A stretch of 64,000 bases of DNA from Pseudobdellovibrionaceae bacterium. Lineage in GTDB: Bacteria > Bdellovibrionota > Bdellovibrionia > Bdellovibrionales > UBA1609. A program made the translations under genes and the position numbers. The stretch's first letter is position 1; each line of letters starts with the position of its first letter. The notes below the pieces were generated by a model. It had not been told where the DNA came from. It searched no databases and saw only the letters and a program-made list of their open reading frames with translations. The stretch spans positions 62,001 through 126,000 of the forward strand of contig JABJQG010000020.1 of the NCBI GenBank assembly GCA_018663505.1, given 5' to 3'. Below are positions 1-64,000 of the stretch, one piece after another.

Positions 1-1300
1 CGGAAACCTGTTCTTTAGTGGAAAACCCAGGGTGGAAAACCAGCTGAACAACCTCTTGATCTGACATTTTATCATTAGCTTTAATAATATTTTTTTCTAT
101 GGCTTTTTTTCTAATTATATCTGGTGGAATTCCTCCACCATCATCAATAACCTCAATGACTAAGCTATTGCCATCATGAAAACAGTTGATATCAATATTC
201 CCTTGAGCAGACTTGCCCGCATTAATGCGATCTTCTACATTAGACTCAATACCATGATCAACAGCGTTTCTTACTAGGTGAACCAAGGGGTCTCCCAATT
301 GCTCTAGGACCAACTTATCAACCTCTGTCTCTTCACCAATTAACCTTAACTCAATGTCTTTATTTAAAACATTAGATGTATCCCTAACTATTCTTTGCAT
401 CTTCTGTAGAACACCTTTTATAGGTAACATTCTTAGGCTCATAGATATTTCATGAATATCTTTTGACAGCTTTGAAAGTTGACCTAAGGATTTAGTCAGT
501 ATTTCAGACTTAAATTCATCTTTATGTTGATTTAAAACGCTTTGTAAAATTACAAGTTCACCAACTGAATTATTAAGTTGAGCTAGTCTCGACAAGCTCA
601 CTCTTATATTTTCATCTTTCTTAGCCTGACTTGTCACAGCAGAAACTTTCTTTTTTAAAGGTGCCGTTTGCTCATCATTTTGCACTTTATTAATCTCTAC
701 TACATTACTCTCATTTAACGGAGGTTGTACGTCATTAGCAACCTCTTGTTTTTTATCTAGTTGAATTTGAATGTCTGTGTTTTCAACCAAAGACTTATCA
801 TGAACCATAGCTTGTTGTTCAAAAATATCATGTGCGTCTTCCTCTAATGTTTCATTTACTTCAATTTCCGAGTCACCTTCCTGATCCAATGAAGTTTGTG
901 CAGATGATTCAACGCCATTTTCCAAAATATTTACAATTCTACTTATTAAATCAACACTATCAAATTCTGCATTAAAATTATTAGTTAAGGTACTCACCAT
1001 ATGAGATAGGTGGTCATTACAGTCTAACAACAGAGAAACAACACTCTCCACTATTGGAATTCTATTTTCTTTGAGCTGAAGAATTAAGTTTTCCATATTA
1101 TGTGTAAATTCAGCAACCTCACCAAAACCAACCGCTCGAGAACTGCCTTTTAAATTATGAGCTAAACGAAATATTTGGTCTAATATTTCTGGATCTTCGT
1201 GATTGTTCTCTAGTTGTAAAAAAGACTGCTCACAGTCCTCTAATAACTGTGCTGACTCCTCTAAGAAATCTCCTTTTAGTTCTTTTTCAAAATCATCCAT
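1..1300 (-). CDS. cheA: Chemotaxis histidine kinase CheA (3' part missing)
   Basis: Only the first ~433 codons lie in the window; the stop is beyond the left edge. Reading leftward from the ATG at 1300, residues 1-110 form an Hpt domain with the phospho-acceptor motif LAHNLKGSSRAVGFG (His48). A charged linker follows, then a dimerisation segment, then the start of an HATPase domain with a G1-type box (IDDGGGIP) and FHPGFST just before the edge. This is the standard CheA order (Hpt, linker, dimerisation, ATPase). The enzyme phosphorylates CheY/CheB under chemoreceptor control. A chemoreceptor gene lies 8 bp upstream on the same strand, so they probably form one transcript. Confidence 0.93.
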   Translation of the reverse strand, partial: MDDFEKELKGDFLEESAQLLEDCEQSFLQLENNHEDPEILDQIFRLAHNLKGSSRAVGFGEVAEFTHNMENLILQLKENRIPIVESVVSLLLDCNDHLSHMVSTLTNNFNAEFDSVDLISRIVNILENGVESSAQTSLDQEGDSEIEVNETLEEDAHDIFEQQAMVHDKSLVENTDIQIQLDKKQEVANDVQPPLNESNVVEINKVQNDEQTAPLKKKVSAVTSQAKKDENIRVSLSRLAQLNNSVGELVILQSVLNQHKDEFKSEILTKSLGQLSKLSKDIHEISMSLRMLPIKGVLQKMQRIVRDTSNVLNKDIELRLIGEETEVDKLVLEQLGDPLVHLVRNAVDHGIESNVEDRINAGKSAQGNIDINCFHDGNSLVIEVIDDGGGIPPDIIRKKAIEKNIIKANDKMSDQEVVQLVFHPGFSTKEQVS

Positions 1301-1308
1301 AGTAGTAC

Positions 1309-2421
1309 CTACGCCACCCCTCTTGTATCATGAGTGACAACACCCATGACTTGATTAATATCCTTAATAATAAAATCAATCTCTTGCTTAAATTTTTCAG
1401 TATTAGCATATATTTCTTTAGATCTGTGATTGACATCATTTAAATCACTCATAATATCCGAAGCCTCTTTAATATCACTAGCCTGTTCTTCGGAAAAATT
1501 GCTTAAATCCGTAATAGAACTGTTAATATTCTTTGCACTCTGAACTACTAAATCAAATACATCGCCACAGTGTCTCGCTATATGTAGACCATTTTCAATC
1601 TTACCTTGTCCTTCGGTCTTTAGCTTTGATATTGATATAGAAGATTGCTTAGCTATTCGCTCTGTGGTTTTCACACCTGCAGCTACTATTTCATTAATCT
1701 CCAGAGAGGCCCTCCCACTCATCTGTGCTAAATTCCCAATTTCTTCCGCAACCACAGCAAAACCCTTGCCATGATCACCCGCCCTTGCTGCCTCTACAGA
1801 AGCATTAAAGGACAATAGTTTAGTTTGAAACACAATATCATTAATCACTTGGGTCTTTATGGAGATATCATTTATCAAATTTATAATATTTGACATCTCT
1901 TGGTTATTTTCAACAAAGGTGTCTAAAATAAACTGATTACTTTGACCAATATTATCAATGGATTTAATTATTTCACCAACCGATTCAACACCCTCGTCTG
2001 CTAGAGTACTGTTATTATCAATTCTTTTACCGGCCTCTAGAGCGCCTGCAGATGCCTTATCATTTATATTTGAAATTTGATTTAAAGTAGATGTGGTTTC
2101 TCGCATGATAAGAGACTGTTTTTTAGCGTTTCCAAAAAACTCTCCAGTAAGAGCTGTAATGTCCTCATTACTTTCTACCAGTCTTGCTCTAATTTGCTCT
2201 AATACATCTTCTATGCTACTGATATTTCGAGCTGTGGATTTATAAATTAAAATTCCCAGTACAGAGATTACAAAATAAAAAAGTGTTATCTCTACCCAAT
2301 TATTCGTGAGAAAAACCACAGTATCATTATTAGCCCCTATATAACCTAGAATAAATGATATTACTGCAAAAACAGACATCAAATACAATCGGAAATGTTT
2401 TTTAAACATGGTTTTCTGCAT
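1309..2421 (-). CDS. Methyl-accepting chemotaxis protein without a periplasmic sensor domain
   Basis: About 370 aa. Two membrane helices (roughly residues 10-30 and 42-60) are separated by only about ten residues, so there is no ligand-binding domain. The rest is a long coiled coil with the conserved signalling tip ([21 protein letters not shown], then [15 protein letters not shown]) around residues 195-233. That tip contacts CheA and CheW. I chose the ATG at 2421; a TTG one codon upstream is possible. cheA follows 8 bp downstream. It probably senses the membrane or cytoplasm, or acts as an adaptor; the stimulus cannot be read from the sequence. Confidence 0.9.
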
Positions 2422-2604
2422 CAAGTATTCTCCCTATATTGTTATCGGTAAAAAGAATAAATTTGATTAACAATTTTTGTGCCCAGCTTTTGGTCCAGAC
2501 CCGAATATGTTTGCAAAAATTTTGGATTTATTAACAATTATAGCTAAAGTCTTTATTTCTAATTTCCGAAATAGTTATATTATTGATTTTAAGGAGATAC
2601 CTAG

Positions 2605-3999
2605 ATGGGGAATTTTAATTTAAGTACAAAACTCACACTCTCTTACCTCGGGGTTGCGCTTTTCCCACTACTTGTAAGTGGTCTTATCACAATTTATGAA
2701 TTTAACAAGCTAGTCAACCTTGAAAAATCAGGCACATCAGTGAGTTTAAATGAAACCTTCATTACGCTCATCACTACATTTACCATCTCTGCTTTGATAT
2801 CAATTTTATTTACAAGCGTTCTCTCTTATATCTTTTCAAAAAAACTGAATAATAAATTAGAAGAAATTTCTGAAACATTAAAACTGGAAACAAGTAAAAC
2901 TATAGAGGATAGCAAAAAAGTAAAAGATGCCTCTCAATCAGTTTCTAGTGGTACAAATCAGCAAGCCTCTGCCATTCAGCAAACTGTAGCTACATTAAGT
3001 GAGATTACGGCTATGGTAGATAAAACTCTAGATGGTGTAAATGTCACTATGAGAAACTCTAAAGCTAACGAAGAAGTCTCTAATGAAGGTCAAGAAGCTG
3101 TTAGAGAAATGATTAGGGCGATGGATGAAATAACACTCAGCAATGGTAATATTTCTAAAACCGTTTCAAACAGCAATATTGAAATTGAAAAAATAGTTGG
3201 ACTTATAAATGATATATCGGATAAGACCCAAGTGATTAATGACATTGTGTTTCAAACCAAACTATTATCATTTAATGCCTCAGTGGAAGCTGCAAGAGCT
3301 GGCGAACACGGTAAAGGCTTTTCAGTGGTGGCTGAAGAAGTAGGTAATCTTGCGCACATGAGCGGAAAAGCAGCAAAAGAAATTACTGAAATGCTCACAG
3401 GTAGCATTAAGCAAGTTGAGGGTGTGGTAAACCAATCCTCTACCAATATTTCTAAGCTAATGAAATCTAGCGACGCAAAAATAGAGGTTGGCGCACAAGT
3501 AGCAAAAAGGTGTGGCGAAGTGTTTGATGAGATTAGAAAAAATGCTGGAAATGTAAGTAAATCCATGGAGGACCTCTCTTATGCATCAAAAGAACAAGCC
3601 GATGGTGTCAGTAATATCTCCATTGCCATGAATGAACTAGATGACGCTACTCAAAAAAATGCAAATATGGCCCATGCTACATCTTCATATTCAGACAGCT
3701 TATTTGAGATGGGCCAAAAACTAAACCAAACAATAGGCGGTCTAGAACATGTTGTCTATGGCAGTAAAAGTAAAAACGCTGGCAATGATAACCATGATGA
3801 GAAAGGCACTCCTGGACACAATGTTCTACCTTTCAAGATCTTTGAAGAAACTAGATCTACATATAGCACTTCAGAAAAAGTAGCTGTAAACCAGGACTTT
3901 AATGAAGAGCAACCAGTTGAAAGTGACGAAAACCAAAGCTCGGTCAGCTCAGCAGACTCTTTACCAAATTTTGATGACCCTCGATTTGAAGATATCTAG
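2605..3999 (+). CDS. Methyl-accepting chemotaxis protein
   Basis: 464 aa, divergent from the receptor at 1309-2421. A good ribosome site (AAGGAGA) precedes the ATG. Two N-terminal helices (about 8-29 and 50-77) flank a short periplasmic loop. A cytoplasmic coiled coil follows with the same tip as the neighbour ([21 protein letters not shown]), then an acidic, low-complexity tail from about residue 385. The near-identical tip suggests both receptors sit in one array with the CheA encoded here. The intergenic region carries a short near-palindrome TTTCCGAAA (2563-2571), a sequence also present as two copies in the sigma-54 control region at 8176-8211. Confidence 0.9.
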   Translation: MGNFNLSTKLTLSYLGVALFPLLVSGLITIYEFNKLVNLEKSGTSVSLNETFITLITTFTISALISILFTSVLSYIFSKKLNNKLEEISETLKLETSKTIEDSKKVKDASQSVSSGTNQQASAIQQTVATLSEITAMVDKTLDGVNVTMRNSKANEEVSNEGQEAVREMIRAMDEITLSNGNISKTVSNSNIEIEKIVGLINDISDKTQVINDIVFQTKLLSFNASVEAARAGEHGKGFSVVAEEVGNLAHMSGKAAKEITEMLTGSIKQVEGVVNQSSTNISKLMKSSDAKIEVGAQVAKRCGEVFDEIRKNAGNVSKSMEDLSYASKEQADGVSNISIAMNELDDATQKNANMAHATSSYSDSLFEMGQKLNQTIGGLEHVVYGSKSKNAGNDNHDEKGTPGHNVLPFKIFEETRSTYSTSEKVAVNQDFNEEQPVESDENQSSVSSADSLPNFDDPRFEDI

Positions 4000-4054
4000 T
4001 GTAGGCCTTGCATCTTTATAATTTATTTGATAATTTTCCCCTGTCTCTTTATGT

Positions 4055-4130
4055 GGGGGATTAGCTCAGTTGGGAGAGCGAGAGGCTGGCAGCTTCTAGG
4101 TCGCAGGTTCGATCCCTGTATCCTCCACCA
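4055..4130 (+). tRNA. tRNA-Ala(GGC)
   Basis: A complete 76-nt cloverleaf. The acceptor stem GGGGGAT pairs with ATCCTCC and includes the G3-U70 wobble that identifies alanine tRNAs. The D-arm is GCTCAGTTGGGAGAGC. The anticodon stem AGAGG/CTTCT holds the loop CTGGCAG (anticodon GGC), and the T-arm has GTTCGATCC. CCA is encoded. The element that follows begins immediately after the CCA, and a TCCACCA copy lies beyond the integrase gene, so the 3' end of this tRNA is the likely integration site. Confidence 0.97.
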
Positions 4131-4373
4131 TATTACTCTAGTACCAGAAGATCCTTTCTGAAATATCCCCGTAAATCACTAAAAACAAAAGACAAATAGT
4201 TTCAATTACTTAGCATTCCAATTCATCACTTTTATTTCCCGAGATTTCTCGAAATTTCCTGATTTAGCTACTTTTGGCTACCCATTTGGCTTCGCCCGTA
4301 GCACCCCCCTTTTTCGCTTCATATCGTAGCACTCCTTCCTAGTCATCCCTTTGATTTTTCTAAACAAAAACAT

Positions 4374-4421
4374 GAGCACCACGCTGGCAGAAATTGCTAT
4401 TTCAAAGCCAGTGGTGCGCTC
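4374..4421 (+). promoter_or_regulatory. Imperfect inverted repeat in the leader of the double-HTH gene
   Basis: GAGCACCACGCTGGC (4374-4388) can pair with GCCAGTGGTGCGCTC (4407-4421) across an 18-nt loop, with two small compensating bulges. It sits 38 bp upstream of the likely start codon, so it could be a leader hairpin or an operator. No T-tract follows, so it is not a clear terminator. Confidence 0.4.
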
Positions 4422-4431
4422 GCAGACAAGA

Positions 4432-4447
4432 GGTGAAATGTTTCACC
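4432..4447. promoter_or_regulatory. Palindrome GGTGAAA-N2-TTTCACC before the HTH gene
   Basis: Perfect 7-bp arms with a 2-bp spacer, ending 12 bp before the ATG and directly upstream of the GGAGG ribosome site. An HTH regulator bound here would block expression, so autoregulation by the following gene is likely but inferred. Confidence 0.45.
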
Positions 4448-4459
4448 CACGGAGGAAGA

Positions 4460-5077
4460 ATGATGACAAAAGAAATTACAAAAGAGGCCCTAGCTCTCAA
4501 GAAACTGAGAGAGATCAAAGGCCTTAATCGCAAAGAGGCCGGAGTCCTTTTAGGGGTCAGCTTCAAAACGGTGGAAAAGTTTGAAAATGGGAGAACTATT
4601 CTTACTAGAACAAAGATTGCTGAAATTCTGACTGGATATGATTTTTTATTCAATGACTTTGAGTTGTGCTGTGAAGGGAAAATGCAGCAAGTTCAAGATC
4701 GATTTGTAACAAAAAGACCCAAGGTGATTGACAACAATTATCTTAGGCGAAGTTACAAAAAAATCATTACTAAAGAAGTAAAAACTCTAGCAGTCCTGCG
4801 CAAGCTGAAAGGCCTCAATAAGTTTCAGGCCAGCCGTGAGTGTGGCTATGCCAAATGTACTATTGGCCATATTGAATATGGCCGAATTGAGCTTACACCA
4901 AAAAGAATTTGTCATGTTGTAGAGTCATATGGCTTTACCATGGCAGATTATAAATACCACCTTAAGAGTGATCAATTTGTTACAGATATCCAAGATAACT
5001 GCATCTCTCTGATCAAAAGCTTGAGTGAAGACAAACTCAAGGCCGTTTACCCACTACTACAAACATTCAATAACTAA
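4460..5077 (+). CDS. Double helix-turn-helix (XRE-type) regulator
   Basis: 205 aa from the ATG at 4460, chosen because GGAGG lies 5 nt upstream and an upstream in-frame ATG (4394) lies inside the hairpin leader. The protein holds two tandem XRE-like HTH units: residues ~10-55 (LKKLREIKGLNRKEAGVLLG, then KTVEKFENGR) and ~110-155 (LAVLRKLKGLNKFQASRECG, then TIGHIEYGRIELT). The units are clearly repeats of each other. As first gene of the element it is a good candidate for an ICE master repressor or copy regulator. It could bind the palindrome just upstream. Not matched to a named family. Confidence 0.75.
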   Translation: MMTKEITKEALALKKLREIKGLNRKEAGVLLGVSFKTVEKFENGRTILTRTKIAEILTGYDFLFNDFELCCEGKMQQVQDRFVTKRPKVIDNNYLRRSYKKIITKEVKTLAVLRKLKGLNKFQASRECGYAKCTIGHIEYGRIELTPKRICHVVESYGFTMADYKYHLKSDQFVTDIQDNCISLIKSLSEDKLKAVYPLLQTFNN

Positions 5078-5098
5078 TTCTATTAAAGGAGCAACAAC

Positions 5099-5449
5099 AT
5101 GAAAACAAAAGTAGAAAAGCAATCTAACAATAATGGAAATTTCAAATCAGTAAGAATCAAAGTTGATACAAAAAATATTGTCGATAAAAAACTGGCCATG
5201 ATCAACAGGTCTGATGAGTTTGGTAAAATTAATTATGATAAGCTGATCCAATTCCTTGTCGAGTCTATGACGACTGAGCAAGTAGATTCGCTACAAAAAA
5301 CTACAGTGACGTGGAAAATTGAGGAGCCAAGGCTGATGAAGTTGTGGACAAAGAAAAATGGAAAAGTAACAGGTGAAAAGTGGAAAGAAATGCTTTATAT
5401 GGGCCAACTTCAATCTTTCGTAAAGGAAAATTCTAGAATTACGATTTAA
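5099..5449 (+). CDS. Small DNA-binding-type protein, paralogue of the gene at 41887
   Basis: 116 aa, with AAAGGAG before the ATG, 21 bp downstream of the HTH gene, so probably in one operon. The architecture parallels the 116-aa protein at 41887-42237: a charged N-tail, a short strand-like segment (VRIKVDTKN versus VRVNKETRR), a helix ending FGK, a second helix rich in L/I, and a C-terminal segment with NGKVTGEKWKEML versus NGSISKDDFLGKLHDLML. This strand-helix-helix start suggests a ribbon-helix-helix-like DNA-binding protein. The function is unknown; a relaxosome, partition or regulatory role is possible. Confidence 0.65.
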   Translation: MKTKVEKQSNNNGNFKSVRIKVDTKNIVDKKLAMINRSDEFGKINYDKLIQFLVESMTTEQVDSLQKTTVTWKIEEPRLMKLWTKKNGKVTGEKWKEMLYMGQLQSFVKENSRITI

Positions 5450-5458
5450 TCTTTTTAT

Positions 5459-5486
5459 AGAAGAGGTGTATCAACACGCCTCTTCT
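5459..5486 (+). terminator. Hairpin terminator after the HTH operon
   Basis: An 11-bp stem (AGAAGAGGTGT / ACGCCTCTTCT, one T-G pair) with a 6-nt loop, 10 bp after the stop of the preceding gene, followed by a pyrimidine-rich tail ATTTCCTCCTCT. The T-run is weak, but position and stability fit a terminator between converging units. Confidence 0.6.
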
Positions 5487-5638
5487 ATTTCCTCCTCTCC
5501 TTCGATGTAGTTTTCTACGTCTTGAGTCCAGTAATAAGTAGACCCATTATCAAAGGTGACAAGTTGGTCATCTTCAGCAGGGCCACCAATGTATTCGCCA
5601 AGTCCAATATTCCAAGAGACAGGATCTTGATCTTTCAT
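5471..5638 (-). pseudogene. Small acidic ORF, probably the remnant of a longer gene
   Basis: From an ATG at 5638 the minus strand encodes 55 aa (MKDQDPVSWNIGLG ... EEEIEEAC). The frame stays open upstream for 15 further protein-like residues (ETVTVEYLKFSTTTV) without a start. One base-shift further upstream the next frame reads GYKVAKKGCIEVK, running into the end of the TIR gene. This looks like a gene fragment broken by a frameshift, or a small partner gene of the TIR-caspase operon with a lost start. The short ORF overlaps the terminator. I do not recognise the family. Confidence 0.35.
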
Positions 5639-5710
5639 AACGGTGGTTGTTGAAAACTTTAGGTATTCGACAGTAACAGTTTCACTTCAATACAACCTTT
5701 TTTAGCAACT

Positions 5711-6256
5711 TTATATCCAAGATTTTAATACTTTGTTGCCACCATCGCTGGTATTTATCCATAATTGAAATTCAGAACTTCCTTCAATCGTAGCAATGTC
5801 AACATAAGGATATAGCGTAAGATACTCTTGCCCTTTGAATTGTGTTTGCCCATTAATGTCATCAATAACAGGCAAAATTGCAACTTTCTCTTTCCTTCCA
5901 TCAAAAAAGCCTAGCTCCCACGGCATCCATTTACTTGCTTTAGAATTTTTTGACGTAGCATATAGAAGACATTTGCAGTTTTCCATTCTACGTTTTATTA
6001 TCTCAGCCGTCTCTTGAGTGACATTTTCACGGTCAAAGGAGTCTTCTAACCAGTCGACGTACACACTGTAACCCAATGTTTCAATTTTAGATTTTAACGT
6101 TTCAACCTCAATAGCATCCAGAAAGGAGTGAGAGAGAAAAATATCATAGCTTTTTTTTATTCCTGCCAACTTAATAAAATTACTTTCAACCATACTTTTT
6201 GAGAGGCGATTATCATTTGCCTCTTTGATTAAGTCTGATCTTTTGAACAAAGCCAA
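5711..6256 (-). CDS. TIR-domain protein (Thoeris ThsB-like)
   Basis: 181 aa, starting at a TTG with GAGGAG 7 nt upstream. After ~35 residues comes a canonical TIR domain: strand A and BB-loop region (YDIFLSHSFLDA, ~37-48), and the catalytic-glutamate segment SKWMPWELGFFDG with Glu114. The WELG(F/Y)FDG form is typical of TIRs that consume NAD+ to make cyclic ADP-ribose-type signals. It is last in a three-gene minus-strand operon (TIR-like, caspase-like, TIR). I infer that it produces or tunes a nucleotide signal for the neighbouring protease. A stand-alone NADase is the alternative. Confidence 0.85.
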   Translation of the reverse strand: MALFKRSDLIKEANDNRLSKSMVESNFIKLAGIKKSYDIFLSHSFLDAIEVETLKSKIETLGYSVYVDWLEDSFDRENVTQETAEIIKRRMENCKCLLYATSKNSKASKWMPWELGFFDGRKEKVAILPVIDDINGQTQFKGQEYLTLYPYVDIATIEGSSEFQLWINTSDGGNKVLKSWI

Positions 6257-6266
6257 AACTAACTCC

Positions 6267-7226
6267 TCAGATTTTATTGTTAATAACTAAGTTGAAATAA
6301 TATCTACCCAGGTGCGAAAGCTTGCAGTAACGTTCTTCTATTGCAACCCAATACAAATCGGGTTTAGCGTGTGGAATCTCAATTAGCCCACCAGTTTGTA
6401 GTCTTTTTAAAGTTTTGAATGTAATAACATTACCTTCGATAGCAACCTTTTCAGTTTCTTCGTATGTTTTATCCATGTAAAACTCATGATCAATCGTCGG
6501 AAAAATATCGCATAAAGATCTCAAATCTTCCTTTTTAACTCTTGGGGAAGTATTTCTTAAAGTTGTTGATCTAGAAATATATGATTTAAACAATGGACGT
6601 TGATCCCATGCTCCAAAATTTTTTTCAACATGGTAATAAACACTTGCTGGTGTTACCGTGCCTTGAATATCAGCAGCACCGCCAGCAAGGGCGTCACATA
6701 CCAATGATGTAAAAAGTCCTTCGCCTCCAATTTCAATAGAGCTTTCTGATTCTCTACTTGCAGATAGAATTGAAACACCTTCTCTTAATGTTACTTGATT
6801 CCCATTTACTAATGGTGGAACTCTCCCCATTGAGCCACTATGACAACAATCAAGTATAACGATAACTTCCTTAACTTTAGATTGATTCGCAAGAGTCAAA
6901 ATATCGCTCATTGAAATACCAGCATCATATTTTTTTGCATCAGAAGGGCAAATTGCCCCTCCAGTGCTAGTCATCGTACCGTGACCAGAAAAATAAAAAA
7001 AAGCCATATCTGCTGGCTCATCAAAAAGTTCATCAAGTTTTTCTCTCAATAACACTTTGTCAATATTTTGCTCGTTTGATGTCAAAAGGATAGTATCAAA
7101 ATTTGCATCCTTATTTTCATGAACTCGAATTAAATCATTCATTTTATTTGCATCATTTATGCACCCAAGAAGATCATTATCTCCACCGCCATAATCATTA
7201 ATTCCAACTATTAAAGCTCGTTTCAT
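6267..7226 (-). CDS. Caspase-like (peptidase C14) protease
   Basis: 319 aa. The caspase fold is clear: ALIVGINDYGG at the start, the catalytic His82 in FYFSGHGT, and the catalytic Cys128 in VIVILDCCHSG. Residues ~215-319 form an extra C-terminal region ending in a winged-helix-like stretch (ITFKTLKRLQTGG, then YWVAIEERYCKLSHLGRYYF), a possible ligand-sensing or regulatory domain. The start overlaps the upstream gene's stop as ATGA, so translation is coupled. TIR genes on both sides suggest a signal-activated suicide protease like the caspase effectors reported for type IV Thoeris. That activity is inferred. Confidence 0.88.
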   Translation of the reverse strand: MKRALIVGINDYGGGDNDLLGCINDANKMNDLIRVHENKDANFDTILLTSNEQNIDKVLLREKLDELFDEPADMAFFYFSGHGTMTSTGGAICPSDAKKYDAGISMSDILTLANQSKVKEVIVILDCCHSGSMGRVPPLVNGNQVTLREGVSILSASRESESSIEIGGEGLFTSLVCDALAGGAADIQGTVTPASVYYHVEKNFGAWDQRPLFKSYISRSTTLRNTSPRVKKEDLRSLCDIFPTIDHEFYMDKTYEETEKVAIEGNVITFKTLKRLQTGGLIEIPHAKPDLYWVAIEERYCKLSHLGRYYFNLVINNKI

Positions 7227-7633
7227 TTATTTTTTCCTTCTGTCATCATTTGGGAAATTGCACTTGCTATTTCATCCCATTTCCAGTTGATAGTTCTATT
7301 CCGTTGAAGTCCCTTTGGTAGATTTGATAGTTTCCCCGCACCATCAACATAGACTCCAAATATTGGAACATTTTGGTCTTTCGCCATTGTTATTTCTTTA
7401 TTGACGCCGGTAGCAGAACTCATGTTTTTTCCGACTAAAACAATAAGCAGGTTACATTTTCCAATTTTTTCCTTAATTTGCTTTTCCCATACAGCTTGCG
7501 GTAAAGAAGATTTAGAAGACCAGTCTTGAATTGAAAAAGGTGTTTTTGAGTTGTCTGATTGCCCTGAAAAAAGAATTTTCTGATCCTCGTTGTGGTCAAA
7601 ATCAAAACTAATGAATGCTCTTGGGTCCGCCAT
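7223..7633 (-). CDS. TIR-like (MTH538/DUF1863, ThsB-type) protein
   Basis: 136 aa with RBS AAGGAGAGG. The sequence has the ThsB/MTH538 TIR-like pattern: RAFISFDFDHNEDQ at the start, FSIQDWSSKSSLPQAVWEKQI in the middle, the strand CNLLIVLVGKN, and VNKEITMA with the probable catalytic Glu80. First gene of the TIR/caspase/TIR operon. In Thoeris systems ThsB senses phage and makes a cADPR-type messenger; here the effector would be the caspase-like protein. Two different TIRs flanking one caspase suggest either two sensors or division of labour. Confidence 0.82.
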   Translation of the reverse strand: MADPRAFISFDFDHNEDQKILFSGQSDNSKTPFSIQDWSSKSSLPQAVWEKQIKEKIGKCNLLIVLVGKNMSSATGVNKEITMAKDQNVPIFGVYVDGAGKLSNLPKGLQRNRTINWKWDEIASAISQMMTEGKNK

Positions 7634-7819
7634 AAAATCCTCTCCTTAATTATTAGAAATATACACACAAAGATGTGTCTGTTCTCATGTAAGTCAACCC
7701 CCCACAATATAAAAAATAAATCAGCAAGCTTTATTCTACATATGTCATATTCTTCATCTGTTAGAAAAAATCTTTATCAAGCTAAAATAATTTTAATTTC
7801 AAGGGCTTAAGGTTTTTCT

Positions 7820-7875
7820 CCATTTTAAATCTCCTTCAAATCCCTCCGGGTTGGGTGAAAGGAGATTTAAAATGG
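7820..7875 (+). promoter_or_regulatory. Long inverted repeat burying the RBS and start codon of the small membrane peptide
   Basis: A perfect 17-bp arm (7820-7836) pairs with 7859-7875. The right arm contains the AAGGAG ribosome site and the ATG of the 53-aa gene, so the mRNA would be locked in a hairpin. The stem extends with one bulge (CA/TG) and flanking T/A tracts. By symmetry the left arm, read on the minus strand, also carries AAGGAG plus ATG, opening a 13-codon mini-ORF. Type I toxins and some riboregulated leaders are silenced this way. Confidence 0.7.
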
Positions 7876-8033
7876 AAAAAAAACAAACAGAAAATAGAAT
7901 ATCATTTGAGCTAAGCATGAAGTTTTGTATGCGCGACTACAGATTTCGACTTAGCTCAACCAAAGGCTGGATAGTAGCAATAGTTCTCATCTTGATTAGA
8001 ATCATAATGATCATGGCCAGAGATGGGCCATGA
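7872..8033 (+). CDS. Small single-helix membrane protein, type I toxin-like
   Basis: 53 aa from the ATG at 7872 (AAGGAG 7 nt upstream). Residues 1-34 are charged; residues ~35-50 form one hydrophobic helix (GWIVAIVLILIRIIMIMA) followed by RDGP. The stop lies inside a strong hairpin terminator. The start is buried in a 17-bp inverted repeat. Small size, one helix and translational masking recall type I toxins or stress peptides; no antisense RNA can be proven. It lies divergent from the TIR-caspase operon and just upstream of the sigma-54 control region, so a defence or regulatory link is also possible. Confidence 0.55.
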   Translation: MEKKQTENRISFELSMKFCMRDYRFRLSSTKGWIVAIVLILIRIIMIMARDGP

Positions 8034-8037
8034 TCAT
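8007..8037 (+). terminator. Strong hairpin over the stop of the small membrane gene
   Basis: A perfect 12-bp stem (ATGATCATGGCC / GGCCATGATCAT) with loop AGAGATG, followed by TTCATTTT. It shares the core CCAGAGATGGG with the middle 18-bp palindrome at 8237, so it may be more than a terminator. Confidence 0.65.
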
Positions 8038-8149
8038 TTCATTTTAGAAAATTAGTAAAATTAGAGTCTGCATATATTTATGTATTTTTTATATGATATT
8101 TCTTCGAAATGCCTCATATTTGTGCAATACAGCTATTTCTGTTATAAAG

Positions 8150-8167
8150 TGACCAAGATGCCGGTCA
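8150..8167. promoter_or_regulatory. Upstream activator site 1 (TGACC-N8-GGTCA)
   Basis: TGACCAAGATGCCGGTCA preceded by AAAG. First of three 18-bp palindromes ahead of the sigma-54 promoter, 251 bp before its -24 box. Length and arms are the same in all three copies. Probable binding site of the NtrC-type activator encoded downstream. Confidence 0.65.
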
Positions 8168-8175
8168 GATGGGCG

Positions 8176-8211
8176 TTTCGGAAAGTTTATTGATTTCAAT
8201 TATTTCCGAAA
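8176..8211. repeat. Two near-palindromes TTTCSGAAA 27 bp apart
   Basis: TTTCGGAAA (8176-8184) and its exact reverse complement TTTCCGAAA (8203-8211) lie between activator sites 1 and 2. Together they can form a 9-bp stem. They may bind a second regulator. One more copy lies upstream of the chemoreceptor at 2563. Confidence 0.4.
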
Positions 8212-8236
8212 TAATGGATCAGCGTTAGAAAGAAAG

Positions 8237-8254
8237 TGACCCAGAGATGGGTCA
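8237..8254. promoter_or_regulatory. Upstream activator site 2 (TGACC-N8-GGTCA)
   Basis: TGACCCAGAGATGGGTCA preceded by AAAG, 164 bp before the -24 box. Arms extend to 6 bp (TGACCC/GGGTCA). Confidence 0.65.
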
Positions 8255-8334
8255 AATCTATTGAGCAAGGGAGTTTTAAAAACCAATTGTTTTAGTCGGT
8301 TAGAATGTATGTTGAATTGTTAATTGGAATAAAG

Positions 8335-8352
8335 TGACCAAGACCTTGGTCA
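8335..8352. promoter_or_regulatory. Upstream activator site 3 (TGACC-N8-GGTCA)
   Basis: TGACCAAGACCTTGGTCA preceded by AAAG, 66 bp before the -24 box. Best palindrome of the set (8-bp arms TGACCAAG/CTTGGTCA, 2-bp spacer). Confidence 0.7.
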
Positions 8353-8400
8353 TCCCAAAGTTGCTGCTGATAATGTGTTGTGTTTTCAACGACTTAATTT

Positions 8401-8416
8401 TGGCACTGGTATTGCT
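8401..8416 (+). promoter_or_regulatory. Sigma-54 promoter of the signalling operon
   Basis: TGGCAC-N5-TTGCT, an exact match to the -24/-12 consensus, ending 41 bp before the ATG of a sigma-54 activator gene. With three activator-type palindromes at 66-251 bp upstream, positive autoregulation of the operon 8458-14564 is the natural reading. Confidence 0.85.
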
Positions 8417-8457
8417 CTATAGAGAATCAGGCACATTGAGCCTCTAGGAGAACTAAC

Positions 8458-9873
8458 ATGAACTATAAAGTTTTAATCGCTGATGACAAGCCTCTTGTCC
8501 TCAATAGCTTTAAGGATGCTTTGCTTAATCATTTAGATATTGATGCAGACTTCTCCCGCACAGGTAGCGATGTAATAGCAAAAGTTAAAGCTGATCCCTA
8601 TGGGTATGCAGTCATTGTTTTAGATTTCCATTTTGAAGGCGAAACTAAAAATGGCGCTGAGATTGCCAAGGTCCTACTTGAGTTAAACCCGAAACTTTTA
8701 ATATTGATAATGACTGGTGATGAGTCTGCTGAAGCTCCTATTGCAAGTCTTCGTGCTGGTGTTAAAGACTTTATTCAAAAAGGCGAAGATCTCTCTGAGA
8801 CTTTAAAAATTATAAGAAGCTATTGTAAAAAATTTGATGAAACTCGCAGAGTCGTTGCCGCCACTCCTAATAAAAAAATGAAATTCTATAAAAATGAAAA
8901 GCTTATCAATCAAATAGGTATGATTGGCTGGTCTGATGACCTTGCAGATATTGCAAAACAAATTTTGCAATTGAGTAATACTGGTAGTGATAGCACTGTT
9001 TTAATTCGAGGAGAATCAGGGACAGGTAAAGAATTGATAGCTAAAGCAATTCATAACCTATCACCACGAAGTCAAAAAAAGTTTATTGCAATAAACTGTG
9101 GAGCAATCCCCTCAAATTTATTGGAAAGCGAACTTTTTGGACATGAAAGAGGAGCTTTTACGGGTGCGAACACAAAAAAGATTGGTAAGTTTCAAATTGC
9201 TAATGGTGGAACAATTTTTCTTGATGAAATTGGCGATATGCCAACAGAGTTACAAGTAAAACTTTTAAGAGTACTGCAAGAAGGTACAATTGAACCAGTA
9301 GGTGCTTCAACACCGATAAAGGTAAATGTTAGAATCCTTGCTGCTACTCATGTAAACCTAGAAGATGCTATTCAACAAGGGAGTTTTCGAGAAGACCTCT
9401 ATTACCGCCTTAATGTTATTCCACTATTTCTGACTCCGCTTCGTGTAAGACCTATTGATATAGAACCTCTTGTTATTTTTTTTCAAGATCAATTCAAGGG
9501 TGAGAGAAAGAAGATCCTTTACAAAACTTTGAAATATTTAAAAGCATATAGTTGGAAAGGTAATGTTCGAGAATTAGAAAATACAGTCAACCGTCTGTTG
9601 ACCATGGTTCCTAATAGTGAAATTACACCAGACGATTTAGATGCAAAGTTTTTTAACAATACTCCTCAAGATATTGATGATTTTAATTGTGACTACCCTG
9701 CATATCGAAAGATGATTGAGGATCTTGCAGAGGATAAGGAGAAAGAATACATTTTGCACAGAATTCGAGGAGCAAAATCATTAAGAGCTGCTGCTAAAAG
9801 CATTTCTATTCCAAACACCTCTCTACAGCACAAACTAAATAATTGGGGCTATTCAGTTAAGGAGGTTCTCTAA
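8458..9873 (+). CDS. NtrC-family sigma-54 response regulator
   Basis: 471 aa. A receiver domain (1-125) carries the phospho-acceptor Asp56 (VIVLDFHF). An AAA+ domain (~150-390) has Walker A GESGTGKE (185-192), the sigma-54-contacting GAFTGA loop (232-237) and Walker B GGTIFLDEIGD. A Fis-type HTH lies at the C-terminus (RGAKSLRAAAKSISIPNTSLQHKLNNWG). It remodels sigma-54 RNA polymerase after phosphorylation, probably by the hybrid kinase at the end of the same operon. It should bind the TGACC-N8-GGTCA sites here and the related sites before the transfer operon. The stop is followed directly by the next ATG. Confidence 0.95.
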   Translation: MNYKVLIADDKPLVLNSFKDALLNHLDIDADFSRTGSDVIAKVKADPYGYAVIVLDFHFEGETKNGAEIAKVLLELNPKLLILIMTGDESAEAPIASLRAGVKDFIQKGEDLSETLKIIRSYCKKFDETRRVVAATPNKKMKFYKNEKLINQIGMIGWSDDLADIAKQILQLSNTGSDSTVLIRGESGTGKELIAKAIHNLSPRSQKKFIAINCGAIPSNLLESELFGHERGAFTGANTKKIGKFQIANGGTIFLDEIGDMPTELQVKLLRVLQEGTIEPVGASTPIKVNVRILAATHVNLEDAIQQGSFREDLYYRLNVIPLFLTPLRVRPIDIEPLVIFFQDQFKGERKKILYKTLKYLKAYSWKGNVRELENTVNRLLTMVPNSEITPDDLDAKFFNNTPQDIDDFNCDYPAYRKMIEDLAEDKEKEYILHRIRGAKSLRAAAKSISIPNTSLQHKLNNWGYSVKEVL

Positions 9874-11001
9874 ATGATTACCAGCTTACTTAATTTCAAG
9901 TCGAATATGATGAAGAAGTTAGTTACTTCGATTGGAGGCCAGGAATATTTAACAGTTCAAATCGATATTACTAATGCTTGTAACTTGAAATGCTATCATT
10001 GTTACCACCCTAATCATGTAAATAGGGGGGCTCTTTCATTAAATGATTGGTTTGAAGTCATTGGCCAATATAAAAAACTGATCAACAAGCTGATGGTAAA
10101 GTCCTCATTTGTTATCTGCGGCGGAGAACCCTTGCTAAGCCCAATGTTACGACCATTTCTTGAAAAAGTGAGACAAGAATGGCCATTGGCCCCAATTTCA
10201 CTTTTAACAAATGGCACATTACTGACCGCCAAAAATATCTCTCTCTTAAAAGAGTTTGATATTAATATACAGGTTTCTTTAGATGGCCCAACAGCAGATC
10301 AGCATGATTTAAAAAGAGGCAAGGGGAATTTTGAGAAAAGCAAAGCTGGTATTAAACTTGCCCTTGATAGTGATATTAGTGTTCATATACTCGCAGTTCT
10401 ATCTAAGCAGTCATCACAGTGGATTGCTGATTTCTTTAAAATGGCCCGAGACCTGAGAGTATATTCAATGAATTTTACTCGATTAATAGTTGCAGGTAGT
10501 GGTCAGGAAATGGTTAAAAGAGGAGAAGATTTTTCCCTTATAGGGCTGGAGTTAAGGGATGCGTATATTTCAATTTTAAAAAACTCGAAACAATATGGAG
10601 TTACAACAAATACAAACAAACCACTTTTTTGTTTAATTGATAAGTCCCTTGGAGCCAATTCAAAATTTGGCTATCAGGGGCTTGTTATTGATTATAAGGG
10701 AAATTTAAAGGTTTCTAGCAGGACCGACTTTATCTTGGGAAATGTTCTATCAAAGGGGCTTGAAAAGCTATTCTTAAAACACCCCCTGTTGAAAAAACTC
10801 AGGACCGAAAAAATTCAAGGCTGTGAAAAATGCGAGTATCTTACCCAATGTGGTGGAGATCGAAACGCTAGTTATGCCACTAATGGTAACTACCTTGGTT
10901 TTGATGAAGGATGTTGGAAATCAGAAATTCTAATTTTAAAAGGAGAACATGATGAAAATCAAAAAAGCAATAATCTCATTGCTGGCAATATTGCCAATTA
11001 G
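9874..11001 (+). CDS. Radical SAM/SPASM peptide-modifying enzyme
   Basis: 375 aa, RBS AAGGAGG. The radical SAM cluster motif CNLKCYHC has Cys36, Cys40 and Cys43. GGEP-type SAM-binding residues follow (FVICGGEPLL), then a TIM-barrel stretch with VSLDGP. The C-terminal SPASM-like segment GCEKCEYLTQCGG ... GCW supplies auxiliary cluster ligands. SPASM radical SAM enzymes typically modify ribosomal peptides. The next gene starts inside the last 53 bp of this one and encodes a small exported protein, the obvious candidate substrate. The substrate and chemistry are inferred; anaerobic sulfatase-type maturation is the alternative. Confidence 0.9.
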   Translation: MITSLLNFKSNMMKKLVTSIGGQEYLTVQIDITNACNLKCYHCYHPNHVNRGALSLNDWFEVIGQYKKLINKLMVKSSFVICGGEPLLSPMLRPFLEKVRQEWPLAPISLLTNGTLLTAKNISLLKEFDINIQVSLDGPTADQHDLKRGKGNFEKSKAGIKLALDSDISVHILAVLSKQSSQWIADFFKMARDLRVYSMNFTRLIVAGSGQEMVKRGEDFSLIGLELRDAYISILKNSKQYGVTTNTNKPLFCLIDKSLGANSKFGYQGLVIDYKGNLKVSSRTDFILGNVLSKGLEKLFLKHPLLKKLRTEKIQGCEKCEYLTQCGGDRNASYATNGNYLGFDEGCWKSEILILKGEHDENQKSNNLIAGNIAN

Positions 11002-11269
11002 TTCAATCGCATTTGCAGCAGACTACAATCTGAACTCTGTAGATGTACCTGTCGAACCAGAACAGGTTGAAGAGGAGTTTCTTCAAAGGCTTGAGGACAA
11101 CCAGTTACCTCTGAAGTATTATCGTTTCTTGAAGGAGCATAAGATTGAAAACTCAGATCAGCTTCTTTCGGATGATAATTTAGAAAAGAAGAACAGGTTA
11201 CTTGATGAATATTCTAAAGACTATGTCGCCCCACTAGGGCGTGTCAGCGGAACGATTAGCATTATGTAA
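10949..11269 (+). CDS. Small exported protein, candidate radical SAM substrate or peptide signal
   Basis: 106 aa, RBS AGGAG, starting with ATGATG inside the end of the radical SAM gene. A Sec signal peptide (KKAIISLLAILPISSIAFA) would be cut at about residue 23. The mature part is acidic and helical (VEPEQVEEEFLQRLEDNQ) with a distinct C-terminus APLGRVSGTISIM. It has no Cys. The overlap with a SPASM enzyme and the downstream oligopeptide-binding protein suggest a precursor of an exported modified peptide. A structural periplasmic partner of the sensor kinase is also possible. Confidence 0.7.
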   Translation: MMKIKKAIISLLAILPISSIAFAADYNLNSVDVPVEPEQVEEEFLQRLEDNQLPLKYYRFLKEHKIENSDQLLSDDNLEKKNRLLDEYSKDYVAPLGRVSGTISIM

Positions 11270-11280
11270 GGGGATCTGTT

Positions 11281-12807
11281 TTGAAAAAAATAACTATCGG
11301 AGCACTGGCAATATTAACTTTTGGCCTACTCTATTTTTACATAGGATTAAGTATGAATAAAATAACAACACTAAAAGTAGGTTTCCCTGTCCATTGGGGA
11401 AACCTCATCCCATCGTTACAACATACTGGCTATGCTGATGCCCTGATGGCCAATCAATTTGAGGCCCTTGTGGTTGCTGGTACTGGTGGGGTAACTCAGC
11501 CATTGGCAGCTAAAAGTTGGACTGTAAGTGAAGATTTCAAAGTTTTTACTTTTAAAGTTGATACGGAAAGAAAATTTTCTAATGGTGAGCAGCTAACTGC
11601 CAGTGATTTTAAAAGATCATGGGAATATGGACTTACTCTCGATCCAAAATCATCAAATAGTAGCTTACAAGATGTTATGTACCGTGTGCTTGGCTTTGAG
11701 AACTTCAATAAAACTGGGCACCTTGAAGGGGTTACTGTTATTGATAAGGAAACACTTAAGGTAGAGTTTAAAGAATCATTTAGGATGGCACTCAATCATC
11801 TAGCAGGAAGTCGGATGTCAGCATTTATCAAAAAAGATGACTCCTATTTGGGTACTGGCCCCTATATTCTTACCGACAAAGATAAAACCCTCTATTTGTC
11901 TCGTAATGAATACAGTACTGCTGATGTTGGATTTGATAGTATTGAAATAATAGTTGTTCCACCAACAGAGGCCAGTGATGCCTTAAGTACAGGGCTTGTG
12001 GATATCTACACTTTTGCAGAATTTGCTAATATACAAGAATGTTTTGAAGGTGATGAACTAATTGGCTGCTACTCAGGAGCTGAGGCACAACATAGAAGTT
12101 TAATGTTGAACGGTATGAGTGGTCGGTTTTTTGAAAATAAAGACTACCGTAAAGCGATACAATCTTTAGTTAAAAAGAGTTTAACTAAAGAGGTTCTGCC
12201 TTCTTTTTATCAATACAATTTGAACATTGATCCTCAGATATATCTACCGTTACAAATTGGTCGATTAGACACTGAAACTGCTAACATGGAGGTTGCTGAA
12301 GGTGAAAAGCACATTGCAGCGTTTATTGCAGCGACTCAAAAAGACCCTCTCTATATGATTACATCAGAAGAAAACAACTGGATGCAGGATATTCTAGAGT
12401 CTGCTGGAGTTAAATTCACAGAAGACTCTGGTTTCATTACAACTCAAGAAAGAGTGAAAATGTATTACAAAACCCATAAGGCTGATGTTTTTGTTATGGC
12501 CTTCAGTGTTGCCAGTGGAGATCCTGATGGAATATATCATGCCTTAGGCAAGAATGGATCTATTGGGTCACCAATACAGTACCGGCCAAGCGTCTCTGAC
12601 TTACTGGAAGAAGGGCGACATATTCTTGATCTTAAAAAAGCAGATGCTCACTACAAAAGGGTTTCAGAAGAAACTTTACGAGAAGTTCCATTTGTTCACT
12701 TGGGTTTTACGAAAACAATTGTTGCCTACAGGAAAGATAAAATTAAAGTAAAAAATAAGTACAAGAAACGAGATGACTCGAAGTTGTCAATTTACGAGGC
12801 AATTTAG
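11281..12807 (+). CDS. Membrane-anchored oligopeptide-binding protein (SBP family 5)
   Basis: 508 aa, TTG start after AAGGGGA. Residues ~4-20 form a signal anchor rather than a lipobox; there is no Cys cleavage site. The rest matches OppA/DppA-type family 5 binding proteins (LAKSW-like start AAKSWTVSEDFKVFTFKV, GEQLTASDFKRSWEY, GTGPYIL, and PDGIYHALG near the end). No permease or ATPase gene lies nearby, so it is likely a sensor, not an importer. It sits between a candidate peptide signal and a hybrid kinase with a ~100-aa periplasmic domain, which suggests that the bound peptide is reported to the kinase. Confidence 0.88.
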   Translation: MKKITIGALAILTFGLLYFYIGLSMNKITTLKVGFPVHWGNLIPSLQHTGYADALMANQFEALVVAGTGGVTQPLAAKSWTVSEDFKVFTFKVDTERKFSNGEQLTASDFKRSWEYGLTLDPKSSNSSLQDVMYRVLGFENFNKTGHLEGVTVIDKETLKVEFKESFRMALNHLAGSRMSAFIKKDDSYLGTGPYILTDKDKTLYLSRNEYSTADVGFDSIEIIVVPPTEASDALSTGLVDIYTFAEFANIQECFEGDELIGCYSGAEAQHRSLMLNGMSGRFFENKDYRKAIQSLVKKSLTKEVLPSFYQYNLNIDPQIYLPLQIGRLDTETANMEVAEGEKHIAAFIAATQKDPLYMITSEENNWMQDILESAGVKFTEDSGFITTQERVKMYYKTHKADVFVMAFSVASGDPDGIYHALGKNGSIGSPIQYRPSVSDLLEEGRHILDLKKADAHYKRVSEETLREVPFVHLGFTKTIVAYRKDKIKVKNKYKKRDDSKLSIYEAI

Positions 12808-12815
12808 GGGTTAAT

Positions 12816-14564
12816 GTGATGATATCAATTAACAAATGGTTTTCAAAAAATGCTAAACGTCCATTGTTCCTTCTGGGACTAGGAACCATTGTTGTGCAGA
12901 TATGTTTCATTTTCTATATTTCTATTATTCAACATCGTGACCAATCAAGTAGTGTCGAAAATCTTTTTACAATTGCAAACCTCGCTCTTGAACAAAAAAA
13001 TAGGCCCATCCTTGAATCAACATTTGATGTAGCCATAGAAGAGCTTGGTGCAGAACAAATTATTCTATGCAAAGGCACTGAAACAATAATGAAGCTTCCT
13101 CTGGGAAAATCTAGTTGTGAAAATTTACCTGAAATTAATTTGTTTACAAAACACCTTAAATTTTCAGCCATTGGCCGACCTGATTATCAATTTCATTTCT
13201 ATCTACCTGCGCTACTCCTCTCCCGTTCTTATTTAGTTTTGTTTTCTATAACCTTTATGTTTTTTGTGCTTTCTATACTAATAATACTTAAAGTCCAAAG
13301 GAGGTTTTCTGAGGATATCCTAGAGCCGTTAGAAAATAAGCTTTTGTCAGACAATGAGATTAATATCATCCAACTAGAAGAGCTTCGTAATAAAATTAAA
13401 AAAGTAAGGGCCGCAAGAGAGAAGGAGGCTGCTGCAAATGCAATTTTAGAACATAAAACTAAAGTAGCTCATAATATTCGCTCTCTTGTTCAAACACTAA
13501 AGTCATTACAATCCTCTATTCAGGAAAAGCTTTCTCCTGCCAAGAAAAATCTCTTTAATGATGTTGTCGAAGGCATTGGAGACATTCTTACTGAATTCTC
13601 GGTAAAAAGCACGCCTATAAAGGTAAATAACACTTACTCAACAGATGAAGCCTTTTTCACTAATATGAATGAGATCAACAATAAAAGAACTAGAATTGAA
13701 GTCGTTGATGTTATTAAATCTATTGTAAAGCAAAAACGCTGCGAGCTTAAATCATTAAATCCTGATGTTTCAATATCATATAAAATCGATGACAGTGTTA
13801 GCTATTCCTTTATCGATGTTGAAGAGGCTGAGTTCAGATCGATATTATCAAACATTATAAATAATTCTTTTGAGTCTCGATCATCTTTGGCGAATAAAAT
13901 ACAAATCAATGTGATCAAAATCGCCGAGAAAATTGAAATTAGAATTTTGGATACAGGCAGTGGTATTCCTTTTGAGGTATTGAAGTCCTTATTCCACAGA
14001 GGAACAACATCAGGGAAAACGAATGGGACTGGATACGGTCTTTTTCATGCAAAATCTTTTTTAAATTCTTGGTCAGGAGATATTAAAGTTGAAACAACAT
14101 CATCTAAAGGTACAGTGATCCTTCTGGATATACCATGCTGGCATCCAGCTCCGTTTGTTTTGAGTAATAGTGATACTGTTGTGATCGTAGATGACGATCA
14201 ATTAGTTCATGATATTTGGAAGGCACATATCAGTATGTGGGAGAAGGGCACGGGAAAGATGATTATATCAAAATTTTTTCTTAACCCCGTGGATGCTGAA
14301 AAATGGATTAGTAATGCAGCAATAGACTATTCACAAACTACTTTTCTCATTGATAATGACTTGGGTAAAAATTTTGAGTCAGGAAGCTCATTAATAAACA
14401 GCTTAGGAATTAACGAAGTCGCTACCCTCGTTACAAATAGGTATGATGACAAAAATTTGATTTCTTTTTGCAGATTAAATAACATATTCTTACTTCCCAA
14501 ACCGTTTATCTTTTCTACAGAGAATTGCTTCTTTGATAGTTCTGTTACCTATTTTGAAAGCTAA
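12816..14564 (+). CDS. Hybrid sensor histidine kinase
   Basis: 582 aa; GTG at 12816 or ATG at 12819 after AGGGG. TM1 ~17-38, periplasmic domain ~40-130, TM2 ~136-158. The H-box reads KVAHNIRSLVQTLKS (His219). The ATPase has an N-box (SILSNIINNSFESR), DTGSGIP and GTGYGLFHAKSF. The C-terminus (~445-582) is a receiver domain (DTVVIVDDDQLVHD, then FLIDNDLG, then LLPKPF). It is last in the sigma-54 operon. Likely input: ligand state of the membrane-anchored peptide-binding protein. Likely output: phosphorylation of the NtrC-type regulator encoded first. No Hpt is visible nearby. Confidence 0.93.
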   Translation: MMISINKWFSKNAKRPLFLLGLGTIVVQICFIFYISIIQHRDQSSSVENLFTIANLALEQKNRPILESTFDVAIEELGAEQIILCKGTETIMKLPLGKSSCENLPEINLFTKHLKFSAIGRPDYQFHFYLPALLLSRSYLVLFSITFMFFVLSILIILKVQRRFSEDILEPLENKLLSDNEINIIQLEELRNKIKKVRAAREKEAAANAILEHKTKVAHNIRSLVQTLKSLQSSIQEKLSPAKKNLFNDVVEGIGDILTEFSVKSTPIKVNNTYSTDEAFFTNMNEINNKRTRIEVVDVIKSIVKQKRCELKSLNPDVSISYKIDDSVSYSFIDVEEAEFRSILSNIINNSFESRSSLANKIQINVIKIAEKIEIRILDTGSGIPFEVLKSLFHRGTTSGKTNGTGYGLFHAKSFLNSWSGDIKVETTSSKGTVILLDIPCWHPAPFVLSNSDTVVIVDDDQLVHDIWKAHISMWEKGTGKMIISKFFLNPVDAEKWISNAAIDYSQTTFLIDNDLGKNFESGSSLINSLGINEVATLVTNRYDDKNLISFCRLNNIFLLPKPFIFSTENCFFDSSVTYFES

Positions 14565-14583
14565 ATAGTTTTTTTAGTATTAA

Positions 14584-14742
14584 TTACTGCGGGTTATTTT
14601 TCAATAAATACAAAAATAGTCTCATAATATTGTCGTCCTCCTCTTCATAAGCCGTTAAATGATAAGTTTTTTTTAAACTTTCAATTTCGTTCTCTAGAGA
14701 AGATATTTTACTTAATAATCCAATCGAATGCTGTATAGACAT
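14584..14742 (-). CDS. Small coiled-coil protein (52 aa)
   Basis: Minus-strand ORF starting at 14742 with GGAGG 7 nt upstream. The sequence begins MSIQHSIGLLSKISSLENEIESL, a likely heptad coiled coil, then an acidic patch (AYEEEDDN) and a helix LFLYLLKNN. It ends 20 bp after the kinase stop, converging on the signalling operon. The good ribosome site supports a real gene. Possibly a regulator by protein contact; not recognised. Confidence 0.5.
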   Translation of the reverse strand: MSIQHSIGLLSKISSLENEIESLKKTYHLTAYEEEDDNIMRLFLYLLKNNPQ

Positions 14743-14801
14743 CTAAGCCTCCATTTTCTGTTAGCTGTGTCAACCACATGTTGCCTATGACAATATAAAG
14801 T

Positions 14802-14830
14802 TTGACATCTCAAACATTATACATTAAATT
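14802..14830 (+). promoter_or_regulatory. Sigma-70-type promoter of the iron operon
   Basis: TTGACA (14802-14807), 17-bp spacer, TAAATT (14825-14830). The start of transcription would fall close to the Fur-box-like site just downstream. Confidence 0.5.
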
Positions 14831-14846
14831 CACTTTGTTTCAATGA

Positions 14847-14861
14847 TGATAACGATTATCA
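14847..14861. promoter_or_regulatory. Fur-box-like operator
   Basis: TGATAA-CGA-TTATCA, a perfect 6-bp inverted repeat inside GATGATAACGATTATCAGT. It resembles the Fur consensus GATAATGATAATCATTATC and sits between a promoter and the first gene of a FeoA/FeoB operon. Iron-dependent repression is expected. Confidence 0.7.
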
Positions 14862-14914
14862 GTTACATTTTATTTCATTATGTAGCTGAAATAACACACC
14901 CAAAGGGAGGGAAA

Positions 14915-15217
14915 ATGAAAAAGTTAATTACAATGGTAGTAATGAGTATGTCACTGTCGAGCGCTTTTGCAGGAGTTCCAGAAGGCTTCTACGAAGATGG
15001 CCTAATTCGAGTTAAAGTCACAGATTTGCGGGCCATTATGGCAAGAAAAAAAGCAAGAGCTGAAAGAGATGAAAAGATTGAACTGGCAAAAGTTGATTGT
15101 CATGCCATCTATGGGGATTTCTCCATTGGCCACCAGTGGACTGTAGCACGACGTTATGGCAAAGCTCGTTATGTAGCAAAATCAAGTGCTGAAATATCTT
15201 GTGTAGAGTCAGAGTAA
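14915..15217 (+). CDS. Small exported protein of the iron operon
   Basis: 100 aa from the ATG at 14915 (GGGAGG upstream). An upstream ATG overlaps the Fur-like box and is rejected. Signal peptide MKKLITMVVMSMSLSSAFA. The mature ~80 aa are basic with two Cys (VDCHAIYG, EISCVESE), probably a disulfide. First gene after the Fur-box-like site, so probably iron-repressed with feoAB. Function unknown. Confidence 0.65.
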   Translation: MKKLITMVVMSMSLSSAFAGVPEGFYEDGLIRVKVTDLRAIMARKKARAERDEKIELAKVDCHAIYGDFSIGHQWTVARRYGKARYVAKSSAEISCVESE

Positions 15218-15329
15218 ACCAAATTTGAGTGGAGATGACCAATTATATGAGAGAGGTCATCTTCACTTTTTAGCTTAGAACAAATAAATAGATCCCATGT
15301 AAAGATTGGGCCAAACAAGGAAACTATAG

Positions 15330-16127
15330 ATGCAATCACTTTTTGGAATGTTTTGTATTTTTTTATCACTTCAAGCATTAGCTTCAACATCTCAAAAAAA
15401 TTCAACCTCAGTAGATCAATTAAAGTCATCACCAGCAACACTTGAGATAGAGGTCGATAATCAACTTTCTAGAGATGATGACAATAAAATTAATGGCCTT
15501 ACAAATGTCCTAGCTCTAAATTTTAATTATGAATTTTCAGAAATTCACTCTATAAATTTCAATACTGAAATTTCCCATCAAAAGATTGATTCAGAGTCCT
15601 CTAAAAACAATATAGAGTCTATTGAAGCTGGATATTCTAAGAAGTTTCAACTTCAATATTTAAATACATCCTTAACCTCTTCTCTCTATTATCAAATTCC
15701 TGTAAATAAGAACACCAGAGAAGACGAAAACCAAAATGGCTCAGTCTATCTTTTTTTTGAGAGTGAATCGGAGTTATCTTCAAATCTTATAATTGAAGGA
15801 GAAATTCAATTCTTACAATTCTTCAACACCTCATCAAATGAAGGGATAGTCTCTAATCTCTTCAATATTCAGGCTAATCCAATTTTTAGTATTTCAGATT
15901 CTTTATCAATAAAATTACCGCTTAACATAGAATTAGAATTCAATAATGGAAACCTTGGTTATGGGTATTCAACTACTACGATTGCTCCAACCGTAGCTTA
16001 TACTTTCCAATCAGAGATTGAAGTTGAACTTTATGCTGAGTTTACTCCCTACAATGGAACTAAAGTCATTTCTGACTTTGAAAAAAACGTAACTTACGGA
16101 GCAACACTTATTTATGGTGTTTTTTAG
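15330..16127 (+). CDS. Outer-membrane beta-barrel-like protein
   Basis: 265 aa with signal peptide MQSLFGMFCIFLSLQALA. The mature part alternates short polar and hydrophobic strands (NVLALNFNYEFSEIHSINFNTEIS, SVYLFFESESELS, ITYG-type end VTYGATLIYGVF) and ends in Phe, typical of a barrel. RBS AAGGAA. It ends 3 bp before the double feoA gene. An iron-related outer-membrane role is suggested only by context; no TonB-dependent plug is present. Confidence 0.65.
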   Translation: MQSLFGMFCIFLSLQALASTSQKNSTSVDQLKSSPATLEIEVDNQLSRDDDNKINGLTNVLALNFNYEFSEIHSINFNTEISHQKIDSESSKNNIESIEAGYSKKFQLQYLNTSLTSSLYYQIPVNKNTREDENQNGSVYLFFESESELSSNLIIEGEIQFLQFFNTSSNEGIVSNLFNIQANPIFSISDSLSIKLPLNIELEFNNGNLGYGYSTTTIAPTVAYTFQSEIEVELYAEFTPYNGTKVISDFEKNVTYGATLIYGVF

Positions 16128-16130
16128 GAA

Positions 16131-16622
16131 ATGGAAATGACTCTTTCAGAAGTGAAAAAAAACTCTACGGTAGAAATAATAAAAATTAATATGGAGAGAT
16201 ATTTACAACGTCGCCTCACAGCAATGGGATTTATTGTAGGAGATCGTGTTCAGGTTATGGCTTCGCCACAAAACCTACCTGTGACGTTAAAAGTTAAAGA
16301 TTCAACTTTAATCATCGGGCACAACGAGGCATCAAAAATATTAGTTAAAGTAATTTTAAAAAGGACAAAATGTATGGAAATTAAACTTCGGGAAATGGGC
16401 ATGAATCAAGTTGGGAAAATATCTAAAATCACTGCTGATAGAGACCTTGGCAGACGAATCAGAGATATGGGTATTCTTCCACTAATGAACATCAAAATAG
16501 TAGGAGAGGCCCCTATGTTTGATCCTGTTGCTATCAAAGTGGGTGATGCTGTTTTAACCCTTAGAAATAACGAAGCGGATTATATATTTGTTAAGATTGA
16601 TGGAGGATCTAATGAAAATTAA
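16131..16622 (+). CDS. feoA: Tandem FeoA protein
   Basis: 163 aa made of two FeoA (SH3-like) domains: ~1-75 (MTLSEVKKNSTVEIIKI, RRLTAMGFIVGDRVQV) and ~82-158 (IKLREMGMNQVGKISKI, RRIRDMGILPLMNIKIV). Usual FeoA is one domain of ~75 aa. FeoA supports FeoB-driven ferrous iron uptake at the inner membrane. The gene overlaps feoB by 11 bp. The duplication is a natural fusion rather than an error because both domains are intact. Confidence 0.92.
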   Translation: MEMTLSEVKKNSTVEIIKINMERYLQRRLTAMGFIVGDRVQVMASPQNLPVTLKVKDSTLIIGHNEASKILVKVILKRTKCMEIKLREMGMNQVGKISKITADRDLGRRIRDMGILPLMNIKIVGEAPMFDPVAIKVGDAVLTLRNNEADYIFVKIDGGSNEN

Positions 16623-18813
16623 TGTTGCAATAGCAGGAAACCCAAATAGTGGGAAAACTACTCTTTTCAACTCTTTGGCCGGGACAAACTACCATGTAGC
16701 TAATTATGCCGGAGTAACTGTAGAAAAAAAATCGGCATCAGTGAAGTATAATAGTGCAATAATTAGTTTTGTGGATCTCCCCGGAACGTACTCTCTTACA
16801 CCATATTCACTTGAGGAAAAAGTAGCACGAAATTACATCATAGATGAAAAACCAGATATAATTGTTCAGGTCGTTGACGCTTCAAATCTTGAAAGAAATC
16901 TCTACCTTACAATGCAACTTCTGGAACTCGACGTCCCTATTATTATTGCCTTGAACATGGTTGATGTTGCAGAAAAAAGAGAAATTACTATTGATGATGT
17001 AGCACTCTCTAAAAAAATGGGAGTTTCTGTTGTTAAGACAATTGCTCGAACGAGTCAAGGTAAGGAAGAACTTCTTAAAGTAATTGAAAACTTTGACTCA
17101 ACAAAAAAAGCGTTGGGAATTCAGGACTTTTCATACGGAGAAGATATAGACTCTCTGTTAATAAAAACAATTCGACTCATTGAGCAGAATGAATTTTTAA
17201 CAAAATATTCCTCTCCAAAATGGGTAGCTCTGAAGTACATCGAAAATGATGAACAAATCCTAAAAGAAGGAAATTTAGAGTCAAAGAAAGTTCACACGCA
17301 ATTACTTAGTTTTACTACTAAAATTGAGAAACATACCGAAACCACTTTTTCAACATATCCTGAAGCTATTATCTCTGATCATCGATATGGTATTGTTAGC
17401 TCACTACTCAAAAATACCGTTAAGAGAAAAAGTGCAAACCTTGATCGAGTTTTCATGTCTGATCGAATCGATATAGTTTTAACACAAAGATTAATAGGTC
17501 CTATTGTGTTGCTTGGAATTTTGTACTTCTCTTATCAATTTACATTTTGGGCCAGCGAGTACCCAGTAGCCTGGTTAGAATCATTTTTTGAAATAATCAC
17601 AACACTAGCGAATAACAATTTGCCTGACGGACTTTTAAAGTCTCTTGTTGTTGATGGAATAGTTGGAGGAGTTGGTGGAGTTCTTGGTTTTACACCATTA
17701 ATAATGTTTATGTTTTTTATCATTGCTGTTTTAGAAGACTCTGGCTATATGGCCCGAGTTGCATATATGCTAGATCGTCTTTTTAGATTTTTTGGATTAC
17801 AGGGAAACTCCGTTCTCCCCTATATTGTGTCTGGTGGCATAGCAGGAGGTTGCGCTGTTCCTGGAGTGATGGCAACGCGGACAATAAAGAGCCAAAAGGA
17901 AAGGTTGCTAACTATTCTCACTGCTCCCTTTATGGCATGTGGGGCAAAACTTCCAGTATTTGCGCTTTTAATAACTGCGTTTTTTCCGGGGGATAAAAGT
18001 TTGCTATTGCTTGGAATCACTGTTTTAAGCTGGCTCTCTGCACTGATTGTTGCAAAAGTCCTAGGAAGCACAGTTGTGAAAGTTGGAAAGAGTGAGGCGT
18101 CTAGCTTTATAATGGAATTACCCCCATACAGGTTTCCAACTCTAAAAGGATTATTTATTCATGCTTGGGAAAGAACATGGATGTATATAAGAAAGGCTGG
18201 AACAATAATTCTATCTTTATCAATTGTTTTATGGGTCTTAATGACATTTCCTCAAATGTCAGAAACTGAATTAAAGATTTTTGAAGATAAAAAAGACAAT
18301 GTTTCATCTCAATATACTCCAGAAGTTGTTCAAGAAATTATGACTGAAAGTGAAAGTTTGTCAGCTAAGGCAAAAGAACTTCAAGAAAAATTAACTAAAA
18401 TTGGTAATACGGAGGCTCAAGAGGCACTAAAGTACTCTATTGCAGGACGTGTAGGAACTTTCATCGAACCAATAACTAAATACGCTGGGTTTGACTGGAG
18501 AACAAATATTGCTTTGATTGGCGGAATAGCTGCCAAAGAAGTTGTGGTTTCTACTCTTGGTATCGCTTATTCACTTGGAGATGTTGATACTGAAGATACA
18601 GGCTCCTTATCGGAAAAACTTGCAAATGATCCTCAATGGGATTTTGGAGTGGCACTAGCACTAATCTTCTTCACCATCCTTTATGCCCCCTGCTTTGTAA
18701 CTGTTGTAATGATCTCTAAAGAATCGGGATCATGGAAGTGGGGAGGATTTACTGTAGTCAGTTATACGGCACTCGCATTTTTCGTTTCTGTGATTGTTAA
18801 TAATATTTTTTGA
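16612..18813 (+). CDS. feoB: Ferrous iron transporter FeoB
   Basis: 733 aa from the ATG at 16612 (GGAGG 5 nt upstream). The N-terminal G domain has G1 GNPNSGKTT, G3 DLPGTYSLTPYS and G4 NMVD. After a helical linker come the Gate and core membrane segments typical of FeoB (PYIVSGGIAGGCAVPGVMATR, PFMACGAKLPVFALL, GGIAAKEVVVSTLG). The length is normal. Transports Fe2+ into the cytoplasm. Sits in the Fur-box operon with double FeoA and a Cys-rich FeoB-associated protein. Confidence 0.97.
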   Translation: MKINVAIAGNPNSGKTTLFNSLAGTNYHVANYAGVTVEKKSASVKYNSAIISFVDLPGTYSLTPYSLEEKVARNYIIDEKPDIIVQVVDASNLERNLYLTMQLLELDVPIIIALNMVDVAEKREITIDDVALSKKMGVSVVKTIARTSQGKEELLKVIENFDSTKKALGIQDFSYGEDIDSLLIKTIRLIEQNEFLTKYSSPKWVALKYIENDEQILKEGNLESKKVHTQLLSFTTKIEKHTETTFSTYPEAIISDHRYGIVSSLLKNTVKRKSANLDRVFMSDRIDIVLTQRLIGPIVLLGILYFSYQFTFWASEYPVAWLESFFEIITTLANNNLPDGLLKSLVVDGIVGGVGGVLGFTPLIMFMFFIIAVLEDSGYMARVAYMLDRLFRFFGLQGNSVLPYIVSGGIAGGCAVPGVMATRTIKSQKERLLTILTAPFMACGAKLPVFALLITAFFPGDKSLLLLGITVLSWLSALIVAKVLGSTVVKVGKSEASSFIMELPPYRFPTLKGLFIHAWERTWMYIRKAGTIILSLSIVLWVLMTFPQMSETELKIFEDKKDNVSSQYTPEVVQEIMTESESLSAKAKELQEKLTKIGNTEAQEALKYSIAGRVGTFIEPITKYAGFDWRTNIALIGGIAAKEVVVSTLGIAYSLGDVDTEDTGSLSEKLANDPQWDFGVALALIFFTILYAPCFVTVVMISKESGSWKWGGFTVVSYTALAFFVSVIVNNIF

Positions 18814-18828
18814 GTAAGGATAGTCTAA

Positions 18829-19002
18829 ATGGAAAATATAATAGCTCTGATAATTATATGTGTTGCCTTTTGGTATATTGGGAAAAATTTATTTTCTAGG
18901 GTGTTTTCTGCCATCGCAATTATTAAAGAACCAAACAACAATAACGATTTAAAGTGTATTGGCTGCAAAAGTAGCTGTACGTCAAATAAAAATAATTTTT
19001 AA
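18829..19002 (+). CDS. FeoB-associated Cys-rich membrane protein
   Basis: 57 aa, 15 bp after feoB. One N-terminal helix (MENIIALIIICVAFWYIGK) and a C-terminal Cys cluster CIGCKSSC. This arrangement matches the FeoB-associated Cys-rich family (sometimes called FeoC-like). The Cys may bind iron or assist FeoB. Confidence 0.8.
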   Translation: MENIIALIIICVAFWYIGKNLFSRVFSAIAIIKEPNNNNDLKCIGCKSSCTSNKNNF

Positions 19003-19021
19003 GATAACTTAAGAGGAACTA

Positions 19022-20515
19022 ATGAAATTTGTAAAAATAATCCCCCTACTAATACTATTAACGAGCTGTCATAGTAAAGATTTAGAAACTGAAAACAAGC
19101 AAGATGCCGTTAAAGATAAAATTGAAAGTGAAACTAATCAAAATAACACTAAAGATAAAATTGAAAAATCAACACCTAAAAAACAGTCCAAACGAACCCA
19201 AACCAACTCTTTTAGCTTTCATAAAAACTTAACTGTTTTTGAAGGTAAAGTCAGCTATCTTTTAAAATTCGAGGCCTTGCAAGTAGAACTTAAACCAGAT
19301 GAAGTAAGTGGAATGTTAAAACCTATAAATAGCGATATATCGATTCCAAAGGAGATTAATAGGCAGATTCAATTGATCTATCTTTTAAATGATCAATATC
19401 CGGCCAATATTTCATTAGAAAGTATTATTAATATGCTCAATATTGGAAATCAAGATTTCTATAGTACGAACATCTCAACTATCATTCATAATACGTGCTA
19501 CCAACAAAAAAATACTCCCTGTCTTGAAGAACTTCTTGAATTTGTAGAAAATGATCGCTCTAAGATAAATTTAGACTTTAAGAATAACTTAGATGAAATC
19601 AACTTTCTGGCTTCTGATGTTATTACCTCTCTTGCGATGCTAACTGATAACTGGGAAGAGGCTAGGTCTCTTTTTGCATCAGCTCTAACACTTGAAAATA
19701 AGAATCAAAGAACACAAGAGCAGGCCAGGTTATTTTCAATCAAAATTGCAATTAAGGTTCTAGAATTCTATGAGCAAGAAATCTCAACAAATGGTTTAAA
19801 TACAGCAATATCTTTTACACTTGAAAATGGAGAGTTTGACTTTGTTGACTCATTAATTGAGGTGACTGCAAATACATATAATGTACTTCGTCTCATCACT
19901 TCTTTATTTGGTGATAGGTTTGCTCAGGATATTAGCGATAGATGGATTGCAAGCTTATCTCAAGTAAGACAGTACAAGACAGAATTGAAAGAAGTTTTAC
20001 ATAGTTATCAGGATGGAACAAAAAGTTTTCAAGAGTTATTAGGTCACAATTTAGCGCAAACTCCTTTTGGAAAGCATCTTGTACAACACTATATTTACCC
20101 TATAGATACTGAGCATGATATCAATTTTCCTGCAATTGAACTTTTTGAAATTGATAATATTAATGAATTCACTAATCCACAAATAGCTCAAGTTCTTCTT
20201 GGACAGTTGAACTTTTTAAACGTTTATATGCTTTTGCGTGGGCCAGCAATAATCCAGGCTTTTGGGAAAACGGCCATTGGCACAACTATTGTTGATAAGT
20301 TAAAACTAAAGGCCATTGTTGATAGATTCTCAAGGCTTCGCCCTCCACTTAATAACATCATGGTCGTCGCAGCTTTAGAGACTGCTGATGGCTGTATTCC
20401 ACGTTATATTTATGTCATATATACAGTGGGTGATACCATTTCGGGAGATGATAAGAAAAAATTAGAAGCAATTCTTTCTTCAACACAAAAAAATAAACAA
20501 TTAATAGTAAGATGA
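19022..20515 (+). CDS. Large lipoprotein of the iron operon
   Basis: 497 aa. The lipobox LLTSC gives a lipidated Cys16. A lysine/glutamate-rich linker (~20-65) with a repeated DKIE motif precedes a mostly helical domain rich in L/N/I that may hold TPR-like repeats (EEARSLFASALTLENKNQRTQEQARLF). RBS AAGAGG, 19 bp after the small Cys-rich gene. No family recognised. The operon context suggests an envelope role tied to iron stress. Confidence 0.7.
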   Translation: MKFVKIIPLLILLTSCHSKDLETENKQDAVKDKIESETNQNNTKDKIEKSTPKKQSKRTQTNSFSFHKNLTVFEGKVSYLLKFEALQVELKPDEVSGMLKPINSDISIPKEINRQIQLIYLLNDQYPANISLESIINMLNIGNQDFYSTNISTIIHNTCYQQKNTPCLEELLEFVENDRSKINLDFKNNLDEINFLASDVITSLAMLTDNWEEARSLFASALTLENKNQRTQEQARLFSIKIAIKVLEFYEQEISTNGLNTAISFTLENGEFDFVDSLIEVTANTYNVLRLITSLFGDRFAQDISDRWIASLSQVRQYKTELKEVLHSYQDGTKSFQELLGHNLAQTPFGKHLVQHYIYPIDTEHDINFPAIELFEIDNINEFTNPQIAQVLLGQLNFLNVYMLLRGPAIIQAFGKTAIGTTIVDKLKLKAIVDRFSRLRPPLNNIMVVAALETADGCIPRYIYVIYTVGDTISGDDKKKLEAILSSTQKNKQLIVR

Positions 20516-20550
20516 ATTAAATATTTAGAAACTGAACAAAAAAAGGAGTA

Positions 20551-21051
20551 ATGATGCTTACAAAAGAACAACTAAAGAGATTAAATGACCAAGTTAACAG
20601 AGAAGCCTCTGTATCAAGAGCCTACCTCGCAGTTTCATGTTGGGCTGCTTCAAAAGGCTTAGATGGTGTTGCCAGGTTTTTTAAAGGACACCATGAGGAA
20701 GAAGAGGAGCATATGCATAAAATAGAAAATTACATCATCTCTACTGGTGGAAAAGTTGTTATCGGGGCGATAGAGGCTCCTCCATCTGAATTCAAAGATG
20801 TTCTGAGTGTTCTAAAAATGGCGCTAAAGAAGGAGATAGAAATTTCATCAAGCATAAATGAAATGGTCTATCTGTTCCTGGAGGAAAAAAACTATTCTAC
20901 TTTTAATTTTCTACAGTGGTTTGTTGCCGAACAACACCAAGAAGAGCATCTGTTTAGAAGTTTAATTGAAAAAGCAGAGTTAATTGGGACCGATAAGAAA
21001 GGTCTTTTTTGGATTGATAAAGAACTAAAAAATATGAGCCTAAATAAATGA
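20551..21051 (+). CDS. ftnA: Ferritin (non-heme, FtnA type)
   Basis: 166 aa; AAGGAG then ATGATG, so the start may be one codon later. A four-helix ferritin with ferroxidase-type ligands: Glu near residue 17 (NREASVSRAYL), the HHEEEEEHMHKI run around 52-63, and AEQHQEEHLF near 130. Stores iron as ferric mineral. Co-located with ferrous uptake genes, so import and storage travel together. Confidence 0.93.
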   Translation: MMLTKEQLKRLNDQVNREASVSRAYLAVSCWAASKGLDGVARFFKGHHEEEEEHMHKIENYIISTGGKVVIGAIEAPPSEFKDVLSVLKMALKKEIEISSSINEMVYLFLEEKNYSTFNFLQWFVAEQHQEEHLFRSLIEKAELIGTDKKGLFWIDKELKNMSLNK

Positions 21052-21150
21052 CTATAGCCCCCCTTATTCATTGGCAAAAGCATTACATGTTATTGGAGTA
21101 ACTTTTTGGAATGGAGGATTTGTCGCCTTCATTCTTATTTCGGCCGTATA
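21052..21150 (+). pseudogene. Remnant of a small membrane-protein gene (HemJ/CopD-like)
   Basis: After ferritin, one frame reads SLAKALHVIGVTFWNGGFVAFILISAV and then stops. This resembles the N-terminal heme-protein signature (KALHVIGV..W..GG) of HemJ/CopD-type membrane proteins. A start (MTIAPLIH) exists only in another frame. It looks like a decayed fragment. Similarity is from memory and weak. Confidence 0.3.
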
Positions 21151-21250
21151 AAAAATGGATGACATTAAAGATCAATTTCTTTTTTTTGCTTGAATCACTA
21201 TTTCTACATAATATTTTTTTAACTTCGCACAAACCCAACCCAAGAGATTA

Positions 21251-21343
21251 ATGGAAACAGCTTATTACTTGTATCTAATTTTGATTCTCTTGAGTTTAGT
21301 TACCCTCTTGATGTATATTAAATACGCATTAGTGACGTTTTGA
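21251..21343 (+). CDS. Possible 30-aa hydrophobic peptide
   Basis: ATG to TGA, mostly one helix (YYLYLILILLSLVTLLMYIKYAL), with a weak ribosome site (AAGAGA). It lies in the 374-bp stretch between ferritin and the metalloregulator, which otherwise shows only AT-rich promoter-like DNA. Could be a small membrane protein or chance. Confidence 0.3.
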   Translation: METAYYLYLILILLSLVTLLMYIKYALVTF

Positions 21344-21425
21344 TTTAGTAGCTTGCTTTATTTATTTTTTACTATATATTGCATACCAAACAAAAGTTAC
21401 CATATAAAAACAAGAAGGCTTTTAG

Positions 21426-21965
21426 ATGACAATTGATAAAACAAATAAAGTAAGTGAGATCGAATTGAGTCACTCTATGACTCATTATCTTCTTGTTATT
21501 CATGACCTCAAAGAAAAGAGTGGCTATGCAAGAGTCACGGATATCTCTAAGAGATTAAATATAACGAAAGGCTCTGTTTCCATTGCCACTAATAACTTAA
21601 AGAAAAAGGGACTTGTTGAGGAAGAAGAAGGGACAAAATTTTTGAAATTGACAAAATTAGGGCATAATGAGGTTCATCTCATCCTGTCGAGCCGATCATT
21701 ACTCTTTGTTTTTTTTAGCGATCTCCTTAACGTTGAAGAAAAATATGCTAAAGAAGCCGCATGCTTGATGGAACACTTGACGAATCATGATGTAAGAGAA
21801 AAATTGTTCTATTTCATAAAAACTATATCACTCCCAAGTAGAGACCCAAAAAAGAAGAAAATTATTAATGACATTAAGAATTTTAAATCTAATTTAGATC
21901 TATCTCAACATAAATCAGCGCTGGAATTTATAGATAATCAAGCCAGTGACTTTGAAAGATGGTAA
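21426..21965 (+). CDS. DtxR/MntR-type metal-dependent regulator
   Basis: 179 aa. Residues ~12-75 form a winged HTH of the DtxR/MntR type (MTHYLLVIHDLKEKSGYARVTDISKRLNITKGSVSIATNNLKKKGLVEEEEGTKFLKLTKLG, quoted in parts across this region). The dimerisation helices have the metal-ligand-like motif EAACLMEHLTNHD. No SH3 domain, so closer to MntR than DtxR. It probably responds to Fe2+ or Mn2+ and may control the iron island or ferritin next door. Confidence 0.85.
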   Translation: MTIDKTNKVSEIELSHSMTHYLLVIHDLKEKSGYARVTDISKRLNITKGSVSIATNNLKKKGLVEEEEGTKFLKLTKLGHNEVHLILSSRSLLFVFFSDLLNVEEKYAKEAACLMEHLTNHDVREKLFYFIKTISLPSRDPKKKKIINDIKNFKSNLDLSQHKSALEFIDNQASDFERW

Positions 21966-22117
21966 CGATTTCTTCATTACTCTCAAATAAATACACTCAC
22001 CTCAGTGAGTACAGGCACATCATAAAGTAAAATAACTTAGTGTGGTTATAGGCAAGTAAACATGGAAAATCTTGGTGAATTAGGATTGATGAGGGTAAAG
22101 TGAAATCTATCCTTCTA

Positions 22118-22154
22118 TGACCCAAATGATGTTTTTTGACCAATACCATGTTCA
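22118..22154. promoter_or_regulatory. Two activator-like sites upstream of the transfer operon
   Basis: TGACCCAAATGATG starts at 22118 (right arm poor). TGACCAATACCATGTTCA at 22137-22154 has the 18-bp TGACC-N8-GGTCA layout with one mismatch in the right arm (GTTCA). Confidence 0.45.
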
Positions 22155-22192
22155 TGTGTTTCTTAAGACATTACTGATACTTAAAAAAATCT

Positions 22193-22210
22193 TGACCCAA
22201 CTTTTGATCA
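22193..22210. promoter_or_regulatory. Activator-like site 3 upstream of the transfer operon
   Basis: TGACCCAACTTTTGATCA: exactly 18 bp, TGACC-N8-GATCA, one mismatch to the arms of the autoregulatory sites. It lies 88 bp before the -24 box. Confidence 0.5.
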
Positions 22211-22280
22211 CACAAAAATTAGATAGAATCTCAAAATTAAAAAAACATATAATTTCAACATGATAAGTCATTCTTAATCT

Positions 22281-22296
22281 TGGCACAACTCCTGCT
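22281..22296 (+). promoter_or_regulatory. Sigma-54-like promoter of the transfer operon
   Basis: TGGCAC-N5-CTGCT: the -24 box is perfect and the -12 keeps the essential GC with one mismatch (C for T). It ends 45 bp before the first tiny gene of the transfer operon. It should depend on the activator encoded at 8458. Confidence 0.65.
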
Positions 22297-22341
22297 ATTA
22301 CTCTTATTGAAAATTGAAACAACTAGACCAAAGGAGGCTTT

Positions 22342-22386
22342 GTGAAAATTCTAAAATCAATTTTTAAAAAGTTAGGAGCATTCTGA
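22342..22386 (+). CDS. 14-aa cationic leader peptide
   Basis: GTG start 6 nt after a near-perfect AAAGGAGG; reads MKILKSIFKKLGAF, an amphipathic basic helix, then TGA. It is the first ORF after the sigma-54-like promoter. It could be a translational leader, a signal peptide-like pheromone or a membrane-active peptide. The strong ribosome site is the main support. Confidence 0.45.
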   Translation: MKILKSIFKKLGAF

Positions 22387-22489
22387 GTGGATTGATCACT
22401 TTATTACTTACTCCACCAAAGACCAATAACAAGATAATGGAGCAACAGCTAAAAATGTATCCATATCATTACATGGGATAGGAGGAGTC

Positions 22490-22633
22490 ATGAGCACTCA
22501 AGCATTACAAGTTTTAAAAGAAGAATTCAGGAAGTGGTACGGGATGATCTCGGTTGAAGAATTGGTATCAAACCATGAGCTTGTAGAGTTTATCAGAAGA
22601 ATTGAAAAATATTTCGCTCTGTCTGGAGCATAG
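22490..22633 (+). CDS. Small helical protein (47 aa) of the transfer operon
   Basis: MSTQALQVLKEEFRKWYGMIS ... RIEKYFALSGA. GGAGG lies 5 nt before the ATG. The next gene's ribosome site overlaps its stop. Function unknown; conserved spacing with the two following small genes suggests real translation. Confidence 0.6.
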   Translation: MSTQALQVLKEEFRKWYGMISVEELVSNHELVEFIRRIEKYFALSGA

Positions 22634-22643
22634 GAGGCCAAAA

Positions 22644-22871
22644 ATGAGTTTAACTTTATTAAAAGAAATTGATGACTCTACTCTGCTTCAGGAAGCAGCT
22701 ATTCGTCTTCTCAAGAGGTTTAAAGAGCGAAACGGTATTGAAATGAAATATGGAGGATTCAATTTTATAATTCATGAAGGAAAGTTTTTTCAGATAGAGG
22801 ATTTCCTAAAAGATAAGAGTTTTTTTACTGATGATTATACAAATACTAACAAACGAAGAAGGGGGCGATAG
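22644..22871 (+). CDS. Small protein (75 aa) of the transfer operon
   Basis: Start at 22644 because TAGGAGG lies 7 nt upstream; an earlier in-frame ATG (22602) lies inside the preceding gene. An N-terminal helix (LLQEAAIRLLKRFKERNG) precedes a strand-rich middle and a basic tail KRRRGR. Its stop TAG is immediately followed by the next ATG. Function unknown. Confidence 0.6.
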   Translation: MSLTLLKEIDDSTLLQEAAIRLLKRFKERNGIEMKYGGFNFIIHEGKFFQIEDFLKDKSFFTDDYTNTNKRRRGR

Positions 22872-23048
22872 ATGGAGGCCACAATTCAAAGTGATTTTAA
22901 TGATATTTTTTCATCTCTAACAAAAAAAGAGAAGTCAAAAAATAAGAGATTAAAAAAACAGTCAAAAAAGCTAAAGAACTTAGTTGAACGATTTTCATCG
23001 ATCCTGAACAAAAGTTTAGAGGAAGTTAAACGGAGTAAAAATGGGTGA
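22872..23048 (+). CDS. Small lysine-rich protein (58 aa)
   Basis: ATG directly after the previous stop; about one residue in three is basic (TKKEKSKNKRLKKQSKKLKN). Its stop overlaps the start of the coupling-protein gene by 8 bp. Probably a nucleic-acid or membrane-surface binding accessory factor; unknown. Confidence 0.55.
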   Translation: MEATIQSDFNDIFSSLTKKEKSKNKRLKKQSKKLKNLVERFSSILNKSLEEVKRSKNG

Positions 23049-23853
23049 GCAAAAGGACATTTCAATATACGTGGCATTGAGTTTTCTCTTGGTTGTGGGG
23101 CTGACAGTTGCAATTATGAGTAATTCGGAGTTTGTTGTCCACTTATGGGAAAATTCAAGGCCCATATTCTATCGTGGCCAATATTTTTTTACGAGCATTG
23201 GAATCAGTATATTGATTAACATCCTTTTAATAGTGGCGATCTTTGAACGTACTTTTGGTTATAAAAAACAAGGTAGCCGTCTCAGAAGTATTCATGGAGA
23301 TAAAGCAACGAGTTCTCTGAAAGCGGTTATTCCCTTGGGTGCATTTGCGTATTTAATTTTATATTTAGTATTTTTAAGTTCATTTATCGATTCTGGGTTG
23401 AGTGACCTCTTTACAAAAATAGGACTGGCTTTTAAAACAGAAATTTTAATACTTGTTAATAGTTCTTTTGCAATCACTATTCTTTTCATCATTTTACTTA
23501 TTTTTAAAATAGTTAGATCAATAATGGATATCCTCGGAAGACAAAAAAGACTTTCTAAATATCCTGAAAACGAAAACCAATTAACTTTAGGCTCCGTAGG
23601 AGAAGGAGAAAGTTTTGATGCTGAAGAAAATCCTCGTTGGGTTAAGTTGAATAAAAAAGCACTCAATGGAAATATTCTTGTAACAGGATCAATTGGTAGT
23701 GGTAAAACTCAAGGATCTATTCTCGTTTTTGTTGATCAAATCTTAAAGAATTTCTCTCCCCGTCCATCAATGTTGATTTTAGACCCTAAAGGTACATTCA
23801 TTCCAGAAGTTAGGACAATGGCGACAAAATATGATCTACAGGAGGTTTTATAA
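23041..23853 (+). CDS. Conjugative coupling protein, N-terminal half (VirD4/TraD type)
   Basis: 270 aa. Four membrane helices (about 9-27, 48-68, 98-117, 136-158) are followed by a cytoplasmic segment with Walker A GSIGSGKT (216-223) and a LILDPKG strand (245-251). It then stops, where full VirD4/TraD proteins continue for 300+ residues. The missing part is in the next gene. The stop TAA shares its last base with the next ATG, and AGGAGG precedes that ATG, so the halves look separately translated and must associate. The complete ATPase would pump relaxosome DNA into the T4SS. Confidence 0.85.
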   Translation: MGEQKDISIYVALSFLLVVGLTVAIMSNSEFVVHLWENSRPIFYRGQYFFTSIGISILINILLIVAIFERTFGYKKQGSRLRSIHGDKATSSLKAVIPLGAFAYLILYLVFLSSFIDSGLSDLFTKIGLAFKTEILILVNSSFAITILFIILLIFKIVRSIMDILGRQKRLSKYPENENQLTLGSVGEGESFDAEENPRWVKLNKKALNGNILVTGSIGSGKTQGSILVFVDQILKNFSPRPSMLILDPKGTFIPEVRTMATKYDLQEVL

Positions 23854-26108
23854 TGAATAAATGTATCATGAGACTTTCTCTTGATGGTCATCATACATTT
23901 AATCCTGTCTATATACAGGATGCCCTGAAAGAGTCACGCTTTGCTGAGATTGCATCAATGATTAGAGCTGCCGCCAAAAATTTCTCTGGCCGATCGAGTG
24001 AAGCTCCAATTTGGGAGAATTCTGCTTTTAACCTTACAAAAAATGTAGTTATTTTTTGTGCTGCAACTAAAAACTATTTTACACTAAATGATATTTACAA
24101 CGCCATTTTGATGGCCTCAGAAAAGAATTTAATTCGAGATTTAGAAGATTCCTTAGATAGCAACGAATTTACCGAAGAAGAGGCTTATAACATAAGATGT
24201 GCAATTAAATATTTTGATGAGTTTGCTGGATTTGAAGAGAAATTCAGATCTGGTGTATCAGTTACATCTACAACTTTCTTAAGTCAATTTCAGGATTATC
24301 AGATATCTAAAATATTTTGTCCAAAAATAGAAGATCTAACATTAACTTGCATGGATGAAATCATTGATAAACAAATTATTTTACTGGTAGATATTGAAAA
24401 TGAGTCTCTTTCTAAGTCAATTGGTACTTTTGTTAAACTTCACTACGAAAAATCAGTATTGAGCCGCCTGAAAGATCCAAAGCGAAGTAGTGAACATATG
24501 GCAATCATCGTAGCTGATGAATATCAAGATTTAGCATCTGTATCGCATGGTTCACAGCTTGGTGATGAAAAGGTGTTGGCCAAAGGCCGTGAAGCAAATT
24601 TTTTCTTTTTGGCAGCATCTCAAAGTATCGTATCAATCTTTAATGCAATTAGAGATGAAAAGGCCTCAAAGGAGTTAATACAAAATTTTCGTACTCGTAT
24701 TGCTTGTCATTCCTCTGATATTGATACCATTAGAAACTTCAAAGAGCTTCTCGGGCAAAAAGATAGCGAGAAAATCACTAAAAGTATTTCTGAAAACTCA
24801 CAAAAAGCCAGCCGCAACTACCTTCTAGGAGGATTTGACTCTCTCAATGCTAATATTAGCGAGTCGATAAGTACTGGCCAACAAAAAGAATATTTGGTGA
24901 CAGGAAGAGAGTTTTCACAGCTCAAAACATTCGAGTCATTTGCCCAAGTTTATGATGGGGTAAGAACAGATTTTTACAAATTATTTCTTAAACCTCATTT
25001 TCTTGAAAAGAAAAACACCACACATAAACAACTCATTGAGCTGCTAGATGGTATTCCTTCCAAATGGCAGCGAGTAAAGGCCACTATGTTTAAAACTTGG
25101 AAAATTATCAAAAAGGCATTTTATATTATATTTCTTCTCTTCTCTGGTAAAGCAATGGCACTCCCTAATATTTGTAGTGTAGTTAATAAACCTGCATTTC
25201 ACTCATGCCTTCAATATCGTGTGACTCCAACAATGTGTGGATGGCCGATACCAAGGCCTTGCGCCCGTTTCTCTTATTATGTGCCTCAAACATTTATAGA
25301 GGTATCCGCCCGAGCAGGGGGATCATACTTTACTGCACTTCCGGGGGCAGCAATGCAACTTGCAGGTGTCCAGACCTTACCTCCATATGGAACTGAAGGA
25401 GATGAAGATACACAGTCCTACCATGCTCATACTCTCTCTGTTCCTTTTGCAACAATACCATTTAACATGATGCCTTGTGGAGGTACACGTATTCCAAAGC
25501 TTTGCTTTGATGGTATGAGTGAACATATTTATAAACACTGGTCGACTGGGTTCAGTGACAAGTTTCAACCAAATTTTTTAGCATGGTCGCTCTCTCCTAA
25601 GGCCTGCTTAATAAAAGGTGCCATTGCTTCAGCCGTTGGTGGCGAGGCCAGCTTTGCTGCCGATTCTCCTATGTGTAGTATTCCTTTACCGCCACTACCT
25701 ACGTTTCCACCCTCCAGTCACTCAGCTTGTAATGGCTGGGGGGTGTTTTATCCCCGAATGGGTAGCTATAACGGCCCTGCATCAATGACTGGAGCGTTAA
25801 TGATTGCCTCTCGAATGAGGTCTCTCTCATCAGAAGTATTCATGTCTACGCCAAGCTATCCTGTAGAAAAATGGCAAATGATTAGTCCTGGCTCTAGCTC
25901 TTGCTTTGGTGAAGGGCAAAACATTGGAATTCTAGAAACGATAAAGAATGCACGAGAAATAGGCAGATTAACAAGCGGAAAATTAAGCGGTCACCTTTTT
26001 GTTATCTGGAAACAAGTAAGTTGTACTCGTGATTTGCCTGCTGTACCTGTTGCAGCAGCAGCTCTTGCGGCCATGGTGCCTGTCTGTCATGGATTGGGGG
26101 GGCGATGA
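23853..26108 (+). CDS. Coupling protein C-terminal half fused to a TraU-like (PFL_4710-type) exported domain
   Basis: 751 aa. Residues 1-~390 complete the VirD4/TraD ATPase (FNPVY, then the second acidic strand HMAIIVADEYQDL, then AASQSIVSIFNAI). From Met412 a signal-peptide-like stretch starts (FKTWKIIKKAFYIIFLLFSGKAMA). The rest is a Cys-rich exported domain (TPTMCGWPIPRPCARFSYYVP ... CGGTRIPKLCFDG) resembling TraU/PFL_4710 ICE proteins. Either the two are fused across the membrane, or translation restarts at the ATG at 25086 (weak RBS AAAGG), giving a separate 340-aa TraU-like protein. Confidence 0.75.
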   Translation: MNKCIMRLSLDGHHTFNPVYIQDALKESRFAEIASMIRAAAKNFSGRSSEAPIWENSAFNLTKNVVIFCAATKNYFTLNDIYNAILMASEKNLIRDLEDSLDSNEFTEEEAYNIRCAIKYFDEFAGFEEKFRSGVSVTSTTFLSQFQDYQISKIFCPKIEDLTLTCMDEIIDKQIILLVDIENESLSKSIGTFVKLHYEKSVLSRLKDPKRSSEHMAIIVADEYQDLASVSHGSQLGDEKVLAKGREANFFFLAASQSIVSIFNAIRDEKASKELIQNFRTRIACHSSDIDTIRNFKELLGQKDSEKITKSISENSQKASRNYLLGGFDSLNANISESISTGQQKEYLVTGREFSQLKTFESFAQVYDGVRTDFYKLFLKPHFLEKKNTTHKQLIELLDGIPSKWQRVKATMFKTWKIIKKAFYIIFLLFSGKAMALPNICSVVNKPAFHSCLQYRVTPTMCGWPIPRPCARFSYYVPQTFIEVSARAGGSYFTALPGAAMQLAGVQTLPPYGTEGDEDTQSYHAHTLSVPFATIPFNMMPCGGTRIPKLCFDGMSEHIYKHWSTGFSDKFQPNFLAWSLSPKACLIKGAIASAVGGEASFAADSPMCSIPLPPLPTFPPSSHSACNGWGVFYPRMGSYNGPASMTGALMIASRMRSLSSEVFMSTPSYPVEKWQMISPGSSSCFGEGQNIGILETIKNAREIGRLTSGKLSGHLFVIWKQVSCTRDLPAVPVAAAALAAMVPVCHGLGGR

Positions 26109-27268
26109 GTAAATTAACGATAATACAAAATCAAACAAGCGAACAAAAGGTTTCAGGTGGATCTCCGTATGCATCCTTGTTTAAAGATGCCATCTTTTAT
26201 GCAAAAAACTGTTCCGTAAGTGACATTCACATTGAACCCACCTCTACTGGTGTTCTTATACGAATGCGAAACAACGGTGAGCTAAAAGATTGGAAAAAAC
26301 TTCCTTTGGACTATAGGCAAAGCTTCATCCAAGAGGTCAAAAGACTGAGTAATCTATCAATTGCTATCAGTAATCGGCCACAGGATTCAAGACTTTCACT
26401 TCCATCATGGGATTTAGCTTTGAGAGTCAACAGTACACCCATGTTATATGGAGAAAAGATTGTACTAAGGCTTCTTGACCTGAGCACTACCTTTGATTTT
26501 GAATCAGCAAATATTGATGAGTCTTGTGCCGTTGATATTAAAAAGGCAGTTCAAAATAAAAATGGAGTCATAATAATATCAGGGCCAACTGGTAGTGGAA
26601 AAACGAGGACACTCTATACCCTGCTCAATTCTCTTGAGAAAGAACAAAAGAATATTGTAACTCTTGAAGATCCTATTGAGTACACTTTTGAAAGAATCAA
26701 TCAAATTGAAATTAATGAGAAAAATCTTAGCTTCAGCGATGGGCTTAGGGCAATTTTAAGACAAGACCCTGATGTTATCCTTGTTGGTGAGATCAGAGAT
26801 TTTGAAACTGCGGATTTGTGTTTCAAAGCAGCGGCTACTGGACACTTGGTACTTTCTTCTCTTCATGCAAACAGCTCCACGAAGGTTGTTGATCGTCTGC
26901 TAAATTTGGGTATTGATCAGTATATTATCGAGTCAAATTTAAGATTTTCAGCGGCACAGCGACTTTTGAAAAAAATCTGCCAAGGTTGTTCATCAAAAGC
27001 TTCACTTGAGGATATTGATAATTTAGGTCTCACTCTTGCCAAGGCCAATATTGATAATAAGGTGAGTAACTTTAAGGTTAGAAACCCATCAGGTTGTAAA
27101 TCGTGTGATAACGGAATCGTGGGAAGAGTGCCTGTCATTGAGTACATTACAAAGGTCGAACTGGACTTTTCTAATCCATTAATTCCAAAAGAGTCTCTAC
27201 GTCAGGCGACTCTTAAGTTGGCCCAAAAAGGCCTTGTCGATATCAACGAGGTATTAGATGCGCAATAA
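26105..27268 (+). CDS. PilB/GspE-like secretion ATPase in the transfer operon
   Basis: 387 aa; ATGA overlap with the gene before. Walker A GPTGSGKT (160-167), Asp box (LEDPIEYTF), Walker B (DPDVILVGEIRD, 221-232) and His box (ATGHLVLSSLHANSS). A tetracysteine Zn motif (Cys292, Cys295, Cys331, Cys334) is typical of GspE/PilB, not VirB11. The N-terminal MshEN domain is absent. Powers assembly of the pilus or T4SS in place of, or like, VirB11. Confidence 0.85.
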   Translation: MSKLTIIQNQTSEQKVSGGSPYASLFKDAIFYAKNCSVSDIHIEPTSTGVLIRMRNNGELKDWKKLPLDYRQSFIQEVKRLSNLSIAISNRPQDSRLSLPSWDLALRVNSTPMLYGEKIVLRLLDLSTTFDFESANIDESCAVDIKKAVQNKNGVIIISGPTGSGKTRTLYTLLNSLEKEQKNIVTLEDPIEYTFERINQIEINEKNLSFSDGLRAILRQDPDVILVGEIRDFETADLCFKAAATGHLVLSSLHANSSTKVVDRLLNLGIDQYIIESNLRFSAAQRLLKKICQGCSSKASLEDIDNLGLTLAKANIDNKVSNFKVRNPSGCKSCDNGIVGRVPVIEYITKVELDFSNPLIPKESLRQATLKLAQKGLVDINEVLDAQ

Positions 27269-28025
27269 ATTTATAGCAATAGCTTTATGCCTATCTTCGA
27301 GCATGGTGTTTGCTGATAGTGAATTTAAGTATTTTGATGATAAGATTAACTATTGGTCTAGTGATAAAAAAGTTGAAATTAAAAAAACAGAAAAATTGTC
27401 ACCTACTAAGAAACCTAAAGATACAAAGACATTTAACTGGTCAAACTACCTTAATCCTAAAAATGATGACTTTTTTAAAGAAGGAAACTACACACCACCG
27501 GCCCCTTTTATGGAGTTAGCCAGAAATCCAACGGACAAAAATATTAAAAATTGGATTGCTTATAATAAGCTAAAAAATCAATTATCAAAAAGACTCCAAA
27601 CTAGGATGCAGACATATTTAGCAAAAAACACCAAAGGAGAGAAACAAAAAGAAGCCATTACCCTATATAAGAAAAAGGTACATAAAATAAAGGTCTCTGC
27701 TATCGACCCTGCTAGGTATCGAGTTAGAATGTTTTTTGATTCAAAATGTCCTCACTGTAAAAAGATGTTTGGAACACTTGTTAAATTACAGAGTGCGGGA
27801 GTTTTTGTTGAGGCCCTACAGGTTGATAAAGGTACTCTTAGATCTTTACAATATCCAATACCAATTCGTCCAGCATCACAAGAAGAGATTAAACAGCACA
27901 AAATAGAGGCCGTACCATTTACCTTGATAGCTGACCTGAAAAAGAAGGTTTTGTATCCACCCTTAAGGGGCTATCAAAGTATGAATACAGTTATGAATCT
28001 GTTGAAGGAAGCTGACAATCTATAA
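27258..28025 (+). CDS. Periplasmic thiol-disulfide protein (DsbC/TrbB/TraF-like)
   Basis: 255 aa, signal peptide MRNKFIAIALCLSSSMVFA. A low-complexity helical middle is followed by a thioredoxin-fold domain with the active site CPHC (FFDSKCPHCKKMFGTL) and the cis-Pro region EAVPFTLIAD. Overlaps the ATPase gene by 11 bp. Probably catalyses disulfide formation or isomerisation in the Cys-rich transfer proteins, such as the TraU-like domain upstream. Confidence 0.82.
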   Translation: MRNKFIAIALCLSSSMVFADSEFKYFDDKINYWSSDKKVEIKKTEKLSPTKKPKDTKTFNWSNYLNPKNDDFFKEGNYTPPAPFMELARNPTDKNIKNWIAYNKLKNQLSKRLQTRMQTYLAKNTKGEKQKEAITLYKKKVHKIKVSAIDPARYRVRMFFDSKCPHCKKMFGTLVKLQSAGVFVEALQVDKGTLRSLQYPIPIRPASQEEIKQHKIEAVPFTLIADLKKKVLYPPLRGYQSMNTVMNLLKEADNL

Positions 28026-28119
28026 ATAAAAATTGGCCTACGACTACAAACGAGGCATTCGCAACAATTTAAGAGCTATCGACCATTAGGAGATAGAACT
28101 TTATGTCGTGGGAGGCCAC

Positions 28120-28524
28120 ATGAACACAATGTTACTAAATCATATGGTTGATGTATCAACCATACCCAAGCTTTCAGAAGATGGGCCTAGAGGACCAAAA
28201 TATTGGTTTTTGATCTTGCTAGGAATAATTCTAACATCATTAGTTTGCTTAGATTCTTATGGAGCATCAAGACTGCCCGGAGTTGATGCTGCCAATAAAC
28301 TAGAAGCCGCAGGAACACTTTTAAAACTTGTTGATACGGCACTGTTTATTTGGGGTGCTCGCATCTTTGCAGGCATTGCAATTCTTTCTGCTGGATGGAA
28401 TCTCAAGGAGCAAAGATTTGGTGTTGCTGTTATCTGTGTCGTTAGTGCTCTAATTTTTGGAACAGCACCAATTTGGGTCAAAAATATCTTTGACATTGGT
28501 GGTGGTAACGGAATTTTTTCGTAG
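28120..28524 (+). CDS. Pilin-like small membrane protein of the T4SS
   Basis: 134 aa from the ATG at 28120 (GGGAGG upstream; a GTG four codons earlier lies in the RBS). Three hydrophobic helices: ~32-49, a middle one from about 75 (LVDTALFIWGARIFAGIAIL) and one near 107-125 (VICVVSALIFGTAPIWV). This fits VirB2/TraA-type pilin or the TIGR03745 ICE family in position (before TraL) and topology. The sequence match is not decisive. Confidence 0.65.
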   Translation: MNTMLLNHMVDVSTIPKLSEDGPRGPKYWFLILLGIILTSLVCLDSYGASRLPGVDAANKLEAAGTLLKLVDTALFIWGARIFAGIAILSAGWNLKEQRFGVAVICVVSALIFGTAPIWVKNIFDIGGGNGIFS

Positions 28525-28538
28525 TGAGGATTTAAGAG

Positions 28539-28850
28539 ATGTACGATTATTCAGATTTACAAACGAACCATGGCAGAAGAGTTAGCCAAACAATAGATTC
28601 TCCTATAACCGTCTTTGACTTTTGGGAGCTTGGAGATGTTTTTATTGGACTATTTATTATTATGATTTTTGGTGTCATCGCATACTCATGGTGGATTATG
28701 AGCATTTTATTACTTTTATTTTTAGTTCTAGGCCCTGTGGTTAAGAAGAAAAATAATCGCGGCATTTATCTTCATTGGCCTTATCGCCATTTAAAAATGA
28801 ACTTGCCCGGAATTATTAATCCTAAGGGAAGAACTAGATATTCAGACTAA
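28539..28850 (+). CDS. TraL/VirB3-like T4SS membrane protein (TIGR03750-like)
   Basis: 103 aa. N-terminal SPITVFDFWELGD precedes two adjacent helices (~45-80: VFIGLFIIMIFGVIAYSWW, ILLLLFLVLGPVV), then a basic tail with HWPYRHLKMNLPG. The size, topology and place between pilin and TraE match TraL/VirB3-type proteins of F-like and ICE systems. Confidence 0.75.
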   Translation: MYDYSDLQTNHGRRVSQTIDSPITVFDFWELGDVFIGLFIIMIFGVIAYSWWIMSILLLLFLVLGPVVKKKNNRGIYLHWPYRHLKMNLPGIINPKGRTRYSD

Positions 28851-28868
28851 CAAACAAAGGAGACGTTA

Positions 28869-29081
28869 ATGAGCAATTCAGAAAAAGCAAATACAAAATC
28901 TAATGGAGGAAACTATGCAAGGAGACCTATTGAAGAGATTAAGGCCTTTAAATCTAAAGATGGAAAATATTTTGTCGTTCAAACTATTAAAACGTGCATT
29001 TTACCTATTAATTATGTGGATACGATCATTAAAAATGAAAGCCCGCTCAAAAATGGAAAATCTATTGAAAAAGAGCAGTGA
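28869..29081 (+). CDS. Small hydrophilic protein between traL and traE
   Basis: 70 aa; strong AAAGGAGA before the ATG. The sequence is charged (EEIKAFKSKDGKYFVVQTIKTCILP). The last 40 codons overlap an ORF in another frame whose C-terminus (EAAKITTPPNGVYEGVDL) also looks like protein. A single-base shift near 29070 (run of A) would join them. Function unknown. Confidence 0.55.
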   Translation: MSNSEKANTKSNGGNYARRPIEEIKAFKSKDGKYFVVQTIKTCILPINYVDTIIKNESPLKNGKSIEKEQ

Positions 29082-29166
29082 GATGATTGGAGCCATGGAA
29101 AAAGGCATTGAGGCCGCAAAGATCACGACACCTCCAAATGGTGTATATGAAGGAGTAGACTTATAA
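28903..29166 (+). CDS. Overlapping ORF, perhaps the frameshifted tail of the preceding gene
   Basis: The maximal ORF is 87 aa, but it shares the first ~180 bp with the preceding gene in another frame. Only the part after 29083 is unique (from MIGAMEKGIEAAK). Starts at 29053 or 29083 are possible; the TGA of the preceding gene ends 1 bp before the ATG at 29083. It is either a short coupled gene or the true C-terminus of the preceding one. No clear RBS. Confidence 0.3.
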   Translation: MEETMQGDLLKRLRPLNLKMENILSFKLLKRAFYLLIMWIRSLKMKARSKMENLLKKSSEMIGAMEKGIEAAKITTPPNGVYEGVDL

Positions 29167-29167
29167 G

Positions 29168-29213
29168 TTCTCCCTAAATATCTTTGTTTTAAGGCCGCAC
29201 TCCTAAGGGAGAA
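29168..29213 (+). promoter_or_regulatory. Inverted repeat covering the RBS of the traE-like gene
   Basis: TTCTCCCT (29168-29175) is complementary to AGGGAGAA (29206-29213), which is the ribosome site, ending 1 bp before the ATG at 29215. The 30-nt loop lies between. Such pairing could limit translation of the following gene. Confidence 0.45.
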
Positions 29214-29214
29214 A

Positions 29215-29829
29215 ATGCTTCTACAATATTTTGTTTTGGCACTGGTAGGTGTTTTTTCAGCGTACTTCTTTATAAGCCGAAGTGAGATTGGAGGTCTTTA
29301 CACTCAACTCAGGCAGAAAGAGTATATTTTAGCTCCTGGAGTTGTTGATTTTACTCCGGCATCTCCTCAAAGTGTTTCTGATCAATATGTTGATGATGCT
29401 GCAATGTCGTTTCTCTCATTACTTGGAAATATTAATGCCATTAATATTGATGGAAATTACGAACGCTTATCAAAATTTATGGGAGCTGAATTAAAGATTC
29501 GATTTGATGCTGAAGTGGCCGAATGGCGAGAGACTGTAAAACTTGAGAATATTTCTGAGATATTAAAGATTACAGATAAAGAAATTATCTCAGATGATAA
29601 TGGTTACTATCGTCTTGTTGCCGTCGCTAATAGAGAGCGATACGTCAATAATGAGTTTCTTGGCACTTCAGATGAAATTATTGAAATGATTTTACAACTT
29701 GTTCCTCCACAGAAAGGTAAAGAGTGGTTTCTTCAGATAAATTCACTCACACGTTCAGAATCTAGTTCATTTAGAGGCCGTGAAACAAAAGGTAAGTCAT
29801 CAAGAGAAAAAAGGAGTTCAAATGAGTAA
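29215..29829 (+). CDS. TraE/VirB8-like T4SS protein (PFL_4703-type)
   Basis: 204 aa. One N-terminal helix (~1-20) anchors a periplasmic domain ending QINSLTR. The middle (DDAAMSFLSLLGNINAINIDGNYERLSKFM) matches the TraE/PFL_4703 layout of ICE systems. The last 20 residues are basic. It overlaps the traK-like gene by 8 bp. Part of the T4SS core scaffold. Confidence 0.75.
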   Translation: MLLQYFVLALVGVFSAYFFISRSEIGGLYTQLRQKEYILAPGVVDFTPASPQSVSDQYVDDAAMSFLSLLGNINAINIDGNYERLSKFMGAELKIRFDAEVAEWRETVKLENISEILKITDKEIISDDNGYYRLVAVANRERYVNNEFLGTSDEIIEMILQLVPPQKGKEWFLQINSLTRSESSSFRGRETKGKSSREKRSSNE

Positions 29830-30628
29830 TACCATATTAAAAATAATAACTCTGATTAGTCTTTTAGTTTTATCTGACTTTGCCTTAGCGAAGGATATCT
29901 ATTACGGGTCAGGAATAGAAACAGTAAAACTAGTTTATGGACAACCAACTATTTTTAGATTCCATAAACAAGTTCGTACTATTTCTCAAATCCATAGGTT
30001 TGATATTCAGCCAGCAGATCAAAATGATCCAGATTACTCTGTTCTGACCGTCAAGCCTCGCTTCACAAAAGGAACAAGTAAGGCCGTTTTTATTCTTAGT
30101 GATGGTTCACCAGTAAATGTAAAACTAGTCATGGCATCAAAATCATATAAAAAGAGTGAAGCCTTTTATGATTTCAAGCCAAAGAGTCAATTGATTGAAC
30201 GTGGTTCTGATAACTCAAATCTCCCTGTTGTTACAGAGATTGAATTGATGAAAGCAATGATCAGAGATGACTTGGTTACTGAATATAAGAAGAAAAATCT
30301 GAATAAATGGATTAACTCTCATTTTGAAAAAGTTTCAGTTTATCTGAAGCGTATTTACACGGGCAAAGAGTATAACGGATATGTTTTTACAATAATTAAT
30401 AATCGCAGATACTCGGGGATATCAATTGATATTAAAAAATTGATTTTAGGAGACCCTAATCTTGCAGTTCTATCTCAGATTGATGATGAATTTCTTCCTC
30501 AGAGAAAAAAGAAGTCCAAATCAACAACTTTAAGAATCGTTGCAAAATCAAGTGCGACATATGGAAATGTAACGTTACCAATAACAATTGTTAAACCAAA
30601 GAAGAAATCTAAAAAAGGAGGGAAATAG
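29822..30628 (+). CDS. TraK/VirB9-like T4SS protein
   Basis: 268 aa from the ATG at 29822 (AGGAG upstream; the longer ORF start lies inside traE). Signal peptide NTILKIITLISLLVLSDFALA. The strand-rich mature protein (IETVKLVYGQPTIFRFHKQVRTISQ) fits the TraK/TIGR03749 secretin-like family. It ends in a lysine-rich tail. Overlaps traB by 1 bp (TAGTG). Outer-membrane part of the core complex. Confidence 0.75.
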   Translation: MSNTILKIITLISLLVLSDFALAKDIYYGSGIETVKLVYGQPTIFRFHKQVRTISQIHRFDIQPADQNDPDYSVLTVKPRFTKGTSKAVFILSDGSPVNVKLVMASKSYKKSEAFYDFKPKSQLIERGSDNSNLPVVTEIELMKAMIRDDLVTEYKKKNLNKWINSHFEKVSVYLKRIYTGKEYNGYVFTIINNRRYSGISIDIKKLILGDPNLAVLSQIDDEFLPQRKKKSKSTTLRIVAKSSATYGNVTLPITIVKPKKKSKKGGK

Positions 30629-31860
30629 TGATTGATCATAATAAACTCATTCAAACTATTACAAGACCTCTTGCTGGTTTTATGAAATTGATCAATCAAG
30701 ATCAAAAAATTAAAGTGGGTCTTGTTGCTTTTTTAGCTTTGGTAGGGATTTATGTTATTAGCAAATCTGCGGAGTCTAATCGAGTTATCTATAAAAGCAA
30801 CTATAGACCAGACTTTGACAGTGGAAGGATTCTTAATGATCCCAAAAACTCTTATCTTAAGGGCAAAGAAAAACTTTTAACAAAGGCAACCAAGAAATTA
30901 GTTGATTCTCAAAAAGTTTTAGTAAGCCGTATTGATTCTTTGGAAAAGAAGCTTCTTGATAGTCAGGAGATGGCCAAAGAGACAAAGAAGGTATCTGAAG
31001 TAGAAAAAACTAATGCTGATGTGTCAATTCCAGAAAATGGAGTAGAACCTATCAAAGTTTATCCTACAGATGCACCACTTGAACAGTCAGTGCCAGTATC
31101 AAACTTGGGAACAGCATCTTTTACAGCAAAAAGTCAGCGAAGTCGTACCCGTGGATACAAAGGCCCTTCAGTTATTTCATTTCCTGTTAAACAGAAACGA
31201 GTAGAAGAAGGAGTTGTTCTTCCTACAGGAAGTTATGTAAAAGCGAAACTGATGACTGGTATTGATGCTCCAGAGGGTAAAAATTATCCTGTGCTTCTTG
31301 CTTTAGATTTTTCTTATATCGGGCCAAATAAACATCGTGTTGATTTAACTGGCTGCTTTATGATTGCTAAGACATCTCCTTCATTGGCCACAGAAAGAAT
31401 AAATTTTCAGGCTAATCGACTTTCTTGTGTTTCTAAGAGTGGTAAATTCTTTGAGAAAACCATTAGTGGATTTGTAGCTGATGATAGTGACAATACTTTT
31501 GCTGTTAAGGCCGAAGTCAATTCTAAGCAAGGCCGAGTTGCCAAAATGGCATTTATGAAATCAGTGGTTGATGGAATTGGTGAAATAATCACTCGTAAAA
31601 GCAAGTCCATTGGTGGCAAGAATCCAGACGCAGCAAATGTGATGGTTCAAAATGGTGCTCAAGGTGCAGCGTCTAAAGTTTCTGACTGGTATTTAAAACA
31701 GGCAACATCACTTCTCCCAACACTTTCAGTGGGGTCAGGACAAGATGTATGGGTGATTATGCAAGAAAGCGTTACCTTGCCAAACGATTTTTTTAGAAAG
31801 AATGAAAGGAGAAAAAGAGATGCAAAAGTATTTTCCTATTTTAGCCGTGCTATTGATTAG
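30628..31860 (+). CDS. TraB/VirB10-like T4SS protein
   Basis: 410 aa; GTG start after GGAGGG. One helix (~31-47, VGLVAFLALVGIYVISK), a coiled-coil segment (~85-125), a proline-containing spacer, then a beta-barrel-type domain (GSYVKAKLMTGIDAPEGKNYPVLLALDF, ~205 on; GKFFEKTISGFVADD). This is the TraB/VirB10 plan, spanning inner and outer membranes. Overlaps the following lipoprotein gene by 41 bp. Confidence 0.82.
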   Translation: MIDHNKLIQTITRPLAGFMKLINQDQKIKVGLVAFLALVGIYVISKSAESNRVIYKSNYRPDFDSGRILNDPKNSYLKGKEKLLTKATKKLVDSQKVLVSRIDSLEKKLLDSQEMAKETKKVSEVEKTNADVSIPENGVEPIKVYPTDAPLEQSVPVSNLGTASFTAKSQRSRTRGYKGPSVISFPVKQKRVEEGVVLPTGSYVKAKLMTGIDAPEGKNYPVLLALDFSYIGPNKHRVDLTGCFMIAKTSPSLATERINFQANRLSCVSKSGKFFEKTISGFVADDSDNTFAVKAEVNSKQGRVAKMAFMKSVVDGIGEIITRKSKSIGGKNPDAANVMVQNGAQGAASKVSDWYLKQATSLLPTLSVGSGQDVWVIMQESVTLPNDFFRKNERRKRDAKVFSYFSRAID

Positions 31861-32104
31861 CACTAATTTTGCAGGGTGTGCTCATACATCCCCCGGAATG
31901 AAGATCCTTGAGGAGAGGGCCAATTATTCAGATATAAAAAATGTCCGACCGGCGGACAAAAGTCACTCGGCAAGAAGTGGATCTCAAGTTAAAAAGGCTT
32001 GGTTGTATCCACATGAGATGCCGACGGGTGACTATTTTGGAGGAGCTTGGTTACATTTGGTGGTTAAGGAAGATCGTTGGAATGTGAAGGAATTGATTAG
32101 GTGA
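31820..32104 (+). CDS. TraV/TIGR03751-like lipoprotein
   Basis: 94 aa from the ATG at 31820 (GAGAAAAAGAG upstream). Lipobox in NFAGC, then a short charged mature domain (MKILEERANYSDIKNV ... YFGGAWLHLVVKEDRW). Small lipoproteins at this point in F/ICE operons are TraV/VirB7-like anchors of the outer-membrane ring. The sequence is short, so the family call rests mainly on position. Confidence 0.7.
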   Translation: MQKYFPILAVLLISTNFAGCAHTSPGMKILEERANYSDIKNVRPADKSHSARSGSQVKKAWLYPHEMPTGDYFGGAWLHLVVKEDRWNVKELIR

Positions 32105-32174
32105 TTCTCCACGCAGTGAGTGGAGAATTTGTCACGCTATGAGTGACGAATTGTGAACTCGATGCGTTCACAAT
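32104..32174 (+). repeat. Tandem array of three 25-nt hairpins with a 23-bp period
   Basis: Three units start at 32104, 32127 and 32150. Each is a 9-bp stem with a 7-nt loop (loops GCAGTGA, GCTATGA, TCGATGC); stems are perfect apart from one T-G pair, yet all three stem sequences differ. Neighbouring units share 2 bp. They directly follow the stop of the lipoprotein gene and precede the toxin-antitoxin promoter. Could be an mRNA-stabilising or attenuation element. Confidence 0.75.
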
Positions 32175-32206
32175 CTTGGATCATACCTAATCTAAAAAGT
32201 TGTGTA

Positions 32207-32221
32207 TTAACGAATAGTTAA
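32207..32221. promoter_or_regulatory. Operator-like palindrome TTAAC-GAATA-GTTAA
   Basis: Perfect 5-bp arms, followed about 20 bp later by TATACT and TAATAT -10-like boxes, and 59 bp before the antitoxin ATG. Likely autoregulation site of the toxin-antitoxin pair. Confidence 0.4.
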
Positions 32222-32279
32222 TGACTTTTTTGTGGTGATATACTACATAATATTAGTCAGTCACCATTAGGAGGACAAA

Positions 32280-32513
32280 ATGAAAAAAAGAAGAAAGTTT
32301 TCAGAGATTTATGAAGATATGGACAGTATTAACAAAAGAAAGCCCACTATAGAAGAGTTAAATGAATTAGAAGAGACTCTTAAAAAAAGTGAACTCATTA
32401 TTTCTGAATCAGAAAATGAGACGGATTCTGATGGGGTTCCACAGGTTGATAAATCAGCAATGAATCGTAACAAAATAGAGGATATCAATGGCAACGAACC
32501 GAATAGGATTTAG
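32280..32513 (+). CDS. Small acidic protein, probable antitoxin of the PIN toxin
   Basis: 77 aa; TAGGAGG before the ATG. A basic start (KKRRKFSEIY) is followed by acidic helices (IEELNELEETLKKSE). It overlaps the PIN-domain gene by 26 bp, the usual order antitoxin then toxin. No DNA-binding fold is obvious, but the basic N-terminus and upstream palindrome fit autoregulation. The family is not recognised. Confidence 0.55.
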   Translation: MKKRRKFSEIYEDMDSINKRKPTIEELNELEETLKKSELIISESENETDSDGVPQVDKSAMNRNKIEDINGNEPNRI

Positions 32514-33291
32514 GCAGTTTTTAAGAAAAGTAAATGAATCTCAAGATATAAGAATTATTGTTGATTCTAATATCATCATTTCTTATTTTGATGAAATTCA
32601 TTCAGCACATGATGATGTAAGTAATTTATTGAACAGCTTAGATAGTATTGCAAATGTTACGCTATATACAACTGTCACTACAAAGTCAGAGTTTTTGGAC
32701 TATCAGAGACGAAAGTTGCTTACGATGGGCCTTTTATCCCTCAATGAAGAATTTAAGGATAAAATAAAGCTTAAACCTGACTGCTCTGAAGTTATCAATA
32801 CTGTTAAACTTAGAAAGAACATGAGATTAGGTAGAGAGATTAAGCGAGTATCTGATGAATCAGAAATAAATTCAGCATTAAATTACTTCAGAGATAGTGA
32901 AATTAAAGAAATTAAAAAAGTTTTTAGAGCTAGAGATATTCAAGATGAAGCTGGTTGGCTTAAAATATGTACTATATTTTTGAAGACTAAACTTTTGGAG
33001 CAAGAAAAACTTTTGGATAGCTTTTGTAATTATCTATCGATTCATGATGGATCACAAAAAAATCTTTTTACTGTTAGTGAAATTGATTGGAATAAGGCCA
33101 CCATCATATCTGCTGAGACAGGAATGGGTTATTCCGATGCAATGATCTTAAATATGGCCTGTTCTACTGAAATAGAATTTATTGCAACCCTTGATTTTGA
33201 TTTGGTATATGCTGGAGCCTTTCAAATGCAAAAAAGCATATTACTGCCAGACAATAGAATTAAAACATTTAAAAGAATTCTTAAAAATTAG
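32488..33291 (+). CDS. PIN-domain ribonuclease-type protein (toxin-like)
   Basis: 267 aa. PIN signature: Asp26 in RIIVDSNIIISYFDE, then the late acidic residues in GYSDAMILNMA and FIATLDFDLVYAG. PIN proteins cut RNA with Mg2+. The length (267) exceeds VapC (~130) because of a ~90-aa helical insert. Preceded by an overlapping small acidic gene. Placed inside the transfer operon, it could stabilise the ICE or act as a defence or entry factor. Confidence 0.75.
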   Translation: MATNRIGFRQFLRKVNESQDIRIIVDSNIIISYFDEIHSAHDDVSNLLNSLDSIANVTLYTTVTTKSEFLDYQRRKLLTMGLLSLNEEFKDKIKLKPDCSEVINTVKLRKNMRLGREIKRVSDESEINSALNYFRDSEIKEIKKVFRARDIQDEAGWLKICTIFLKTKLLEQEKLLDSFCNYLSIHDGSQKNLFTVSEIDWNKATIISAETGMGYSDAMILNMACSTEIEFIATLDFDLVYAGAFQMQKSILLPDNRIKTFKRILKN

Positions 33292-33386
33292 CGATAAAGG
33301 TCAACTAACCATAGAGGCCGTATAAAAATTTAAAGACAGCTCGACGACAACCAACGAGAGCACTTTCTTAATAAAGAGGTGTTTTC

Positions 33387-35990
33387 GTGCAAGAAGTTTT
33401 ACCAAAACCAATACAACAAGCGTTGGTGAATCGTCAGAATCTGACAGACTCACTTTTTAAAAGATCTGAGTCACTCAGTAATCTTTTACCATATAGTGAA
33501 TACAGTAACGAGTTTGGTGTTTTTCTTAATAAAGATGGCTCCCTTGGAGTTATTTTTGAAGTTGAACTCTTAGAACATGAACCAGTTACAGGACCAAATA
33601 TTGTTAAATGTGTGGAGTCATTAGGAACTCTATTTAACTTACCTGAAAACTGTGTCCTTCAAATTCACTATGATCAATCTTATATTTCAAAAAATGATCC
33701 TGTTTGGAAGGGTACTGTTAATAAGTATCCATACGCACACCCCGTATCCCAAGCTCTTTTTGATGAGCGAATTAAAACCATTAGAGAAAAGTGCAACACC
33801 TTAGATGTAAAAGCACCGCTCAGTCGAAAGACGTATCTCTCAATACGCTATTTTCCAAAGATTAAGACTTCTGCTGCCAAACTTACTTTTAAGAAAGGAG
33901 AGAGTGTTCTTTTTAATGAAATGGATAAATTTGTTCAGGAGGTAAAGACATTTTGTAATATTATAGCTCAATACAAGAGTAATTCTCGTCTCAAGTTAAA
34001 TCAACTTGATGGTCAAGATCTTGTGACTCTATTAAGGAGATTTTTTAATCCAAAAGAATTTTATAAAAGAGATTTTGCAAAATTTAATGAGCATCATTCA
34101 ATTTCGGATCAGGTGATCTATACCAGTCCAACTCTTGATCATAAAGGAATTGAGCGTGAAAAAGTAAAAGCCCGTGTTTTGACTCTGAAGACTAGTCCAC
34201 AGATAGCTTATCCCGGAGGTATGGCCTATTTTACCAGAATTAACTTTCCATTTAAGCTCTCATTAAATTTTAGCTTTCCATCTAAGCAAAAAATTAAACA
34301 GTTTTTTGATTTGAAAGAGTTTTTTCTTCAAAATACTCCAACAGCAAAAGCCAGAATACAAAGAAAAGAAATTCTAGAGGCACAAGATCGAATGGCCTAT
34401 GGAGAACGCTGTCTCTACTTAACATTTAATGTGGTTTTAGAGGGAGAAAATGATGAGGAGCTTGATCAACGCACTCGTGAGTTGGTTAATATTTTCCACA
34501 CTGAGTTAGAATGCGAAGTGATTATTGAGGATGAAATTGGTTTGGGAATGGCACTTAACACTTTGCCATTAAATTATACTCCAGATGCAGATGCTTCGGC
34601 CCAAAGATATATCCGTATTTTACAAAAAGATGTCCTGATGTTCCTCCCCGTCTTTGATTCATTTCGTGGAATGAAAAACCCCTTACAGGTTTATCTCTCA
34701 AGAGAAAATAATTTAATCAATTTCAACCTCCTCGAAAATGAAACTTCTAATCATACAGTTGTTTTAGCTGACTCAGGGAGTGGTAAATCGGCATTCATTA
34801 TTGATTGTGTGCAGGCAGCAAAAAGAATTGATCCAGAGCCTTTGATTTTCGTTATTGATAAAAAATCCAGCTACAAAACTCTCGCAAAATATTTTGATGG
34901 AGATCTAACTGTCTTTGATGCCAGTGGAGATATGCCATTTAGCCCATTTCGAGGTGTATTTGATGATTCTAAGATCAATTTTTTAACAAATCTCCTCGCA
35001 ACGGCAATTCGACTAATGTCGCCGAAGTTTGATGTTGAGAGTGAACATATTAGTGCAATCTCAAAGGCCCTTCGTCTTGCCTATGAGAAAAAGAAAAAAG
35101 AGCTTGGACTGGTCTATGAAGGTGGTGATTTAAAATCAAAAGATAGTGATGATGATGTCGAAGTTACCATGGATGACGTGGTCGCTGCACTATCAGCATT
35201 AACAGCAGATTCTGATTTTGAAGCACTAAAAGATCAAATAGAACATGTTCTCGTGAAACTTCGCCCATATTATGGAGATGGGATCTATGCAAAATACTTC
35301 AAAGGATCTTCTAACCAAAATAAATCACAGAAAACAAAACTATTTTATATCTATGACCTAGATGCCCTAGACAGTGACCCCGTTCTACAAACGCTGATGA
35401 CTATGAGTGTGATTGAAGAGATTAGAAGCACAATTAAACTCCCTGAACATCAAGGAAGGGGTGGCTTTATAGTTTTAGAAGAACTTGGAATGCTTGGGCG
35501 TGACAACCCTACAGCTCAGAAATTTATCATAGATGCTGCTGAAACATTTAGAAAGCTTGGCTTCTGGTTAATTGGGCTTACTCCCCGTCCGCAGAACTAC
35601 TTTGAAATGGATGCAGGTAAGGCCATGTGGGGTGTTGCTGACAATTTCATTTTTTTAAAAATGAGTTCAGATAATGTTGATTACCTCTCTACTAACTCAA
35701 AGCTCATTGATGAGGCCAATGGTGAGATCATCAAATCATTACAAACGATAAAAGGGCAACATGCTGAGGTTTTCTATGTAAATAAAAATAAATCAAAACA
35801 AGGAGCCTTTCGCTACTTTCAAACACCACTGGATAGATGGCTTGCTCCCACAAATGACAAAGATTTTCACTTGGTACAAAAGACTTTTGACAAATTTAAA
35901 GGCAATGCATGGAAGTCACTAGAGTACCTTGCTGAGAATTACCCTGACGGGATTCAAACCGATGGAGAATTGAATGATAAAAATAATTAA
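33387..35990 (+). CDS. VirB4/TraC-type T4SS ATPase
   Basis: 867 aa; GTG start after AAAGAGGTG. N-terminal TraC/VirB4 domain (~30-400), then Walker A in VVLADSGSGKSAF (~460-472) and Walker B in GGFIVLEELGML (~692). A LEELGML/FRKLGFWLIGLTP series typical of VirB4 follows. Drives pilus and substrate handling at the inner membrane. The gap of 95 bp before it contains the small structured sequence GCTCGACGAC...CGAGAGC; expression may still be continuous with the upstream genes. Confidence 0.93.
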   Translation: MQEVLPKPIQQALVNRQNLTDSLFKRSESLSNLLPYSEYSNEFGVFLNKDGSLGVIFEVELLEHEPVTGPNIVKCVESLGTLFNLPENCVLQIHYDQSYISKNDPVWKGTVNKYPYAHPVSQALFDERIKTIREKCNTLDVKAPLSRKTYLSIRYFPKIKTSAAKLTFKKGESVLFNEMDKFVQEVKTFCNIIAQYKSNSRLKLNQLDGQDLVTLLRRFFNPKEFYKRDFAKFNEHHSISDQVIYTSPTLDHKGIEREKVKARVLTLKTSPQIAYPGGMAYFTRINFPFKLSLNFSFPSKQKIKQFFDLKEFFLQNTPTAKARIQRKEILEAQDRMAYGERCLYLTFNVVLEGENDEELDQRTRELVNIFHTELECEVIIEDEIGLGMALNTLPLNYTPDADASAQRYIRILQKDVLMFLPVFDSFRGMKNPLQVYLSRENNLINFNLLENETSNHTVVLADSGSGKSAFIIDCVQAAKRIDPEPLIFVIDKKSSYKTLAKYFDGDLTVFDASGDMPFSPFRGVFDDSKINFLTNLLATAIRLMSPKFDVESEHISAISKALRLAYEKKKKELGLVYEGGDLKSKDSDDDVEVTMDDVVAALSALTADSDFEALKDQIEHVLVKLRPYYGDGIYAKYFKGSSNQNKSQKTKLFYIYDLDALDSDPVLQTLMTMSVIEEIRSTIKLPEHQGRGGFIVLEELGMLGRDNPTAQKFIIDAAETFRKLGFWLIGLTPRPQNYFEMDAGKAMWGVADNFIFLKMSSDNVDYLSTNSKLIDEANGEIIKSLQTIKGQHAEVFYVNKNKSKQGAFRYFQTPLDRWLAPTNDKDFHLVQKTFDKFKGNAWKSLEYLAENYPDGIQTDGELNDKNN

Positions 35991-37302
35991 ATTAATTACT
36001 ATCATGCTGCTCTTGGCCTCAACGGCCGAAGGATCAGATTTCAACTATAGAAATACTTCTGAATACACTTCTTCTGATTATCTATTCAAAAGCCGTGGAG
36101 AGCTAGATGATACTGTCTTTGATAGATATCAAACAATTGATCTCGGGATCGACCTTGCCATTGGCTCAGACTGCGGCAGAGTTGATTTTAAGAGCACTCT
36201 AAAAGGTACGTTGAAAAATCTTCTTGATGCAAAATATTTTGAATCTATGGGGCAGAACATTTTAGCGGCATCTCCAATGCTGCTAACCTGCTATTTTTCA
36301 CCAACATGGTGTTCAATCCTCAAACATACTCGTATGTCTGCCAATTTTCTTTCTAATATGCGACTTGATCAATGTGCCTTAATTGATAAGTACGTTGATA
36401 CTAGAACCGAAGATTTTAAAATGGAAAGACAAAGCTGTGTCAGAAAAGCAATTCAGCGGACTGGCGGAAATATGGAAGCAGCAATGTCTCAATGCAAGTC
36501 TGGATCTGACTACTCCTTTGATATTGCAAATTGGTCAGGTGCAAGCAATGGAGCAAAAGCTAGAACTAATAAGCTCATAGCATCATCAGCTAAATGGGCA
36601 GGCTTTACAGGCCGAGAAGCAAGACGCTCAGTAGATCTTATTAAAGCTCTTGTGGGTGACACAGTTATAGGAAGAGGCAAAGTTACTGTTGAGTATGGGC
36701 CAAGCAAAAAGGCACTCACTCCCCGTATACGTTTAGCTGCTATCGAAAAAGATACCTATAATAAATTATGTAAAGGGCTACTTAACAAAATTGATAAGAA
36801 CAATAACAGATTGAGCATTGATCGTTTGATTAAAGACGATGAGCTAAAAGACATTGGGCAGGATAATGATGGAGCCTTTATTGACAGGCAAACTCTAAGA
36901 TATCTTTCTTACCTTCCTTTCATACAGAGGCACTCTTACTGCCGTAAACTAGCATCTTCGATGGCCTTAACTCAGTTTTCTGGAGAGATGAACCGCTCCC
37001 TAGATATACTCACTGTTTTGTCTCAAAACCCAAACCTTCCGGCCAACAGGAAAAATGAGATTAATTCCAAACGCCAAGCACTCAAGGAGTCAATTGAAAC
37101 AACCCTAGAGTTGAAAAAGGTAAAAAATGAGCCGCTCAATAAGGTTCTTTCTCAAATTACTTCTGAAGGGCGTTTATATCAAGGACGGGCCACGGATAGA
37201 ACCTTAAACTCAAATGCTGCTGCAAGAGATACTAGGCGTACTAGAGCAATGTTCATGGACTGCTCTGATGGATTCATGTGCGAAACAGAAGGAGGCTACT
37301 GA
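35974..37302 (+). CDS. PFL_4711-like exported conjugation protein
   Basis: 442 aa; overlaps virB4 by 17 bp. Signal peptide MIKIIKLITIMLLLASTAEG. Cys-rich N-terminal half (SDCGRVDFKSTLKGTLKNLL, MLLTCYFSPTWCSILKHTR, LDQCALIDKY) recalls the TIGR03755/PFL_4711 family of ICE systems. The C-terminal half is helical. Ends CSDGFMCETEGG. Exact family is from memory. Confidence 0.7.
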   Translation: MIKIIKLITIMLLLASTAEGSDFNYRNTSEYTSSDYLFKSRGELDDTVFDRYQTIDLGIDLAIGSDCGRVDFKSTLKGTLKNLLDAKYFESMGQNILAASPMLLTCYFSPTWCSILKHTRMSANFLSNMRLDQCALIDKYVDTRTEDFKMERQSCVRKAIQRTGGNMEAAMSQCKSGSDYSFDIANWSGASNGAKARTNKLIASSAKWAGFTGREARRSVDLIKALVGDTVIGRGKVTVEYGPSKKALTPRIRLAAIEKDTYNKLCKGLLNKIDKNNNRLSIDRLIKDDELKDIGQDNDGAFIDRQTLRYLSYLPFIQRHSYCRKLASSMALTQFSGEMNRSLDILTVLSQNPNLPANRKNEINSKRQALKESIETTLELKKVKNEPLNKVLSQITSEGRLYQGRATDRTLNSNAAARDTRRTRAMFMDCSDGFMCETEGGY

Positions 37303-37303
37303 G

Positions 37304-37426
37304 ATGTTTACTAATACTGCCTACGAGGCTTTGTACCAATACCTCGGTCTGGCGTTACACTCCCAGTTTATAGAAATAATAACTTCCGAAGGTTTTTTTA
37401 AGGCCGTTGTGCTTATGATCTTATGA
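37304..37426 (+). CDS. N-terminal fragment of the traG-like gene (40 aa)
   Basis: GGAGG about 10 nt upstream, then MFTNTAYEALYQYLGLAL ... AVVLMIL and stop. The next gene continues in another frame with MIFGILFFST, overlapping as ATGA. Removing one copy of the CTTATGAT duplication at 37412-37427 would join both into AVVLMIFGILFF. It is therefore probably the true N-terminus of traG, split by an 8-bp duplication; a tiny coupled gene is the alternative. Confidence 0.6.
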   Translation: MFTNTAYEALYQYLGLALHSQFIEIITSEGFFKAVVLMIL

Positions 37427-37430
37427 TCTT
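37412..37430. repeat. 8-bp tandem duplication (CTTATGAT x2 + CTT)
   Basis: Two exact head-to-tail copies of CTTATGAT and three bases of a third. Eight is not a multiple of three, so loss or gain of a copy switches the reading frame of the traG-like gene. Confidence 0.85.
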
Positions 37431-38823
37431 TGGTATTTTATTTTTCTCGACTGCTGTTAAGTTTCTTTCTAGGTATGTGCCAGGGAGTCTGATGGCAAAA
37501 AGGCATGTTCCATTGACCGCTTTTATTAAAATAATTGCCTGCTTATTTTTAGGATTGGCATTATTGAAGGTAGGATCTTCAACATCAGTTAAAAGTTACT
37601 CTGGTGATTCTTGGCACAGCAACCCTTATGTTCAAACCCGTTATGGTGAAGTAAAGGAGCAGATTAAGGTTTCATTTGTTTTTGATCTTCTGAGTAGAAC
37701 TGCGGAAGAATCAAGTGCTCTACTAAATAGGATAGTAGATAATGTCATGGCCAAATCTCATTCTCAGCTTGGTGCCCCTAACTTTTTCTATAAAGCGATT
37801 ATGTACTCAGGATCTGCGACTATCAACTCACCTGAGATAACCGAACTGATACATTTCTATACAGAAGAGTGTTTTCAGAAAGTCCTCCCCCTTATTGGTG
37901 GGAGCAGTAATGGAGGCAACCTTTCTGAGTTTTTTGTGGAGAATGGTGGATATGATCAAAAGTTATCTGAGATAGACATCAAAACCCAAGGCAGTGGAAA
38001 TTACACTTGTCTAGATGTTAAAAATGAGGTCAGAAGTTCACTCAAGCAGCATGCTAAAAATCATCATGTTAGATTTTTAAGAGTCACGGGTGGCAAGGTT
38101 CCCCGAGTTATCGAAGGCGATGAAGCTTGGGAAAATATGCATATGGCAAATATGCTAGTCAATCATTATCTAGATGAAAAAGAGTCTGTCATGGGAATCA
38201 TGAAAGGTTCACAGGTCAAAGGGACGACAGGAAGGATCTTTCAATATCTAAACCGTTTATTCTCTTTTGATGCTGTCTTGTCACTTTTTGGTTTCTCAGA
38301 TACCCATGGATCATCTGAAGCTGCTGTAAGAAGTCAAAAATTTAGCGAACATCTAGCAAGAGCACCTCATGTCGCAGGGATATTAAAAATGGTTTTGATA
38401 TTTGTTTTTCCGTTTCTAATGTTCTTTATTGTTGCTGGCAAATGGAGGGTTCTCGCTTATTGGTTTGCTCTCTACACCTCGGTTCTTCTTTGGGCACCTC
38501 TATGGACTCTTTTTTACCATATCATGACGAGCATGGCCCAGTCAGTTGAGATGATGGAGGCCATAGGCGAATTATCTGATGGTGTGTCTCTCTATGGAGC
38601 AAAGCTTGTTTCATCAAGGATTTACTATTTTTACTCAATTTATTCTTGGATTCAAATAATGATTGGAGTCCTAACGACTGGTGGGATGTTCTATTTTATT
38701 AGACCACTCTTAACTGAGAACAGCGCTGAAAAAGCTCCTGAATTTCTTGGTGGTGCCAGTGATACCGCTAGTACCGCAGGGACTTTGGCCAGCACTGGTA
38801 GCAAAGTAATAGGAGCACTGTAA
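37423..38823 (+). CDS. TraG N-terminal-like T4SS membrane protein
   Basis: 466 aa as annotated from the ATG inside the duplication. Hydrophobic helices at the N-terminus (~1-15, 32-48) and near the C-terminus (about 325-345, 352-372, 420-440), with a large periplasmic part between (Cys in EECFQKVLPLIGG and YTCLDVKNEV). This matches the TraG/VirB6-like family of F and ICE systems. C-terminal tail Ser/Thr/Gly-rich. It probably forms the inner-membrane channel and stabilises mating pairs. Natural start may be at 37304. Confidence 0.75.
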   Translation: MIFGILFFSTAVKFLSRYVPGSLMAKRHVPLTAFIKIIACLFLGLALLKVGSSTSVKSYSGDSWHSNPYVQTRYGEVKEQIKVSFVFDLLSRTAEESSALLNRIVDNVMAKSHSQLGAPNFFYKAIMYSGSATINSPEITELIHFYTEECFQKVLPLIGGSSNGGNLSEFFVENGGYDQKLSEIDIKTQGSGNYTCLDVKNEVRSSLKQHAKNHHVRFLRVTGGKVPRVIEGDEAWENMHMANMLVNHYLDEKESVMGIMKGSQVKGTTGRIFQYLNRLFSFDAVLSLFGFSDTHGSSEAAVRSQKFSEHLARAPHVAGILKMVLIFVFPFLMFFIVAGKWRVLAYWFALYTSVLLWAPLWTLFYHIMTSMAQSVEMMEAIGELSDGVSLYGAKLVSSRIYYFYSIYSWIQIMIGVLTTGGMFYFIRPLLTENSAEKAPEFLGGASDTASTAGTLASTGSKVIGAL

Positions 38824-38855
38824 TGGCGACTTTTAGAGTGAACAACGTGAGCATA

Positions 38856-38967
38856 GAGGGCGGCGTAGCCGTCCTCGGGGGTTTGGGGGCTTGCCCTCAA
38901 CAAGCAAAAAAAGGGTTTACCCGTAGGCCCGAAGGGACTTTTTTTGAGGACTGGGATATCCCTGTCC
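38856..38967. other. Probable origin of transfer (oriT)
   Basis: GC-richer, highly structured 112 bp between the T4SS genes and mobC/relaxase. Hairpin GAGGGCGGC-GTA-GCCGTCCTC (38856-38876, 9 bp, one G-T); hairpin TTGGGGG/CCCTCAA; A7G ... CT7 outer arms around GGGTTTACCC and CCCGAAGGG; and a near-perfect 20-bp palindrome GGACTGGGATATCCCTGTCC (38948-38967). Position before mobC and palindrome plus GC-rich hairpins are classic for oriT. The nic site is not identified. An in-frame extension of the downstream lipoprotein runs through it but is not protein-like. Confidence 0.5.
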
Positions 38968-39035
38968 ATACTTGCACGACAAAACAGACCCCAAAATACC
39001 CACAAAATAAACTTAACATACACAAGGAACAAAAA

Positions 39036-39362
39036 ATGAAAAAAACAAAACTAAAACTAATACAAAAAATAAAAATAACCACTCTACTAACAATAACTCT
39101 AACGATCACAAGCTGCGCCACAACTAATCGACCGAACAAAATCGCTCTGCGTATGATTAAAAATAATAATGTGATCCTAAAAGAAATAAAACGTGAAAGA
39201 TCTGAACCAAAACTACAGAAAGTAATCAAAACAGATGAGAAACTACTAACAGCAGAAAAAAGGCTACTTATGGCCCTAACGGCAATCATTGAATCAAATG
39301 ATTCATTAAAGAAAAGATTTATAAAAAAATCAATAAAGGAGGTGCAAAATGACAGACGTTAA
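39036..39362 (+). CDS. Small lipoprotein (entry-exclusion-like position)
   Basis: 108 aa from the ATG at 39036 (AAGGAAC upstream). The longer ORF would run through the GC-rich oriT-like DNA and is rejected. Lipobox TITSC, then a helical basic domain (ALRMIKNNNVILKEIKRERSE ... FIKKSIKEVQNDRR). Small lipoproteins near traG can act in surface exclusion; here this is only a guess. Confidence 0.65.
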   Translation: MKKTKLKLIQKIKITTLLTITLTITSCATTNRPNKIALRMIKNNNVILKEIKRERSEPKLQKVIKTDEKLLTAEKRLLMALTAIIESNDSLKKRFIKKSIKEVQNDRR

Positions 39363-39528
39363 CATCGAAAGCGCAGCAAATGGAGATCCGTTAATGAAAG
39401 CAGTGGCCAAAGCAGAAGTACTCACCGAGGACCATGAGGATGCAATTGAAGACCTAGAGGATAACCAAGAAGAAATTGGAAGCTGGATCACCATCATTTT
39501 GAAATCACTCAAGGAGGCATTGCTCTAA
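39349..39528 (+). CDS. Small acidic protein (59 aa)
   Basis: AAAGGAGG then ATG; overlaps the preceding gene by 14 bp. Acidic helix (LTEDHEDAIEDLEDNQEEIGSW) then a hydrophobic end (ITIILKSLKEALL). Located between oriT-like DNA and mobC. Unknown. Confidence 0.55.
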   Translation: MTDVNIESAANGDPLMKAVAKAEVLTEDHEDAIEDLEDNQEEIGSWITIILKSLKEALL

Positions 39529-39569
39529 AAGAATTTTTCATCAAATAAACACTTAAAAAAGGAAATCTT

Positions 39570-39917
39570 ATGCAAAATTCAAAAAAAATAGAAACTAATG
39601 TCAGCACTGGGATATGTGTGAAGGTATCATCGCAAGAATTGAAGCAACTTAAGAGTGATAGCAGCAAAACTCATAAATCAGTTCCATCATTGCTACGAGA
39701 GACTTACTTCAATACACCTCCGTCAAAAGTACTAATGAAAGAAGAAGACTTAAACAAGATAAGAACAGATATTAATCGAATTGGAAATAATCTTAATCAA
39801 ATCGCAAGAGAAATAAACTCTGGTATTAGAAGTGGATGGAACTCATCTTTTGATTCTTTAAATGAACAAGTTAAATTACTGAACCACTACTATGTTTTAA
39901 ACTATGGCATACGTTAA
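39570..39917 (+). CDS. mobC: MobC-like mobilisation protein
   Basis: 115 aa; AAAGGAAA upstream. N-terminal strand-helix (ICVKVSSQELKQLKSDS) like ribbon-helix-helix proteins and the MobC signature DINRIGNNLNQIAREINSG (~72-90). It binds oriT and helps the relaxase open the DNA. Overlaps the relaxase start by 14 bp. Confidence 0.85.
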   Translation: MQNSKKIETNVSTGICVKVSSQELKQLKSDSSKTHKSVPSLLRETYFNTPPSKVLMKEEDLNKIRTDINRIGNNLNQIAREINSGIRSGWNSSFDSLNEQVKLLNHYYVLNYGIR

Positions 39918-41799
39918 AGTTAAATGGCGCAAAGATGCTCCAAAAAAAAGAGAGCTATCGGCCAGTGATTATGAGAAGTATCTGTTAAAAGAAAGAGGGA
40001 GTGATCTAGCTGTGAATTGTAACAATTGCCTAGAAGGACAAGCTATAGACCAATTTGCACAAATGCAAACTAGCTTTGGTCAATATGAACAAAGGCAGAA
40101 CAAAAGTACCAATATTGCCTTTGAAGTGATTCAAAGTTTTAGTGCAGAACAAAGCAAAAGTCTTAAGGTCAAGAATGTTAATGATATGGGAGCAGAACTT
40201 GCCAAAAGGTACTTCCCTGATCATCAATTTATGGTTGTCACTCATAGCGATACTAATAAGCTTCATAATCACATTTTGGTAAATCCAGTTAACCACACAA
40301 CAGGAAAGAGAGACATCACGGATAAGAAAAAACATTTGTACAACCTTAGAAGCATCTCTAATGAAATCTCACTAGAAAATGGACTGTCCATCATCAAAGA
40401 AAGTGATAGATCAAAAGAAATGAAATTACCTCAAGAGGTTCGGGAAATGAACCGCCGAGGAGCAAAATCTCGTCGCATGGATCTTTTTCAAAAGGCAAAC
40501 ATGGCCAGAGACTTTGCAACAAGTTTTGATGAGTACTCGTCAACTCTTAGTATGTTTCAGGTTAGAGTTGCGATAACGGATAAGAATATCACTTATTTTT
40601 ATGGTGATGCAAAAAAAGGAATCCGTGGCAACAAGCTTGGTAAGAAATATGACAAAGATGGTCTTATCAGTCAGTTTAAACAAAATGATCAAAAATTTGC
40701 CGAAAGGCCAAATTTAAGGAGGAAAATAGAAGATGGAATCACAGCTTTTAAAAATGGAGAAAGAGATGCTTTGGGAGTTTCAGGCTCATCACTATTGGGG
40801 AGAGGAACTGCACAAGGTACTCATGGCAAAGATTACAACGCATTCACAAAAAGTGACCGCCGTGGCGATCGTACTCCTACTATTGCAGATCATAAACTTT
40901 ATGACAGTATCATACCTACTAGTGAGATAAAGAAGGCAAGAAATAGTGATATTTTTGCATACTGTAAGCAGAATAAGATCAAAACAACATTAGATGATAA
41001 AGGCCAAAGAGTTTTAAAAGGTCGAGAGCATATTGTGATCAATGGTAGCAGTTGGAAGAATACAAAAAATAAAACGGTAGGTTCACTTATTGAGTTCGTA
41101 GCGTTCAAAGATGACTCAAGCTATTTGTCTGCAATATCAAAGATAACAGGCAACACCAAGCTTATGCTTTTGGAGCAACATTATGGAAAAGTGAAGAGGC
41201 CTTATACATCTTTTTATATACCAAAGGAGAAACAAGCTGATATAAACTATGCAACTAAAAAAGTGTCAAATTTCTTAAGGTTTTCAGGTATTGACTCTGA
41301 ATTGAGTAAAGATCTTTTTAAACTTAAAAAAGTGCAAGTTGATAAAAAAGGTTCTATCTGGCTATTCCCCGAAAGCAACGGTCACAGTGCGATAGAGTTT
41401 ACTCCCAATAAAAGCAACGGGTATAATTCAAAAAATCATGGAGCTTTTAATTCATTTTTTCATTCTTCAAAGGGTTCATCAAAAAATGTAACAGTCTTTA
41501 CTGATCCATTTAGCTATATGAAGTCCCGAGGAGCTGATTCATTCGATAAAAATGGACGTCAAAGTGATGTCGTACTTATGGGATTAAATGAACATGGTTT
41601 GGATCTTTTTTTGACAAAGAATCCACATGTAAAAAGCTTGGATTTTGCAAATCCTGAACGCTCGGGGCAGAAACAAGATATTTTTAGTTTTGTGAATAAA
41701 ATGAAAAAAAGATACCAAGGGCACTCTATCTCTGTTGATACAGTATCTTTTGGCAAGATTGATCGAAGCCATGGACACGGTTTAGATATTGATTTCTAA
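39904..41799 (+). CDS. MOB_P-type relaxase with a Toprim-like C-terminal domain
   Basis: 631 aa. Relaxase domain ~1-260: probable catalytic Tyr in SASDYEKYLL (Tyr23 or Tyr26) and the metal-binding three-His motif in VVTHSDTNKLHNHILVN (His114, His121, His123). It nicks oriT and stays on the 5' end. Residues ~335-631 look like the DUF3991/Toprim-type domain of primase-bearing mobilisation proteins (VTVFTDPFSYMKSRG, DVVLMGLN, HVKSLDFANPE), perhaps for replacement-strand synthesis in the recipient. No helicase domain. Confidence 0.88.
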   Translation: MAYVKVKWRKDAPKKRELSASDYEKYLLKERGSDLAVNCNNCLEGQAIDQFAQMQTSFGQYEQRQNKSTNIAFEVIQSFSAEQSKSLKVKNVNDMGAELAKRYFPDHQFMVVTHSDTNKLHNHILVNPVNHTTGKRDITDKKKHLYNLRSISNEISLENGLSIIKESDRSKEMKLPQEVREMNRRGAKSRRMDLFQKANMARDFATSFDEYSSTLSMFQVRVAITDKNITYFYGDAKKGIRGNKLGKKYDKDGLISQFKQNDQKFAERPNLRRKIEDGITAFKNGERDALGVSGSSLLGRGTAQGTHGKDYNAFTKSDRRGDRTPTIADHKLYDSIIPTSEIKKARNSDIFAYCKQNKIKTTLDDKGQRVLKGREHIVINGSSWKNTKNKTVGSLIEFVAFKDDSSYLSAISKITGNTKLMLLEQHYGKVKRPYTSFYIPKEKQADINYATKKVSNFLRFSGIDSELSKDLFKLKKVQVDKKGSIWLFPESNGHSAIEFTPNKSNGYNSKNHGAFNSFFHSSKGSSKNVTVFTDPFSYMKSRGADSFDKNGRQSDVVLMGLNEHGLDLFLTKNPHVKSLDFANPERSGQKQDIFSFVNKMKKRYQGHSISVDTVSFGKIDRSHGHGLDIDF

Positions 41800-41886
41800 C
41801 ATTAACATGAATTGAGATAGAAATTGTAACAAAAAACAATCCGACCACCACCCAGGAGGATTTTACTTTAAAAAAGGAAAGTTCAA

Positions 41887-42237
41887 ATGGAAACAATTGA
41901 AAATAAAAAACAAACTAAATTATCCTCAAAAAAATTAAATACTGCCGGAGTCAGAGTTAACAAAGAGACTCGCAGGGATTTAACAAGACTTGTGGACAAA
42001 ATTAATAAAAAGCAATTTGGAAAACGAGTGAAAATTAGCGAGGTCATCGCTCTTGCTATAACCCTTGTTGGTGAAAAGCATATTCAACTGTTGCAACAAT
42101 CCAGTTTATCCAATGCTGACAAAATTGAGATGCAATATAAAGACTATATTCGCCAAAACGGATCTATTTCTAAAGATGATTTTTTAGGAAAACTGCATGA
42201 TCTTATGCTTGGAAAACTGACACCAAATGAGTCTTAA
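41887..42237 (+). CDS. Small DNA-binding-type protein, paralogue of the gene at 5099
   Basis: 116 aa; GGAAAG upstream. Ribbon-helix-helix-like start (LNTAGVRVNKETRRDLTRLVDKIN) and a C-terminal helical part (NGSISKDDFLGKLHDLML). Same length and layout as 5099-5449 at the other end of the element. Possible relaxosome, partition or excision helper. Confidence 0.65.
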   Translation: METIENKKQTKLSSKKLNTAGVRVNKETRRDLTRLVDKINKKQFGKRVKISEVIALAITLVGEKHIQLLQQSSLSNADKIEMQYKDYIRQNGSISKDDFLGKLHDLMLGKLTPNES

Positions 42238-42342
42238 TATGTGTCATTTCCCTTACGAAAGAGTCACAAATAAATTGAGAAAACTAAGAAAAACGGCTTT
42301 AAAACAGCACCTTTTCTCTTGGCCAAATGAGGAGATTTTGAT

Positions 42343-42618
42343 ATGGTAGTAGACAATTGTCAGACGAATAAAAGTGAAAAATCTGGCGGTAATCAGAGTG
42401 TTAGTCACGAAATGTGCAATTCTGATTTGCTCTTTGAAAAATTAATATGGATGACAACAGAAGAAGCGGCTCGATATCTGCGAAAAAGTGCGAATGCAAT
42501 TAGAATTATGGTTCATAAAAAAATTCTAAGAGCTAGGAAATTTCGTCGAAGACTCTACTTTAAAAAAGATGAACTGGATGCCTTGATTGAAACCTCATTT
42601 GTTACAGGAGGTTATTAA
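42343..42618 (+). CDS. Excisionase-like HTH protein
   Basis: 91 aa; GAGGAG 7 nt before the ATG. The C-terminal ~58 aa form an HTH_17/MerR-like excisionase domain: WMTTEEAARYLRKSANAIRI, then FRRRLYFKKDELDALI. Ends 1 bp before the integrase start. A recombination directionality factor or int activator. The first ~35 residues are polar and unstructured. Confidence 0.8.
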   Translation: MVVDNCQTNKSEKSGGNQSVSHEMCNSDLLFEKLIWMTTEEAARYLRKSANAIRIMVHKKILRARKFRRRLYFKKDELDALIETSFVTGGY

Positions 42619-42619
42619 A

Positions 42620-43792
42620 ATGGCAATACGTACAAGTTCAAATAAAAATGGAGCAACTGTTTACGAAGTTTATGTAAACGCACGAGGAAAGACTGACACA
42701 AGTATAAGGCTTCAGCGTAAGAGGACTAATATTGAAACTCTTAAAGAAGCACAAAAACTTGAAAGAAAGCTTTTCAAAGCAGTTATCGAAGAAGTTGCAA
42801 AGATTGAAGGCCGAGGACTTACTTGGAGCGATATAATGGATAGGTGGGAAATTAACGCCCGCTTAGGCCATCTTGGCGACAGGTATGTTAAAAACCGTCA
42901 CATTATCAGAGGACATATCAGTCTATTAACTAGATACACAGATATCTGGTTTAAGATGAGGGCCTCTGATTTAACTAAGGGAGATGGAAGACAAATTCTC
43001 AACGCTGCCAAAGCAGGTGGCTCTAGCGAAGGTGTTTTAAAGAAAATCAAAACTTCCGTAAATGTGATTTATAAATGGGGAATAGAAGAAAAATATATCG
43101 TTGGTACTTCTACCACCCCCGTTGAAGGTCTCTGTGTTTCAGATAAAGTTGAAAGAGTTCCTCAAATTTTAACTCTTGAGGATATTCGTGCTTTATTAAA
43201 AAATGCTAAAGAGACTGAACACCCTTGGTATCCAATCTGGGCATTTGCAATGTTAACTGGAATGAGAAGTGGCGAACTCAAGGCTTTACAGTGGAAGGAT
43301 ATCGATTTTGAAAAAAGAATTATTACTGTTTCAAAATCTTATAGTCCTCACATTAAAGGCATCAAAAGCACGAAGGCCGGATACTGGAGAAATGTTCCTA
43401 TTTCTCAGGATCTGGAAGATGTAATCAAAGGTCTTGAAGAAGACAATGAGATAACACCTGATGGCTTTGTATTACCCCGTCATTACTCATGGTCCAATGG
43501 ACAAGCAGGGCAAGTTCTAAGAGATTTTTTAAGTGAGATAGGCATTGAAAAAAGTGTCGTCTTTCATACTCTAAGAGCATGTTTTGCGACTCACATGCTG
43601 GCCTCAGGAGTAGATCAAGCCACCGTTATGAAGATCGGTGGATGGAGAGATATTAAAACTTTTCAGATCTATGTGAGACTAGCTGGGATCGAAGTTAAAG
43701 GAGCAACAGACGTCTTAGACGTGCTGCCCAAAATGCAACCGCTCACAACTGGTAGAGTTGTGAATTTAAGTGATTATATGGAGCAGGCATAG
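42620..43792 (+). CDS. int: Tyrosine recombinase / ICE integrase
   Basis: 390 aa from the ATG at 42620 (AGGAGG 7 nt upstream). N-terminal SAM-like core-binding domain (~60-165), then the catalytic domain with Arg in TGMRSGELKALQWKDID, the HTLR box (HTLRACFATHMLASG), GGWRDIKTF and the nucleophile Tyr in FQIYVR. Integrates and, with Xis, excises the element at tRNA-Ala. Reads outward toward the right end, with att-like DNA 100 bp downstream. Confidence 0.93.
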   Translation: MAIRTSSNKNGATVYEVYVNARGKTDTSIRLQRKRTNIETLKEAQKLERKLFKAVIEEVAKIEGRGLTWSDIMDRWEINARLGHLGDRYVKNRHIIRGHISLLTRYTDIWFKMRASDLTKGDGRQILNAAKAGGSSEGVLKKIKTSVNVIYKWGIEEKYIVGTSTTPVEGLCVSDKVERVPQILTLEDIRALLKNAKETEHPWYPIWAFAMLTGMRSGELKALQWKDIDFEKRIITVSKSYSPHIKGIKSTKAGYWRNVPISQDLEDVIKGLEEDNEITPDGFVLPRHYSWSNGQAGQVLRDFLSEIGIEKSVVFHTLRACFATHMLASGVDQATVMKIGGWRDIKTFQIYVRLAGIEVKGATDVLDVLPKMQPLTTGRVVNLSDYMEQA

Positions 43793-44011
43793 TGCCTGTT
43801 TCATTTAAAATCTATTTCTTGATATTTCTTGAAAATCCTTCTTCTGGCTACTATAGTAATCCATATAGTGGAAATCATTAAATTATTTTGGTTTCCACCA
43901 CTTCTAATTGTGTCCTGACTGGACACATTGATTACAGTTTACTCAGATCACATAGTCAACACCTATGCACTAAAGGAGTTGTTTTCGGATTCAACTCTTA
44001 CTGCCTTTTTA
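43793..44011. other. Right end of the ICE with attR candidate
   Basis: Contains the arm-like repeat at 43814-43837 and GGCTAC (43846-43851), both also present at the left end, and TCCACCA at 43894-43900, identical to the tRNA-Ala 3' end (4124-4130). GTGGAAA (43869-43875) forms an inverted repeat with TTTCCAC (43892-43898). A second palindrome, GTGTCC-TGACT-GGACAC, follows at 43910-43926. The identity to the tRNA is only 7 bp, so the exact crossover is uncertain. Confidence 0.45.
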
Positions 44012-44920
44012 TTAAAGAAGCTTGTTAGCTGATGCTAGGATCTCTTTCTTAAAAGCATTTATTAATGCAACTTTTAAATGAGTTCTATTTTTAGTTAAAT
44101 ATATTGATCTTTTGGGCGGTGCTTTCTCTGAGAATTTTCGCAAGAGTAACTTCTCGCTTTTACTCAGCCTCAAAGTGGCAAGCTTAGGAAGAAGTGTATA
44201 CCCATAATGATCTATGACGATATATTTTAGCGACTCAAGGTTTCCTACTTTGAAATCAACTTTATCTGGTCGCATATTCATCTGATTTCGCAGCTTACAG
44301 GCTTCAATAACTTCATCTCGTAAACAATGTCCCTCCTCCATAAGCCAAATTTCATTTGCTTTGATATCACTAATTTTAATTTTGTCTTTTTTGAATAAAT
44401 GACTTTTTTTATTCACAAAAAGAAACAGTTCTTCGTCATAAAGATGTTCTTGTTTGAGATTCTGTCCGTCTTCTTTAGTGGCTAAAATAGCTAAATCAAT
44501 ATCTTCATGATTTAACATTTCAATACATTCTTTTGTGGTCACTTCCAATATAGAAAGTTCAACATTTGGATACTTTTTGCAAAATGAGGTTAAAAATTGT
44601 GGAGTTATATAAGGCGATATTGTTGGAATAACAGCTATTCGTAAAATTCCCTCAATGGCCCCTTTTTCATCTTGAATCAACTCTTTGATTTTGTTTATTT
44701 CCATAAGACCAACTTTTGCCTGTTTAACAATTTTTTTACCAACCTCTGTTGGTACCGTGGGAGACTTTGTTCGATCAAAAATCACAACCCCAAGGCTATC
44801 TTCAAGCTTGTGAATTTGAGCACTTAGGGTGGGCTGGGTGACAAAACAAGAAATTGCGGCCCTTCTAAAGTTCCCCTCTCTTGCAACGGCAATAATATAT
44901 TCTAACTGAGTTAAAGTCAT
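44012..44920 (-). CDS. oxyR: OxyR, hydrogen-peroxide-sensing LysR regulator
   Basis: 302 aa. N-terminal LysR HTH (TQLEYIIAVAREGNFRRAA, TQPTLSAQIHKLEDSLG). The effector domain holds the redox pair Cys199 and Cys208 in EEGHCLRDEVIEAC, at exactly the E. coli OxyR positions. Divergent from a catalase, its classic target. The 118-bp intergenic region carries CTAT/ATAG half-sites (CTATCAACTCATAG around 44948-44965) compatible with OxyR binding. Confidence 0.95.
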   Translation of the reverse strand: MTLTQLEYIIAVAREGNFRRAAISCFVTQPTLSAQIHKLEDSLGVVIFDRTKSPTVPTEVGKKIVKQAKVGLMEINKIKELIQDEKGAIEGILRIAVIPTISPYITPQFLTSFCKKYPNVELSILEVTTKECIEMLNHEDIDLAILATKEDGQNLKQEHLYDEELFLFVNKKSHLFKKDKIKISDIKANEIWLMEEGHCLRDEVIEACKLRNQMNMRPDKVDFKVGNLESLKYIVIDHYGYTLLPKLATLRLSKSEKLLLRKFSEKAPPKRSIYLTKNRTHLKVALINAFKKEILASANKLL

Positions 44921-45038
44921 GACCTCAGTGTAGCATGTAAGTATTTAGCTATCAACTCATAGATATATAATATTTTACCTATTGGCACAATTCGGCGATA
45001 TTAAGGTCATAACAATCAAAACAATTAAGGAGCTTTTC

Positions 45039-46490
45039 ATGAAAAAGAAACTATTAACTACTTCCTCTGGCATGCCAATAAGTGATGACGAAAACAGCCA
45101 AACACTTGGGGCCAATGGGCCAATAGCCATTCAAGACCATCATTTGGTGGAAAAATTGGCACATTTTAACAGAGAAAGAATTCCAGAAAGAGTGGTTCAC
45201 GCTAGAGGTTCGGGGGCCTACGGAACGTTTAAACTCAGCAAAAGTTTAAAAGAATATACAGTGGCAAACTTCCTTCAGAAGCAAGGAGATGAGACGGAGC
45301 TTTTTTTAAGATTCAGTACCGTTGGCGGCGAACAAGGCTCTTCTGATATGGTAAGAGACCCAAGAGGTTTTGCCGTAAAGTTTTATACTAAAGAAGGTAA
45401 TTATGATGTGGTTGGAAACAACACACCCGTCTTTTTTATTCGTGACCCAATCAAATTTCCTGACTTTGTTCATACTCAAAAAAGATGCCCCGTAAGAGGT
45501 ATTAATGACCCTAATGCGGTTTGGGATTTTTGGTCTCAAAACCCTCAATCTCTGCATCAAGTCACAATCCTTATGAGTGATCGAGGCATCCCAAAAAGCT
45601 ATCGCCACATGAATGGCTACGGCTCTCACACTTATGCCATGTGGAATTCAACAGGAGAAAGATTTTGGATTAAATGGCATTTTAAAACCAACCAAGGCGT
45701 TAAGACCCTAACCAATGATGAAGCTTCAATCATTGCTGGCACAACCCCTCAAGCAGGACAAGCCGACCTGTTTGATCATATTGAAAAAGGCAACTTCCCT
45801 TCTTGGACAGTTAAAATTCAAGTCATGCCATTTGAAGATGCCGAAAAATATCCAGCAACCTTTGATGTCACAAAAGTCTGGGAACACAAAGACTATCCCA
45901 TGATTGAAGTTGGACAACTTGAGTTAAACAAAAACCCTGATAACTATTTTGCTGAGGTGGAGCAAAGTGCGTTTTCTCCATCGAATTTTGTACCAGGAAT
46001 TGGTGCTAGCCCTGACAAGATGCTTCAAGCACGCATCTTTGCCTACCCTGATGCCCATAGGTATAGACTTGGAGCTAACTATAATTCTTTGTATGTAAAT
46101 GCCCCCCGTAGAACGGAAGTATATAATTATCAGCGAGATGGAAATATGGCGCTAAAAGCTGATCGCAATTTGAAAAACTATGGAACCTATGACAACACAA
46201 TTTTCAACGAACAAGAAAACCCAAGTTCTGATAAAAAATTCCAAGAACCCCCTCTTAATATTCCACAGGGAGCCGTTGACCGTTTTGACCATAGAGAAGG
46301 TATAGATGATTATAAACAGGCTGGAAATCTATTTAGAATGATGAATGATAACCAAAAACAACAACTGATAAATAACATTACTGGATCTCTTAGTGGGGTG
46401 CGAAAGGATATTCAACTTAAAATGCTAACCCATTTTGAAAAAGCTGATGAGCATCTAGGAAAACAAATTAAGGAAGTATTAAAACTTTAA
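45039..46490 (+). CDS. katA: Heme catalase (KatA type)
   Basis: 483 aa from the ATG at 45039 (AAGGAGC). Catalytic His54 in RVVHARGSGAYG, conserved Asn in the DVVGNNTPVFFIRD segment, and the proximal heme Tyr in IFAYPDAHRYRLG. A small-subunit clade 3 monofunctional catalase by length. Decomposes H2O2; probably activated by the divergent OxyR. A longer in-frame start lies in the promoter region and is rejected. Confidence 0.96.
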   Translation: MKKKLLTTSSGMPISDDENSQTLGANGPIAIQDHHLVEKLAHFNRERIPERVVHARGSGAYGTFKLSKSLKEYTVANFLQKQGDETELFLRFSTVGGEQGSSDMVRDPRGFAVKFYTKEGNYDVVGNNTPVFFIRDPIKFPDFVHTQKRCPVRGINDPNAVWDFWSQNPQSLHQVTILMSDRGIPKSYRHMNGYGSHTYAMWNSTGERFWIKWHFKTNQGVKTLTNDEASIIAGTTPQAGQADLFDHIEKGNFPSWTVKIQVMPFEDAEKYPATFDVTKVWEHKDYPMIEVGQLELNKNPDNYFAEVEQSAFSPSNFVPGIGASPDKMLQARIFAYPDAHRYRLGANYNSLYVNAPRRTEVYNYQRDGNMALKADRNLKNYGTYDNTIFNEQENPSSDKKFQEPPLNIPQGAVDRFDHREGIDDYKQAGNLFRMMNDNQKQQLINNITGSLSGVRKDIQLKMLTHFEKADEHLGKQIKEVLKL

Positions 46491-46512
46491 CACAATTATT
46501 TATATTAATACC

Positions 46513-46545
46513 ACTATAGGGATATCCAAAAGGGATCCCTATAGT
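46513..46545. terminator. Bidirectional hairpin between catalase and DUF547 genes
   Basis: Perfect 11-bp stem (ACTATAGGGAT / ATCCCTATAGT), 11-nt loop, between two converging genes. T-runs are weak on both sides. Confidence 0.65.
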
Positions 46546-46570
46546 AACAATAGATTGGCTATTTATATCT

Positions 46571-47344
46571 TTATTCTACCTTATTCAGGCTCCAATCGTA
46601 GTCCGTCCAATCAATTTCAAACATTTTTTGGGCAATTGCTTTTTGATCCACAATATCTTTGGACATATACTTAGCGACAAATTTTTCAATTGATCCAAAT
46701 TTTTTTTCAAAATCTTCGCCATACCATTTAAATATTTTACTTAGCTTTAGCTTTTTGTTCTTTTTGTTTAATCTATTTTTTACTTTATTACTCAAAAAGT
46801 TTTTCGTTCCTGCCTCAAGCAGTTCCTCCAGATTGTGCTCGGTAAATGCTTTTGCCTGAAGAGATGGACAACCAATAGAAGCACAGTTCACAGCAAAATG
46901 AATTCGTGGTTCATTAAATTGTTTTCGAATCATTCCATGTTCAATATTATCTAAATGAGACTTTTTTCCTAAAAAAGTAAAAAACTTTTTCTTCCATGTG
47001 CTTGAAAAAAAGGAACCGATGTCTTTTATGGACTTAACTGGGTAATTATCTAGTATCAGTTGAATGGTAAAACCATTGTATGCATTAATTAGAAATGCAA
47101 GTTTTTGCTTTTTTAAAAATTTTTTATATTCTTTTTTATTGACTGCAGATATTGATTTGAGATAAATAGGCAACTTTGAATTATTATGTTTCATACTCTT
47201 GTAATCAAACAAACTCTGCTTGCCATGGATCTTTACATATTTCTGCAGAATGGCATTAAAGCTCTTGTGACTGTGATCAAAGGCAAATACATAATTTGTG
47301 AGTAACAATAATATAATCAAACACCCCACTTTTTTAATGAACAT
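46571..47344 (-). CDS. DUF547 exported protein
   Basis: 257 aa, AGGAGG before the ATG, signal peptide FIKKVGCLIILLLLTNYVFA. Family marks: FLINAYNGFTIQLILDNYPVKSI, then RIHFAVNCASIGCPSLQA with the conserved CAS.GCP Cys pair. DUF547 proteins are secreted and uncharacterised; a transglutaminase-like fold has been proposed. Convergent with catalase. Confidence 0.88.
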   Translation of the reverse strand: MFIKKVGCLIILLLLTNYVFAFDHSHKSFNAILQKYVKIHGKQSLFDYKSMKHNNSKLPIYLKSISAVNKKEYKKFLKKQKLAFLINAYNGFTIQLILDNYPVKSIKDIGSFFSSTWKKKFFTFLGKKSHLDNIEHGMIRKQFNEPRIHFAVNCASIGCPSLQAKAFTEHNLEELLEAGTKNFLSNKVKNRLNKKNKKLKLSKIFKWYGEDFEKKFGSIEKFVAKYMSKDIVDQKAIAQKMFEIDWTDYDWSLNKVE

Positions 47345-47481
47345 ATGACCTCCTAAGGTGACTTGAAGCTTTCAAAAAAGTTATCTCTGTTTTTAATTAA
47401 GTATAGACTCTATCATATAATTCAGGCTAGTCTAAATATTAATATATTAACAATTAGACTTTTTAAGTGGCACCAGTAAAT

Positions 47482-47940
47482 ATGAAAAATAAATTGCAAC
47501 GCCTTAATGAGAAAGAAGAAGTGCGATCATGGAGAACTATAATGGCTGCCTATCGATCTACTTATCATCTACTGGGAAAAAGTTTGTTAAATGATGGCTG
47601 TACCATCCAAAGGTTTCAAATTTTCTACAATTTGTATTTTGAAGGGGCTCATCGACCTAGTCTTATAGCTAAAAAACTGGATGTGTCTTTACCAAATATT
47701 ACTAGTTTTGTTAAACGAATGATGCGCGACAAACAAATTATTGAAGACTGGAGTGATGGTGGGAAACGTCCCAAATACAAACTCAGTGAGTCCGGAGAAG
47801 AGTTTTTTGAAGAAATTTTTCCAAAACACGTTAAACACATAACTCAACTAATTGATCCAATCCCACCAAAACTAATAGTACAACTCACAAAAATCAAAGA
47901 CAATAACGAAGATAAAATGAATCAAAAGGAACTCCTATGA
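47482..47940 (+). CDS. MarR-type regulator
   Basis: 152 aa from ATG 47482; a GTG at 47467 is an alternative, and no clear RBS marks either. Winged HTH around residues 40-105 (RFQIFYNLYFEGAHRPSLIAK, VSLPNITSFVKRMMRDKQII, GGKRPKYKLSESG). Overlaps the following redox gene as ATGA, so it probably regulates this small operon, perhaps in response to a redox or nitrosative signal. Confidence 0.8.
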   Translation: MKNKLQRLNEKEEVRSWRTIMAAYRSTYHLLGKSLLNDGCTIQRFQIFYNLYFEGAHRPSLIAKKLDVSLPNITSFVKRMMRDKQIIEDWSDGGKRPKYKLSESGEEFFEEIFPKHVKHITQLIDPIPPKLIVQLTKIKDNNEDKMNQKELL

Positions 47941-49007
47941 ATAGATCAATCACTGAAAAAGTATTTTTAGTATTTTTTTTTCCCGTTGTTATTGGCTTCT
48001 ATCTTATATATAAATACCCTCTTTGGTTTGTGGCAGAAGACCAAGTGGTGGAGACCTTTTATTGGTTTGGTAAATCAACTAGCTTCTGGTATTCCACTGT
48101 TTATACAGCTGTAGTCTGTGTTATAGCCTTTCAAGTTGTTATGGGCAGCCGGGTGCCATATGGAAAAAATAAAAAGAAAAAAATAAGTACATATCAAAGA
48201 AATAAATTTCTAAGTATTTTTTTCAGCCAACTTATCTTGTTCTACCTTGTTCCCTATATTCTTCCATATTTAATAAAGGGAGGTGACTTTTTTGCAGATA
48301 AATATGCACCAGTAAATAAAAACGCCTATGTTTATATATATAATGGTTTTACATCTTTAGGTGGCTTTATCTATTTATTTGTTTTAATCCCTGTGGTTGT
48401 TTGGTTTTTTGGTAAACGCTACTGCTCCTGGTTCTGCGCTTGTGGTAATCTTTCTGAGACCATCGGCATCACAAAATGGGGAAATGCCTGGGTAACTAAA
48501 CTCACACCACGCGGACCAATGTCAAAGAAACTTGAGAACATGCAGTATTTATTTCTAGCGTTAGCCGTAGCCTTCGGAATTTTATTGTTTTTAGATGCAT
48601 GGAAAATATTCACATCTGGAGAACTGCTCAATACCTGGAGAGCGGCTCAAGACCTTGGCGTGGATTTAATTTTTGGAGCATTAATAGGAGTTGGGGCTTA
48701 CCCTTTTATGGGTTCACGTGTGTGGTGCCGTTACGGGTGTCCACTAGCAGCAAGCATGCGCCTCTTTGGCAAGTACTCTAAAAGTAAATTTAAGGTGGTG
48801 GCCAACGATAAATGCAAAGGTCTTAACCTTTGCACCACTCAGTGTCCTATGGGAATAGATGTGGCAAGTTATGCTCATAAAGATGGGGTTCCTATTGAGG
48901 GTAGTTTTAGCCTAATGAATTCACCTTGTATTGGTTGCGGTGGGTGTATTGATATTTGCCCTGTGCAAGCCATTTCATTTCAAAAAGTTTTAGGAGGCAA
49001 GTCATGA
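47937..49007 (+). CDS. Membrane iron-sulfur protein (NapH/NosR-type)
   Basis: 356 aa. Five or so membrane helices with the NapH/CcoG-type Cys motifs FCACGN and CRYGCPL on their borders. Two 4Fe-4S motifs at the C-terminus (CKGLNLCTTQCPMG and CIGCGGCIDICPVQAI). Likely transfers electrons across the inner membrane. Coupled by ATGA overlap to a flavin/2Fe-2S reductase, the probable electron donor. The terminal acceptor is unknown. Confidence 0.82.
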   Translation: MNRSITEKVFLVFFFPVVIGFYLIYKYPLWFVAEDQVVETFYWFGKSTSFWYSTVYTAVVCVIAFQVVMGSRVPYGKNKKKKISTYQRNKFLSIFFSQLILFYLVPYILPYLIKGGDFFADKYAPVNKNAYVYIYNGFTSLGGFIYLFVLIPVVVWFFGKRYCSWFCACGNLSETIGITKWGNAWVTKLTPRGPMSKKLENMQYLFLALAVAFGILLFLDAWKIFTSGELLNTWRAAQDLGVDLIFGALIGVGAYPFMGSRVWCRYGCPLAASMRLFGKYSKSKFKVVANDKCKGLNLCTTQCPMGIDVASYAHKDGVPIEGSFSLMNSPCIGCGGCIDICPVQAISFQKVLGGKS

Positions 49008-50137
49008 TTATTTATAAAGGTTTATTTTTTTTAGTATCTGGCACTTCAGCTTATGTGATTTTACTGTTATCTCTAAGGCTCATGGCTTCTAAAAATGAGG
49101 ATCGTACCGATAAAAAAGAAGAAGACTATGACTGGAAAACAAAAGAAGAACTAGAAATTGTAGATATTATTTCTGAAACTCATGACATAAAAAGCTTTTA
49201 TTTTAAACGTAAAAATAAAAAAAGTTTTTACACATTTTCGCCGGGACAGTTTCTAAGTTTTCAAATTAAAGATGATCACAAACTTTTACGTTCTTATTCC
49301 ATATCTGGAAGTTGTGAAAACACCAGCACTCTTCAAGTGTCCATCAAAAAATTAAATGATGGTCAGGGTTCCCAATGGTTTCACCAATTAAACATAGGTG
49401 ATAGCGTGTGGGCCTTCCCTCCTGGCGGACTATTTACCGACGATAATCTAGACTTGAATTCCCCTCGAGTTTACATAGGCGGTGGAATAGGTATCACACC
49501 ATTAATTTCCATGATAAAAACCAACATTGATAGATCATGCAAAGCCCCTATGAGTTTATTTTATGGCATGCGTTCCACTAAAGATTTAGCTTTTCATAAG
49601 GAGCTTGTATTATTATCTGAACGCCACTCACAATTTTCTTACTTTCCCTTGCTCTCTGACATAGATGACAATTGGGAAGGACAAAAAGGTTATATTACCT
49701 ACGATTTTATTAAATCGAAAGTTGAAATCAAAGCAAATCATAACTTTTATTTCTGTGGTCCTCCGGTGCTTACGGATTCCGTATCAGAAAAAATTGTAGC
49801 CAGTGGTCATGATGCAAATTTAATTCATAGCGAAAAATTTGCATCACCTGTAGCCTTTGATCCAGCTAACATCTCCAACAGAAAGGCTGAGATTACCGTT
49901 GATGGTCAAAGCTTTACCTATGAAGGGAAGTCATCAATTCTAGAGTTCTTAGAAGATAACCATGTTAACATAGATTTTGCTTGTCGCTCAGGGGTATGCG
50001 GAGCATGTAAATGCAAGCTACTTAAGGGAGATGTGGATGCGTTTACTGACTCTGGATTAACTGCTAGTGAGATTAAGGACGGTTATTTCTTGAGCTGTGT
50101 ATCTCGACCTACTTCTGACCTGGAGATTAAAATATAA
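49004..50137 (+). CDS. FNR-type reductase with a C-terminal 2Fe-2S ferredoxin domain
   Basis: 377 aa from the ATG at 49004 (GGAGG, overlap with the previous stop). One N-terminal helix (~5-25), an FAD domain (LLRSYSIS), an NAD(P) domain (VYIGGGIGITPLISMI, FYFCGPP) and a plant-type 2Fe-2S domain with CRSGVCGACKC ... C near the end. Resembles hybrid-cluster-protein reductases and NO-stress reductases. Likely feeds electrons to the neighbouring membrane protein. Confidence 0.88.
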   Translation: MIIYKGLFFLVSGTSAYVILLLSLRLMASKNEDRTDKKEEDYDWKTKEELEIVDIISETHDIKSFYFKRKNKKSFYTFSPGQFLSFQIKDDHKLLRSYSISGSCENTSTLQVSIKKLNDGQGSQWFHQLNIGDSVWAFPPGGLFTDDNLDLNSPRVYIGGGIGITPLISMIKTNIDRSCKAPMSLFYGMRSTKDLAFHKELVLLSERHSQFSYFPLLSDIDDNWEGQKGYITYDFIKSKVEIKANHNFYFCGPPVLTDSVSEKIVASGHDANLIHSEKFASPVAFDPANISNRKAEITVDGQSFTYEGKSSILEFLEDNHVNIDFACRSGVCGACKCKLLKGDVDAFTDSGLTASEIKDGYFLSCVSRPTSDLEIKI

Positions 50138-50176
50138 AGTAAATTCTGTTTATGTGTATAAAAATAAATAAAAATT

Positions 50177-50659
50177 TTACAAATCATTTCTAGGTGCATC
50201 AATAATCAACACCCGCACAACTGGTGTTATCAATTTTTCATCCAAAGATGGTACATCGTAAAAGGTCAATGCCACATCCATTAGCTGATAATATGCAAGC
50301 TCAGCACCACAAGCACTGCCCTTTAAAATAATCTTTATATAAGAGCCTTTCGCCTGTAGTGGATCAATTTTTCCGGTTATTTCTGCTACATGGCAATTAG
50401 GACCTGGCTCTGGAAAATTTATATATCGCTTTTTGGAATTTGATAGATTAAATCCACCTTCGTGCCAAGACTTCTCATAATTTGTTAACACAACTTTCAT
50501 TTCAATGGTAGCTTGCTGAGCTTCTAGATCCCAGCTTGCAACAAAATGATTCGCCGAACCCACCTGTTTATCATAAACAATTTGAGCTTCCACAAATCCC
50601 CTTGCTTGCAAAGAGAATGAAAATAATATTACTAGTAAAAGGAAAAATCTATTTATCAT
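50177..50659 (-). CDS. Small exported protein
   Basis: 160 aa, signal peptide INRFFLLLVILFSFSLQA. Mature part mainly strands (FVASWDLEAQQATIEMKVVLTNY) with two Cys (GPNCHVAE, GSACGAELAY) likely bridged. No known family seen. Convergent with the FNR-type reductase. Confidence 0.65.
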   Translation of the reverse strand: MINRFFLLLVILFSFSLQARGFVEAQIVYDKQVGSANHFVASWDLEAQQATIEMKVVLTNYEKSWHEGGFNLSNSKKRYINFPEPGPNCHVAEITGKIDPLQAKGSYIKIILKGSACGAELAYYQLMDVALTFYDVPSLDEKLITPVVRVLIIDAPRNDL

Positions 50660-50769
50660 GGCAAACTCCTCTATTTATTTTAGTTATGCACCCCATACTA
50701 GCTTAGCTAGAGTTAATATACATGACCCAATAAAACTACAGGACCTTTGTCTGGATACAAAAGCTACTT

Positions 50770-52113
50770 TTACAAAGTAAATTTAAAACTGGAAACCATT
50801 GCACCAGGCACTAAGCACCCCATTAAATGTCGGCGATCATAGGTGGTTGTCTCTAAAAAAGACTCTCTAAAGTCAGTTAATTGTTCTAGCTGTTCACCAA
50901 AGATTCTCGATAGATGTTCATCAAACCTAAGGTCTTTGATAGGGCCTTTAATTTCTCCGTCTTCCACCCAAAAACAAGCATAGCGTGTCATACCTGTTAT
51001 ACGCCCCTCATTAGTGTCACTCCAATTCAAGTAATGAAGATTGGAAAGATATATACCTGTTCCTAAGCTTTTAAGAACATCCTCTTTTTTTAACTCACCT
51101 GAATCAAGCTCAGTTGACCTCAAGTACTCCCCTTCTCCAGCTTGATTAGATAGTAGTCCAAACTCTTTGGCTGTGCGGGAGCTGGTTAAAAAGTTCTGGT
51201 AAACTCCCTGCTCTACAATATTCACCTGCGTGGGAGACACCTCACCTAATTCATTAAAGGCTTGGGTAAATCCTAAATTAAAATTTTCACGTAAAGAAAA
51301 CTTCTTTGACCAGGTCTGCCCTTCATGCAAAAGGCTCAGAGGGCATTGACCATGTTGATAGGCCCCCTCACTAACTCCTCCGCCAGAAATAGTCTCCAAT
51401 AGTTCTTTTACTGCTGCTGGTGCTAAATAAGCTCGATATTCACCACGTTCGATACTTTGCTGTGGTAAATCTAATATCTGCAAAGATTTTTTCGTTTCAT
51501 TAAAACTATTCTGCCACTCCACATTGCTCCATTGAGTTCCCGCATAGTTACCTTTAGCAGCTTTTTCATCATTAAATAAAGAATAATCTAAAGAAAAATT
51601 CTCTGTGGCGTAAAAATGATTCTGTCCCTTAGAATTTGCTGAGCCCTCTACCACTACCCCCATGGCCAATACTCCGGAAAAATCACTGTGTACTGTTACA
51701 GAGAGTATGTCCTGGTGGACACTGTCTGCATCAGGTAACTCCCCAAAATGAACATCTCTGGATTGTCCATGATCTAATATAGGAACAATTGCTGGGTCTT
51801 TTGGCAACCCCTCTACACTCATCTGAAGTTCTTTTAAAAGCTCACTACTTTTTGCTAAATCAACCTCTGTGGAACCTTCTAAGTTAAATGTAACCCCATT
51901 TTTTTTCCATTGTTTCTGTAAAGTCATATATACTCTCACATCCAATACATCAGTGCTTTGTCGTATTTTTGAATGATTAAACCGTAAAAACTTCGACTTC
52001 TCGCCAGCAAGATTTAAAGATAAATCCTCGCCTTCGTGAAGCTGTATATACAGGTGCTCTTGTATTTGTTGAAATTGCCTTTCCAAACCTTCTAATAAAT
52101 CTTTATTTGTCAT
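50770..52113 (-). CDS. TldE/PmbA-family protease subunit
   Basis: 447 aa from the ATG at 52113 (GGAGG upstream). Has the PmbA/TldD fold features (TGSAN-like VVEGSANSKGQNHFYATENFSLDYSLF, AAVKELLETISGGG) but no HExxxH zinc motif, as expected of the TldE partner. The gene lies 1 bp after tldD. Together they form a TldD/TldE metalloprotease that trims peptides. Confidence 0.85.
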   Translation of the reverse strand: MTNKDLLEGLERQFQQIQEHLYIQLHEGEDLSLNLAGEKSKFLRFNHSKIRQSTDVLDVRVYMTLQKQWKKNGVTFNLEGSTEVDLAKSSELLKELQMSVEGLPKDPAIVPILDHGQSRDVHFGELPDADSVHQDILSVTVHSDFSGVLAMGVVVEGSANSKGQNHFYATENFSLDYSLFNDEKAAKGNYAGTQWSNVEWQNSFNETKKSLQILDLPQQSIERGEYRAYLAPAAVKELLETISGGGVSEGAYQHGQCPLSLLHEGQTWSKKFSLRENFNLGFTQAFNELGEVSPTQVNIVEQGVYQNFLTSSRTAKEFGLLSNQAGEGEYLRSTELDSGELKKEDVLKSLGTGIYLSNLHYLNWSDTNEGRITGMTRYACFWVEDGEIKGPIKDLRFDEHLSRIFGEQLEQLTDFRESFLETTTYDRRHLMGCLVPGAMVSSFKFTL

Positions 52114-52114
52114 A

Positions 52115-53551
52115 TTAACCTCCAAAGACTTCTACATCATTAAACATACAAACTGGCGACGCGTGACCAACCCAAATTGACTGATTAGGCTCACCTTTTC
52201 CACAATAGGGAGTTCCAAAGGCCTTAAAACTATCCTGATTGCCAACCATAGTTAAACTTTTCCAAAAGGATGAAGAAACCCCTCGGTAATTTGGGTTTTT
52301 CACAATTTTAGTTAATTTTCCATTTTCGATAAGCCGGCCATATTCACAACCAAATTGAAATTTATTACGGTAATCATCAATGGACCAAGATCTATTAGAT
52401 TCCATATAAATTCCTTTTTTAACAGCACCAATGATCTCATCAACAGTGCTTTCCCCGGGCTCAATATTGAGGTTCGCCATACGATCAATTGGCGCTCTAT
52501 TCCATGATTTAGCTCTAAAGTTAGCAACACCCTCCACTCCTGATCTTGCCTGACTCTCCAGTCCGCCCAAGCCTTTAACTAATTGTCCATTTTTTATTAA
52601 AAATTCTTTTTCGGCTTTTAAACCTGAATCATCATAGCCATAAGAAGCTAATTGATGTTTTACGGTGGGGTCGAAAGTGACATTCAGCAGTGAAGACCCA
52701 TACTGCATTTTTCCAAAATCAGAAAGCTTTACAAATGAGCTTCCCGCATAATTACGTTCATCACCCAGTATACGATCCAATTCTAAGGGGTGACCAATGG
52801 ACTCATGAATCTGTAACATCATTTGATCTGGCGATAAAACTAAGTCCATTTTCCCTTCTGGGCAATTTTCTGCAGCAATTAACTCCAGCGCCTCTTTAGC
52901 CACATGATCTGCCACCTTAAAATACTCATCCTTATTAAAATTTTCAAAACCGGACTGATACATTTTTCCACGAAAACCAGAGTCTGTACGTGTTTGAGTT
53001 TGTACACCTTCCTTAGCTGTGGCCTCCACAAAAGTGCCCGTAAATTTTAAATTTTGTGACAACTCTGTGCCATTACTGCTTACAAATAAATACTGAAGCT
53101 CAGTAAACTCGGCCTCAGCACGACGAGACACAATTTTATCGGAAACTTTAATCTTTTTACATGTCTCAACTAATAGCTGGTTAAGATCCCCCTGTGACAA
53201 GGTTTTCCAGTCTTTAACCACAGAGCTTGAATATTCACCCACAGCCTTAGGACGTTGCTCCTCAGTAAAGTGAAATAGCTTATATTTAGCATAAAGCTCA
53301 GCCTTTGCTTCAGCCTCATTCACTGCACTTTGCACTGAAGACAGATCCATTTGGCATGTACCAAAATTAGCGAAAGCTCCATCTTTAAGCACCTCAACCA
53401 TGATGCCAGCTGACATTCTACGAAAATTATTTTCAGGATTTTCATTGCGGACAGCCATGCGATTCATGTCCTTAGAATAAAACCGTAACCCCAACCAATC
53501 TGAATGGTTTTTTAACTGTGTTAATAATTTCTGTAACTTTGCTATATCCAT
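52115..53551 (-). CDS. tldD: TldD metalloprotease
   Basis: 478 aa from the ATG at 53551 (AGGAGG 4 nt upstream; the longer TTG start includes this RBS). Zinc motif MLQIHESIGHPLELDRILG (HExxGH..E), and the C-terminal pattern GVEGVANFRAKSW, FGCEYGRLIENG. Works with the following TldE in peptide degradation or maturation. A possible processing protease for peptides such as the ICE-encoded one, but nothing links them directly. Confidence 0.92.
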   Translation of the reverse strand: MDIAKLQKLLTQLKNHSDWLGLRFYSKDMNRMAVRNENPENNFRRMSAGIMVEVLKDGAFANFGTCQMDLSSVQSAVNEAEAKAELYAKYKLFHFTEEQRPKAVGEYSSSVVKDWKTLSQGDLNQLLVETCKKIKVSDKIVSRRAEAEFTELQYLFVSSNGTELSQNLKFTGTFVEATAKEGVQTQTRTDSGFRGKMYQSGFENFNKDEYFKVADHVAKEALELIAAENCPEGKMDLVLSPDQMMLQIHESIGHPLELDRILGDERNYAGSSFVKLSDFGKMQYGSSLLNVTFDPTVKHQLASYGYDDSGLKAEKEFLIKNGQLVKGLGGLESQARSGVEGVANFRAKSWNRAPIDRMANLNIEPGESTVDEIIGAVKKGIYMESNRSWSIDDYRNKFQFGCEYGRLIENGKLTKIVKNPNYRGVSSSFWKSLTMVGNQDSFKAFGTPYCGKGEPNQSIWVGHASPVCMFNDVEVFGG

Positions 53552-53587
53552 AGCTCCTCCTATTTGATTACTCAACTCATGCTGGAA

Positions 53588-54256
53588 TCAATTACTGTAC
53601 TTAGCCATAACTAAATCCACTAATTCTAATTCTTTCGCCTTAGACTGATCCAATGTTAACGCTTGCCCTCTCATTTCACATAAAACTTCTGAACTTAAGG
53701 CTGTCAAGGCCACCTGGTACAAGCATTCATCTTCTTTTTTAATATGGAATTCCATTAAATCCACAAATTGCAACAAAAGAACTATTAAAGGGTGAGTTCG
53801 TAAAGGGTCCTCTCCATAGCGCTGTATCTCTTTAGAGATTAAATTGACGTAATAGTACCCATAGTCATGCTCATCAAGAGGAATTTTTAAGGGACTATTC
53901 TTATCATGTAAAGATTTTGTAATATCAATCCATGCTGGAGGAGCTATGACATCTGGCTCTTCTAACAAAGCTTTTTTTATTTTTGCATCAAAGTTTTTTT
54001 CCATTTTAATACCATAAAACAGAGTGCACTTAGGGCCTCCATTTTTTAGCTGAGGCAGCTCATCCAATAGGGGAAACAAAATCGCCTCTTCCTTGTGGTG
54101 ATGTAGATCTCTAGCTAGTATTTTAATTACATGCATAATCTCTTTCAATGCTAAAGCATTATGCACATTAGAATCTTCCACTAAATACGTCTGAGTTTTT
54201 AAAATATTTAAAAGGCTTTGTATTTTCCTGTGTTCTTCAATTAAATGTTGAATCAT
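53588..54256 (-). CDS. Hemerythrin-like (HHE) protein
   Basis: 222 aa. Diiron-type ligands: LIEEHRKI at the start, LHHHKEEAILFPLLDE (~60-75), LDEHDYGYYYVNLI and FHIKKEDECLYQ. Typical of HHE cation-binding proteins that bind O2 or sense/repair under nitrosative stress. Fits the redox theme of this flank. Confidence 0.85.
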   Translation of the reverse strand: MIQHLIEEHRKIQSLLNILKTQTYLVEDSNVHNALALKEIMHVIKILARDLHHHKEEAILFPLLDELPQLKNGGPKCTLFYGIKMEKNFDAKIKKALLEEPDVIAPPAWIDITKSLHDKNSPLKIPLDEHDYGYYYVNLISKEIQRYGEDPLRTHPLIVLLLQFVDLMEFHIKKEDECLYQVALTALSSEVLCEMRGQALTLDQSKAKELELVDLVMAKYSN

Positions 54257-54399
54257 TTACATGCCCCTTTCTTCGTTCATTTCTAGCATCCAACAATCCT
54301 CATAGATGGCTCTGTAATAATTGCAATGCCTAAGTCCCTCCACATTATTAACATAAAGGCATGCTACAACAAAAAGCATATATATTACAGGGGGTCCCA

Positions 54400-57300
54400 T
54401 TGAAAACCAAAGCTATTTACATGATAATTTGCTCTATCTTACTGAATATTCAGCCTAGCATTGCTAGCAATCTAGGGCAAGCTACAGTGGGCGCTAAATG
54501 CACACCCTGGAGTCCCCAGAACATATGTGACACCAAACCACATATTGTTTTCCTTATACATGGATTGATGGGAAGTAATGGTACATTTTTTGAGCTCGAC
54601 CAAGTTTTAGAAGATCAGTTTGCACGCCCCAAATTTTACCCCAATGGAAAAATAAAAAAAGGAAAAAATCTAAAAGTCATCAGCATCAACTACCCAACTA
54701 ACCCCAAGGAGTTTAGTGGAGTCATTTCTGCTGATTTGCAAAATAGCTTAAGAGATACTGTGGGCGAATTTCATCCACACGATTTCGCCCACGTATTTAA
54801 CACAAAAATGATTTATAGCTTAGCCATTGAGGGGCGTAAGCAGTATAATCAATGCCACCTTCAGTTTAGCGGCAAAGCCATGTATAACTTCGTTTATAAA
54901 AAGTGCTCAGAACTGTCTACAAAAAAACAGCAAAATATTTGTGAAAGTAATGTTAATCAAAGAAAAAACTGGATTCTCTCGCAAAGCAAACCGAAAAAAT
55001 TATCAAATTGTCTAGATAATATCATTGATGTAAACTCAGAATACAGCCTACTTGGACATAGTCAGGGTGGACTCACAGCTATGTCTTTTATAAATTCATG
55101 CGTACGTCTCTCTGGGACCAATCACAAAAGAAAATGTTTATACTCAACTGGTGTGGGAACACTCACACGCTTGATTAGAAATGTGAGTGATGACTTAAAA
55201 TCAAGAGATACTACCGCCAACGGAAAAAATAATTTACACCTAAACACACTAGAGCTTCTTTCCGACAATATGGTCACGTATTTATTAGATGATGTTGACA
55301 AAGATATGTATCCTAATAATTTACACTATTCTATTGATGCTGAAACACCAAAAAGAGTTAAAAATTTAATCTCACTTGGGTCACCATTCTGGGGTTCACC
55401 AACGGCAAATGTTGGAGCAGAAAATGACTTCACCTTAGACGGCCTCACCCAACTAGGAGTGATGCCTGCAAATCAGATTATTGAACTTGCTGTTGGCAGT
55501 CGTGGTCTGGGTTGGCAACGAAACCTAATGTTACAACGAGGCCGAATAGAATCTTTTCCAAAAATTGAGGAAATAAATAAAAATGAATATTTAACCAAGT
55601 GGCCAAACCCTTATGGAGAACTGAACGTATATAACGTTGCTGGCATTATTGATGATGGCTATGGCGCAAATATATTTCAAGAAGTGGCACAGGGTGCTGT
55701 GTCTGGCGGACTCACCAAATCCTATGATTTTGAAAACGACATTATTGTAGGTGCATCAGAAGCTCGTCTGGATTTTCTTTATTATGTTGAGGAATATAAT
55801 AAAAGTAATAATTCGGTGACAAAGTACAGAGGCCGAACCGATGTCACGGATAATTATGCCGTGTTTGATTTTGCTCATGTTCCGGCTCTTGAAGGTTTTG
55901 CTGGAGTTCCTGGTATGACTAAATTTTTAAATAACAATACTGAGCTTGGTTTTCGTTCTAATCCAGCATACATTGTTATAGAAAAAGCACTTAACAAAGA
56001 ATTTGGTCATACACAAAAAGTGAATCTCAATTTGGCTGAAAGCAATAAACTCATAGAGCAGGGCAAGCTCATTGAAAAAGTTCGTAATTTCACTTCAGAA
56101 ATTAAATACATCACACCTCAAGGCTATCACCGATCTGTAGCTATCATTAGTCGAGATAAACCTGAGCCTAAAATAAAGGAAGTGGGATCTAATAATATTG
56201 AGTCCACAATTTTAAAAACCACGTTGCAAGTCTATCAACGTTCTAATAGACAAAACAAAGTTGCTGAAAAATTTAGACATCATTACTGGCAGTCATATTT
56301 TCATATAGGTCGTTTTAAGGAGTTTTATTTCTTACAAGGACTTGGGGACATTAGCAACAGATTTAATTACACTGACTCCGCAAATTTGGGTGTAAAGCTT
56401 AGGTATGATATAAACGTATTGGGTTTTGAGACAAAACACTTTGATCTTAATGTGATTCCGTCCTTTACTTCCTATTCTGAGGTACTACTGAAACCATACC
56501 TTGGGAAGTATACTGATCCAAGTCCAACCTCCTTATACAATGAAGGCAATGATATAGAATTCTCAAAATGGCGTGGTGAGTATAAATGTCAAGTTGGCTT
56601 TATGGCAGAAACGACCCCCAAAATATTTAAGCATTCCATAAAGGCGGGAATGCAGCCTGAAGAGTATGAAGCTAATTGGAAATCAAATAGAATATACCTT
56701 TTACCGTCCAGCGAAAAAGATATTCAGTTTAGCTATACCGATTCATATGGAAATATTAGGCAGGTACGTTTAGGTAACTACCTCTACCGAAAATATGCCC
56801 TCAACCAGAACTTAGTTTTTAACAAATTATATGACCTTGATTATGACAAGGACGACCCTGACTGGAGCCCAGAACTCTATAACCCACAAATTATAAAATC
56901 GGGCACCACTGTTGAGGTTCTTGCACGAGTAAGTCAAGGGCACAGAGATAGTTTCAGTAAGGTAGGTAGAAACTGTACTCCTGAAGAAATACAAGAAAAC
57001 AAACTTGACTGTGACACTCCATCTATTGATCGGTATCTGATAACTTCTCCAAATATACGTAAAGAAGATAAGATTCAAATATCTGATGAAAACTTTGGAA
57101 AATATAATGACGGGATCAACCAAGGAGTGAGATGGGTCAACGTAAGAGATGTGGATTTAATTAAAAAGGGAGATACGTATCCATTAGTTAATCATTCCTT
57201 AGCAGGTCAAAGAAATAAAAAATTAAGTGGCTTTCAGTGTGGCTTTGTAGATCATAAAAACGAATCTTATGAGTACGCACAACCCAGAGAAATCCTAGCG

Positions 57301-57408
57301 GATTATTATTTCAGCGGTAAAGGACTTATTGACCGCGCTAGAAATAGAAAACGACTTTATCAAAAAATTGGCAGCGTGCTGCGAGGTGAAGATTATGACA
57401 AAGAATAA
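54400..57408 (+). CDS. Very large secreted alpha/beta-hydrolase (PGAP1/lipase-like)
   Basis: ~1002 aa. TTG at 54400 gives a compact signal peptide (KTKAIYMIICSILLNIQPSIAS); ATG 54361 is the alternative. Lipase features: IVFLIHGLMGSNGTFFELDQV and the nucleophile elbow SLLGHSQGGLTAMSF, then a SLGSPFWGSP segment. Residues ~480-1002 form an additional strand-rich region of unknown function. The nucleophile Ser is visible; a catalytic Asp and His are not assigned. Exported, probably acting on lipids or esters outside the cytoplasm. Confidence 0.8.
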   Translation: MKTKAIYMIICSILLNIQPSIASNLGQATVGAKCTPWSPQNICDTKPHIVFLIHGLMGSNGTFFELDQVLEDQFARPKFYPNGKIKKGKNLKVISINYPTNPKEFSGVISADLQNSLRDTVGEFHPHDFAHVFNTKMIYSLAIEGRKQYNQCHLQFSGKAMYNFVYKKCSELSTKKQQNICESNVNQRKNWILSQSKPKKLSNCLDNIIDVNSEYSLLGHSQGGLTAMSFINSCVRLSGTNHKRKCLYSTGVGTLTRLIRNVSDDLKSRDTTANGKNNLHLNTLELLSDNMVTYLLDDVDKDMYPNNLHYSIDAETPKRVKNLISLGSPFWGSPTANVGAENDFTLDGLTQLGVMPANQIIELAVGSRGLGWQRNLMLQRGRIESFPKIEEINKNEYLTKWPNPYGELNVYNVAGIIDDGYGANIFQEVAQGAVSGGLTKSYDFENDIIVGASEARLDFLYYVEEYNKSNNSVTKYRGRTDVTDNYAVFDFAHVPALEGFAGVPGMTKFLNNNTELGFRSNPAYIVIEKALNKEFGHTQKVNLNLAESNKLIEQGKLIEKVRNFTSEIKYITPQGYHRSVAIISRDKPEPKIKEVGSNNIESTILKTTLQVYQRSNRQNKVAEKFRHHYWQSYFHIGRFKEFYFLQGLGDISNRFNYTDSANLGVKLRYDINVLGFETKHFDLNVIPSFTSYSEVLLKPYLGKYTDPSPTSLYNEGNDIEFSKWRGEYKCQVGFMAETTPKIFKHSIKAGMQPEEYEANWKSNRIYLLPSSEKDIQFSYTDSYGNIRQVRLGNYLYRKYALNQNLVFNKLYDLDYDKDDPDWSPELYNPQIIKSGTTVEVLARVSQGHRDSFSKVGRNCTPEEIQENKLDCDTPSIDRYLITSPNIRKEDKIQISDENFGKYNDGINQGVRWVNVRDVDLIKKGDTYPLVNHSLAGQRNKKLSGFQCGFVDHKNESYEYAQPREILADYYFSGKGLIDRARNRKRLYQKIGSVLRGEDYDKE

Positions 57409-57523
57409 AACGCAATTATTTCACACAACTTCACGCCCAGATAATAGATTTACTGATTTAACAGGAAAGTATAATATTTTATATCAATTTATCGGTCCAA
57501 CAAAAGTGAATGAACATGAATAA
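57395..57523 (+). CDS. Small linking ORF (42 aa)
   Basis: Start ATG with GAGGTGA 7 nt upstream, overlapping the hydrolase stop by 14 bp and the next start by 14 bp. Reads TKNKTQLFHTTSRPDNRFTD. A translational bridge or real small protein; no function seen. Confidence 0.45.
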   Translation: MTKNKTQLFHTTSRPDNRFTDLTGKYNILYQFIGPTKVNEHE

Positions 57524-58250
57524 AATTTTATTAGTATTATTATTGAGTAGCTTAAGTTCACCACTTTGGGCTTACGAGGTTGTCATAAAAAACCTCAAAG
57601 CATTTAATACTTCATACCCTTCAAACACAAATGATCTGTTTGTAACTTCAAAGTTTTATAGTAGTAGTGATTATGTGCAACAAAACAATCAAGGTTTATC
57701 AAAAAATGAATTTAAAGAAAATCACAAAATACTGATCATTAAAGCTTCATTTATTTCTAACAAAGCTTTATCAAATTTTTCTGCGGATAATTATTATGAT
57801 ATTGATAAGCATCAACTCATTCATAAGTATGTAAACACAAACAACAATATAAATCTAACATCAGCATATCCTTTTGAAGCCCGACTTTATTTAGAAAATA
57901 AAGTCATGAACCTAAGTGCTGACCTTTCCTTAGAGTACCTCACAAAAGACAAGTTCAGAGAGAGCACAATCAGTCAATACCAGGCCCTCACTGCCAACAA
58001 TAAAAATCTTGTGGCAGACTCTGCAGTGATTCAAGTATTAGATAATTATAACCGTGCTTTTCTTTATTCAGAAATGGCAATTGGCCACTACAAACTAAAC
58101 TCTCAGCTTACCTTAGTGCAATGGCAAGGACATTTTGTAATAAAAACCAGCCTGCTGAATAAGTTCACCCCTGCTCTCAGCTGGGCAGTAAAAGCTGGTG
58201 TCGTAAATAACCTGGCAAAGATGATTCAAAGTTACGCTATTCATTTATAA
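57510..58250 (+). CDS. Exported protein after the large hydrolase
   Basis: 246 aa, signal peptide NKILLVLLLSSLSSPLWA. Mature protein mixed strand/helix with many Asn and Lys (LIHKYVNTNNNINLTSAYPFEARL, MAIGHYKLNSQLTLVQWQGHF). Not recognised. Operon partner of the hydrolase. Confidence 0.65.
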   Translation: MNMNKILLVLLLSSLSSPLWAYEVVIKNLKAFNTSYPSNTNDLFVTSKFYSSSDYVQQNNQGLSKNEFKENHKILIIKASFISNKALSNFSADNYYDIDKHQLIHKYVNTNNNINLTSAYPFEARLYLENKVMNLSADLSLEYLTKDKFRESTISQYQALTANNKNLVADSAVIQVLDNYNRAFLYSEMAIGHYKLNSQLTLVQWQGHFVIKTSLLNKFTPALSWAVKAGVVNNLAKMIQSYAIHL

Positions 58251-58320
58251 ACCATAGATAATCATTCTATTCTAATAAATAAAATTTTGTGTTGTTCCTT
58301 GTTTCACAGATGTTACTTAA

Positions 58321-59046
58321 CTAATTCAATTTAAGCTTGAGAAGACTCTCATGTTTCATATAAACTCCGTCCACATCTAAAGGCTTTACCATAATTGTAA
58401 TAAACTGTGGTATTCTTTTTTTGCCATTTTTATCATGAACATTTTTGGGAACTTCAATTTTAAAGCTAAATACCTTATCATCATTAGACAATATATTTGG
58501 AATTAAAGGTGGCATAGGAGCGCAATTTTCTTCTGAATTTATAGTATAGCAATGGTCCAAAATAATCATGCCATTTAGATTTTGATCTCTTTCATAATGA
58601 ACATAAACACTGACCAAGTCATTTTCAATTTCAATCAAAGTAGTTGCTACAACTAATGAATCTTTAGTTCCAAGCTTGTGAAGGCTAAATTTAATATGTT
58701 CTTTTGCAGTGTTATCATTCACCGTGTGAGCATTAACTCGATAGTCTAAATATCCAAAATCCACATTTTTAGATTTTTTAGATACCCCAACAGTGCAAAT
58801 ACCATTGTCATCACAGGAACAATCTTTGGATACATATATTTGGCTAGATAAGTCGGACACTTGACAATTTTTTGCCTTCTCACTATTCACGTTGGAATAA
58901 GGCAGAACAACTTCCAGCTCATCTTGAGAAGCTTCTGGCCATGACCGTACAACATGGGCGCTTGGTACTGACCTATCTGCAACAGCGTTATTTGTTAACA
59001 CCAAAAAGAACACTAAAAAGCTCAACCTATTTAATAATATTTTCAT
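58321..59046 (-). CDS. Exported protein of unknown function
   Basis: 241 aa from the ATG at 59046 (GGAGAG upstream; an in-frame ATG 12 codons earlier has no such site). Signal peptide KILLNRLSFLVFFLVLTNNAVA. Cys cluster (CQVSDL, CSCDDNGICTVG, CYTINSEENC) suggests two or three disulfides. Not recognised. Convergent with the hydrolase operon. Confidence 0.65.
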   Translation of the reverse strand: MKILLNRLSFLVFFLVLTNNAVADRSVPSAHVVRSWPEASQDELEVVLPYSNVNSEKAKNCQVSDLSSQIYVSKDCSCDDNGICTVGVSKKSKNVDFGYLDYRVNAHTVNDNTAKEHIKFSLHKLGTKDSLVVATTLIEIENDLVSVYVHYERDQNLNGMIILDHCYTINSEENCAPMPPLIPNILSNDDKVFSFKIEVPKNVHDKNGKKRIPQFITIMVKPLDVDGVYMKHESLLKLKLN

Positions 59047-59314
59047 GCTCTCTCCATTCAGTAAATAAAGTGTTTTTTTCATAAGTATAAGTCTTATAGA
59101 TAACCAATTTGTATGTAGTATAGCAAAATAATTAAAATATTACTGAACGCTCTATCTCTATTGTAAATATTATTGAAAAATTAGATATTGTAAAATAGAT
59201 CGTCACTTTTACGATTCTATATAAATTTACTGTTGAGCATAAAATTATTAGAATAGCATAATTCATTTAAGAGCTAATTAGGTGGTTGCAAAAGTAAGCC
59301 AATTGAGCCCATCA

Positions 59315-59621
59315 ATGGACCACCAAGTTACTTTTCTATCATTATCCGTTCTCTCATTTTTTTTTGGGTATGTTGGTAATGACTTACCTCATGAACGGTA
59401 TAAATAAAACTAGAAAATTTGAGTCTAAACTTCTACAGGCTAAGGATAATTTGACTAATCAATTAAGAAGTCAGACCCATTTTGTTGAAATATTTCTGCA
59501 ACATATTTCCGATAAATTTATAATTGCAAAATTTGATAATGCCGATAAATACAACATTAGTGCGTATTATATTTCTGATAATTGCCAATCTATTGGCTTT
59601 TTATCATGCTTTTCTAGGTAA
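59315..59621 (+). pseudogene. Frameshifted small membrane/coiled-coil gene at a T9 run
   Basis: One frame starts MDHQVTFLSLSVLSFFFG and the +1 frame continues as MLVMTYLMNGINKTRKFESKLLQAK to a stop at 59621. They meet at a run of nine T; eight T would join them in one ORF with a membrane helix plus a coiled coil. The 3' end overlaps ung. RBS weak. The rest of 59047-59566 (520 bp) shows only AT-rich DNA without a clear gene. Confidence 0.35.
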
Positions 59622-60241
59622 CAGTTGGTCTTGGAAAAATGATGATTATTATAGAACCCGCGGTAGGCAGATAATGGTGAGGGGTGAGCGCTTCTAAGAA
59701 CAAGGTGCTTGTTCTCATCTATTTTTTCCCCTTTTTTTTGTGCAGGAGCACCCCATAAGATAAATACTAAATTTTCTTTTTTTTCATTTAGAGTTTCAAT
59801 AACTTTGCCCGTGAATTGCTCCCAGCCTTTTTTCTGATGCGAACCCGCCTTTGCTTTTTCTACTGATAATACAGTATTAAGTAGTAAAACGCCTTGATTG
59901 GCCCAGCTTTGTAAATACCCGTGCTGAGGCTGATCAATGTCTAAATCATTTTTTAATTCTTTATAAATATTTACTAATGACGGAGGCGTCTTTACACCTG
60001 GTTTCACTGAAAAACATAAACCATGCGCCTGTCCCTCACCGTGATATGGGTCTTGACCGATAATCACAACTCTTGTGTTTTTAAAGGGTGTGGAATTAAA
60101 TGCAGAAAATCGGTCCTCTTCTTGAGGGAAAATTTCTTTCTTTTTAATTTTTTCTGACTCTAAAAATTTATTTAGTTTTAGTAGATAGTCTTTAGAAAAC
60201 TCATCGCCAATAACCTTATTCCAACTTTTTTCTAATTCCAT
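59567..60241 (-). CDS. ung: Uracil-DNA glycosylase
   Basis: 224 aa from ATG 60241 (GAGG upstream; earlier in-frame starts would overlap DUF3501). Family 1 UDG motifs: [14 protein letters not shown] (catalytic Asp64), [20 protein letters not shown] and [11 protein letters not shown] with the catalytic His. Removes uracil from DNA in base-excision repair. Confidence 0.96.
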
Positions 60242-60260
60242 GAATTCATGACCTCGATTG

Positions 60261-60812
60261 TTAATACTGTAAATCCATTTTAAACGTAGATTTCTGGTCC
60301 TCAGAAAGTTCTTGTTCAATTTTCATTTCCGGGTGATCAGTGCCAATTTTTATTGGCGCTGATGAACACTTGAATTTGAGAAACTGAACCGAGGAGACTC
60401 TTTCATCGCCCACTTGATTCTTGTCGAAATCACAATACACTTTTTTTCCATCCTCTAATACTAAATAGATATGCTCAGGCAACCCTACCAGCAACCTCAA
60501 TTGCTTGTCTCGGTAATCTGGATCCACAAATTCTATCATTAAAGTACAACCCAATTCCTTATCTCCACCCAAAATATCATTATATGTTTGCATCTCATGC
60601 AATATGGCTTCTTCTTTAACTATGCGTTCCACACGCATCATTTCTTGAATTTGGTATTTTGTGGTTTCTGTATTCTCGAATAAAAAAGTTAGATACTCAC
60701 CTAGGTGAACTCGGCGTATATTTTTTTGCACCAACACACTCTGCTGAATCTCAGGTCTTTGCTGTGTATAAGTGACGTAATCTAATAACTCTGATCTTTC
60801 TACTTTCTTCAT
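60261..60812 (-). CDS. DUF3501 protein
   Basis: 183 aa. Recognisable DUF3501 features: [28 protein letters not shown] and [12 protein letters not shown]. It follows the iron-sulfur gene (60876-62258) by 63 bp. DUF3501 commonly accompanies GlpC-like Fe-S proteins and rubrerythrin. Function unknown, perhaps peroxide-related. Confidence 0.85.
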
Positions 60813-60875
60813 ATATTCACCACATTTCTTTTGAGCCTAGTTTAACTATGACTCACGGTCATCTTCATTCATCTT

Positions 60876-62258
60876 CTAATTAGCGCTTTTATCACCTTTA
60901 GGAGTTTTTTCAACAGGAACATCTATTTTTTCAGGGAAACCATCCTCTCTATAAGCCTTGGCTAAAATTGTCATGGGATGCATGGGTTTTATACCAGCAT
61001 GTTGTTGAAATTGTATGGCCGCAAGCGGACATTCTGTGGACCAAACTTCTGTTTCTGTTTTTTTCATACCATCAAAAGCCTTTTCTCCCACACGTTTAGA
61101 GGCTTCAAAGCTTTCTGTTTTCATTGCGTAGGTGCCATCATGTCCACAGCACTCCATAACCATTTTAGGTTTTACACCAGGGATTTTTTTAAGAAGGTCA
61201 CGCCCCTTAAACCCAACAGCTTGTACTCGTAGGTGACATGGGGTGTGATAACCAACCGCCACTCCAGGCGTGCTTTTAAAATCAGTATTAAATCGTTCTT
61301 CTTGACGAATAGACCACAGATATTCCCCTGGATCTTGAATAGCATCTGCCATTTTTTGTGCTTGAGGGCGGTCTTCTTTTTTTAATAACTCTATATACTC
61401 CCTACGCATCATCATGCCACATGTGGGGTTTATAGAAAGAATTTTAGCTCCCCTATCTACAAATGGAGAAAGTAACTTCATATTATGTTTCGCATTTTTT
61501 CTTAGTGTTTCAATGTCTCCATTTTCCCAAGAAGGCATGCCACAACACTTGAGTCCTTTAATACAGCTCACCTTCACTCCATTTTTTTCTAATACATCCA
61601 CCGTGTCTTTACCAATGGACGGTTCGTTGTTTTGCACATAGCAAGTCTGAAAAAGAACAACTTCAGCCTGATTTTGCTTTTCCATTTTTCCAGATTTTTC
61701 TGCCCAGGACTCAAAAGTAGAAGATGCAAAATCTGGTAATAATTTGTCTCGATGAACTCCTAAAGCTTTTTCCATAAAAACACGGTGCAAGCTCACCCGG
61801 TTCATCACATTTGCCATTCCTAAACTCATTCTAGCCACTTTTCCTGCAGCATCAGGATTAGCTAAAACTTTATCTCTTAGACTTGATCCATTTTTTTTAT
61901 GTAAAATAGCTTTGTATCTATGGACTAACTTAGGGAAATCCAATTGATACTCATGGCTGTCTCTTGGGGTATAGGGGCACTGTACTTCGCAAAGTTTGCA
62001 TTGAAAACAATCATCCATTACATGCTGGGTTTCTTTATCAGTGAGCTTTGTCACATCACCATCATGTAAATCATCAATGTACTTAAATAAATTGGGAAAG
62101 GAATCACAAAATTTAAAACACATTCTGCAACCATGACACACTTCAAAAACTCTTGTGATTTCTTTATCTAGGGCATCAACATCCCAATAGAGATTATCTT
62201 CAGGGTCATAACTTAAACCTTCTGAAGGCATATAGGAGATGGGTTTGTTTGCAGACAT
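60876..62258 (-). CDS. GlpC/HdrD-like iron-sulfur protein
   Basis: 460 aa. Two 4Fe-4S motifs in the N-terminal third (CHGCRMCFKFCDSFP, CFQCKLCEVQCPYTP) and two CCG-type domains (GLKCCGMPSWENG; VMECCGHDGTYAMK). Electron-carrying Fe-S protein related to GlpC and heterodisulfide reductase. Sits between DUF3501 and rubrerythrin, so it probably reduces rubrerythrin or a peroxide-linked partner. Confidence 0.9.
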   Translation of the reverse strand: MSANKPISYMPSEGLSYDPEDNLYWDVDALDKEITRVFEVCHGCRMCFKFCDSFPNLFKYIDDLHDGDVTKLTDKETQHVMDDCFQCKLCEVQCPYTPRDSHEYQLDFPKLVHRYKAILHKKNGSSLRDKVLANPDAAGKVARMSLGMANVMNRVSLHRVFMEKALGVHRDKLLPDFASSTFESWAEKSGKMEKQNQAEVVLFQTCYVQNNEPSIGKDTVDVLEKNGVKVSCIKGLKCCGMPSWENGDIETLRKNAKHNMKLLSPFVDRGAKILSINPTCGMMMRREYIELLKKEDRPQAQKMADAIQDPGEYLWSIRQEERFNTDFKSTPGVAVGYHTPCHLRVQAVGFKGRDLLKKIPGVKPKMVMECCGHDGTYAMKTESFEASKRVGEKAFDGMKKTETEVWSTECPLAAIQFQQHAGIKPMHPMTILAKAYREDGFPEKIDVPVEKTPKGDKSAN

Positions 62259-62282
62259 GATAATTCCTTATTGAAGTTAAAA

Positions 62283-62306
62283 AAAAAGGGCCAAAAAGCC
62301 CTTTTT
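62283..62306 (-). terminator. Rho-independent terminator after rubrerythrin
   Basis: Stem AAAAAGGGC/GCCCTTTTT with a 6-nt loop, followed on the minus strand by a T9 run. It would stop or weaken transcription between rubrerythrin and the Fe-S gene. Confidence 0.8.
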
Positions 62307-62337
62307 ATCAACTCAGTTTTGATTTTAAGCAGCTCTA

Positions 62338-62757
62338 TTAGTTAAGAGAGTCTAACATTTGTTGAAAACGACCAGCATGTGACTTCTCAGCTTTTGCTAA
62401 TGTTTCAAACCAATCTGCTATTTCAGAAAATCCTTCTTCGCGTGCAGCCTTAGCCATACCAGGGTACATATCTGTATACTCATGAGTTTCGCCTTCAATT
62501 GAAGCCTTTAAATTCAACTCCGTATCACCCATTGGTAAACCCGTAGCAGGATCACCTACTTGTTTAATATAGTCTAAATGCCCATGAGCATGACCAGTTT
62601 CACCTTCTGCAGTTTCTCTAAAGTTAGAAGCAATTTCTGGGTAACCTTCTACATCGGCTACTTTTGCGAAATACAAATATCTTCTGTTTGCTTGAGACTC
62701 TCCAGCAAATGCTGCTTTTAAATTATCGTGTGTTTTTGTGCCTTTTAAATCAGCCAT
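62338..62757 (-). CDS. Rubrerythrin (peroxide-scavenging diiron protein)
   Basis: 139 aa from ATG 62757 (AAAGGTAGG upstream). Diiron helices with [46 protein letters not shown] and [14 protein letters not shown]. No C-terminal rubredoxin domain, so it is the short form. Reduces H2O2 using electrons from Fe-S partners such as the neighbouring gene. Confidence 0.93.
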
Positions 62758-62893
62758 ATAAAACCTACCTTTCAATTTATGTTAACTACAATTCATTATG
62801 TTTTTGAACTCAAATAGTGTGTGCGAATAAATGATAAATATCAATAAATATCAATTTTTTTAACTCAGAATATCATAGTTAGTTTCATTACAA

Positions 62894-63247
62894 TTAAATG
62901 GAAAGCAACGTATGCCAGGCCCCAATATTGTGAACATCTTTCGCCCCACCTTTGTGGAGTATTCTTTTTGCCATGGAGCTACGAGCGCCAGATGCACAAC
63001 AAACGAGAATTTGCTTGTTTATATTTAGTTTTTTAAAACTCGATTGAAGCGCCTCGAGAGGAATATTAATACTCCCTGGAAAACTACCACTAGAAAACTC
63101 TGATTTAGACCTAACATCAATAATTTGAGCGGCTTTTAAATCTACCTGCCTTAACATTTTCATCACCTTTTTCCTTTGAAAGGACTTGTAAATAGTGAAA
63201 CAAACAATTGCACCAAACAAGGCTAAAAATAAATTTTGAGAATCCAT
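62894..63247 (-). CDS. Membrane-anchored rhodanese-like protein
   Basis: 117 aa. N-terminal helix (~6-22) and a single rhodanese domain with IIDVRSKSEFSSGSFPGSINIP and active-site Cys84 in CASGARS. Sulfurtransferase or persulfide carrier at the membrane. Confidence 0.9.
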   Translation of the reverse strand: MDSQNLFLALFGAIVCFTIYKSFQRKKVMKMLRQVDLKAAQIIDVRSKSEFSSGSFPGSINIPLEALQSSFKKLNINKQILVCCASGARSSMAKRILHKGGAKDVHNIGAWHTLLSI

Positions 63248-63384
63248 ATGTACAACTCCTGACTATATTACGAAAATATAATATAAATAGTTTAGTAAGT
63301 CAAGTATAGGTTTCTTGTGTGAATTAGAGAGTCAGATTTACTCAATATTTCTCTACAGTTCCTTTGAAATATTGAGCCCCAACT

Positions 63385-64000
63385 TTAAACCAAAAGAACA
63401 TCAAGTTCTAGCTCATCACGAATTTGGTCGGCCACTTTTTGTGTGGCTTCTTTATTTCGACCACTACCAAAAATTAGTGATGCAATATTTACTGTTCGCT
63501 TCATAGTATGCAAACCCTCTTCTAGGGAGCCTGGCATAATCTTAACAGTTAAGATTAAATCTTTATCTGTGAAGCTCGGGGCGATTTGCTGAGAAATAAC
63601 TCTCTGTAACAGTTCAAAAAAGAAACCCTCTGGGTCCTTGCCTTCTTCTGCGTGAAACACCACTAGCTCAAAAGGACCATTCTTCTTTTTTCTACAAACA
63701 GACTTTATGGTCTTTGCAATAAGCTGGCGAGCCCCTGTACCACCGGCACATAAAACATAAGTGGGCAGATCTGATGGCAGGTCCATAACCTTTGAAAACT
63801 TACCTAAACCTAACCTAAGATCATGTCGCGACTCCAAGCGAGTTTCCAATACGCCCCAACGGTAATAAGCCATACCAAGAAGAGTTATTCCCAATAGAGT
63901 TTCTAACATCAATAATACATCTGGTTTTGCATGAGAAAAAACAGTCAATGTAGCTAAACCAAGTATAAGTCCCGAAACAAGAGGAATAACAGGAATTACA
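63385..64000 (-). CDS. Membrane transporter-like protein, C-terminal part (5' end outside window)
   Basis: The frame is open to the right edge; the start lies beyond 64000. The visible ~204 residues begin with two hydrophobic helices (IPVIPLVSGLILGLATLTVF; VLLMLETLLGITLLGMAYYRW), then a soluble domain with a Rossmann-like pattern (YVLCAGGTGARQLIAKTIKSV, FELVVFHAEEG) and acidic end. This resembles the cytoplasmic tail of amino-acid permease-type transporters with a USP-like domain; the family is uncertain. Confidence 0.6.
   Translation of the reverse strand, partial: VIPVIPLVSGLILGLATLTVFSHAKPDVLLMLETLLGITLLGMAYYRWGVLETRLESRHDLRLGLGKFSKVMDLPSDLPTYVLCAGGTGARQLIAKTIKSVCRKKKNGPFELVVFHAEEGKDPEGFFFELLQRVISQQIAPSFTDKDLILTVKIMPGSLEEGLHTMKRTVNIASLIFGSGRNKEATQKVADQIRDELELDVLLV

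Follow-up and report, generated by a model that had tools for sequence, protein, structure and literature searches.

A probable sigma-54 control region for the transfer genes of a putative integrative conjugative element in a Pseudobdellovibrionaceae bacterium

Genes of the element

The window (the whole stretch of DNA analysed, 64 kb) encodes a five-gene signalling cassette, an iron-related cargo, and a conjugative transfer (tra) operon (Table 1). The first cassette gene encodes a response-regulator/enhancer-binding protein (bEBP); after it come those for the radical SAM/SPASM enzyme, the small secreted protein, the SBP_bac_5 protein, and the histidine kinase. The type IV secretion system (T4SS) is F-like. 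The T4SS, coupling protein, relaxase, and integrase lie in one block, meeting the gene criterion for an integrative conjugative element; since T4SS and relaxase genes are joined by a terminal integrase, the whole looks, by gene content, like such an element.

The bEBP matches the Pfam models Response_reg and Sigma54_activat. Its GAFTGA motif and helix-turn-helix were read off the alignment; no Pfam helix-turn-helix model scored above threshold. By sequence, the protein meets the receiver, GAFTGA AAA+, and helix-turn-helix criteria for an NtrC-type response regulator. The small secreted protein follows the radical SAM gene and is kept in all complete cassettes, with a variable carboxyl-terminal tail. 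Gene content, and nothing else, makes it a candidate precursor of a modified peptide signal.

Nothing convincing was found in a search for direct repeats on the flanks of the iron cargo. The traD gene is split after the Walker A region: its two reading frames meet at TAATG, with AGGAGG just before the second start. TraD in relatives is encoded by a single reading frame of about 1000 residues. The split looks more like gene fission than simple damage, although a sequencing error could also account for it. Beside the signalling operon, on the minus strand (5711-7633), lies a cluster of TIR, caspase (C14), and ThsB-type TIR genes, a candidate Thoeris-like defence system. Parts of this cluster are seen again beside the cassette in one relative (L037, 223-1016).

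Table 1. Features of the signalling cassette, cargo, and transfer operon (window coordinates)
Feature	Position	Strand	Remarks
Autoregulatory site A1, TGACCAAGATGCCGGTCA	8150..8167	+	perfect palindrome
Autoregulatory site A2, TGACCCAGAGATGGGTCA	8237..8254	+	perfect palindrome
Autoregulatory site A3, TGACCAAGACCTTGGTCA	8335..8352	+	perfect palindrome; 66 bp before -24 element
Sigma-54 promoter of signalling operon, TGGCACTGGTATTGCT	8401..8416	+	perfect consensus
Activator (bEBP)	8458..9873	+	receiver, sigma-54 AAA+ (GAFTGA), carboxyl-terminal helix-turn-helix
Radical SAM/SPASM enzyme	9874..11001	+	no equivalog cutoff reached
Small protein, 106 residues	10949..11269	+	apparent signal peptide; candidate signal precursor (inferred)
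SBP_bac_5 oligopeptide-binding-type protein	11281..12807	+	probably membrane-anchored; putative receptor
Sensor histidine kinase	12816..14564	+	carboxyl-terminal receiver-like region
Iron cargo: FeoA, FeoB, ferritin, DtxR-like repressor	14843..21965		between kinase gene and tra promoter
DtxR/MntR-like iron-dependent repressor gene	21426..21965		just upstream of tra sites
Distal activator site T1, TGACCCAAATGATGTTTT	22118..22135	+	strong left half-site, degenerate right half
Activator site T2, TGACCAATACCATGTTCA	22137..22154	+	one mismatch to TGACC-N8-GGTCA; 19 bp from T1
Proximal activator site T3, TGACCCAACTTTTGATCA	22193..22210	+	one mismatch to TGACC-N8-GGTCA; 56 bp from T2
Sigma-54-type -24/-12 promoter of tra operon, TGGCACAACTCCTGCT	22281..22296	+	predicted start near 22307
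Coupling protein TraD, two reading frames	23041..26108	+	23041-23853 and 23853-26108
Rest of transfer operon	26105..41799	+	T2SSE-type ATPase; TraF-, TraL-, TraE-, TrbI-, and TraC-type T4SS proteins; relaxase
MobA/VirD2-type relaxase	39904..41799	+	part of transfer operon
Tyrosine recombinase (integrase) of the element	42587..43792	+	

Two promoters and their upstream sites

Sites A1 to A3 and a sigma-54 promoter stand ahead of the bEBP gene. The tra promoter reads TGGCAC-AACTC-CTGCT; it places GG at 22282-3 and GC at 22294-5, meeting the sigma-54 spacing criterion, and departs from TGGCACN5TTGCW at one position, in the -12 element. By these sequence criteria it is likely to be a sigma-54-dependent promoter, RpoN dependence being inferred. 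The genome does encode RpoN (PF04552 match on contig C25, E = 1e-64). Genome-wide, TGGCACN6TGCW occurs 16 times, versus 2 for the reversed control, and both promoters are among the 16.

A sequence-only reading of the region had noted this promoter with three upstream TGACCMA half-sites, two of them fitting an 18-bp layout with one mismatch. Both claims held: the half-sites lie on the plus strand at the starts of T1, T2, and T3, and T2 and T3 are the two that fit. T1 fits TGACC-N8-GGTCA with its left half only. T3 lies 88 bp before the -24 element.

How much weight can such sites bear? TGACCMA alone is only mildly enriched (26 observed, 16 expected), and its counts alone are weak evidence. The full palindrome is far more restricted: with at most one mismatch it occurs in the window only at A1, A2, A3, T2, T3, and position 7581, and three of the four perfect copies in the 3.78-Mb genome are at the signalling promoter. 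Allowing one mismatch genome-wide gives 72 copies versus 59 for the reversed control, which is near background, so a lone one-mismatch site is uninformative. The argument therefore rests on two such sites within 56 bp of each other together with a sigma-54 promoter. Scored with a matrix built solely from A1 to A3, the tra-upstream region beats 1000 of 1000 dinucleotide shuffles. A further pattern, TGGCACNNNNNTGCT, was rejected: it is one base short and uninformative about the activator site.

The first open reading frame past the tra promoter has 14 codons (MKILKSIFKKLGAF, GTG start; 22343-22387) and lies behind a strong AAAGGAGG. The first genes at this position vary between elements; several relatives have zinc-ribbon proteins.

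The cassette in related genomes

Relatives of the cassette were located with the kinase and radical SAM enzyme as queries. Synteny of the cassette extends to about 11 further loci in related Bdellovibrionota, most of them adjoining T4SS genes. All five genes occur in the same order in G093 (two loci), G100 (two, one cut by a contig end), G076 (two), G075, and G037 (two); copies were partly recovered from G091, G074, and G204. Those relatives with a named record are Bdellovibrionia or Bdellovibrionales metagenome-assembled genomes (MAGs), and looser ones come from Elusimicrobia, Oligoflexia, and Deltaproteobacteria MAGs. When plasmids were searched with the radical SAM enzyme, every match was a distant, generic relative below 60% identity.

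The nine loci whose flanking sequence is long enough all have T4SS genes beside the cassette, either the window's F-like type or a clearly diverged TraC/TrbI set. This recurrence with clearly diverged T4SS genes makes the cassette a likely transferable control module. The sequence-only reading had placed the signalling operon 8 kb from the tra genes. This gap is accounted for by the iron cargo, which separates the kinase gene from the tra promoter; in G037C1, G093C31, and G074 no such cargo intervenes, and the tra promoter directly follows the kinase gene.

That arrangement bears on two rival explanations. According to the first, the sites belong to the DtxR/MntR-like repressor, whose gene is adjacent to them, and transfer is metal-responsive. 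However, these sites are also present 13 kb away, at the bEBP promoter, and in relatives whose kinase gene and tra promoter have no such repressor between them. DtxR and MntR boxes, moreover, are known to look different from these sites. This explanation is all but excluded.

According to the second, the bEBP binds these sites in a repressing or architectural role, and tra owes its transcription to a sigma-70 promoter or to read-through from the iron-cargo operon. In its favor, no plus-strand terminator was found between 21965 and 22281, so that read-through from the cargo operon remains possible, and there is one weak sigma-70-like match at 22192. However, sigma-70-like matches are at chance level (3 versus 3.5 expected), and a sigma-54-like element lies at the same place in relatives without the intervening cargo operon. 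We consider this explanation very unlikely.

Three side observations concern sites elsewhere. Both G100 cassettes have three extra own-type palindromes upstream in a similar arrangement (L033:7478-8024 and L134:12469-12963), located at neither the bEBP nor the tra promoter. One looser relative (L075:2646-2761) has a palindrome, TGTCCAAGATTTCGGACA, 100 bp before a sigma-54 site, TGGCACCCTCATTGCT. That pair lies directly upstream of a radical SAM gene, without an adjacent bEBP.

Site layout across loci

All readable bEBP promoters have three palindromes of the form half-site-N8-half-site, although in G074 one of the three is poor. The distance from the start of the proximal palindrome to TGGCAC is 66-68 bp throughout. 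The half-sites fall into types: TGACC in the window, G093C13, and both G100 loci; TGTCC or CGTCC in G093C31, G037C1, G037C12, G076C10, and G075; mixed in G076C3; and GGTCC-like in G074.

Weaker sites of the locus's own type lie upstream of tra in eight of the nine loci, window included (scored with each locus's own matrix, 0 of 1000 shuffles reach the observed score). Each of these eight tra promoters also has a sigma-54-like element, and so meets the sequence criterion for a target of its own bEBP. The claim that the signalling operon is linked to the tra genes is thereby supported by comparison. The exception is G074, where a sigma-54-like element is present without significant sites (420 of 1000 shuffles); re-testing with a corrected motif gave the same outcome. 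In the window, G093C31, and G037C1, scans of whole loci (20-40 kb) place the tra-upstream sites second only to the autoregulatory sites.

Two layouts are seen. The window, G037C1, G037C12, G093C31, and G076C10 share a distal pair spaced by 19-20 bp, a further 54-56 bp to the proximal site, and 69-88 bp from there to the sigma-54-like element; the position and half-site pattern of T1 are seen again in G037C1, G037C12, and G093C31. In G093C13, G100C97, and G076C3, the tra promoter has a doubled TGG element and two main sites separated by about 70 bp. Among the sigma-54-like elements at tra are TGGCACTCTACTCGCA, TGGCACTGCACTCGCA, and TGGCACCTTTCTAGCA, along with the less canonical TGGCACATGCCTTGTA and TGGTACACCCCTTGTA. 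Because the -12 element has GT instead of GC in two (G093C31 and G076C10) and TGG is doubled in three, the tra promoters conform less closely to the consensus than the bEBP promoters do.

The sites themselves also differ. Mean palindromicity is 5.9/7 at bEBP promoters (24 sites) versus 4.5/7 at tra promoters (21 sites; Mann-Whitney p = 2e-5), and most tra sites have one degraded half-site. One caveat is selection: match decided the choice of bEBP sites, and position in part that of tra sites, a procedure biased toward the observed difference. Nevertheless, the occurrence of an intact and a degraded half at equivalent positions across loci argues for conserved design. The remark that tra sites are weaker, made for the window, thus holds across loci. 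The further claim, that weak sites set a higher activation threshold than for autoregulation, is consistent with these data and remains an inference: it follows if occupancy limits activation, and cooperative binding at the 19-20 bp pair could offset it.

Co-variation of sites and activator

Loci of the TGACC and mixed types have asparagine in the bEBP recognition helix (PNxxL); loci of the TGTCC type, along with G074, have lysine ([SAP]KxxL). Whether TGACC or TGTCC, the type is the same at a locus's two promoters, and the two groups differ at a single residue of the recognition helix, N versus K. The change in site type occurs within both window-type and diverged T4SS loci, and therefore is not just a by-product of which tra genes are present. 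Independent changes are few. Moreover, a cross-matrix test splits TGACC from TGTCC loci without always ranking the exact own matrix first, so co-variation is established at the level of type only. Within that limit, sequence and comparison establish the promoters, the sites, their layout, and the co-variation between site type and activator.

Could the tra promoter be sigma-54-dependent and yet be activated by another cellular bEBP, the TGACC half-sites being coincidental? The genome encodes at least 13 other bEBPs, and the mild enrichment of half-sites alone would fit. Against this, relatives show the site type at tra tracking the activator encoded in the same locus; a similar recognition helix is absent from the 13 other bEBPs found; and perfect sites are hardly seen outside the promoter of the activator itself. 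This alternative, too, is very unlikely.

A model for transfer control

These observations favor reading 22118-22296 as the sigma-54 tra control region of an integrative conjugative element, with the bEBP of the cassette as its activator. We regard this as likely in the absence of expression or binding data. Binding, phosphorylation, the direction of regulation, the threshold order, and the peptide signal are all inferred.

RpoN-RNA polymerase would bind the -24/-12 element at 22281. The bEBP would be phosphorylated, probably by the cassette kinase, would bind the weak sites T1, T2, and T3, and would remodel the closed complex from a distance, with tra transcription starting at about 22307. 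The same bEBP would bind the strong sites A1 to A3 and drive its own operon, forming a positive feedback loop. Because the tra sites are systematically weaker, the tra operon should come on after the feedback loop or need more activator than it does. As for the input, gene content alone points to a peptide as the probable signal: the small secreted protein would supply it, the radical SAM enzyme might modify it, and the SBP_bac_5 protein and the kinase would detect it.

A bolder reading would make this a Gram-negative family of integrative conjugative elements that transfer in response to a self-amplifying peptide pheromone. The radical SAM enzyme would modify the pheromone, a binding protein and a kinase would detect it, and the sigma-54 activator would turn on its own operon first (strong sites) and then tra (weak, cooperatively spaced sites). 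By a modest margin we think this fuller version more apt to be wrong than right.

The same wiring is found in related elements, pointing to cell signalling as the control on when the element spreads. Strong feedback sites paired with weak transfer sites yield a testable prediction about a mobile element's decision to transfer. Moreover, the co-variation of site type and helix provides a natural data set for studying bEBP specificity and insulation between co-resident elements.

Comparison with known systems

Activation of sigma-54 promoters by NtrC-type regulators is already known, as are regulated conjugative elements such as CTnDOT (PMC2704930) and pCF10 (PMC5552905). A search of the open-access literature found no account of the cassette or of the two-promoter design, and, within that limit, an element-encoded sigma-54 activator controlling conjugation appears little described.

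The system resembles NtrC-type sigma-54 systems in its -24/-12 promoters, RpoN, activator architecture (receiver, AAA+ with GAFTGA, and helix-turn-helix), palindromic sites 60-250 bp upstream, and apparent autoregulation, although no NCBIfam equivalog cutoff was reached in this comparison. It differs in what it controls, namely a conjugation (T4SS) operon carried by a mobile element.

CTnDOT, an integrative conjugative element of Bacteroides, carries regulatory genes, rteA and rteB, that stimulate excision or transfer (PMC2704930); here too, the element itself encodes its regulators. RteB is a two-component, NtrC-like regulator. RteA and RteB respond to tetracycline and act through rteC. Unlike the element described here, CTnDOT is not known to contain a cassette of radical SAM enzyme, small secreted protein, and SBP.

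In Enterococcus, pCF10 (PrgZ/PrgX) places its transfer operon under control of an element-encoded peptide-binding protein and cell signalling (PMC5552905). An element-encoded peptide-binding-type protein and signalling over a transfer operon are common to both systems, the peptide signal here being inferred. No PrgX-type protein was seen in the cassette, so the criterion for a pCF10-type system is unmet: SBP_bac_5 is present, and the regulator is a bEBP. Thus, whereas the pCF10 peptide is imported to the cytoplasmic repressor PrgX, the element described here pairs a kinase with a sigma-54 activator, in a Gram-negative lineage.
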